DNA from: a virus
Reading direction: 5' to 3' (one strand)
IMG/VR virus record: IMGVR_UViG_3300037345_000004
Coordinates: 1 to 30,167 of that record
Length of the DNA stretch: 30,167 nt
Below are positions 1 through 30,167 of the stretch, piece after piece. Positions within the stretch are counted from its first letter, which is position 1, and each line of letters starts with the position of its first letter. The notes beneath the pieces were generated by a model. It did no database searches, was not told the DNA's origin, and saw only the letters and a list, made by a program, of their open reading frames with translations. A program made the translations under genes and the position numbers.

Positions 1-1072
1 CAGCATCATAAGCAATTTGTCTAGACCAAGAAGTCTGTCCAAGAGTTGGGACACTATTTAAATCGTTTGCATCATCTGGGGTAGCAGATGAGATAGCAAT
101 GATAGGAACTTCTTCTCCAATAGCCATCAGTTTAAGTTCTCTTGAAAGGTTCTTCATTCGTACCGTTTCATTTTCTGACTTTTGGTTTGGGCTCATTAGT
201 TGTAGATAATCTACAATAACAAAGTCTGGTTTATACTGATCAATCTTTCCACGAAGCACTGAAGGATTAATCTCTCCGCCCTGATCGTTAGAGATGATGT
301 GAAACTCTGGCTTACCCTTTAGATTCTTGTCGTGCCAATCTTTAAGCATGTCAAGTTCAATATCTCCGTTACTTAACTTTCTATGAGACCATCGGCCTTC
401 ACCCATTATAGTAAAGACACGATTACGAACTTCTGTTTCAGACATTTCAAGACTTATGACAAGTGGGCTACGACCCTGCTTCCAGGCCTGTACAGCGAAG
501 TAGAGAGCCAGCCACGACTTTCCAATACCTGGGTATGCAAGAAAGACTCCTAACTGCCCAGGCATAATTCCTGAAGGAAGGTAATTATCAAACCCTGGTA
601 GCCCTGTCTTAATTCCTACATGGCCTAGTTCTTGCATCTTCTTTACATTTTCAAAATAAGCAATTGCAGACTCTAAGTCTGTAACATCAATGTCACGAAT
701 TGCAGAGGTATTCTTTTTTAACTCTGATGTTTTTGTGATCAACTCGTTTAATGCATTTGTTCCATTATTGTTTTGAATATCTGTTGCTGCAGACCTAATG
801 ATATCTTTTAGGCTATCTGTTAAGTACTCTCCTTGAAGTTCTTCAAGATGATGCTTAGTTGATCCTATACCTTCGACTGGTTCAAAGTCTCTAAATTTTT
901 CAGTAACAAGATCTGCTGGAGGAAGTACAGAGTTGTTTTCAAAGTAAAGTCTAACAAAGTTCCAAATGTCTCCGTGAGTTCTTAAAAGGTTGTCAACATT
1001 TGCCTGAAGCAAAACATGTATCTGCTTGTCTTTTAAGACAGCGCTAAGAAGTTTTGACTCTGTATTATTCAC
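1..1072 (-). CDS. dnaB: DnaB-type replicative DNA helicase (3' end cut off by window edge)
   Basis: ATP-dependent ring helicase that unwinds DNA at the phage replication fork. The first 357 residues are visible and the C-terminus lies beyond position 1. The N-terminal ~150 residues are helical and DnaB-N-like. The RecA-type core follows, with Walker A AYPGIGKSW at residues 179-187 (Lys185, Ser186) and Walker B FVIVDYLQLM around Asp288. The segment SLEMSETEVRNR, typical of DnaB helicases, lies between them. The start is GTG (1072-1070), preceded by AAGGAG with a 7-nt gap. This start overlaps the stop of the upstream gene by 8 bases, indicating translational coupling. It is the last gene seen in a unit that begins in the tail genes. 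Family assignment is firm. Whether it acts with a phage or host primase and loader cannot be seen here. Confidence 0.92.
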   Translation of the reverse strand, partial: MNNTESKLLSAVLKDKQIHVLLQANVDNLLRTHGDIWNFVRLYFENNSVLPPADLVTEKFRDFEPVEGIGSTKHHLEELQGEYLTDSLKDIIRSAATDIQNNNGTNALNELITKTSELKKNTSAIRDIDVTDLESAIAYFENVKKMQELGHVGIKTGLPGFDNYLPSGIMPGQLGVFLAYPGIGKSWLALYFAVQAWKQGRSPLVISLEMSETEVRNRVFTIMGEGRWSHRKLSNGDIELDMLKDWHDKNLKGKPEFHIISNDQGGEINPSVLRGKIDQYKPDFVIVDYLQLMSPNQKSENETVRMKNLSRELKLMAIGEEVPIIAISSATPDDANDLNSVPTLGQTSWSRQIAYDA

Positions 1073-1373
1073 TTAACCACTCCTTAGCCATTCTTCTACG
1101 CTCTGCTCTCTCTTCGGTGTCTCTTACTTTATCTTTTTTTGCTTGCAATATTTTTTCTGCATTGTATGCAAAGTAGTTCCATGAAGGAGTCTCTGCAACT
1201 TTAAAGTAGTACTCAAGTATATCGTAGCACCCAGGAAGACTGTATGATTCGACAAGAGCATCTGAGGCCCATTGTTCTACATTTAGATTTAGGGATGGCT
1301 TTGATTCGTACCTTGCGGTATGATGCTTGCTGTATCTTGAAAGCAAAGCCATGCGGTCTTTGCGTTCGGCCAT
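1065..1373 (-). CDS. Small conserved hypothetical protein upstream of helicase
   Basis: A 102-residue basic, soluble protein with no signal peptide or membrane segment. The middle carries an aromatic block (YDILEYYFKVAETPSWNYF, residues ~50-68). The C-terminal third is a charged helix rich in Lys, Arg and Glu. Its ATG overlaps the previous gene's stop in TAATG. Its own stop overlaps the helicase GTG, so it is translated between two replication-region genes. By position it could be a helicase partner or loader, but nothing in the sequence proves that and I do not recognise the family. The continuous coding frame and coupled start make it a real gene. Confidence 0.75.
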   Translation of the reverse strand: MAERKDRMALLSRYSKHHTARYESKPSLNLNVEQWASDALVESYSLPGCYDILEYYFKVAETPSWNYFAYNAEKILQAKKDKVRDTEERAERRRMAKEWLSE

Positions 1374-1582
1374 TACTTTTCTTCAGCCTCGCTTTGGGCT
1401 TCTTGAATTTTTTCTGTAAGTTTATCTTCAACAAACTTATAAACACGCTCAAAGGCTTGATTAATATTTTCACCATTGTGTCGTGAATCAACAACTCCAA
1501 GATCAATTCTTAGCGATTGAAAGTTTCCTAGGTTAAGCGTGTATCCTAATGTAACGGATACCTTTGTGTCTTCGTTTTCCAT
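1373..1582 (-). CDS. Small hypothetical protein, 69 residues
   Basis: The frame opens further upstream, at 1663, but I chose the ATG at 1582. It is preceded by GAGGGG at a suitable distance and lies 13 bases after the upstream stop, whereas the longer form would run 68 bases into the upstream gene without a ribosome site. The product has a beta-rich N-terminal half (KVSVTLGYTLNLGNFQSLRI) and a charged helical C-terminus ending in Glu/Lys repeats. Short proteins of this look recur near replication genes in large phages, but no function is known to me. It may be a single-domain nucleic-acid or protein-interaction module. That is a guess. Confidence 0.72.
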   Translation of the reverse strand: MENEDTKVSVTLGYTLNLGNFQSLRIDLGVVDSRHNGENINQAFERVYKFVEDKLTEKIQEAQSEAEEK

Positions 1583-1595
1583 TTTATACCCCTCG

Positions 1596-2138
1596 TTAAA
1601 TAGATTCGTTCCAAATTGGAATAAATCGTCCATCTTCTGTTCTCGTATATGTAAGTATACCATCGCCCATTCTTCGTGTCAACTCTTGTTTGCTAGGCGT
1701 AATATCATTAGTAATTAGTTTGTCTTTTCTTGGTCTGCCAATATGATGTGTAGCAAGTATATCACGAATCTCTTTTACTTGCGACTCTGAATAATATGAT
1801 CTAACCTGAAAACCTCTTGCTCCACCTTTTTGAGACCCTGTTGGAAAGGGAATCACTTTTCTCTTCATTAGGGATGGTAAATATTTTTTGTGGCGATTAA
1901 CAAGGTCTGCTGTTTGACCAACAGTGTATGCTCGTTCTCTTTTCTTTTTAAACTCACCGATCAAACAACTTTCAATTTGATCTTTAGTTATATTATAAAC
2001 AGACATAATACCATTAGACTTATTTAGATGATAAACTCTTACAAGGTCTCCATTAAGAAACCAAACTTTTTTATTCCCTGGGATTACAGGGAGGACATTG
2101 TAGCCTTCGCTCTCAATTGTTCCCTTTTTAATAGACAC
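1596..2138 (-). CDS. Putative DNA-binding protein with MerR/excisionase-like helix-turn-helix
   Basis: A 180-residue protein. Residues ~70-128 read as a MerR-type winged helix: YTVGQTADLVNRHKKYLPSLMKRKVIP forms the helix-turn-helix and wing entry, followed by the typical YYSESQVKEIRDIL helix. GRPRKDK at residues 134-140 is an AT-hook-like basic motif. The N-terminal 60 residues are beta-rich and unassigned. It starts at GTG (2138-2136) with AGGAGG 4-5 bases upstream. This Shine-Dalgarno lies inside the zinc-ribbon gene, which it overlaps by 55 bases. A role as a regulator or accessory factor at the tail-to-replication boundary is inferred. The target site is not visible. An excisionase role is possible, but no integrase is in the window. 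Confidence 0.7.
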   Translation of the reverse strand: MSIKKGTIESEGYNVLPVIPGNKKVWFLNGDLVRVYHLNKSNGIMSVYNITKDQIESCLIGEFKKKRERAYTVGQTADLVNRHKKYLPSLMKRKVIPFPTGSQKGGARGFQVRSYYSESQVKEIRDILATHHIGRPRKDKLITNDITPSKQELTRRMGDGILTYTRTEDGRFIPIWNESI

Positions 2139-2275
2139 TTGCCCTCCTGAGAATTGCTAGGTGGATGAAAAAACTTTCTTGATCCGCAAATTATACAGTA
2201 CAACTCTAAATTATTTACTTCTGTATACTGTCTGTCTATAAACATTCTGCCATTACATCTTGTACAATTAATCAT
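2084..2275 (-). CDS. Small zinc-ribbon protein
   Basis: A 63-residue protein with two Cys-x2-Cys knuckles, Cys4/Cys7 (CTRC) and Cys27/Cys30 (CIIC), the spacing of a single zinc ribbon. The C-terminal third is basic and probably unstructured. The ATG overlaps the stop of the preceding fibre-like gene in TAATG. Its 3' end overlaps the next gene by 55 bases and supplies that gene's ribosome site. Zinc ribbons of this size commonly bind nucleic acid or act as adaptors in transcription or replication. Which applies here cannot be told. It marks the switch from virion genes to DNA-metabolism genes within one transcription unit. Confidence 0.75.
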   Translation of the reverse strand: MINCTRCNGRMFIDRQYTEVNNLELYCIICGSRKFFHPPSNSQEGKCLLKREQLRAKATMSSL

Positions 2276-2718
2276 TAGTTTGGTATTCCAACTATTATTA
2301 AATTAATTCCAATGCTAGTGTCTCCACCAGCATTAAACTTAATTGACCCTTCAAGTTTTGATGTTGACACACTTTTTAGTGTAACTGTTACGTCTTTTCC
2401 AGCATCTGTGTTTCCTACGTTAACTGGTGTTGCTGTTACTACTGGGGCAAACTTAAACTCACTTGGAAAATCATAGGAAAATGGTTCAGATGATCCAGCA
2501 GTTTTTGTTATACTGTTTGTAACTTGAACATATCCTCCGATAATTCTTGCTTCTGATGCCTTTACACTTTGCGGACCATCCCTTGGCGTGTCTACTCTTA
2601 CATACTTATATGTTGAAGGAGATACCTGAGTTGAAAGGTCATTAATAGACTTAACAATTTGATAGATATATGTTACATCTATAGGTTGTCCACGCTCAGG
2701 AACAGGTAAAATTGCCAT
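2275..2718 (-). CDS. Tail-fibre/appendage-like protein with C-terminal beta-sandwich
   Basis: A 147-residue protein. Residues 1-40 contain a short helical stretch (YIYQIVKSINDLSTQV) that could trimerise. The rest is beta-rich, with a C-terminal pattern of aromatic strand, then PVVTATPVN, alternating strands and a hydrophobic end (INLIIVGIPN). This resembles the small lectin-like beta-sandwiches at the tips of phage fibres. It is the last virion-type gene before the DNA-metabolism genes. There is no Shine-Dalgarno sequence. Instead the ATG sits 6 bases downstream of a TGGTATAAT extended -10, suggesting a leaderless transcript. Receptor or glycan binding is inferred from fold appearance and position only. 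Confidence 0.6.
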   Translation of the reverse strand: MAILPVPERGQPIDVTYIYQIVKSINDLSTQVSPSTYKYVRVDTPRDGPQSVKASEARIIGGYVQVTNSITKTAGSSEPFSYDFPSEFKFAPVVTATPVNVGNTDAGKDVTVTLKSVSTSKLEGSIKFNAGGDTSIGINLIIVGIPN

Positions 2719-2733
2719 ATTATAATTATACCA
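2719..2733 (-). promoter_or_regulatory. Extended -10 promoter, leaderless type
   Basis: The minus strand reads TGGTATAATTATAATATG. The extended -10 (TGG plus TATAAT, 2725-2733) overlaps the last codons of the upstream gene. It is followed by exactly 6 bases and then the ATG of the fibre-like gene, so the expected transcription start falls on the A of the ATG. No ribosome-binding sequence is present. The same arrangement occurs before two other genes in the window. Confidence 0.55.
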
Positions 2734-3154
2734 GACTTACGGTTCCAGAATCATAAACTTCTAAAGAGTCACTGAGTCTTGGATTTATTGAAGATATTTG
2801 AATAACTACCCGAACAGACTCTGTTCCAGTTTTTATAAAAGAATAACTTTTAGATAAAGCAGTTTCTACATATTCTGGACCAGAGCCATCAAATCCAATA
2901 AAAACATCATAAGGTATTTGAACAGATGTTTGGCTTGTAGACCAGTTGACTAGAATAGGATTTCCTAGAGCATTAACAACTCCTGGGCCAGCAACGAAGG
3001 CTTCTGATCCAGTAATAAAAATCTTAGACCAAGCAGACTTTCTATTTTTATCTTCTGAAACAATTCTAAACCTTACAACTCTTGAGTTAGAAGATGTTAC
3101 TTTTCCTAGTAATTCTTTTTTAACAATAACATTTTTAATTCCTTTGTCTGACAT
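2726..3154 (-). CDS. Minor tail protein, possible fibronectin-like domain
   Basis: A 142-residue beta-rich protein. The segment VRFRIVSEDKNRKSAWSKIF at residues 26-45 is of a type I associate with small phage tail-tip proteins carrying an immunoglobulin/FN3-like fold. It is followed by strand-loop alternation up to the C-terminal SLEVYDSGTVSLV. The start overlaps the previous stop (TAATG). Its own stop codon lies within a promoter-like TGGTATAAT. It sits among tail-tip genes downstream of the hub protein, so a structural role at the tail tip is likely. The exact partner is unknown. Confidence 0.6.
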   Translation of the reverse strand: MSDKGIKNVIVKKELLGKVTSSNSRVVRFRIVSEDKNRKSAWSKIFITGSEAFVAGPGVVNALGNPILVNWSTSQTSVQIPYDVFIGFDGSGPEYVETALSKSYSFIKTGTESVRVVIQISSINPRLSDSLEVYDSGTVSLV

Positions 3155-4305
3155 TATCCAACATCCAGAGCAAATCTAAACTCAATATAGTTTGTTGTGT
3201 TTGCTGATTTTATAATTGGTCTAGACTCTATATTTTTAATAACAGAGTAGCCAGTCAAACCATAAAGGGAGTTAGTTGAAGTAATGTTTTCAAGCCTTAG
3301 ACCATCAAGGCAAACATAAAATAAATCTGATGGAGTTTCATTTTCAGTAACACAGGCATAAATCTTTGCCACAGAAACTTCTCTCCAATCAAAATTGCTA
3401 GTTTTATTTAAATCTTTTAATGTTTTGGAAGAAACTATATATCTATTAGTAGAAAAATTAACCTTATTTAAAGCAGTTCCTGCCACATAAGACTGATCAT
3501 CGATATTAACCTCAAGCCTTGCATACTCTTGACTTGAGTCTGGTCCTGAATGAGAAAACTCTAACAATATTTTAACATTGTCTGGAACAGTTAAGGAATT
3601 AGAAACCTTATTAACAACAGAAAATGCTAATCTTAGTTGGTCTAATGGGCTATTTTTTGTAAAGTCTACAGATGTTTGGTTTAGTCTAATATAATGAGAA
3701 CTAGGATTAATCTGAATCTTTCCGTCTACGTCTGTTGTTAATGTGGAATCATCTCCAACAATAGCAATTATATTATTTAAAAACCTACATCTTTCGTTTC
3801 TTGCAACTCTATCTGATTGAGTGAATACCCTGTTGTCTGCATTTGTTTGAAATACGTTGGCTTCTTGATTTATGATACCGTTTTCAGAATCGCCATCCAG
3901 GGGCTGGTATTGAACTGGAATAGATATAGCAGATGAACCTAAAGGCTGATAAAGCCAGTTATCAGTATCTGTAAATGAATATATATTTCTACTATCAAAC
4001 GATCCTGCTGTTGGATTAGAGCCAGCAGAAAATATTCCAACCTCTGTAATCTCATATCTATCTTCTGTAGGAAGTTCTGCAGTTAAAACAACCTTTGATA
4101 CCCCATCTTCATTAACAAATCCCCTAGAGATAATTGGAACACGGAACATCTCAAAATCTAAAGATTCTTTTAAGGAGTAGTCTCCAAACACCCCATCAGA
4201 AGCCACTGGAGTGGGTCCACAGCCTACGGCAATGTGAGATGCATACGATACGGTCTGGCCAACAAGATACTTGGCTAAAATATTTTTACCTATATTAGTT
4301 ATCAT
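3154..4305 (-). CDS. Tail-tip/baseplate-like structural protein
   Basis: A 383-residue protein. The N-terminus (MITNIGKNILAKYLVGQT, then YASHIAVGCGPTP) and the EITEVGIFSAG segment at ~105-115 are typical of phage tail-tip or tail-fibre connector proteins. The remainder is beta-rich with repeated strands and no membrane segment, signal peptide or catalytic motif. Start and stop both overlap the neighbours by one base (TAATG), so it is co-translated with the tail-tip set. It probably links the hub to fibres or forms part of the adsorption apparatus, judged by position and composition. No enzyme function is suggested. Confidence 0.65.
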   Translation of the reverse strand: MITNIGKNILAKYLVGQTVSYASHIAVGCGPTPVASDGVFGDYSLKESLDFEMFRVPIISRGFVNEDGVSKVVLTAELPTEDRYEITEVGIFSAGSNPTAGSFDSRNIYSFTDTDNWLYQPLGSSAISIPVQYQPLDGDSENGIINQEANVFQTNADNRVFTQSDRVARNERCRFLNNIIAIVGDDSTLTTDVDGKIQINPSSHYIRLNQTSVDFTKNSPLDQLRLAFSVVNKVSNSLTVPDNVKILLEFSHSGPDSSQEYARLEVNIDDQSYVAGTALNKVNFSTNRYIVSSKTLKDLNKTSNFDWREVSVAKIYACVTENETPSDLFYVCLDGLRLENITSTNSLYGLTGYSVIKNIESRPIIKSANTTNYIEFRFALDVG

Positions 4306-4841
4306 TAAATACTCCCATCATATATTGTATCACTAAAAACTTCTCCGCTGGTCAATACTTGAACCTCTGTCTGTTCATTTTCTTTGACATTGATAAGATT
4401 AATAACAAGATCACCTGTTATTGGATCAATATAAACAGACTTGCAGTTTGGAACCTTTGTTCTTTTGTTAAGGTCTGGGTCTGTTCCAACTAAGTCATAC
4501 CCTGTTCCACAAACTGGTAGGTGATCAAAAATAGACAAAGATAAAGATTTAAAGTAAGAGTCTGAAGACTGAAGACTTAAAACATTATTTGGATTATATT
4601 GTAAGTATAGATCCGTTAAGTTTTTAATTGGAGAATAAATAACTTTTTGTCCATTAACTAAATCGTGTCTAGAGATAGTTGCAAGTTCGTATCCACCTAT
4701 GTCTTCAAATATTAAATCTGTCATTATTTCAATAGACATTGTTTCATCATTAAAAAGAATTAAATCTGGAGTTGCAATCTTTACAGCATTAGAACTTTTG
4801 CTTGCTTTTGGATTTGGAAGATTTGCCACTGCATCTGTCAC
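4305..4841 (-). CDS. Minor tail protein, unassigned
   Basis: A 178-residue acidic protein starting at GTG (4841-4839). The ribosome site GAGGTG lies in the end of the upstream 1430-residue gene, whose TAG overlaps the GTG by one base. It has no recognisable domain. Hydrophilic beta-type stretches alternate (DLVINLINVKENEQTEVQVL near residues 150-170). Its place between the tail hub and a tail-tip protein suggests a small structural component or baseplate adaptor. The tight coupling implies production in a fixed ratio to the hub. Confidence 0.6.
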   Translation of the reverse strand: MTDAVANLPNPKASKSSNAVKIATPDLILFNDETMSIEIMTDLIFEDIGGYELATISRHDLVNGQKVIYSPIKNLTDLYLQYNPNNVLSLQSSDSYFKSLSLSIFDHLPVCGTGYDLVGTDPDLNKRTKVPNCKSVYIDPITGDLVINLINVKENEQTEVQVLTSGEVFSDTIYDGSI

Positions 4842-7800
4842 TATACCACCTCACTTAAAAATAGTGTCATATCTGGCCCATCAGAATTTCTTGTAAATTC
4901 AATGTTGTATACAACAAATCTAGAGTTTGGGTTTGATGCCATGCTTATATCATTTTCTACATAATCAACAGTAACTATATCTCCTAATTGAATAGTAGGT
5001 ATTGCAAATATCTTAACTCCCATTGATCTTCTAGGCTTTGTTGTTTTTTCTACTAGCCACTTCATAAGCCCTGCAGCATCATCTTGTGATTGAATATATG
5101 GAGTATCAATAGAAAAATCTTTTTTGCCGTAAGTCATTCTACTTAGTTTTATATCTTGATAATCTTGCTTGAATTTGTATGGGTTTGATATTAATTTATC
5201 TGCTACAAATTGTGGGTTTGATTCAAGGCTATTTTTATTGAAGTAGTCATCTACTGTCATGTTATTGTCAGACTCTTGAGTAAAAGTAATTCCTTGAATT
5301 CTTAAATAATTTCCACTTGTTTCGTCTAAACTTAAGGCTGTGTCTGTTGCATTAAACACCATAAATTCTGCTCCGTATGATCCTGCTCTAAAACCAGAAA
5401 CAACATATCCTTTTATTTTATTAAACGTAGGAGAAATTTTTGCAGTCAATGCTGGATATGCTTTATCATATTTAAAATTAAATGTTGCTGCTTCTCTCAT
5501 AATACTTCCAAACTCTTCAAAATATATGTCATACTTAGGAGGTTCTAAAGAACCAATTCCTGACAAGTATGTGTTTTGAATAAGTCCACTGATTGCATAT
5601 TTTCTAAATGATTCATTTGCATCTATTTCTGTGTCGCCAAAAACAGAGTTGACTGGTGCTCCTAAAGAAAAAGATGTATTTTGAGAATAGTTATTGCACA
5701 ATGCATAAACATTTTCAAACATTGCTCTTGAAGAACCTCTTGTAAAAAGTGCTATGTTTGAGTATGCTGGTAGTGGATCATTGTCATCTACTGTTTTTAT
5801 TAGTCTTCCATTCATATATAAATAAAATCTTCTTGTTTTTCCTATGTCTTCATACTCTACTGCTAAGTCATATACCGTTGGATTTTCCTCAGCAAACATT
5901 CTTGACTGACCAGTAAATCTTCCATCATCTACTGTAATTTTAGCAAGACCATCCCAAAGTGGTACTGGAATTCCAACACCGTTACTAGACTTTACCTTGT
6001 AAAAGAAAACATTGCTTACGCTTTCTCTATCTGTTTCTGAAAGGTTTCCTAAACCAAGTGCTGCTATTTCAAAATAGTACCCAACATTTGTTGTCGGGTT
6101 TAACATTACTGCAATACCAGCAGACCCTCCAGAAATGTTAATATTTTTATCTGGTGTAGACCCATTAACAACGTAGTAAGTTGAAGATCCGTTAGATGTT
6201 TGTCCACGATCTTCATTACTTTCTATCTTTCCAACAACTCTTAACCTTGTTCCAAAATGTTTATATTTTTTTCCTTCAAGACTTTTGTGAACATAAGATA
6301 TAAAGTTTCTTGGTTTTTCTTTTGTTGTAAAGTTAGGTCCAGTTAAAGATAAAGCAGATGATTGGATTGATCCAGGTAGTTGCTGAGTATTGGTTGTTAT
6401 TTCTCCAACAATCGATGTTGACATAAAGTTTTTAATAATTCCACTTCTAGAAGAAGTTCTTGATAAGGCATCAGCAGATATATTTGTGTCAGTTGTTTTT
6501 CCAGCAGAAGAATTTGTTGTTGTAAGTTCTAAAGTCTTTTTTTCAAACAGGTATTCTGAGGACATATAACAACCTTTTACGTTATCGTTAGACTTCCAAT
6601 AATCAGATATTCCTGCAGAGTGTGCAACAACTGTTGTTCCAAATTGACCACGACCATGTTTTTGCACTTCTCCATTTTGAAGTTTTATAACTCCAGACTG
6701 CTCAAAGTACTTCGGCTCAGAATATATTCTTACAAGTCCTGTTGGGTAAATTTTTCCATTAAAAGGAAGTTTAGAAAAATAGTTTTGATACTCTTCATTT
6801 GATGTAATCCACACATTGCCAAAACCGCTTATGTTGTATTGAACTGCATCATACTTTATAATTTCTCCACTAGAATAAAAGTATCCGCTATATCTTGTAA
6901 TCCAGTAGGCAGCCTCGCCTAAACTAAATGTATTATTAATAACTATGTTATTTTTTACAACTGGAACATCTGCAGAAAGATTAGAGTTTAGTGGTATTGC
7001 ACTAAGAACATAAGATGATTGAGTTCCTACTTCATTGTTTATTGACTTTGTGTTTTCGGTTCCAGATACTTCCCACAAGAGTGCGGGCTTGTATATATAA
7101 AATCTTTCTTCATCTAATAGGTTTGCTTGTCTTAAAGAGCCGATAGATCTCTGAATGTGTCTTACTTTATAGTTAATTACTCCGTCGTTGTACACGCTAT
7201 TTGGCTGTGTAGATAAAGATATAATGTTAGAAAGTTTAGAGTTTGGCAGTGTTTTATTTTTTATTTCTGCTTCTTGAAATAAATCATTTGTTCCCTTAAG
7301 TGCAAATGTTGTGGGCCTTTGCTCTTTTGTAGGCATCATGTAGTCTTTGCTCATCATAACAAAATTGTTATATTCATCAAAAAACATTGCTGTTTGAGTA
7401 GAAACGGCTAAATCTTCAAGAATCTCTGCAACACTTTGATCTGGTCCAACAAAGAAGTAAGGAATAATTGTTTCTTTTTCATCATTAACTCTTTTAAAAG
7501 TATAGTTAGAAAAACCAATATAATCTAGTAAAAGAGAAACAGCAGAACTTACAGATACTTCTGTCATTAATATTTGTGGAGCAGTGATAGATTCTAGATA
7601 CCAGTACATATCCCTTAAAGATATAGACACTGTTTTGCCCATTAAGTCTTGTTTAGGAAATGAATCTGAATATAATGTTTTAATTGGAACATAGTAGTCC
7701 CATCCATTAACATCTATAATTACTTCATAAAATTTAAACTGAACATGCCGATTAATGTACTTTGCAATAATACTAAAAGAATTGTTTTCATTAAATGCTT

Positions 7801-9133
7801 GATCGTAATCAAATATGTCGATGTTTCCATTAGAGGCAATCAACTGACCAACTGGTAATCCGCTTAGCCCAAGATCTGAAGCACTCTTATTAACTGAGTA
7901 GTTTAATGTTTTGTCAGAAACATTCATGACTAATCTTGGAGATATTTCTATAAGATCAAATGTTGAATCTTTTACATTCATAGAGTCAACAACAATGCGA
8001 ACTCCTGAGATATAGTCCAACTCTCTGTATTGTAGTTTGCCATCTAGTAATCTTGTAAACACATTCGGAGATGTTGCATCTGTAACAAAGTTAGTAAGTC
8101 TGTCAACAGTTTCATCTTGAATATACCATCCATATTTTGGGGTATTGATTGTGTATTCTGTTCCATTCCAAATATAATACTTGCCTATGCTGTTTTCATT
8201 TTCTTTAATTAAATAAGCATATCCTATAACAGACTGCTCTGGAAGTAAAGAAATACTTGTGTATGTTTCTGCAAACACAAAGTTTGATCTCCACTCATCT
8301 GGAACAAGTAGTCCGTACGCTATCTCAACGTATCCATCACTTTTAATAATAGATGAGCCATCAGATCTTCTTATTGATGGATTAAAAGAAATAACATCTT
8401 CCCAGTTATTATCTTTTAAGAATTGAATCTTCCATCTTGACGGAACCTTTTGGTTTGACTCTCCAAAGAATGGATCAGAAAAAGATCCTGTAGGTGACGA
8501 AAATGGTCCAAGGTCTTCTGTACCAGTATGGGTTTGCATTTTAACAACAACTCTGTTAATTGGAATCTTTTCTTTATAAACAACAAAAGGGCAGGAATCT
8601 TCTATAGAGTTTTCAGAACCTCTTACCTTAGAAGCAATTCCATACTCTTGCCCAGATTCTGTTCTGTATGATGTCCAATACTTAAACTTATCATTTTTAT
8701 CTGACATGTAGTATCTAGGTCTATCGGCCATAAACAGGTTTGGATGATGTAGTTTTCCGTTTTCAAAGAAAACAGCCTTATTGATTCCAGATCTTGGTCT
8801 AAACTGCTCAAAGCATGACTCTAAAGAGTATAGTGATTTTAGTTTTTCTTTTTTAGTTAAAAATGTTGTTGGAATATTATTGTTATCAAAAACCCCATCT
8901 ACTAAAACATCTGCATCAGTTGCTCCAGTATAAAAATTTCCAGCATCATTAATGTCAAAACTTGTTGGAAGAGAAGAGTAAACTAGATCAGTTTGTGTTG
9001 GTCTATACCTATAGTTTCCAATATGTTTTATGTTGGTTGGAATGTTCATATTCCATTCTGCGGTTATGATTGACTTATTACGTACCGTCGAAGAAGTCTC
9101 TAAAAATGTTTGTAAATCTTTATCTTCAAACAT
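4841..9133 (-). CDS. Large tail hub / tail-associated minor tail protein with LamG-like module
   Basis: A 1430-residue virion protein, the largest after the tape measure. I start it at the ATG at 9133, which overlaps the previous stop (TAATG) and follows GGAAG. The frame opens 33 bases earlier but without a ribosome site. Residues ~150-290 resemble the discoidin-like adsorption part of actinophage minor tail proteins (GPFSSPTGSF, then SRWKIQFLKDNNW). The middle (LLDYIGFSNYTFKRV, then SVAEILEDLAVSTQTAMFFD) is the hub-like part. Residues ~980-1190 look like a concanavalin/LamG beta-sandwich (RFYLYMNGRLIKTVDD). The C-terminus (IQLGDIVTVDYV ... FVVYNIEFT) matches hub C-termini. It likely closes the tail tube and carries carbohydrate-binding regions at the tip. 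No peptidase or lysozyme motif is seen. Confidence 0.78.
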   Translation of the reverse strand: MFEDKDLQTFLETSSTVRNKSIITAEWNMNIPTNIKHIGNYRYRPTQTDLVYSSLPTSFDINDAGNFYTGATDADVLVDGVFDNNNIPTTFLTKKEKLKSLYSLESCFEQFRPRSGINKAVFFENGKLHHPNLFMADRPRYYMSDKNDKFKYWTSYRTESGQEYGIASKVRGSENSIEDSCPFVVYKEKIPINRVVVKMQTHTGTEDLGPFSSPTGSFSDPFFGESNQKVPSRWKIQFLKDNNWEDVISFNPSIRRSDGSSIIKSDGYVEIAYGLLVPDEWRSNFVFAETYTSISLLPEQSVIGYAYLIKENENSIGKYYIWNGTEYTINTPKYGWYIQDETVDRLTNFVTDATSPNVFTRLLDGKLQYRELDYISGVRIVVDSMNVKDSTFDLIEISPRLVMNVSDKTLNYSVNKSASDLGLSGLPVGQLIASNGNIDIFDYDQAFNENNSFSIIAKYINRHVQFKFYEVIIDVNGWDYYVPIKTLYSDSFPKQDLMGKTVSISLRDMYWYLESITAPQILMTEVSVSSAVSLLLDYIGFSNYTFKRVNDEKETIIPYFFVGPDQSVAEILEDLAVSTQTAMFFDEYNNFVMMSKDYMMPTKEQRPTTFALKGTNDLFQEAEIKNKTLPNSKLSNIISLSTQPNSVYNDGVINYKVRHIQRSIGSLRQANLLDEERFYIYKPALLWEVSGTENTKSINNEVGTQSSYVLSAIPLNSNLSADVPVVKNNIVINNTFSLGEAAYWITRYSGYFYSSGEIIKYDAVQYNISGFGNVWITSNEEYQNYFSKLPFNGKIYPTGLVRIYSEPKYFEQSGVIKLQNGEVQKHGRGQFGTTVVAHSAGISDYWKSNDNVKGCYMSSEYLFEKKTLELTTTNSSAGKTTDTNISADALSRTSSRSGIIKNFMSTSIVGEITTNTQQLPGSIQSSALSLTGPNFTTKEKPRNFISYVHKSLEGKKYKHFGTRLRVVGKIESNEDRGQTSNGSSTYYVVNGSTPDKNINISGGSAGIAVMLNPTTNVGYYFEIAALGLGNLSETDRESVSNVFFYKVKSSNGVGIPVPLWDGLAKITVDDGRFTGQSRMFAEENPTVYDLAVEYEDIGKTRRFYLYMNGRLIKTVDDNDPLPAYSNIALFTRGSSRAMFENVYALCNNYSQNTSFSLGAPVNSVFGDTEIDANESFRKYAISGLIQNTYLSGIGSLEPPKYDIYFEEFGSIMREAATFNFKYDKAYPALTAKISPTFNKIKGYVVSGFRAGSYGAEFMVFNATDTALSLDETSGNYLRIQGITFTQESDNNMTVDDYFNKNSLESNPQFVADKLISNPYKFKQDYQDIKLSRMTYGKKDFSIDTPYIQSQDDAAGLMKWLVEKTTKPRRSMGVKIFAIPTIQLGDIVTVDYVENDISMASNPNSRFVVYNIEFTRNSDGPDMTLFLSEVV

Positions 9134-9774
9134 TATACTTCTTCCAGACTTATTGAAACATTCCAATAATCAAAGTTTGTTCCTCTTTTTTCAACAGAAT
9201 AGGAAAAATCACTAATGAACATTTCTATTAGTTGGTTGTATTGTACTAGGTGGTCATAAGGATCTGGTGTTCCTTTAAATATTCCTTTTCTGTCATATGC
9301 AAGAAATACCCAAAAAGATCCTTTGTGAGAATCATACCACTCAAGCATGTCTCCTCCACCTGATCCACCATCTGTTGTGTAAGACTTATATGGGGATACT
9401 CCAGTTACTGAGTTAAAGGTTGGTATATCAGCATGAGACCTTGAAGGAATTAAATCCCAACTAGTGCTTAGTGTTAGTTTATCTGCAATGTGGTATGACC
9501 TCATTCGCCCATTAATCATTCTTTCACGCTTTTCAATTCTTTCTTGTGAAAACTCAAGTGGTTGTCTATTATCGTCAGTAATTAATAAAAACTGATCTAA
9601 CAATAATTCATCTTCTACACCTTCTGGGTTTACGCCTATCTCATAGCCATTTGGAACATACAAACCATTTTTTAATGTTCCAGAATTATCAGACCAGAGC
9701 ATTCCGCTTGGTCTATTGTATTTTTTACGACCACGAATATAGGATACCCTAGGATCTATCTCTTCATCGACCAT
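9133..9774 (-). CDS. Minor tail protein, distal-tail position
   Basis: A 213-residue protein directly after the tape measure, the usual place of the distal tail protein (Dit) in siphoviruses. The core QERIEKRERMINGRMRSYHI at ~78-97, leading into LTLSTSWDLIPSR, and the C-terminal FISDFSYSVEKRG form a beta-sandwich pattern suited to a ring at the tail end. A Gly/Ser-rich loop (GGSGGGD) lies near residue 140. The ATG overlaps the tape-measure stop by 11 bases. The ribosome site GAGGGGTG lies inside the tape-measure gene. Membership of the tail tip is firm. The precise Dit assignment rests on position. Confidence 0.72.
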   Translation of the reverse strand: MVDEEIDPRVSYIRGRKKYNRPSGMLWSDNSGTLKNGLYVPNGYEIGVNPEGVEDELLLDQFLLITDDNRQPLEFSQERIEKRERMINGRMRSYHIADKLTLSTSWDLIPSRSHADIPTFNSVTGVSPYKSYTTDGGSGGGDMLEWYDSHKGSFWVFLAYDRKGIFKGTPDPYDHLVQYNQLIEMFISDFSYSVEKRGTNFDYWNVSISLEEV

Positions 9775-12700
9775 TTAAGGACACCCCTCTAATTCTTCTA
9801 TCGTCAACCTTTTTAATTGTTGACATTACTGCTTGGGCAATTTCATTTGGATTTGCACCTGTCTTAGCATTAACAGTTAATGTGTATGTATTATTATACA
9901 CTGATCCACCAACTGATTCTCCACTATTTATTTTTTTCATGTTATCTACCCCGTAAGAATCTACAGCATACTTGCTCATAACAAATTCTCCAGGAGTCAA
10001 CATTGCTGGCACTGTGTCTGTTCCTTTTGCAAAACCACCCATTGCAAAGTACTTAGGGACTATTCCTCCCTTATAGATATATCCATATTTTGCTTTTCTT
10101 TCAGCAATTATTTGTGCTGATGTTTTTGCTGGTGTAGTTGCTGCTGATGCATTAACCCCTTGCATTGCAGAAACTCTTGCTTTTTCTGCAGCATCTAATC
10201 TTGCATCACTGTACGCCTTCATTTGTGCAGCAATTGAGGCTGCTCCAATAGCGCCACTTTCTTGTGATGCCAAAGCACTTGGGCTAAATACTCCTGACCT
10301 TTTTAAATCTTCTGCGGTTTTATCTGCTGCGGCTTTATCTGCTGCGGCTTTATCTGCTGCGGATTTATCTGCTGTGGCTGGCTCAATGGCAGTTGTAGAA
10401 TTACCTGCTTGGTCGGAAGTTGTGCTTAGAGAGTCTGTCCTTAATACTTGATTTTGATATGAAGAAATAAGTTTTGCATATATATCTATAGCATCTTTCA
10501 TTTCTTTTACAAACTGAGCGCTCTTGACTCTTGCTAGGTCAACAAGGTTTTGAATTCCTTCCCAGGCTTCTCTTGTTTTTCCTAAAACTGTAATTTCTTC
10601 AATAGATGTCTTAAGGGAAAGTTCATTTAGTCTTAAAGTTTCTCTCTTGGGCTCAAGGGTTTTTTCTTCAATGTTAAAAATATCTTCTTGTAATTTTTTA
10701 ATTTCTTCCTCAAGTTGCTTTCTACTCTTTCCATCTTTTGATCTTAATTCTGACAACTCAAAATCTCTAGATTTTTCTACTGCTTCTTTTTGTTTAGTAA
10801 CTGCACCTAATGCTGATTGTGCTCTCATTTCTTGAACGGCACGGGCTGCAGCAGAGATGTCTCCTGAAGTCAAAGCGTCTGCAAGAGTTAGTTGGCCTTT
10901 TTGTTGCTGACTAATAGAAGCATTTGCTTTTTCTACTTCGTCAAGTGCTTCAATTCTTTCGTCATACTTTTTATTAATTTTTTCTTCTTCATCTGCAATA
11001 GACTTAAGGGCTGCTTCTTTGTCATCAATTTCAAATTCTATTGATGATATTTCATTTTCTGCAGTTGTAATGTCCTCAACAAGTTGCTTATTATCAATAT
11101 TAAACTTAAGTTGAAGCCTTGTTTCTTCAACACTAAATGCCTCCATTGCCTGGCTCATACCATTAGTAAATATTTCTTCCATACCAGATATGGTCATTGA
11201 TTTAATCTTAAGTTCTACATTTGCACTGTCTAGTGTTTTTTGTAGTGTTGTTTTAAACTCTTCACTATCAATGCCCAGATTCATTAGGCCATCTTGTAGT
11301 GCTGAATTATTGAGAATAGCATCAATTTGATCAGTATTTAACTTTGATATGTTGTTCCCTAGTCTTGTCAAAAGACTTACTCTAGCATCAAGTTCTTTTT
11401 GTGTTCCGATCAAGGCTTCTGTTGCAGCATACTTATTTTTTGCTTTTGTAGCCTTTTCCCAAGTTTTAACAATTTTTTTAATTTGCTCATCAGATAGTTT
11501 TTTATTTGCAATGGCTGCAGCAAAGGTTGCATCTGCGACTGCTTCCAAAGCAACAGATCCTTCTACTCCTGCAACTCTTAGTCTTGTTAATGCTGTAGTT
11601 TGATCTCCTATTTGACGAGACATTCTTTCTTGATCACTTACAAACTCTCCAAGTTTAATTGATGCTATTGCATCTCCTATGCTTTTTGCATTATCTTTTA
11701 ACTTTATAATGTTACCCTTTTTATCAAACTCAAATAAAGACTTCTTTCTCTTTTCATATTCTTTAGGGTCCATACCCGTTATTAGATCTATTAGGTCTTC
11801 TCCAGCACCTATTTTTCTCATGTCATTTTCGATACCGCTAAATACTTCAATAGTTTTGCTACCGCCAAACAAATTATTAAGTGCTTTTTGTGATGCTGTA
11901 AAGCCTTCAGTTACTTTGATCTGGTTCTTTCTTACATCTCTTAATCTTTTTAATAGGTTATCAAGAGGCGATGAATCTATTTTTGTAGGTTCAGAAGGTG
12001 TAGTTACTCCTCCTTCTTTAGTTGAAATATCTGTTGCAGAGGCTTCTGTAACTTGCTGTGTTACAAATGTAACAAACTCAGAAAAAGTTTTTCCTTGATT
12101 TTTACCACCTTGTTCATTCACCCAGTTTTTATACTGTTCTGTTAAGGATGGATCCCCCTCCAGCCCCATAACAACTTTAAGATTTTGTAAATAAGTTTTT
12201 TGTTGGAGGGGTGGCAGTGTATCAAAATATGCCTGATCTGCTTTTAGTAATTGCATTTCTTCAGATCCTAGTACAGTTGCAGCAACCTCTATTTCAACCT
12301 TTTTGCTTGAATCTAACTTTTCTATAGCATTAAGAGAAGTTTGTAATTTTTCTGCTTCTATTGGATTGCTATTATAATAATTTAAAAGAACGTCTGCACC
12401 AACAACTACGTCAGACTGAGAAATTTTTTGAAATAGTTCTAATTGTTTTTGTGCTTCTTTAGAAGTTTTTGTTTTTATACTAGCAATAAAGGTTGTTGCT
12501 TGCTTTTTGTCTTCAAACATACCGACAATAGCCATCGTCTGGTTAGCAAAAGCACCACCAAATTGCCCAATGATACTAACAACATTTTCAATAGCAGCCT
12601 TGTCCTTGCCAAAAGTATCAAAAATTTCTATCATTTGCATTGGATCTATCTCTCCAGTTGCAAGTTGCATTTTTAATGTGTACTTAATTTCTTCATTAAC

Positions 12701-15700
12701 ACCAGAATCATCAATTAATGTTTTTGCTAATGGGGCTACGTCTTCTAATGCTGTTCCTTCATATTTTTTAGTAATAGATTTATCTACTCCAGTCATTAAT
12801 GCTTTTCTTGTTGCACCTTCCGAAGTTTCAAAGTTTTTTTGGATATCTCCTACTAATAGAGCATTTTCTTTTAAAAGTTTTATTCTGTTTTTTTCATGGT
12901 CTAGTGTTAATGTTTTTGTTTTATTTGTATCTCCTGCAGCCTTAGCAATTTCAAGTTCTTTTTGATATTGCAAATCTAATGAATCTAGCATTTCTTGTTG
13001 TTGCTCTAGTGCAATTTTTTGCATTGCTACTGAAGCACCAGAGGTCTCGCCAATTCTTCTATTTCTATCTTTTCTTCCAAATAGATTTCCTGCTGTTGCT
13101 CCAACGACTGTTCCTATTACTGCTCCTACCTTTAATCCAATGGCAGCACCTACAGCAGTACCAGCAGGTCCAGCCAAAGATCCTATAAGTCCTCCAGCAA
13201 TAAGACCGCCAATGGCACCGATTCCTGCTCCAGCAGCCGTAAAACCACCAATCTTTGCTACGTCTCCTCCAGTGACACCTCCAGCCCTTTTTGCTGCATC
13301 ATTAGAGATATTCATTCTTTCTCTTGTATCTTGCAAAAGTTTTACTCTTACTTCCAAAGGATCTTTTGCTAGATTTTCTCCATTAGGTCCAAGCAATTCT
13401 ATAAGTCTTGCATTTACTTCAATTCCAAAACTATAGTCTCTTAGTTCTTGTCCAATATTAGCGACTATGCTTCGTGCTTGATCTGCAGATAATGCTCCCG
13501 AAGCCACAGCGCTTGCCATCTGATTTACAACTTGATCTTTTGCTGCGGCCATGCCACTATTTTTAACAGTTGACCCAATATTTTTAGTCATTTCTTTTCC
13601 TTGTTCTCCTGCTATAAATGATTGACCAAACGTTGATTTGCCTGTTTGTATTTGAAATGGTGCAAAAGAATCTTTTCTTTTTTTATCCATAATCTCTCCA
13701 GCAGAAACTTTTCCTGCAAAAGTAGAAAGGTTTTTCATTGCATCAGCGCCAGCGCCCATGGCCTCTGTTAACTCTAACGCTGCATCTTGTGCTTTATCAA
13801 ATGCCATTCTTTGATATGCATATGCTGCTACGACCAAACCAACACCAACACCAAGTGCTGCAAACTTATTATTAAGCATTGGCATTATCATTGCTAGTCC
13901 CATAAGAGGCATCATAAGTTTTTGAGATATCTCTCCAAGTTTTCCTGGAGCCATTGAGCCAGCCATAGTGAGTGCTGATGCTGCCATAATTCCACCAGAC
14001 ATGCCCATTCCTGGTCTTCCTCCGCCCGCTATCTTGTTTTGCTTTGCTTGTTCTCTCTTTGCTGCATAACCTCTAACTTTTTCTGTAATATTTTTAGATC
14101 TTGTTGTGGCTTTAGCATTTGCTGCTGCTCGTTCACTAATAATTTTTTGCTGATAGGCAACCTTTGCTGCTATATTGCTTCTCTTCATTTCTGCTTGTGC
14201 ATTACGTCTCATAGACTTTGCATTTGCATCAACTGAACCAGTCCCGTAAAGAGAAGTTCTTGATGCCTGAGCCTTTGCTTGTGTTCTTGCCTCTGCTCTT
14301 TGTCTTTTCTCTATTTGTCTTCTTACAGACTTAGCATTAGCATCTACTGGTCCCGTTCCATAAAGGGCGGTTCTCGATGATGCCGCAGCAGACTGAGAAA
14401 GTGTTGTTCCAATTGTTTGACCAACTTTACCTGCACTCTTTATGGCTGACTTAGCACCCTTTATTACTTCCGCTGCAGTTCCAAAAACTCCATTGCTACC
14501 ACCACTAACCATTGGAGCGTTTGCCGCTCCAGGTATTGTAGTTCCTTTTGGTCCACGCACGTTTCTAACAGATGTTCCTTTTTTAGGGATGGAGGTCATT
14601 CTTGTATCTTTTGAACCTTGACTTGACTTAACTCCAGGTGGAAGCAATTTTGATTTTGGTTTTTTAGTTTTTTCTGTTTTGTCGTCTTGAATAACTTCGT
14701 CTGGCTTTATAGCAATAGATGTATGAAGTGCATGAAGTTTTTTATAATCAACATTTAATCCATCTTTAAGCCGTTTAACCATATCATCGTAGGCTTTTAT
14801 TTCTCCTCTTATTCTTTGTGCTTGTAATGAGTTATCATTGGGATTAGGCTGAACAAGTTTAAAGTCGGCAACTGTTTTTTCTAAGTTGGGAAGAACTCTT
14901 TTAATTTCATCCTTCATTGCTCTATCATATTCAGTTGCGGTCATATTTTTTGCAATGTCTGCTGTTGCATTACCAAACCAGAAAGGTGAACCTCCTGCAC
15001 TATTCCCCTTGACTCCACTTAAATTTGTTTTACCCATTGCAATCATTGAGGCAACATTAGCAAAATCTCTTTTTCCAGATGCTCTATCAAAAACTCCTGC
15101 TGCGCCAGGATCTGCCATAGTGTTTCCACCCAGGTTTCCTTTTTTAAGATCTTTATCTCCCCTAAGATTTGCTGCTACAAGTTGTCTAAAATATTGTTCT
15201 TTTGTAAAAGTCTTAGACATTTTTGATGGATCAAACTTTGAATTAAATGCTGACTCAAGAGCATAAAGAGTTTTGCCAGTGTTAGGATCTACAATTAGTT
15301 TTAATTTTTGTACTGGCGAATCAAGACCATGAACTTTTCTTGCAATCTCTGTTGCTCTTTGTTCTGCAATTGCTGACTTTAAATCTACCATTGGCTTTAC
15401 GTATACTTTTTTACCATCTTGCCTTACATGAATTCCAGAAAGATGTTTTGAATCAACATTACTAAATCCTTTTCCTACACTTAGTTGCTGTTTATAACTA
15501 GTTATTTGAGTTGGAATTGGAATTGGATTCTTTTTCTTAGTTTTTTCTGCTGCAGTCTTTGGTTTTTGAGGTTTTTGACTAATGTTTGGGGTTGTTCCTG
15601 TTCCCATTCTATTCATACCAACGACTGTTCCAGCAGGAACTGACACACCGTTGTATTTTCCAGCAGGAAGGGTTACGCTGGCGGACCTGGTTACCCGCTT

Positions 15701-18457
15701 GCCCTTGCTATTTATTCTTTCATCAAGTTTATAATCTAGTATAAATCCTTTTGCTTTTGCATTTTCAAGAATTTTTATACTTGCTTCTACAGTATTTCCT
15801 AAACCCTTGCCCATATTAAAACGATAGTCAGTTGCGTATAGTTTTTTAGATTGCAGGTATCCTGGATCATTAGCAGGGACTAAGGTTGGAATCTTTTCTC
15901 TATACAACTTGTCTATCAATGAGTCATTTACAACTGGAGACTTGCTTTCTCTTAATAATTTTAAAAATGCTTTATCTAAGTTTTTAGCCTGCACAGGATC
16001 TATATTAGAGGCTTTCCATTTATCTGATCCTCTTTTTTCCCACTCTGCTATAAAGTCTGCTCTGTCTACTCCACCTGTAAGGCTTGTCATTGCTGTATTC
16101 ATTGGTCCAGAAAAATTAAACACTAATCCATGCTTGGTTGTTGTTGTGGCAGGCAAACCTTGAGATTTAAACAGTTGCTCCATAGAAATAAGTTTTAATT
16201 TTTGATCCTGACTCATGTATGGATTGTTTGCTATTACCTCTGATATAGGCTTTGGAGTACTTTTTCCACCTATGTGAGTTTTATTTGTGTCTGCAATCTT
16301 GTTTGGTTTTGTTTTCTTATTATTAATCATATCTTCAATGTTTTCTATGTTATCTGGATCTTGTGCAGCCGATGCTGGAATTACTGCTTCTCCAGCAGTA
16401 AGGAGTGCAGGTACGGTATCTGTGTTACCTACTCCTGGAACTTTGGTTGTTCCTAAGTTGTATCTTTTTATACCCTGGATTTTTCCTGATGGGCTTCTTA
16501 TTGGACCAATGAATCCTGCTTGTGATGAAATTGCTCTTTGATAGGCTATTGCTAAAGCATTTACTGCTGCTGCCTCAGAAGTAAAGGTTTGTCTAAGTCT
16601 TTGGTGAACTTGATCAAGAGATGCAGCAACGGCAGAGGCCTCTAACTGCTCTTGAGTTAAATAGTTTGTTTGCTGTCCAAGAATTTGGGTTGAAGATCCT
16701 GCTCTTTGAAATCCTGATCTCATTGTTGCAAAAAGTTTAATTATGTTTGCAACACCATTTGCAAGCAAACCAAAAGACATAAGGGCAATGGGTCCAACAG
16801 CACCAAGGGCTACAGTAAGTATTGTTATAAACTTTTTACTGCCTTCTCCCAGTCCATTAAACTTGTCTAGGATCTTTGAAACAAACTCAACAATAGGAGT
16901 AAGTGCTTTTAAGAACTGTTCTCCAACTGGAGCAAGCGCAACCTTTAGATCTTCCATAGTTTTCTTAAATTTATAAGTTGTTGTATCTTCAATCTTACTT
17001 AATTCTCTTTCAGATAGAATTGCAAGTTCTTCTGTTGTTGCAGATGCAAGAGTTAATACTCTAGATGCTTGAGTTCCTTGCGCTGTTACGTTTTGAAATA
17101 GTGTAGAAAGTCTTGAGAACTGAAACTTTCCAAATAATTGTTCAATAGCACGAGCACGATTAAGCGGATCAAGTGTCTCTAACGCTTGTGCAAATTCAAC
17201 TACAGTAGACTTTACATCTCCAGCATTTGATTCTACAATTCCATTTATGTTAACTCCAAGACCCTGTAGCATTTTAGATGCTTTTTCAGATGGATTAATT
17301 AATGAAGCAAGACCAGATTTAAGTGCGTTAGCACCTTCTGATGCATTAATTCCACCTTCCTTCATTGCTGTAAGGAAGAAAGCCAAGTCTTCTACATCTC
17401 CACCAAGTTGCTTGACAACTGGTCCAGCCTTTGGAATTGCTATAGTTAAGTCTTCAATAGATACAACAGTTTGGTTTTCTACTGCGTTAAGAAAGTCAAT
17501 TTTTTTAGCAAGGTCTTCTGTTGAAACACCAAATGCATTTGTAACAGAAATTGTAGTTTTTAGTGCATCTTCTTGTTCAACTCCACCAAGAATGGCAAGT
17601 CTTGTTGCTTGTGCAACTTGAGCAGTTAAATCTGCACCCATCTTGCCCATTGCTGCAGCATCTGCTGCCATCTTCATTGTATCTTCTACTGCAACTCCAT
17701 ACTTAGTGTACTCGCTTGCAAGCAGTTGAATCTCTTTAACCATTCTATTAGTTTCTTCTGCTGTTGTAAATAGTTCTCCATAAACTCTTTTAAATCTAAT
17801 CGCCTGCTCTTCAAGTTTCATGAATGTTTTTGCTGCTGCAGTACCAAGATAAATAAGAGGGATTGTAAAACCAACCATCAACTGACGGCCTGCCCACTGG
17901 GTGTTCTTACCAAAGTTTAGAAGTTTTGTTGATCCTTGTGTTAGTAGTTGATTTAAGACCTGTTGTTTTTGTGCTGCTATGGCTGTTTGTGTGCCTAGGT
18001 TTTTCATGTCTAGTGCAAGTGGTCTTACAGCAATTGCTTGAAGGGCTCCATTAGCGCCACGGCCCATCTTAATATATTGGGTTTGAATATCTTTAACACG
18101 CTCTCGTGCTACCTTATTTATTGTTTGAAACTCAGATGCAAACAATCTGCCAAAAGTCTTTGTTGCTGCTCCAGTGTATCTAAAATATTCTCTGGATGTT
18201 AACTTGTTTTTTTCTAATGCATTTGTAAACTGTTCTGTACTTGTGGAAACATTTCGCATAGATGCTTGAAATTGTCCAGTAGCATTTATGCTGTTCATCA
18301 AGTTTTGTGCTTGATTTCCTGCAACCGCATTTGCTGCAGTTCCAGACTTTGACATTTGTGTATGGAAGGCTGATATTTGACGCTGTAACTGCTTTAAACT
18401 TGCTAAAGCCCCAGACGTATTAATATTTACATTAATATTGGATTGAACATCAGCCAT
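9764..18457 (-). CDS. Tape measure protein with inserted kinase-like domain
   Basis: A 2897-residue protein that sets tail length and is ejected at infection. The N-terminal ~530 residues hold the TP901-type tape-measure region (SEYTKYGVAVEDTMKMAADA, then LAFFLTAMKEGGINASEGAN). A hydrophobic segment lies at ~533-580. The motif GNTDTVPALLTAGEAVIP occurs at 677-694 and again as GTDTVPAMLTPGEFVM near 2812-2827, bracketing the rest. In between are a region with kinase-like signatures (~987-1190), a duplicated 20-residue unit, a hydrophobic segment (~1485-1545), a glycine-zipper membrane segment (~1725-1795) and long coiled coils (~2420-2680). An AADKA repeat lies near residue 2700. At about 1.5 angstrom per residue the tail could reach some 400 nm, less any inserted globular parts. 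The ATG follows AGAGGTG. Confidence 0.95.
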   Translation of the reverse strand: MADVQSNINVNINTSGALASLKQLQRQISAFHTQMSKSGTAANAVAGNQAQNLMNSINATGQFQASMRNVSTSTEQFTNALEKNKLTSREYFRYTGAATKTFGRLFASEFQTINKVARERVKDIQTQYIKMGRGANGALQAIAVRPLALDMKNLGTQTAIAAQKQQVLNQLLTQGSTKLLNFGKNTQWAGRQLMVGFTIPLIYLGTAAAKTFMKLEEQAIRFKRVYGELFTTAEETNRMVKEIQLLASEYTKYGVAVEDTMKMAADAAAMGKMGADLTAQVAQATRLAILGGVEQEDALKTTISVTNAFGVSTEDLAKKIDFLNAVENQTVVSIEDLTIAIPKAGPVVKQLGGDVEDLAFFLTAMKEGGINASEGANALKSGLASLINPSEKASKMLQGLGVNINGIVESNAGDVKSTVVEFAQALETLDPLNRARAIEQLFGKFQFSRLSTLFQNVTAQGTQASRVLTLASATTEELAILSERELSKIEDTTTYKFKKTMEDLKVALAPVGEQFLKALTPIVEFVSKILDKFNGLGEGSKKFITILTVALGAVGPIALMSFGLLANGVANIIKLFATMRSGFQRAGSSTQILGQQTNYLTQEQLEASAVAASLDQVHQRLRQTFTSEAAAVNALAIAYQRAISSQAGFIGPIRSPSGKIQGIKRYNLGTTKVPGVGNTDTVPALLTAGEAVIPASAAQDPDNIENIEDMINNKKTKPNKIADTNKTHIGGKSTPKPISEVIANNPYMSQDQKLKLISMEQLFKSQGLPATTTTKHGLVFNFSGPMNTAMTSLTGGVDRADFIAEWEKRGSDKWKASNIDPVQAKNLDKAFLKLLRESKSPVVNDSLIDKLYREKIPTLVPANDPGYLQSKKLYATDYRFNMGKGLGNTVEASIKILENAKAKGFILDYKLDERINSKGKRVTRSASVTLPAGKYNGVSVPAGTVVGMNRMGTGTTPNISQKPQKPKTAAEKTKKKNPIPIPTQITSYKQQLSVGKGFSNVDSKHLSGIHVRQDGKKVYVKPMVDLKSAIAEQRATEIARKVHGLDSPVQKLKLIVDPNTGKTLYALESAFNSKFDPSKMSKTFTKEQYFRQLVAANLRGDKDLKKGNLGGNTMADPGAAGVFDRASGKRDFANVASMIAMGKTNLSGVKGNSAGGSPFWFGNATADIAKNMTATEYDRAMKDEIKRVLPNLEKTVADFKLVQPNPNDNSLQAQRIRGEIKAYDDMVKRLKDGLNVDYKKLHALHTSIAIKPDEVIQDDKTEKTKKPKSKLLPPGVKSSQGSKDTRMTSIPKKGTSVRNVRGPKGTTIPGAANAPMVSGGSNGVFGTAAEVIKGAKSAIKSAGKVGQTIGTTLSQSAAASSRTALYGTGPVDANAKSVRRQIEKRQRAEARTQAKAQASRTSLYGTGSVDANAKSMRRNAQAEMKRSNIAAKVAYQQKIISERAAANAKATTRSKNITEKVRGYAAKREQAKQNKIAGGGRPGMGMSGGIMAASALTMAGSMAPGKLGEISQKLMMPLMGLAMIMPMLNNKFAALGVGVGLVVAAYAYQRMAFDKAQDAALELTEAMGAGADAMKNLSTFAGKVSAGEIMDKKRKDSFAPFQIQTGKSTFGQSFIAGEQGKEMTKNIGSTVKNSGMAAAKDQVVNQMASAVASGALSADQARSIVANIGQELRDYSFGIEVNARLIELLGPNGENLAKDPLEVRVKLLQDTRERMNISNDAAKRAGGVTGGDVAKIGGFTAAGAGIGAIGGLIAGGLIGSLAGPAGTAVGAAIGLKVGAVIGTVVGATAGNLFGRKDRNRRIGETSGASVAMQKIALEQQQEMLDSLDLQYQKELEIAKAAGDTNKTKTLTLDHEKNRIKLLKENALLVGDIQKNFETSEGATRKALMTGVDKSITKKYEGTALEDVAPLAKTLIDDSGVNEEIKYTLKMQLATGEIDPMQMIEIFDTFGKDKAAIENVVSIIGQFGGAFANQTMAIVGMFEDKKQATTFIASIKTKTSKEAQKQLELFQKISQSDVVVGADVLLNYYNSNPIEAEKLQTSLNAIEKLDSSKKVEIEVAATVLGSEEMQLLKADQAYFDTLPPLQQKTYLQNLKVVMGLEGDPSLTEQYKNWVNEQGGKNQGKTFSEFVTFVTQQVTEASATDISTKEGGVTTPSEPTKIDSSPLDNLLKRLRDVRKNQIKVTEGFTASQKALNNLFGGSKTIEVFSGIENDMRKIGAGEDLIDLITGMDPKEYEKRKKSLFEFDKKGNIIKLKDNAKSIGDAIASIKLGEFVSDQERMSRQIGDQTTALTRLRVAGVEGSVALEAVADATFAAAIANKKLSDEQIKKIVKTWEKATKAKNKYAATEALIGTQKELDARVSLLTRLGNNISKLNTDQIDAILNNSALQDGLMNLGIDSEEFKTTLQKTLDSANVELKIKSMTISGMEEIFTNGMSQAMEAFSVEETRLQLKFNIDNKQLVEDITTAENEISSIEFEIDDKEAALKSIADEEEKINKKYDERIEALDEVEKANASISQQQKGQLTLADALTSGDISAAARAVQEMRAQSALGAVTKQKEAVEKSRDFELSELRSKDGKSRKQLEEEIKKLQEDIFNIEEKTLEPKRETLRLNELSLKTSIEEITVLGKTREAWEGIQNLVDLARVKSAQFVKEMKDAIDIYAKLISSYQNQVLRTDSLSTTSDQAGNSTTAIEPATADKSAADKAAADKAAADKTAEDLKRSGVFSPSALASQESGAIGAASIAAQMKAYSDARLDAAEKARVSAMQGVNASAATTPAKTSAQIIAERKAKYGYIYKGGIVPKYFAMGGFAKGTDTVPAMLTPGEFVMSKYAVDSYGVDNMKKINSGESVGGSVYNNTYTLTVNAKTGANPNEIAQAVMSTIKKVDDRRIRGVSLNGR
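10311..10382 (-). repeat. 15-bp tandem repeat in the tape-measure gene
   Basis: On the plus strand, the unit tctgctgcggcttta occurs in full at 10323-10337 and 10338-10352, with one change at 10353-10367. Degenerate copies flank these at 10311-10322 and 10368-10382. It encodes a five-residue Ala-Ala-Asp-Lys-Ala repeat near residue 2700, probably a flexible helix or linker. Because the unit is a multiple of three, slippage would change copy number without breaking the frame. Confidence 0.85.
14204..14377 (-). repeat. Duplicated 20-residue unit in the tape measure
   Basis: The segments at 14204-14263 and 14318-14377 encode two near-identical peptides, SRTSLYGTGSVDANAKSMRR and SRTALYGTGPVDANAKSVRR, spaced 114 bases (38 residues) apart. 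They differ at three residues. They sit in an Ala/Arg/Lys-rich helical region just before the first large hydrophobic segment and look like an internal duplication. Confidence 0.85.
14888..15499 (-). other. HipA/PI3K-like kinase signature inside the tape measure
   Basis: Residues ~987-1190 read like an atypical protein/lipid kinase fold. VYVKP gives an N-lobe lysine at 1021. Glu1032 or Glu1037 sits in the following helix (AEQRATEIARKVHGLDSP). YALESAF at 1065-1071 resembles a hinge. LRGDKDLKKGN at 1098-1108 gives a catalytic-loop pattern Asp1103-x4-Asn1108. GVFDRAS places Asp1124, 16 residues later, as the metal-binding aspartate. The order and spacing match HipA-type kinases as I remember them. 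The segment is hydrophilic and not coiled coil, unlike the flanking tape measure. The assignment is by motif reading only and the domain ends are approximate. Confidence 0.42.
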
Positions 18458-18475
18458 CCACTAACACCTCTTTAT

Positions 18476-18799
18476 TTAGTTATTTACAAGATTGCCAAGT
18501 AGTGAAGCGTCTGAAAGTCTAATTCCAGATGCCTCCTCGACGATCTTGTATACTGTAGGAAGGTCTAGGTTTTCTTCTAGTGCTTCCTTGTCATCTGCCA
18601 ATTCTGGCTTGTATTGTTGCATTGCAATTTGAACGCATTCCATAAGAAGGTTCATTGATTTTTCGTTGTCTTCTGCTACCTTTGCAATATCTTCAAACTT
18701 CTTCATAAATGGACGAAGCAAAGATATCTTGAGTGGTCTTACCTTGATCTTGGTTCCATCGATCAGAGTTACTGTTTTTTCTTCAGTGGCGGCTGCCAT
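18476..18799 (-). CDS. Tail assembly chaperone, short form (G-like)
   Basis: A 107-residue protein just upstream of the tape measure, where chaperones that coat the tape measure during tail assembly are encoded. Landmarks are LID (12-14), PLKI (22-25), IAMQQY (58-63), NLDLPTVY (77-84) and GI (92-93), and it ends in LLGNLVNN. The same landmarks occur at almost the same positions in the next gene upstream, so the two are paralogues. This copy lacks the C-terminal extension and so corresponds to the G-only form. It has its own TGGTATAAT promoter and a strong AAGGAGG site before the ATG. No slippery heptamer is seen near its end, and the tape measure starts only 18 bases after its stop. Confidence 0.85.
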   Translation of the reverse strand: MAAATEEKTVTLIDGTKIKVRPLKISLLRPFMKKFEDIAKVAEDNEKSMNLLMECVQIAMQQYKPELADDKEALEENLDLPTVYKIVEEASGIRLSDASLLGNLVNN

Positions 18800-18807
18800 T
18801 TATTCCT

Positions 18808-18834
18808 CCTTATAAGGTTTAGTCAATTATACCA
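18808..18834 (-). promoter_or_regulatory. Extended -10 promoter and palindromic leader of short chaperone gene
   Basis: The minus strand carries TGGTATAAT at 18826-18834 with no recognisable -35. A short leader of about 20-25 bases follows. It contains the perfect 10-base palindrome CCTTATAAGG (18808-18817), which overlaps the Shine-Dalgarno AAGGAGG. Unlike the leaderless cases, this promoter gives a leader with a strong ribosome site. It lets the short chaperone be expressed independently of the long one. Confidence 0.55.
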
Positions 18835-18857
18835 TAACGCAGGCTTATTTTTTGTTA

Positions 18858-19535
18858 TTAATATTTTTCATAATCTATGCCCATACCAATACCAAACCCT
18901 ACTTTTTCTGCATTTTTACCTTGTAAAGCAAGTATGTCATTGCCACTGGTTGTTGCTCCCTTGCTGAATACTCTTGCTTTCATGTCTTCCCATTCATTTG
19001 AGTTCCCTGAATTTTTATCTAAATCAACACCTTGCATGGCTGCTGCAAACTTTTTGTCACTATAGTCTAGTTCTCTTTTTATTTTAATAGTTGCAGTTAG
19101 TTCTGGCATAGACAAAGATTTTTCTAGTTCTTCATAATCTTTCCATATTCCAATAAGAAATGCTTCTGATTCAAGTTTTGCTAAATCCAATGTATCCCAA
19201 GAAGATCCGCTATCTACTGCTTGAGATTTTACTGGGTCTTCTGATTTTTCATTAATTTTAATACCTGCTGCAATATCTATTACCTCATAGACTGTTGGAA
19301 GGTCTAGGTTATCTTCAAGGTCTTCTACTGTTTTTATGTGTGGGGCATACTGCTTCATTGCAACCAAAGCACAGTTAACTAATACTGATATTGATTCGTC
19401 GTCTGTCTTTGCTTCTTTAATAGTATCAAATATTTTTAAAAACTCTCTAAGATATTTTATTTTAAGTGGGGCAGCACTAATCAAAGTTTCGTCAATAAGG
19501 TAAAAATCTTTTTTTTCATATATACTGGTTGCCAT
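18858..19535 (-). CDS. Tail assembly chaperone, long form (GT-like fused in one frame)
   Basis: A 225-residue protein whose first ~95 residues are a paralogue of the short chaperone (LID 13-15, PLKI 23-26, VAMKQY 58-63, NLDLPTVY 76-83, GI 91-92). A further ~115 residues (SSWDTLDLAKLESEAFLIG ... SMPELTATIKIKREL) resemble the T-type extension that most siphoviruses add by a -1 ribosomal frameshift. Here both parts are in one continuous frame. I start it at the ATG at 19535, six bases after TGGTATACT and with no Shine-Dalgarno. The frame opens 30 bases earlier, but that stretch overlaps the promoter element. It should bind the tape measure and tube subunits during tail assembly. Confidence 0.83.
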   Translation of the reverse strand: MATSIYEKKDFYLIDETLISAAPLKIKYLREFLKIFDTIKEAKTDDESISVLVNCALVAMKQYAPHIKTVEDLEDNLDLPTVYEVIDIAAGIKINEKSEDPVKSQAVDSGSSWDTLDLAKLESEAFLIGIWKDYEELEKSLSMPELTATIKIKRELDYSDKKFAAAMQGVDLDKNSGNSNEWEDMKARVFSKGATTSGNDILALQGKNAEKVGFGIGMGIDYEKY

Positions 19536-19550
19536 AATATAAGTATACCA
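19536..19550 (-). promoter_or_regulatory. Extended -10 promoter, leaderless type, for long chaperone
   Basis: The minus strand has TGGTATACT (19542-19550), then six bases (TATATT), then the ATG at 19535. The predicted transcription start coincides with the start codon and no ribosome site is present. The element begins a few bases after the T-run of the terminator that ends the major tail protein unit, forming a compact terminator-promoter cassette. Confidence 0.55.
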
Positions 19551-19555
19551 AACAG

Positions 19556-19581
19556 AAAAGCCCAACCCCGAAGGATTGAGC
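19556..19581 (-). terminator. Rho-independent terminator with UUCG loop after major tail protein gene
   Basis: The minus-strand RNA forms a 9-bp stem (arms at 19573-19581 and 19560-19568, two G-U pairs) closed by a UUCG tetraloop flanked by C and G, followed by UUUU (19559-19556). It lies 20 bases after the major tail protein stop. It would limit read-through into the chaperone genes, consistent with far higher need for tube protein. Confidence 0.85.
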
Positions 19582-19601
19582 CTCTCATGTATTAAGTTGT
19601 A

Positions 19602-20258
19602 TTATACTGTTAGTGAACGATCTACGATCTTTCCGTATGATGCGTTATCATTTGGAAGAAGACGGAATGATACTTCAAACATTGTTGACTCATCACGCTT
19701 TGCTGATACTGTAACGCTCTCAATTGAGAGTGCACGGTATGCAACATAGATTCTTTCCTTTGGCTCTAGAGAAGAACCAGATCCTGGTCCTACTGCTACT
19801 AGACCACGCTCTAGTGGAACGTCGCCGATATCACCAGCAGACATCCTGAGTGTTGAAACTCCCCCTGCTGTTGCAAGATCTGCGTCATCTGCTGCGATTG
19901 CAACAAGAAGGTTTTCTAGTGTGGCTTCTGCAAAAGCAGTGTTTAGATTAACTGTCATACCTTGCTTGAATAAACGAGCAACGTCGAGAAGTTGATCTAC
20001 TGCTACTTCGCCGAAATCTGGCTGGAATGCTAGTTCCAAACCATTTGATGTGTATCCTACGTTTGTGAATGCATCATCATTTGATAGTGTATCCTTGTAA
20101 GAAGTTGTGGATGCGGTAAATACTGGAAGATCTGTACCTGCGTAGGTATCAGTGATCGATCCAGTTACTGAGTCGTATCCGATTGGGCCTGCGTCATGCG
20201 TAAATAGTGCTGCTGCACCTACGATGATGTTACTACTTGAACCACGGCTGTATGCCAT
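19602..20258 (-). CDS. Major tail (tube) protein
   Basis: A 218-residue, Ala/Ser/Thr/Asp-rich, beta-type protein placed between the tail terminator and the chaperones, the standard position of the tube subunit. The N-terminus MAYSRGSSSNIIVGAAALFTH and the C-terminal MFEVSFRLLPNDNASYGKIVDRSL are typical of actinophage-type major tail proteins, with a central beta-barrel pattern. It has a separate promoter-like element upstream, AGAGGTG before the ATG and a strong UUCG terminator behind it. This insulated unit suits one of the most abundant virion proteins. No Ig-like C-terminal extension is seen. Hexamers should stack to form the tail tube around the tape measure. Confidence 0.85.
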   Translation of the reverse strand: MAYSRGSSSNIIVGAAALFTHDAGPIGYDSVTGSITDTYAGTDLPVFTASTTSYKDTLSNDDAFTNVGYTSNGLELAFQPDFGEVAVDQLLDVARLFKQGMTVNLNTAFAEATLENLLVAIAADDADLATAGGVSTLRMSAGDIGDVPLERGLVAVGPGSGSSLEPKERIYVAYRALSIESVTVSAKRDESTMFEVSFRLLPNDNASYGKIVDRSLTV

Positions 20259-20306
20259 ATTTTCACCTCTTTCATTTTTATTAAAAGGGCTTGTTTCCTC
20301 GTATTA

Positions 20307-20330
20307 ATTATACTACCTATTTATTAGGTA
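20307..20330 (-). promoter_or_regulatory. Promoter-like element and small inverted repeat before major tail protein
   Basis: In the 73-base gap after the tail terminator gene, the minus strand has the 6-base inverted repeat TACCTA/TAGGTA (5-base loop, 20314-20330). It runs into TAGTATAAT (TATAAT at 20307-20312). The -10 is good but lacks the TG of the other elements. About 45 bases of leader separate it from the ATG at 20258, which has its own AGAGGTG. The repeat could be a weak hairpin or an operator. It has no T-run, so I do not call it a terminator. Confidence 0.45.
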
Positions 20331-20331
20331 T

Positions 20332-20853
20332 TTATCCTTGATGCCAGTCGTAATCTATGATGATTTTGTTCCCCGCATAAGTACGGGCTGTTCCAAAGTC
20401 TACAATGTCCCTGGTTTCTTCAAGTTGGTATATCTTAAAGTTGTGAAAAAATACTGGCCTAGATTCATCTGTCCAAGAGGACTCATTTGCTGCTGCCCAC
20501 TCATTAAGATCTTTTGCTGAATCATCTCCGTTGTCAAGAATGTCACTGACCAACTGCTGAATATGAACCATCTGCTCTGTTGGTCCCCAGCCGTTTGCAG
20601 AATCTCCTGTAGCATAAAAATAATATAAAACCTGTTCACATTTTATATATGGAAACGGGGTTCTTCTCATTTTAAACATTCTGTCATAAACACCGAACAG
20701 TCCATTTGATTGAGGAAATGTTTGAGTAAGAGAATCAATGTCAGTTGGAAGTGTTGGGAAAAAGTATGTAGTTCCAGAATCAAAACGCTCATCTACTTTT
20801 GACCCTAAATATTTATTTATTATTGATGGCGGATGATGAATTGTAGCACCCAT
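20332..20853 (-). CDS. Tail terminator protein
   Basis: A 173-residue protein immediately before the major tail protein gene, where siphoviruses encode the factor that caps the finished tail and joins it to the head. The alpha/beta pattern fits: N-terminal helix (PSIINKYLGSKV), central strands with PYIKCEQVLYYFYA at ~69-82, a helix (EQMVHIQQLVSDIL) and C-terminal strands ending IIIDYDWHQG. The ATG overlaps the previous stop in TAATG. Function is assigned from gene order and secondary-structure pattern. I see no single signature residue. Confidence 0.72.
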   Translation of the reverse strand: MGATIHHPPSIINKYLGSKVDERFDSGTTYFFPTLPTDIDSLTQTFPQSNGLFGVYDRMFKMRRTPFPYIKCEQVLYYFYATGDSANGWGPTEQMVHIQQLVSDILDNGDDSAKDLNEWAAANESSWTDESRPVFFHNFKIYQLEETRDIVDFGTARTYAGNKIIIDYDWHQG

Positions 20854-21527
20854 TATGCACCCATTCCTGCGTTAGCAATCCAGCGATATCCTGTTGATAA
20901 GCCTTTTGTCTTGCCCATCTTTTTTCCTGCTTGCATATCTTTTTTATAAACTTGTGGATTTTCAAGATACACGGCTATACCACTAACTCTTAAAAATGCT
21001 TGAGAGAAGTACCTATTAAAAAACATATCAAAAACTTTTTCAAACCCACCCTGAACTTCTGTTCCTCCAGGATTGTCTACTCGAACTTCGCCTTTTGTAA
21101 ATATCATTTCACCGTTATCTTCAAATGCCAAAGCCTGTGCCACTCTTGGACGAATGACAACTGGAATACCTTCTTCCATGATTCTTGCTTTATTGTAAAA
21201 TGGAGTTCTTGATCCATCTTTGATTGATGCTGATTGACTAAATGAAGATCTAAAGGATAGTCCTAAGTTACTTGTAGTATAAGATATGTCATACAATCTT
21301 GCACTTGGGCTTCCTGTTTGATTCCATTCATATACATGATGAAGCATATCTGGATTAACCCTAGCATTTGAGTCTATGAACTCTTTCATTAATTCAACTG
21401 TTTCTAGTCCTACCGTTTTTAAAAATACTGTTTTTCCTTTTTGAACTCCCTCTAAAAATCCAACTGAGTAGTTGACGATATTGTTCATTTCTTTTTTAAA
21501 TTGATTAGAATTAAATACGGCTTTCAT
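20853..21527 (-). CDS. HK97 gp10-like tail-completion / minor capsid protein
   Basis: A 224-residue protein between the head-closure and tail-terminator genes, the place of HK97 gp10-like proteins. An N-terminal helical region (KTVFLKTVGLETVELMKEFI) is followed by basic and beta segments. The core TPFYNKARIMEEGIPVVIRP (~107-126) is of the type seen in this family. The C-terminus is rich in Lys and Gly. The ATG overlaps the previous stop in ATGA, after AGGTGA. It probably acts where the tail meets the connector. The family call is by position and pattern, moderately sure. Confidence 0.65.
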   Translation of the reverse strand: MKAVFNSNQFKKEMNNIVNYSVGFLEGVQKGKTVFLKTVGLETVELMKEFIDSNARVNPDMLHHVYEWNQTGSPSARLYDISYTTSNLGLSFRSSFSQSASIKDGSRTPFYNKARIMEEGIPVVIRPRVAQALAFEDNGEMIFTKGEVRVDNPGGTEVQGGFEKVFDMFFNRYFSQAFLRVSGIAVYLENPQVYKKDMQAGKKMGKTKGLSTGYRWIANAGMGA

Positions 21528-21973
21528 ACATCACCTGTTTGATTTTCTGATCTTCTAATAAGAAGGTTATAAGACTCTACTCTTCCAAATGGGCCAGTAA
21601 ATGGTTCGTATGTTGCGATTTCAAATAAGGTGGCTTTACCAGATCTTGGACCAGAGGTCTCCATGTAGATGATATTTCCTTCTTGGTCTTTAATGTCTGT
21701 AATTAAAATGTTTGTTAATGCATTTTTGCTATTAAGAGAAGATATTCTTATGTCTGATTTTACTCTTCCAACAAGAATTGAGTTTTGAGTAATGTTAACA
21801 TTTGGCTTTACTTCTTCTTTAAGTGCAGATCCTCCAGAACTAAAACTACAGGCAAAGACTCTATCCAAAACCCACTGTTTTTTAATTGCTCCATACTGAC
21901 CTTGTTCAACTATTGGATGGTATACAGATGCTTGCATTGGAAACATAAAATCTGGAGTCTCACAAATAGTCAT
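21524..21973 (-). CDS. Head-closure (stopper) protein
   Basis: A 149-residue beta-rich protein in the slot of the head-tail stopper (SPP1 gp16 / HK97 gp7 type), which closes the connector after packaging and before tail joining. Visible features are an early YHPIVEQGQYGAIKKQW segment and the C-terminal FGRVESYNLLIRRSEN, both beta-type. Start and stop overlap the neighbours (TAATG upstream, ATGA downstream), so the connector proteins are translated as a coupled set. It has no catalytic motif. Assignment rests mainly on size and order. Confidence 0.62.
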   Translation of the reverse strand: MTICETPDFMFPMQASVYHPIVEQGQYGAIKKQWVLDRVFACSFSSGGSALKEEVKPNVNITQNSILVGRVKSDIRISSLNSKNALTNILITDIKDQEGNIIYMETSGPRSGKATLFEIATYEPFTGPFGRVESYNLLIRRSENQTGDV

Positions 21974-22854
21974 TACAATACCCCAAATTTTGTAATAGAC
22001 TTAACATACTGTGAAAGTATCTTGTCTACAATTATATTTCCTGTTCCTTCAAAAAGACCTTTATCAAACTGAATTTTAAATTGATCTGTGTTGTAAGAAG
22101 AAACAAATCTTTTATAGTAATCTAACTTGCCACACTCTATATCGTGAATAAGCATCTCTGTTGCTCTTACAATATTTGATGGAACAAAAGTGTACCCATG
22201 CTCTACAGTTATTACGTAATCCCAAGTTGTTCCAAACCCTCTGTAAACAAATTGTGGATCAAGAGAATCTGATGAGGCTGCTGGAAGAACCAACGGGGAA
22301 GACTCTGCACGATTGATGTTGTCTGTTGACTTTTCTACAATTGCTGTTTTATCTGATGTTACCTCATACTGTCTATCTTCAACTAGTTTATTGTTTTCAT
22401 AAACAGTCAAAACCTTTTTAACATCATCCCAAATAGGAAGGTAGTCTGATCCAGTACCTGTAAAATGTAAAACCTTTTTTCTATAATAAAATCCATCTGG
22501 GACTATTGAGTCGATGATTGCTCTTGCAATTTCTTCGTTTAATGCATATGCTGCTATGTCAGATGCTGTTGTTGCTTTTGTTGTTGGGTCTACATATGGT
22601 CTAAATATCTGATATGTTTCATCGCTTACAATGTCGCCTGTAATCTTAATCTCTACTCTATAAGAGGAGTCGTATCTTGCAGGAAGATTTATTGTTACAT
22701 TATCTCCCGTTGAAAGTTCTGTGAACTCTAAAGTTGAGAAAGAAAGATCCGCCAAATCAGTAATTAAAACTGTTACATCTTCATCTACAATGGATGCAGG
22801 AATAACATAGTCAATATCTATATTTGAATATGGCGGAACTCTCAATATCTCCAT
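21973..22854 (-). CDS. Head-to-tail adaptor/connector protein
   Basis: A 293-residue protein, longer than classical ~100-residue adaptors. The N-terminal ~90 residues are beta-rich (PYSNIDIDYVIPASIVDEDV). The middle contains a short helical part (AAYALNEEIARAIIDSIVP, ~101-119) with the look of an adaptor, then further beta segments and a C-terminal helical end (IIVDKILSQYVKSITKFG). By order it should bind the portal and extend it toward the stopper. The ribosome site is weak and it starts 6 bases after the previous stop, suggesting re-initiation. Confidence 0.62.
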   Translation of the reverse strand: MEILRVPPYSNIDIDYVIPASIVDEDVTVLITDLADLSFSTLEFTELSTGDNVTINLPARYDSSYRVEIKITGDIVSDETYQIFRPYVDPTTKATTASDIAAYALNEEIARAIIDSIVPDGFYYRKKVLHFTGTGSDYLPIWDDVKKVLTVYENNKLVEDRQYEVTSDKTAIVEKSTDNINRAESSPLVLPAASSDSLDPQFVYRGFGTTWDYVITVEHGYTFVPSNIVRATEMLIHDIECGKLDYYKRFVSSYNTDQFKIQFDKGLFEGTGNIIVDKILSQYVKSITKFGVL

Positions 22855-22860
22855 ATTGAA

Positions 22861-23253
22861 TTATCCAAAAGCCTTCTTGACTTCTTCTGGTGTAGCGATG
22901 CGAACATGCCCACGAGTTAGCCATTTTTCTGATTGAGCCTTTGTTACAATATTGTAGCCCTTAGAAATTGCTCCAACTTCTTCCCAACGAACGCTTTTTG
23001 TTGAGTGTAGAGCAACCTTGTCTCCAAGATCTTTGTTTTGCTTAACTTCTCTTTTTGGACCATCTGCTGCCATTGAGCCGATTGCACCTGTTTTGGTAAA
23101 GCCTAGTGATTGAACTGGCTCTTCTGCTGCTGGTGCTTGAACAACTGGCTCTGCTGGTACCTCTACAACTGGTGCTTCTGTAACTTCTTCAACTGGTGCT
23201 GATTCTTCTACAGAACTTGCTTGAAACGGATAGTTATAATTATTATTTTCCAT
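22861..23253 (-). CDS. Capsid-associated conserved protein with acidic Pro-rich N-terminus
   Basis: A 130-residue protein directly after the major capsid gene. Residues ~14-48 are low complexity, rich in Pro, Glu, Val and Ala. The C-terminal ~50 residues form a compact domain (RWEEVGAISKGYNIVTKAQ, then GHVRIATPEEVKKAF). Proteins of this build occur after the capsid gene in many actinophages, but I know of no proven function. Capsid decoration or a connector role is possible. It has its own TGATATAAT promoter and AAGGAGG before the ATG, downstream of a GC-rich hairpin, so its expression is separated from that of the capsid. Confidence 0.68.
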   Translation of the reverse strand: MENNNYNYPFQASSVEESAPVEEVTEAPVVEVPAEPVVQAPAAEEPVQSLGFTKTGAIGSMAADGPKREVKQNKDLGDKVALHSTKSVRWEEVGAISKGYNIVTKAQSEKWLTRGHVRIATPEEVKKAFG

Positions 23254-23271
23254 TGTATCCTCCTTGTTTGT

Positions 23272-23280
23272 ATTATATCA
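23272..23280 (-). promoter_or_regulatory. Extended -10 promoter TGATATAAT
   Basis: The minus strand reads TGATATAAT 18 bases upstream of the ATG at 23253, with AAGGAGG in between. It lies just beyond the hairpin that follows the capsid gene. No -35 hexamer is recognisable, in keeping with extended -10 promoters. It would start transcription of the connector and tail-terminator genes. Confidence 0.5.
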
Positions 23281-23292
23281 TTAAAGTATTAA

Positions 23293-23322
23293 GGGGGACA
23301 GGAGAGTGAACTCCCGCCCCCC
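23293..23322 (-). terminator. GC-rich hairpin after major capsid gene, probable terminator
   Basis: The minus-strand RNA can form a 12-bp stem (arms 23311-23322 and 23293-23304, two G-U pairs) with a 6-base loop. It stands out in this AT-rich DNA and lies about 20 bases after the capsid stop. The following bases (TTAATACTTTAAT) are U-rich but not a clean T-run, so termination may be partial. It may also protect the 3' end of capsid mRNA. Confidence 0.6.
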
Positions 23323-23342
23323 ATTAAAGGTACTGTTACAGA

Positions 23343-24476
23343 TTATGCGTCTGATGCAGCGTCTGCGTATGCAATTGCGTCTTCTTCTTCCCAGTTAAGT
23401 CCGAAGCGTATGAATACAGTATATTCAATTGTATCCTTCTTTGCTACGTACTCACGGTTTACAGTGATGTCACGTTGGAATCCCCATACACGGTTGGCAG
23501 GGAATGTCAAGTCGATATATCCTGCTGGGTAGTAAGGAACTTCCTGAACTTCAATTCCAAGAACACGAGTTGTTCGTGCTCCACCGAATGTCTGTCCGAT
23601 ACCATCAAGGTAGTTCTGACGATTTGCTTGAGTGCTTCCTGGCATTTGACCAGAGAACGCTTCTGCTACTGCATCAGCAAGTGTACCGTTATTCTTAACG
23701 ATTCCACCGAATGCGTCTGTACCTGCATAGAACTTAAGAGTATTCTTAAGCGCACGGTACTTACGTGGCATTGCATTGATGATACCCTGCATTACATCAG
23801 GTGTCCAAGCATTATCTGCTACGGTTACAACTGACTCATGAGCATCTCCATTTGTCTTTACATTGTGGATAAAGCCTGGCATGATTGACAAGAATGAACC
23901 TGTTGAACCATCACCATTAATTGCGAGATCTTCGATATCGTTTGCAAATGCATTAGTCATCAAGCGTACCAAGTGATCTTCTAGAGCGTCACCTTCTACA
24001 CCATCTTCCAATGATTCTGATGTTACTTCCCAATCAAGACGAATCTTCTTGGTAGTAAGTTCAACCTTAGAGAATGTTGCACCTGTGTTTGTGTATGTAC
24101 CAACTGCTTGCGCTGCTGCACGGATTACACGCTCACCGACGTTTACCTTCTCAAGTTCCATAGAATTAGCCTTCATTGTTACGCGACGGCCATCCTTTGC
24201 TAATACTGTTGCATCCCAAACATAGTCGATAAAACGACGTGCCTGCTCAGGGCGCAAAATTCCAGAAGCCGCTGAACCACTAGGGTTAACAGCATTTGCT
24301 CCGCTTGTTGTTCCAAGTGTTGCTGTTGGAATATTACCTAGTGTGTTTGCACCTGGGTTTGATACTCCACCAATACCACCTGATGCGAAAGCACCTTGTC
24401 CCTGGTAAAGTCCTGGTGTTGTTCCACCTAGATCTCCACCAGCGCCTGGCTGGTTTTTGATTATTTCTTCTGACAT
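23343..24476 (-). CDS. Major capsid protein, HK97 fold
   Basis: A 377-residue capsid subunit. I start it at the ATG at 24476, because AGGAGGTGA precedes it at ideal spacing. The frame opens 27 bases earlier but without a ribosome site. Residues ~10-75 are Gly/Ala/Asn-rich and flexible, as in an N-arm. From LRPEQARRFIDYVWDATVL onward the HK97-type order follows: E-loop region, spine helix (VEGDALEDHLVRLMTNAFA), P-domain with AINGDG, and a C-terminal strand set ending FIRFGLNWEEEDAIAYAD. It lies 23 bases after the protease/scaffold gene and before a hairpin and the connector genes. GC content looks higher than in the neighbours, as is usual for highly expressed genes. Confidence 0.9.
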   Translation of the reverse strand: MSEEIIKNQPGAGGDLGGTTPGLYQGQGAFASGGIGGVSNPGANTLGNIPTATLGTTSGANAVNPSGSAASGILRPEQARRFIDYVWDATVLAKDGRRVTMKANSMELEKVNVGERVIRAAAQAVGTYTNTGATFSKVELTTKKIRLDWEVTSESLEDGVEGDALEDHLVRLMTNAFANDIEDLAINGDGSTGSFLSIMPGFIHNVKTNGDAHESVVTVADNAWTPDVMQGIINAMPRKYRALKNTLKFYAGTDAFGGIVKNNGTLADAVAEAFSGQMPGSTQANRQNYLDGIGQTFGGARTTRVLGIEVQEVPYYPAGYIDLTFPANRVWGFQRDITVNREYVAKKDTIEYTVFIRFGLNWEEEDAIAYADAASDA

Positions 24477-24499
24477 ATTGTCACCTCCTAGTGATTTGT

Positions 24500-25078
24500 T
24501 CATTTGAATAGATCGGCTGTTTTGAGGAAACTACCGCCCCATAGGGATTTTTCAACCATTTCAGATTGAGACTGAAAGATATCGCCGATATCTCCAGACT
24601 TTCGGAATGCGGTGTCTGCTTCCACAGCGTCTACTCGTTTTCCAAATTCATTGAATTCATTTGAAACTGCTGCAATATCTTTTGCAACTGCTACGAATGA
24701 ATCTTTAACTGTATCAACATCTACCTTTGAAGACTTAAGAAGTTCTACTTCTGCTTGCAAAGATTTTACTGTTAACATTAGATCGCTAAAGGCTGATGTT
24801 AGATTATTCTTGATTTCAGTAATTGCTTCTACAACTACATCATCTGACTTAGATACATCTGCGTCTGCGTCTGCTACCTTTTCAACTGACTTTGCAACTA
24901 GTGCATCTTCAGTATTTTCTGCAACTGCTTCGTCAGACTTAACAACATCTGTTGTTTCAATCTCTTCTGCTTTTGCAACTTCTTCGGCAACATCTTCAAC
25001 CAGGGCATCTGCCTCTGGAGCGACCACAACATCTTCAATTACGTCTGTTTTTTCAACTTGCGTTTTTGATTTTGCCAT
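24500..25078 (-). CDS. Internal in-frame scaffold protein within the protease gene
   Basis: Met254 of the protease frame (ATG at 25078-25076) is preceded by AAGGAGGT with an 8-base gap from GGAGG, one of the best ribosome sites in the window although it lies within coding sequence. Starting there gives 192 residues, exactly the acidic coiled-coil part and none of the protease. In lambda (C/Nu3) and other phages, scaffolds are made this way in excess over the protease fusion. The helical core (DVVVEAITEIKNNLTSAFS, SLQAEVELLKSS, EFNEFGKRVDAVEAD) suits oligomerisation. Separate production is inferred from the site. Confidence 0.65.
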   Translation of the reverse strand: MAKSKTQVEKTDVIEDVVVAPEADALVEDVAEEVAKAEEIETTDVVKSDEAVAENTEDALVAKSVEKVADADADVSKSDDVVVEAITEIKNNLTSAFSDLMLTVKSLQAEVELLKSSKVDVDTVKDSFVAVAKDIAAVSNEFNEFGKRVDAVEADTAFRKSGDIGDIFQSQSEMVEKSLWGGSFLKTADLFK

Positions 25079-25837
25079 AGGACTTACCTCCTTGTTAATC
25101 TTAGAAGTATTAATGCCTTTAGCACTATCTACTAAGAATTTTATCATTTGTGTTTTTTCATTATCCGTTTTTTCGACGAACCCTATATTTTCCATCTGCT
25201 CTCCAGTAACTGGGCTAAGTTCTGAATCATTTTCAGATGATACAACTAATCCACTTTCCTTGTCATAAAAAACATTTTCTAAAACTGTTTCGTCACCCTT
25301 AATAATATCTACTCCATCAACCTTTTCAACAGATACAATATTTGCAAATTGATTTGCTGGGGAATCTACAAGACTCAACTCAACTAAATCATAATCTTTA
25401 ATAATTCTTATTTGTGTATCTGACTTTTCATCATATCCGTCATCCCACTCATTCATTTTTCCGCCAATAGAAAAACCAGTTAAAGTTCCATCAAGAACTT
25501 TTTCCCAAGTATCCTGTGCGCCCTTTGAAACGTATGCAGAAACAAATACACCTTTGTAAAACTTCTTTGATTCTGGATCAAAGTACTTATCTTCTTTAAA
25601 ATTAATCATCTTGCCAACTGCTAATGGCTGGTGCATCTCTCTAATGTTTCCACGAAACTTTGCAAAAGCACTCATAGATGCTTCTGATGTAACAATGTCC
25701 ATCTGCTTGTCTAAGTTATCAAGAGATGCAAAACCAGAAACGATACGTCGCTGTTTATCTACCTTGCTAAAAGGCATTGATAAACGAAGATTTTCCCCAT
25801 CTAAATTCCAATGGGCCTTGGATACATTACTCACCAT
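24500..25837 (-). CDS. Prohead protease (S78-like) fused to scaffold-like C-terminus
   Basis: A 445-residue protein. Residues ~15-170 match the HK97-type prohead protease: RIVSGFASLDNLDKQMDIV, His69 in REMHQP, Ser123 in TGFSIGGKM, and DYDLVELSLVDSPAN with Asp150 or Glu153 as the third catalytic residue. It processes the capsid shell during maturation. Residues ~254-445 are acidic, Ala/Val/Glu/Asp-rich and coiled-coil-like, as in a scaffold or delta domain, and can also be made separately from an internal start. It may itself be leaderless: TATAAT at 25841-25846 lies six bases before the GTG that is codon 2, and no good Shine-Dalgarno precedes the ATG. Confidence 0.85.
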   Translation of the reverse strand: MVSNVSKAHWNLDGENLRLSMPFSKVDKQRRIVSGFASLDNLDKQMDIVTSEASMSAFAKFRGNIREMHQPLAVGKMINFKEDKYFDPESKKFYKGVFVSAYVSKGAQDTWEKVLDGTLTGFSIGGKMNEWDDGYDEKSDTQIRIIKDYDLVELSLVDSPANQFANIVSVEKVDGVDIIKGDETVLENVFYDKESGLVVSSENDSELSPVTGEQMENIGFVEKTDNEKTQMIKFLVDSAKGINTSKINKEVSPMAKSKTQVEKTDVIEDVVVAPEADALVEDVAEEVAKAEEIETTDVVKSDEAVAENTEDALVAKSVEKVADADADVSKSDDVVVEAITEIKNNLTSAFSDLMLTVKSLQAEVELLKSSKVDVDTVKDSFVAVAKDIAAVSNEFNEFGKRVDAVEADTAFRKSGDIGDIFQSQSEMVEKSLWGGSFLKTADLFK

Positions 25838-25841
25838 TATA

Positions 25842-25889
25842 TTATAAACCCCTTTTTATGCAAATATCACATTTTGGACATAACGAACA
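25842..25889 (-). other. Cys-rich in-frame extension after the portal stop codon
   Basis: Directly after the portal TAA (25892-25890) the same frame stays open for 15 codons, CSLCPKCDICIKRGL, then TAA. The four cysteines (C-x2-C-x2-C-x2-C) look like a designed metal knuckle and not random sequence. It has no start codon of its own. It could be a read-through tail, a remnant after a nonsense mutation, or chance. It occupies almost the whole gap before the protease gene. Confidence 0.35.
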
Positions 25890-27482
25890 TTATGGGGTTT
25901 GTCTTCCCTCTCCTTTTGGGGCTCTTCCAGCAATTGTGGAAGTGCTGTCAGAATTATTATTTGTTCTTTCTGAGTCTCTAGATCTTGTGGTTCTTGCCTC
26001 TGCAGATGCTGTTGGGCTAAGATCCAAAACCTCATCTCCACCATCTCTTTGTGGCATATCCAAAACCACTCTTGCTTCATTTGGAGTCATGATCTGATTC
26101 TTAACATAACGCTCAAGAATTTGAGACTGTGCAATTTCATCAGTAAGAGTCAGTTCATTAAATGTAAACTCAATAACATCTGTTTTTTCACGAACAATCT
26201 TGTTGATCATTTTTTCAAGTTGTCTTTGTGCTGGGCGTGCAACCTGCTCTTTAAAAGTACGATCTTGTGCAAGTGCTGATGCGATAGAGCCAGAGTCTCC
26301 TCCACCAAGTTTTGATAATGGGACTTGATGTGCTACTAGAATGTCATCGCGGTTTTGTTTACGATATTCTTTAAATGATCCATCTTGGATTCCGTCTTCA
26401 ATTGGCTCCATCTTAAATTCAACCTTATTGGTTTCGGTATCTCCTGGTAGTGGGATGTATAGTGTTCTATGAGATTGACCTCTTAGACTTGTCTGTAAGA
26501 ATCTAAACATTTTGTCTTCTGCATCCCCTGAAAGTTTTGCACCCTTTAGAGTAACTACATATCTTGGAACTGCTTTGTTTGCAAAGTAATCAATATTATA
26601 TTGAGAAGCCAAAGAGTCTCCATGTAATGAGTTGATTGCAGACATTATATCTGGAACACCATAAAATGTGTTTAGTGGTGAATATTGCTTGAAGTGAATA
26701 ATTTCATTTGCTCTGGAATCTGTTGTAAGTGGGTTTTGATTTTTTGCTCCAAAGTTACGGAAGTAAACAATTTTGTTTCCAATAATCTGAACATATCCAT
26801 CCTTAATTCTTCTAACTCTCATGGTTGTTGCTGGTATATGACCAACATACCCAATATCTCCACGAGTAGTTCTTCCTATTTCAATGTATCCATTACCTGT
26901 TGATTGTAGATCTGTATAAACTTTTTCCATAGTTGCTGTAAAGGAGTCATCATCGTTTAAAGACTCTAGCCAATCACGCATTTCAATCTTTGCTCTTTCA
27001 ATTCTTTTTCTTGCTTTCTGGGTTGCACTGTTATCTTCTGATGCTTCTAGACGAACCATCGTTCTTGGAGAAACCTTAAACTCATAGCCTAGTCCAACAA
27101 TGTTTTCGACCTTAGCGTCAATAGCAGCATGGTTTGCAAATGATGTATCGTAATAGTTTGCTAACTCGTACAGGTTCCAAGGAGGTGTAATAACATCAAA
27201 CATTCCATAGCCGTTTACATATACCAACCCTGGGTTTATTTCTTTTGATTGTGCTCCATCAATACCGTTTTTTCCTGCAAGGGCTGCAGTTGTGTACTGG
27301 ACTGTTGGTTCAACCATCTTAGTAGAAGTTCTGCTTGCTCTTCTTTTAAAGTTTGAGTCTAAGCCATCTAAACTTTTTAATGTTTCCCAATTTCCAGAAA
27401 AAGGATCTGATTTTGAAAAAGAATCATCTTTTTTAACTTCGTCATCAATTCTTGCTCTAATTAAGTAATCGTTATCTTCCAT
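25890..27482 (-). CDS. Portal protein
   Basis: A 530-residue protein of the HK97/PBSX-type portal family. It forms the dodecameric ring through which DNA enters and leaves the head. Recognisable parts are PPWNLYELANYYDTSFANHAA (~100-120), the stem-leading ENIVGLGYEFKV, the wing segment STGNGYIEIGRTTRG (~193-207), FYGVPDIMSAINS (~273-285), DYFANKAVPRYVVTLKG, and the C-terminal HQVPLSKLGG with EQVARPAQRQLE. The last ~45 residues are Ser/Thr/Arg-rich and disordered. The ATG lies three bases after the preceding stop. No terminase gene is in the window, so it should lie upstream, beyond 30167. Confidence 0.92.
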   Translation of the reverse strand: MEDNDYLIRARIDDEVKKDDSFSKSDPFSGNWETLKSLDGLDSNFKRRASRTSTKMVEPTVQYTTAALAGKNGIDGAQSKEINPGLVYVNGYGMFDVITPPWNLYELANYYDTSFANHAAIDAKVENIVGLGYEFKVSPRTMVRLEASEDNSATQKARKRIERAKIEMRDWLESLNDDDSFTATMEKVYTDLQSTGNGYIEIGRTTRGDIGYVGHIPATTMRVRRIKDGYVQIIGNKIVYFRNFGAKNQNPLTTDSRANEIIHFKQYSPLNTFYGVPDIMSAINSLHGDSLASQYNIDYFANKAVPRYVVTLKGAKLSGDAEDKMFRFLQTSLRGQSHRTLYIPLPGDTETNKVEFKMEPIEDGIQDGSFKEYRKQNRDDILVAHQVPLSKLGGGDSGSIASALAQDRTFKEQVARPAQRQLEKMINKIVREKTDVIEFTFNELTLTDEIAQSQILERYVKNQIMTPNEARVVLDMPQRDGGDEVLDLSPTASAEARTTRSRDSERTNNNSDSTSTIAGRAPKGEGRQTP

Positions 27483-27484
27483 GA

Positions 27485-27871
27485 TTAGCCTTCGTCCCCG
27501 TACTTAGCAATAGTATCCTTTGCTGCTTGAACTGCTCCAAGGTCATTCATAGATGGTATCAGCCCAGCATTAAGTCTATCAACTTGCTCAGAATATTCTT
27601 CTTCTGAAACCCTGGTTAGTCCTGGCACAAACACTGCTTGACCATCTCCAGGATCTCCATAATGCATCGCTATTTTTTTTAATTCAACAATTCTAGAAAT
27701 ATCGTTTCTGTCTGAGGGAATGTTTAAAACTGAGCCATTTCCATCTGTAAACCACTTGCCGTCAGCCTTTTTATACACATAAAGTCCCCAGTCATAGTTC
27801 TTTTCTATGACCTGCCGTCTAACATTTTGTACAATTGGCTTACCAGTTTTTGGGTTTATTAAAGAATCCAT
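27485..27871 (-). CDS. Conserved small protein before the portal, function unknown
   Basis: A 128-residue soluble protein beginning MDSLINPKTGKPI, with RRQVIEKNYDWGLYVYKKADG and GNGSVLNIPSDRNDI in the first half and a helical, acidic C-terminus. Proteins of this build precede the portal in actinophages I recall, but I know no function. Two in-frame ATGs exist, at 27877 and 27871. I chose 27871 because it lies seven bases after TGGTATAAT, the spacing expected for a leaderless start, whereas 27877 is only one base from the -10. A structural or packaging role is inferred from its place beside the portal. Confidence 0.66.
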   Translation of the reverse strand: MDSLINPKTGKPIVQNVRRQVIEKNYDWGLYVYKKADGKWFTDGNGSVLNIPSDRNDISRIVELKKIAMHYGDPGDGQAVFVPGLTRVSEEEYSEQVDRLNAGLIPSMNDLGAVQAAKDTIAKYGDEG

Positions 27872-27878
27872 AACCATA

Positions 27879-27887
27879 ATTATACCA
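27879..27887 (-). promoter_or_regulatory. Extended -10 promoter TGGTATAAT, leaderless type
   Basis: The minus strand carries TGGTATAAT three bases after the stop of the upstream virion gene. Seven bases separate the hexamer from the ATG at 27871 and no Shine-Dalgarno is present. It would drive the small pre-portal protein and the portal-protease-capsid set. Confidence 0.55.
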
Positions 27888-27889
27888 TA

Positions 27890-30167
27890 TCATGCTGGAT
27901 CAACGACGAACTGGTTCCAATTTACATCTGCAAACACAGTATATGCGTAGTCTTTAAACCTAATAGGTCTCTCATCGTCTACAACAATCTTGTTTGTTCC
28001 TGTATAACTCTTATAAACCTCTGAAGGATTTACTCCATAATAACTTGTTTCTGATAAAACAAGAACCTTGTTCCAATTAAACGATGGTATATTCCAAAAT
28101 TCCCAATCAAGTGCAAAAGATCCAAGAACCTTTACTCTAAACCATGGTCTTTCTGCTATGTTTTGAACTTCTTGTAGGTTGGTTGATTGATAGTACGAAA
28201 TGCTGTTAAATAGCAACGGCCCTGTTAGTCTTACTGCTCCCTCAAAAAATGAAAAGTTTAAACTACTTGCAAAATTGATTCCAAGGAATCCCCACTCTTG
28301 CAGAGTTATTACTGGCTCTCTAACAACCTTTCCATTCCAGTAAAACCCAATACCATCTTGAACAAGTCCAGTCCTTGCATCTATCGCATAAATTTTTGCT
28401 CTTTGTCCTGAAGGATCTGTTGCCACCATATAAAACTTTATATAAGAGTCTTTGCTTTCTAATTCAAATATTTGTGTTGGAGCATAAGGAAAATAGTCTC
28501 CATCAAATCTAACAGCCATTTGCATTGCTATCACCTTAAAGCCTTCTGCCCTGCTTGCATTGACTGGAATTGTTAATCCACGATTTACTAATGGATCCTG
28601 CGTTCCTTTTAATTGGATACCGCTATTTTTTGTTAAATATAAATAAGGAGAAGACCCTGTATATATTGAAAAGGGATTATTCTTTTTAAAATCATAATAT
28701 ATTCCAGACTTTGTATAAGGATAAATAGATGTTCCAAATCTTGTTCCTATTGGACTTGCATCAGATTCGTTTAACGCTTGTGAACAGTAAGAAAGTTTTT
28801 TAATAAAAACATTATTTGTCTCTGAGTTTTTAACATTTGCTTCTATATGTGTTACTAAAGAAAGATCATTAAAGTCAACGCCTTTAGGTGGGTATATTAT
28901 CATTCCATCTACCACTTCGTATTTTGTTGTCATCCAGTCTGATCCAGGAATAAGAACTCCAGTCCTTGATGGTCTTTCTGTTTTTGTAAAATAATAATAA
29001 GTTTGATTTGCACCCAACTTTGTATATTGAAAAGTTATATATGATTTTACTACAGCCCCGTCAGTATCATACCTATAGTCTTTTGATATTTTATTTTTTA
29101 AGTCTTCGTAATCATTGTATCCAGTAAATAAATAATTATCTAAGGATGTATAAGTTCTTTGAACTGGCACACCGTACTCATTTGCCAACTCTGAATAGGT
29201 CCAACTTTCTGGATCAGTTTCAATTGCTATAGTTTTTGATGGCACAGGATAGTCAATATTAAACTGTATAAAATCAAGATCAAAGTATTGATCTCCTCTT
29301 TTATCAAGAACTGACTCAGCAAAATATGTTAATGGCAACTGGTCTTCCCAATATGCGCTTGCAGAGACTGTAAGTTTAAAGTTATTAAAAATGTTTTGAG
29401 GCAAAAGAGTATAACTTGCTACATGATCTATCAAATAGTCTTCTTCTAAAACTACTACACCACCACCAGTAATTGCACCGTTGGCCGTATCTGTTACTCC
29501 TCCATGTGGTGGCATGGATGTTGTATCAATACCTCCATCTATATTTATTAACTGATTATTTTGATAGATGGCAAAAAGATCTTCGTTCCAAACTGGAACA
29601 CCAATCTCATTAAACAACGATTTAATTTTTTGAAAGTTGTATTTTGTGCATAAGCCAATGCTATAAATTTTTCCAGTGAAGGTTGACTGATTATTTTTAT
29701 CTCCTCCAACATACAGCCTTAGATCAGAAAGAGATCCAAAGAAGTCTGAGGTTGGGTTTCCAAATCTAGAAACAAATACTGGAATATTAAGACCTATATC
29801 CACAACCTCTCCTGGCTCAGCAACCAAAGGGGAGTAGATTGTTTCAGAAATGCCATTATGGTTTATAATATAAGAAATTTGATTGTTTAGCAACTGTATT
29901 AAAAAATAACTATTTGTATTTTCTTTTTCAATTTTAAAAAGTGTTTGAACAGAACTAGAAGTTTCTGGTAATTTAAAACATCCATAAAATCCAGATACTG
30001 GTGTTTTTATAAAATTAAAATCTTCAAAAAACAAGTAGCCCGAAACTGAGTTCCAAGAAGAGTTTGGCTTAAATGAAAAAAAGTTTGTTGTGTTTATTTC
30101 TTGAGCAGTTTTGCAATCTAGTAAAAGTTCTTCTTCTGTTTTTGATGATAAAACAATTTGTGGGAGT
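27890..30167 (-). CDS. Large virion protein with LamG/concanavalin-like modules (5' end off window)
   Basis: The frame is open to the right edge, giving 758 visible residues. An internal TTG at 30034 is not a convincing start, because the coding pattern continues upstream (TNFFSFKPNSSWNSVSGYLF). Two beta-sandwich regions of LamG type can be made out. One lies near the visible N-terminus (SGFYGCFKLPETSSS ... DLRLYVGG ... GKIYSIGLC). The other is in the last third (MQMAVRFDGDYF ... IKFYMVATDPSGQRAKIYAI). Such folds bind glycans or act as adhesion modules. No signal peptide, membrane segment or enzyme motif is visible. It is encoded before the portal, away from the other tail-tip genes. A fibre or adsorption role is inferred. 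Confidence 0.7.
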   Translation of the reverse strand, partial: LPQIVLSSKTEEELLLDCKTAQEINTTNFFSFKPNSSWNSVSGYLFFEDFNFIKTPVSGFYGCFKLPETSSSVQTLFKIEKENTNSYFLIQLLNNQISYIINHNGISETIYSPLVAEPGEVVDIGLNIPVFVSRFGNPTSDFFGSLSDLRLYVGGDKNNQSTFTGKIYSIGLCTKYNFQKIKSLFNEIGVPVWNEDLFAIYQNNQLINIDGGIDTTSMPPHGGVTDTANGAITGGGVVVLEEDYLIDHVASYTLLPQNIFNNFKLTVSASAYWEDQLPLTYFAESVLDKRGDQYFDLDFIQFNIDYPVPSKTIAIETDPESWTYSELANEYGVPVQRTYTSLDNYLFTGYNDYEDLKNKISKDYRYDTDGAVVKSYITFQYTKLGANQTYYYFTKTERPSRTGVLIPGSDWMTTKYEVVDGMIIYPPKGVDFNDLSLVTHIEANVKNSETNNVFIKKLSYCSQALNESDASPIGTRFGTSIYPYTKSGIYYDFKKNNPFSIYTGSSPYLYLTKNSGIQLKGTQDPLVNRGLTIPVNASRAEGFKVIAMQMAVRFDGDYFPYAPTQIFELESKDSYIKFYMVATDPSGQRAKIYAIDARTGLVQDGIGFYWNGKVVREPVITLQEWGFLGINFASSLNFSFFEGAVRLTGPLLFNSISYYQSTNLQEVQNIAERPWFRVKVLGSFALDWEFWNIPSFNWNKVLVLSETSYYGVNPSEVYKSYTGTNKIVVDDERPIRFKDYAYTVFADVNWNQFVVDPA

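Follow-up and report, generated by a model that had tools for sequence, protein, structure and literature searches.

In the excerpts of the published papers considered here, the phage kinases that are named come from T7 and 933W, from CotH kinases fused to hypervariable lectin domains, a carrier different from the one described below, and from HipA-like kinases of Gratiaviridae phages, which are separate genes between the portal and capsid genes (PMC8008677). According to the same kind of excerpts, polyvalent proteins of phages carry effector domains, kinase domains included (PMC5512222), and MuF toxins are enzyme domains that form part of a virion protein, or are joined to one, and are presumed to reach the host cell (PMC5576092), an arrangement also attributed to T4 Alt. 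Domain databases are said there to under-represent tape measure proteins (TMPs), whose sequences are described as mosaic (PMC10684548). During injection, the TMP of lambda makes contact with proteins of the inner membrane, where the SNIPE defence probably recognises the TMPs of siphophages (PMC13190303). Finally, the excerpted account of Tme, from a contractile injection system of Streptomyces davawensis, presents it as a TMP-related effector with an active endonuclease (PMC11126660).

Here we describe a domain with a predicted kinase fold that lies inside a phage tape measure protein. Its best fold matches are the CotH and CtkA kinases (5jda, 3akk), which are of similar domain size but share 11-14% identity with it and are not borne by a tape measure. 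With HipA/HipT and PI3K/PI4K the domain has in common the fold (Z about 7-10) and a D-x4-N ... D layout, although it is unmatched by the Pfam profiles of these families. T4 Alt, the MuF toxins and the polyvalent proteins are head, packaging or packaged proteins, unlike the TMP-borne domain, and polyvalent kinases are described, in the excerpted text, without a C-terminal subdomain, whereas our model has a helical C-lobe. The resemblance to Tme lies in a tape-measure-like protein with an effector enzyme; in the excerpted account, Tme carries a C-terminal endonuclease in a non-phage system, whereas here the candidate enzyme is an internal kinase. Our search of open-access PMC text turned up no paper that places a kinase within a tape measure, and the excerpts of PMC8876498 and PMC7824862 mention kinases and tape measures only apart. 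We rate a kinase in a TMP as a variant of virion-borne effectors, phage kinases and virion-delivered enzymes both being already known.

The window, meaning the whole 30,167-base virus record that was analysed, holds a minus-strand block of structural genes. By PHROG, these encode a portal, a head maturation protease, an Ig-domain protein, a tape measure and tail proteins, as well as a structural protein of the virion that matches a major head protein family more weakly. A 714-aa ORF at 27890-30034, without a PHROG or Pfam match, adjoins the portal gene at the spot where a terminase might be expected. The TMP was identified by profiles over its N-terminal part: residues 252-443 match Pfam PhageMin_Tail PF10145 (87.4 bits, cut-off 33.2), and the best match among the PHROG tape measure families is PHROG 10030 (E 2.1e-98). 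The parts of this protein are as follows, with coverage and identity taken from a comparison with 79 kinase-bearing TMPs in 50-aa bins.

9764..18457, minus strand: TMP ORF of 2897 aa with an ATG start, the largest ORF of the window
16388..18457, minus strand: conserved TMP core, residues 1-690 (identity 52-86%, coverage 0.83-0.96 in 79 TMPs)
16733..16834, minus strand: hydrophobic segment, residues 542-575 (Kyte-Doolittle window mean up to 2.04), a possible membrane segment
15509..16387, minus strand: variable module 5' of the kinase, residues 691-983 (coverage 0.24-0.45)
14696..15508, minus strand: predicted kinase-fold domain, residues about 984-1254 (conserved island, AlphaFold2 model and kinase matches)
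14468..14695, minus strand: Pro/Ser/Thr/Lys-rich linker 3' of the kinase, residues 1255-1330 (by composition and low coverage)
13091..13240, minus strand: two glycine-rich hydrophobic segments, residues 1740-1789 (weak Gly-zipper profile match under the cut-off)

Across the 79 TMPs, coverage falls to 0.24-0.45 over residues 701-1000, stands at 0.93-0.97 with 49-59% identity over residues 1001-1200, and drops again to 0.35-0.55 over residues 1251-1450. Residues 1001-1150 thus form a conserved island between variable stretches (94-97% coverage, 52-59% identity), and Pro, Ser, Thr and Lys abound in the linkers that flank the kinase. The original prediction had placed a kinase-like catalytic signature in residues 987-1190 of the 2897-aa minus-strand ORF, which is window 14888-15499. 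Both the coordinates and the strand are correct, but the domain reaches further, to about 984-1254.

The residues singled out in that prediction, K1021, D1103, N1108 and D1124, are present at the positions named. However, shuffling the whole TMP 200 times reproduced a loose K-E-DxxxxN-D pattern in 195 cases, and shuffling the 204-aa segment 2000 times did so in 411. Because the pattern is so common in shuffled sequences, the motif by itself proves nothing and we rejected it as evidence for a kinase; the case rests on conservation and structure, with the motif set aside.

To assess conservation, we collected relatives from IMG/VR in successive scans for the domain, which gave 17 loci, 51 loci, 80 of 253 and 80 of 202. 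A profile search in all reading frames detected the domain in the window and in each of 222 loci (L002-L223), without a tail of weak scores. Many of these loci are repeats of one contig, and they reduce to 104 distinct domain sequences in 80 clusters at 95% identity; the active-site counts use 103 of the 104, the remaining one being a C-terminal fragment without that region. For the alignments, set A1 comprised the window and 16 of the 17 loci of the first scan (L017, which is truncated, was left out), later sets took 43 of the 51 loci and then added 49 of 80, leaving out near-copies, and set A3 comprised the window and 41 representatives at 90% identity. The recruitment patterns of the three later scans contained the stretches around K1021, E1032 or E1068, whereas D1101, D1103, N1108 and D1116 were in no recruitment pattern of the viral scans. 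A further set was recruited by TMP residues 251-450 at 80-93% identity, and the best 80 of its 583 relatives are the near kin of the window. Since this set was drawn by the TMP core and not by the domain, its 35 distinct domains are free of motif-recruitment bias. The active-site candidates are listed below with their counts in the 103 distinct domains and in the 35 core-recruited ones.

15395..15397, minus strand: K1021, predicted ATP-binding Lys in the strand VYVKP (103/103; 35/35)
15362..15364, minus strand: E1032, predicted helix-C Glu (102/103; 35/35)
15254..15256, minus strand: E1068 in the hinge-like LES (102/103; 34/35)
15134..15157, minus strand: predicted catalytic loop D1101-K-D1103-L-K-K-G-N1108, following model helix 117-130 (D1101, D1103 and N1108 each 103/103; 35/35)
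15104..15112, minus strand: D1116-P-G1118, predicted DFG-equivalent metal-binding motif (both residues 103/103; 35/35)
15086..15088, minus strand: D1124, the second Asp of the original prediction (41/103; 16/35)

Sequence conservation therefore covers the Lys, Glu, catalytic Asp, Asn and metal-binding Asp of a protein-kinase-like fold. Three of the four residues originally proposed, K1021, D1103 and N1108, are invariant, while the second Asp had been misplaced by eight residues: D1124 is replaced elsewhere by K, G, A, S, N, E or T, and its conservation led us to reject it as an active-site residue. Because D1116 and G1118 are invariant and D1124 is variable, we predict that D1116, within a D-x-G motif, is the second Asp that binds metal. 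The segment DKDLKKGN (1101-1108) reads like the HRDLKxxN of protein kinases. Counting against a kinase reading, N1108 and D1116 lie closer together than the equivalent residues of most kinases.

The structural evidence comes from an AlphaFold2 model built from 42 diverse sequences (pLDDT 91.1, pTM 0.89). It replaced an earlier model from 17 sequences (pLDDT 68), whose matches already included CotH, CtkA, HipT, HipA, Fam20C and PI4KII. In model numbering (model residue + 969 = TMP residue), strands at 19-25, 39-43 and 48-54, the last containing K1021 (model residue 52), precede a helix at 57-72 with E1032. These are followed by strands at 82-87 and 94-101 (E1068), a helix at 117-130, the catalytic loop at 132-139, and a helical lobe extending to 277. 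The order of elements in the model is canonical, namely strands, helix C, hinge, helix E, catalytic loop and helical C-lobe.

Comparing the model with known structures by VIA-align yielded Z of 8 or more in 27 of 999 chains. The highest score belonged to CotH 5jda (Z 12.1, rmsd 4.2, 224 residues aligned), followed by CtkA 3akk (Z 11.2, rmsd 4.1, 198 aligned), PI4KII-alpha 4hne (Z 9.8, rmsd 5.4, 212 aligned), Vps34 3ihy (Z 9.3, rmsd 4.6, 215 aligned), HipA 4pu4 (Z 9.1, rmsd 4.3, 193 aligned) and HipT (Z 8.8). With a Z gap of less than 1, CotH and CtkA are tied as the nearest fold of the model. Judged by title, all of the 50 matches listed by VIA-align are kinase-fold entries, counting among them a LepB N-terminal fragment, which we took to have a kinase fold. 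Foldseek alone was weaker and counts against the assignment: its best PDB match was CtkA with E 9.4e-4 and TM 0.36. The top six matches from a viral library, with E between 2.8e-5 and 7.8e-4, were large phage proteins that are named ADP-ribosyltransferase, portal protein or PI3/4-kinase, or are unnamed. Taken together, the predicted model and the VIA-align scores describe a two-lobe kinase fold, and on this modelling the domain almost certainly adopts one. Structure prediction thus bore out the expected kinase fold, with HipA among the matches. The proposed HipA/PI3K-like layout was right as to the fold, but CotH and CtkA are nearer and the HipA and PI kinase family profiles were not matched.

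Searches by sequence counted against a named family: Pfam, PHROG and PDB chain sequence searches gave no kinase family name for the domain or the TMP. CotH PF08757 had no match in the search with the window or in the 42 members scanned, despite being the nearest fold, and HipA_C PF07804 had none in the record of the window or in the same number of members. PI3/PI4 kinase Pfam families were absent from the TMP matches and from the 25 families listed for 42 domain members, and no Pfam protein kinase match indicative of a Hanks-type Ser/Thr kinase was found for the TMP, the domain or 42 members. An hhalign comparison with E. coli HipA, a weak test given that it uses a single HipA sequence, returned nothing and likewise counts against the assignment, and the MuF domain was not among the Pfam matches of the TMP. 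The matches that did arise in PDB sequences, to an axonemal protein (E 0.0024), a surface-layer protein, designed proteins and an enoyl reductase, look like chance and were rejected.

We then compared TMPs with and without the domain. Among the best 80 of the 583 core-recruited TMPs, 42 have the domain, 27 do not, and 11 are too short to tell; since the kinase is naturally missing from 27 of the 69 near relatives that can be assessed, we rejected it as an essential part of the TMP. These proportions describe the near kin of the window only. The 27 include two TMPs that are open at the 3' end (L258 and L291) and one that stops at 1404 aa (L272), and none of them showed a decayed kinase copy (best profile score 2.7 bits). 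Three TMPs lacking the domain (L276, L297 and L269) match L292 on either side of a clean gap, where a short linker stands instead of the L292 domain at 1011-1273. A core tree of 59 sequences requires at least 6 presence/absence changes, compared with a mean of 18.4 after shuffling, and does not tell gain from loss. The 24 longer records contained the domain once in 21, always in a frame of 2771-3693 aa, and the other 3 (101-114 kb), in which the TMP lacks the domain, had none elsewhere in the record. Within the domain, dN/dS has a median of 0.13 (range 0.064-0.542; 97 pairs more than 75% identical). Overall, the domain is under purifying selection and is an optional, swappable accessory cassette of the TMP.

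On balance, we favour the reading that the domain is an active atypical kinase, ejected with the TMP, that would modify an envelope or cytoplasmic target of the host early in infection; fold, conservation, selection and cassette behaviour are computed, and from here on we infer activity, delivery, timing and substrate. The domain is very probably catalytically competent, a discrete kinase with a CotH/CtkA/HipA/PI4KII type of fold set in the variable region of the TMP. In the predicted active site, K1021 and E1032 would place the ATP, D1103 would act as catalytic Asp, and the metal ions would be bound by N1108 and D1116. By analogy with known TMP biology, the kinase is probably delivered as an effector: at infection it would leave the tail as part of the TMP, arrive at the membrane or in the cytoplasm of the host, and fold or refold there. 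Early on, it may then use ATP to phosphorylate or otherwise modify a protein of the host or a molecule of its envelope, for example a defence or takeover target. The absence of the domain from 27 of the 69 assessable TMPs counts against the favoured reading, and a second consideration counts against delivery. A folded domain of 270 residues is probably too wide for the lumen of the tail tube, which is about 4 nm, and the domain must therefore be stored unfolded or elsewhere.

An active kinase could instead work during virion assembly, phosphorylating the TMP or tail proteins so as to control tail polymerisation or TMP unfolding, with no effector involved. The location within a structural protein is compatible with such a role, as are the conserved active site and the single copy per record, yet 27 of the best 80 relatives lack the domain, and assembly presumably proceeds without it in the close relatives whose core and flanks are the same. 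Clean gaps and at least six gains or losses also speak against assembly, which we regard as an unlikely function. Given the presence/absence pattern and the diversity of the neighbouring modules, a host- or defence-dependent role fits better. We consider it equally unlikely that the TMP delivers a kinase-fold enzyme of another chemistry or substrate, such as AMPylation, glutamylation, or phosphorylation of a lipid, sugar or cell-wall precursor. The fold does not fix the acceptor, and the nearest folds include the lipid kinases PI4KII and Vps34 beside protein kinases; on the other side, the DxDLKxxN loop with its invariant D1103 and N1108 reads like that of protein kinases, and the top two fold matches, CotH and CtkA, are ones we take to be protein kinases.

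The original prediction had itself offered a degenerate domain serving as a spacer as its alternative. A pseudokinase or inert spacer could lengthen the ruler or dock tail parts, and complete TMPs with the kinase are indeed longer (mean 3013 aa, n=33) than those without (mean 2556 aa, n=24). A spacer, however, does not have to retain K, E, D, D, N, D and G in 102-103 of 103 sequences, and the lack of decayed copies in the 27 TMPs without the domain points the same way, making this explanation very improbable.

If the favoured reading of a delivered, active kinase is correct, phosphorylation would be added to what a siphophage tail can deliver, and the passage of a folded enzyme through a narrow tail tube would become a directly testable question, for which the natural pairs of TMPs with and without the domain are ready-made comparisons.

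The module between the core and the kinase varies from 69 to 882 aa across 77 TMPs (77 of the 80 clusters, the other three having no core in the locus). The module of the window, residues 691-983, has no Pfam match. Ten upstream modules were scanned, and one of them, between the TMP core and the kinase in L135:4501-5997, has a cytidylyltransferase-like Pfam match (25.4 bits, cut-off 21), which makes it, by sequence, a second enzyme-like cassette in the slot beside the kinase; the other nine had no Pfam match above cut-off. The slot regions of ten TMPs without the kinase gave nothing above the Pfam cut-off and showed no other enzymes. We tentatively propose, as a broader idea that may well not hold, that in siphophages at large the variable slot following the TMP core serves for loading effectors, and that such enzyme cassettes, strung along the inside of the tail tube, would enter the cell first with the TMP, refold where injection takes place and affect the host ahead of phage gene expression. 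Under this same tentative proposal, the kinase would be the commonest cassette found here, and membrane-bound defences that recognise tape measures would be example targets.

We found this domain lineage in metagenomic virus contigs only. Among 50,697 phage records, tblastn with the domain gave two unconvincing matches (E 6-7) and the divergent L063 domain gave none, so that no cultured phage with the domain was found there; pattern scans of bacterial and archaeal genomes also found no relative. The nearest cultured TMP cores are those of Streptomyces phages, at about 30% identity. WhiB, which we used as an actinobacterial marker and which among 14 control genomes matched Corynebacterium only, occurs in 11 of 20 longer kinase-bearing records. 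These marker genes suggest Actinobacteria as hosts, and the carriers would be long-tailed phages that probably infect them.

Two further observations concern individual relatives. The TMP frame ends early in L017/L238, at 1229 aa and inside the kinase, and in L272, at 1404 aa and without a kinase; a frameshift, a split gene or an assembly error may account for these ends. In the nearest relative among the matches listed (L002), the second half of the domain is near identical to that of the window (14696-15508) while the first half is clearly different, and this half-and-half likeness suggests recombination within the domain.

Follow-up and report, generated by a model that had tools for sequence, protein, structure and literature searches.

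Results

Two adjacent genes with a common domain in the tail region

The window, by which we mean the whole stretch of DNA that was analysed, is a virus record of 30,167 bases. On its minus strand, the gene order runs from portal, protease and major capsid protein through several connector-region genes to the major tail protein, a long gene, a short gene and the tape measure protein. The major tail protein gene (19602 to 20258, minus strand) matches phrog_2175 (E 3e-29), and it occupies the position at which Streptomyces phages have their annotated major tail protein. The tape measure protein gene (9764 to 18457, minus strand; phrog_10030, E 2e-98) begins 18 nt past the short gene and encodes 2,897 residues, a very long product of which the family matches cover mostly the first 600 to 1,000 residues only.

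The two genes between them, placed as in the relatives described below, have one domain (G) in common, and one of them carries an extension (T). The short gene (18476 to 18799, minus strand) encodes a putative G chaperone of 107 residues (phrog_10504, E 2e-20), and the long gene (18858 to 19535, minus strand) a putative GT chaperone of 225 residues in a single uninterrupted frame, a layout found in 172 loci. Within the long gene, the G domain (approximately residues 1 to 97; 19245 to 19535, minus strand; phrog_10504, E 1e-19) is followed by an in-frame G/T junction (19209 to 19244, minus strand), in which GACCCA at 19233 to 19238 stands where the frameshifting relatives have GACCCAAAC, and by the T domain (approximately residues 110 to 225; 18861 to 19208, minus strand; phrog_10474, E 1e-15 for residues 130 to 202). 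The expected client of the T domain is the major tail protein, and that of both G and GT is the tape measure protein.

The first-pass annotation had described two neighbouring genes with a co-linear, similar N-terminal domain, and the alignment bears this out (45% identity over 94 residues, E 6e-24); the accompanying DNA match between 18552-18577 and 19291-19316 was reproduced at 24 of 26 bases. Its attribution of an in-frame, T-like extension to the upstream gene alone also holds: phrog_10504 is matched by both proteins, phrog_10474 only by the C-terminal half of the long one, and the extension belongs to the same family as the T domain found in the -1 frame of relatives.

In most long-tailed phages, a ribosomal slip on one gene yields both versions of the tail chaperone. 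In the window, no in-phase slippery heptamer was found near the former G/T border of either gene, the residual slippery sites being only A/T-rich or out-of-phase runs distant from it, and no alternative frame is open beyond the end of the short gene, in agreement with the original description of that gene. Given the lack of a slippery site and the closed frames, the usual route offers no way to a frameshift product that spans the short gene. An Rfam search of the window gave no match.

Predicted fold

The AlphaFold2 models have the same hairpin-plus-helices order in G (pLDDT 77) and in the N-terminal domain of GT (core pLDDT above 80). Since most of the T domain was modelled with a pLDDT below 65, we make no claim on its fold. 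The top Foldseek match of the G model in the PDB is the HK97 chaperone 2OB9, and it is weak (E 0.55), as is the direct comparison of the two structures (VIA Z 4.5, rmsd 4.6, 80 aligned residues). Among predicted viral structures, the best match is named tail assembly chaperone (E 4e-6). A search of solved structures with the G sequence profile retrieved no relative.

Frameshifting and two-gene relatives

A tblastn search of phage records with the long protein returned about 130 records (132, comprising 127 from Streptomyces and five from Rhodococcus phages; best E 2e-32), many of them annotated as tail assembly chaperone. The Streptomyces matches listed fall into two pieces across two adjacent CDS. 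In the six Stanwilliamsviridae that were read in detail (Streptomyces phages Faust, Coruscant, MulchMansion, StarPlatinum, Annadreamy and BillNye), the gene order is the same, a single G gene is present and T lies in the -1 frame; CCCAAAT is in phase in three of them and CCCGGAA occupies the same place in the others. In Rhodococcus phage Francesca, the annotation joins both chaperone parts.

Overlapping scans of viral metagenome contigs, together with the window and the phage records, gave 408 loci. A fused GT followed by a separate G was found in 172 of these (about 60 sequences at 95% DNA identity), a single G with a -1 frame T in 232, and four were truncated. All but one of the 232 single-gene loci have an in-phase slippery heptamer (CCCAAAC in 195, CCCAAAT in 22, CCCGGAA in 10 and CCCAAAA in 4). 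At the two-gene loci, a CCC-type heptamer near the border was found in none of the 172 when both copies were checked, and incidental heptamers of other types occur in a few. The proposal that duplicated genes take the place of the frameshift agrees with this survey: the sister lineages have a single frameshifted gene, the lineage of the window has two genes. Intermediates, either duplicated yet frameshifting or fused without a second G, were absent from the 408 loci; L033 was considered as a fused-only case and rejected, as this locus ends about 120 nt past GT.

The sole single-gene relative without a CCC-type heptamer is the Francesca locus (L169, 2477 to 3321), whose G/T overlap reads TGATCCGGGAAAAGCC, and where the shift may occur at GGGAAAA. 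The G frame is broken in L257, L375 and L309, the first two of which are one contig, most likely by sequencing indels.

Expression signals

The interval between the major tail protein gene and GT holds a hairpin resembling an intrinsic terminator (19555 to 19586, minus strand; 14 pairs, MFE -22.1 kcal/mol, z -6.0). The GT gene is preceded by an extended -10 element, TGGTATACT (19542 to 19550, minus strand), exactly 6 nt 5' of its ATG, and has no Shine-Dalgarno sequence, an arrangement of the leaderless type. The short gene has the extended -10 element TATGGTATAAT (18826 to 18836, minus strand) and the Shine-Dalgarno sequence AAGGAGG (18805 to 18811, minus strand). These two contrasting sets of signals, noted initially for the window, are kept throughout the 60 non-redundant two-gene loci: GT has its -10 exactly 6 nt before the ATG in 60/60 and a Shine-Dalgarno sequence in 0/60, while the short G has both the extended -10 and the Shine-Dalgarno sequence in 60/60. 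The -10 of GT is less perfect than that of the short G. The GT start is therefore best described as putatively leaderless.

In the window alone, terminator-like sites are not rarer than in shuffled sequences, and a generic promoter scan performed no better than on shuffles and listed neither extended -10 site; the case for these two sites is made by their conservation across loci. Relatives carry a hairpin of different sequence at the same place, and strong folding was obtained for each of three hairpins that differ in sequence (z -5.9 to -7.0). In the frameshifting relatives, the hairpin past the major tail protein gene is followed by an extended -10 (e.g., TATGCTATAAT), a leader with AGGAGG and then G; among 93 non-redundant frameshifters, the -10 is present in 91, the Shine-Dalgarno sequence in 84 and the leaderless-type spacing in none. 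The GT gene of the two-gene lineage has retained the hairpin position of these relatives. With 172 occurrences (about 60 of them non-redundant), the layout and its signals go far beyond chance.

Two further TGGTATAAT boxes are present in the window (2718 to 2733 and 27871 to 27886, minus strand), 6 to 7 nt before the ATG of ORFs of 147 and 128 residues, and promoters of the leaderless type may therefore occur repeatedly in this phage. They would exist alongside leadered promoters that have a Shine-Dalgarno sequence, as at the short G and at a 130-residue gene starting at 23253.

Codon usage

Codon usage was compared with that of each genome's own major tail protein gene. The short G is closer to it than the N-terminal domain of GT in 56/56 comparisons, and closer than the tape measure gene in 44/44; GC3 shows the G/GT contrast in the same direction in 59/59. 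In the frameshifting relatives, G is closer than T to the codon usage of the major tail protein gene in 95 of 97 cases. From this contrast it follows that the N-terminal domain of GT, ancestrally part of a highly expressed G, now resembles a gene of low expression. Together, the Shine-Dalgarno sequences (60/60 versus 0/60) and codon usage are, as proxies, in agreement with a large excess of G over GT.

Measured against the major capsid gene of the window, the highest values were obtained for the major tail protein gene (0.65), the short G (0.62) and the 130-residue gene (22861 to 23253, minus strand; 0.60), and the other genes within 18476 to 24503 (minus strand) have ordinary codon usage. The 130-residue gene may encode an abundant virion protein.

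Evolutionary origin of the two genes

In the T-domain tree, 14 two-gene representatives form one clade (99/94) inside the frameshifters, beside the L192 group. In the G-domain tree, the N-terminal domains of GT form one clade (100/100) and the short G proteins another (100/85), and the two are sisters (92/78) inside the frameshifters, a grouping of moderate strength. A quick tree built from the N-terminal part of the tape measure protein likewise has the two-gene phages as one clade (SH-aLRT 97). Thus, in the trees of T, G and the tape measure protein the two-gene lineage lies inside the frameshifters, and these trees favour a single duplication plus fusion. The gene order (GT, then G, then the tape measure gene) is compatible with a tandem duplication followed by fusion in the upstream copy and loss of T from the downstream one.

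In the major tail protein tree, the two-gene phages fall into two groups, with three of them set apart and a starred branch between, so two origins or recombination remain to be weighed (see Discussion); a single two-gene clade is not rejected for this gene (p-AU 0.247), and the conflict is most simply read as recombination of that gene. L371 (3001 to 3650) and L372 (3001 to 3647), both loci of the frameshift type with CCCAAAT and a short overlap of G and T, group beside the two-gene phages in the G tree (94/96) and lie far off in the T tree, a conflict that suggests recombination at the level of domains.

Relative to L192, the nearest frameshifter, the window has 25 additional nt at the junction, which is +1 modulo 3 and is the DNA-level equivalent of the -1 shift of the ribosome. 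GACCCA, at the place of GACCCAAAC in the relatives, may be what is left of the slip site.

The dN/dS values are low for G (0.05), T (0.09) and the N-terminal domain of GT (0.14), which indicates that both genes are maintained by purifying selection, the values being rough because dS is near or above 1. The N-terminal domain of GT evolves faster and the short G slowly.

Discussion

Probable duplication in place of frameshifting

The presence of duplicated G and GT genes without a frameshift, as described in the first-pass annotation, is confirmed, and its reading of them as duplicated chaperones in place of frameshifting is largely supported. By descent, the proteins of the window appear to be tail assembly chaperones that are not produced in the usual way, and both would act as tail chaperones. 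It is very probable that a frameshifting chaperone gene was duplicated to give a dedicated, weakly expressed GT and a highly expressed G with roles like those in lambda. The ancestor would have had one chaperone gene, making mostly G and a little GT through a -1 frameshift at CCCAAAC, and a tandem duplication would have taken place in the ancestor of an aquatic lineage. In the upstream copy, an indel would have put T in frame while the slip site and the Shine-Dalgarno sequence were lost, so that a leaderless gene of low expression, devoted to GT, remained behind a terminator. T and the slip site would also have been lost from the downstream copy, which kept the ancestral type of promoter and the Shine-Dalgarno sequence and, adjoining the tape measure gene, came to be devoted to G and highly expressed. 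The tape measure protein would then be bound by many G and few GT, with the T of GT recruiting the major tail protein as in lambda. The fuller version of this scenario, in which the whole aquatic lineage replaced one of the best-conserved ribosomal frameshifts of phages by duplication, set the ratio through the promoter and through leaderless versus Shine-Dalgarno starts, and specialised its G domains as abundant and rare forms, is one towards which we lean.

The reading of the short gene bears directly on this. It might be a paralogue with another role, for instance a regulatory or tape-measure-only factor, with GT alone assembling the tails; the G domains are indeed only 45% identical by now, and that of GT evolves faster. 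We regard this as very unlikely, considering that the short G is the slow copy, with the ancestral type of promoter, Shine-Dalgarno sequence and codon usage that the main G product would have, and that it directly adjoins the tape measure gene. Moreover, a permanent G-T fusion in TP901-1 gives normal-looking, non-infectious particles (PMC4493119), and since the fused protein alone does not yield infectious phage there, a separate G is to be expected here. Somewhat less remote, though still improbable, is that the genes are separate chaperones and the stoichiometry has changed too, with GT at a level similar to or higher than that of G. In actinobacteria, translation of leaderless mRNAs can be efficient; when bacterial genome contigs were searched with GT for a host, no relative emerged. 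Nevertheless, the codon usage of G is near that of the major tail protein gene and that of GT near ordinary genes in every genome compared, with GC3 in accord, the frameshifting relatives have the same contrast between G and T, and GT combines the less perfect -10 with the lack of a Shine-Dalgarno sequence.

The history of the locus might also be more complex than a single event, through two independent duplications and fusions or recombinational transfer of a two-gene block. The major tail protein tree, taken as it stands with its starred branch between the groups, requires two changes. The other three trees each hold the two-gene phages as one group, the major tail protein data are compatible with such a group, and the leaderless signal and gene order are common to all of them, so that we consider multiple origins unlikely. 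As the contigs come from metagenomes, and as three frameshift loci have indels inside G, an assembly or sequencing artefact has to be considered as well; its probability is negligible, as the arrangement recurs in 172 loci, some 60 of which fall below 95% identity, and the copies have diverged, the signals are conserved and dN/dS is well under 1.

Very diverse long-tailed phages retain the G/GT frameshift, and whether they do so for the slip itself or only for the ratio it sets is difficult to ask. What seems to be a natural exchange, in a clade with frameshifting phages as its closest relatives, provides matched pairs for separating ratio, timing and co-translation. It also offers a route from a recoded gene to dedicated genes in which signals, codon usage and selection can be read from sequence. 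Annotators, in turn, have here a set of phages on which a frameshift should not be forced.

Comparison with known systems

Duplications of selenophosphate synthetase, said to have been described by Mariotti et al. in 2015, reportedly split a recoded gene with two products into dedicated duplicates. The parallel is an evolutionary analogy only, concerning stop-codon recoding in animals and unrelated proteins. Many phage genomes carry one or two unjoined chaperone genes, which have been taken mainly as incomplete annotation (PMC10885494). In cluster EA Microbacterium phages, two chaperone ORFs are described as separately expressed without an evident frameshift (PMC7302621); the G domain is not said to be duplicated in these, and the likeness to the window is one of description only. 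A paper on duplicated chaperone genes replacing the frameshift was not found in our partial coverage of the literature.

The HK97 chaperone (PDB 2OB9) is similar to G in length, with a weak structural match and no sequence similarity. In lambda, gpG is the short protein and gpGT adds a T extension to the same domain, as predicted for the products of the window, and the coding region immediately precedes the tape measure gene; both attach to the tape measure protein, and the major tail protein is brought in by T (PMC5009743). The lambda proteins arise at about 30:1 through a low-level -1 frameshift, whereas the window has two promoters and two genes, and no sequence similarity between the two systems is shown. 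The closest counterparts are the chaperones of the Stanwilliamsviridae, which have G and T domains homologous to those of the window and the same order of major tail protein, chaperone and tape measure genes. A single gene encodes them, and T is reached through a -1 shift at CCCAAAT or CCCGGAA, whereas in the window the same domains are distributed over two genes without a slip site.
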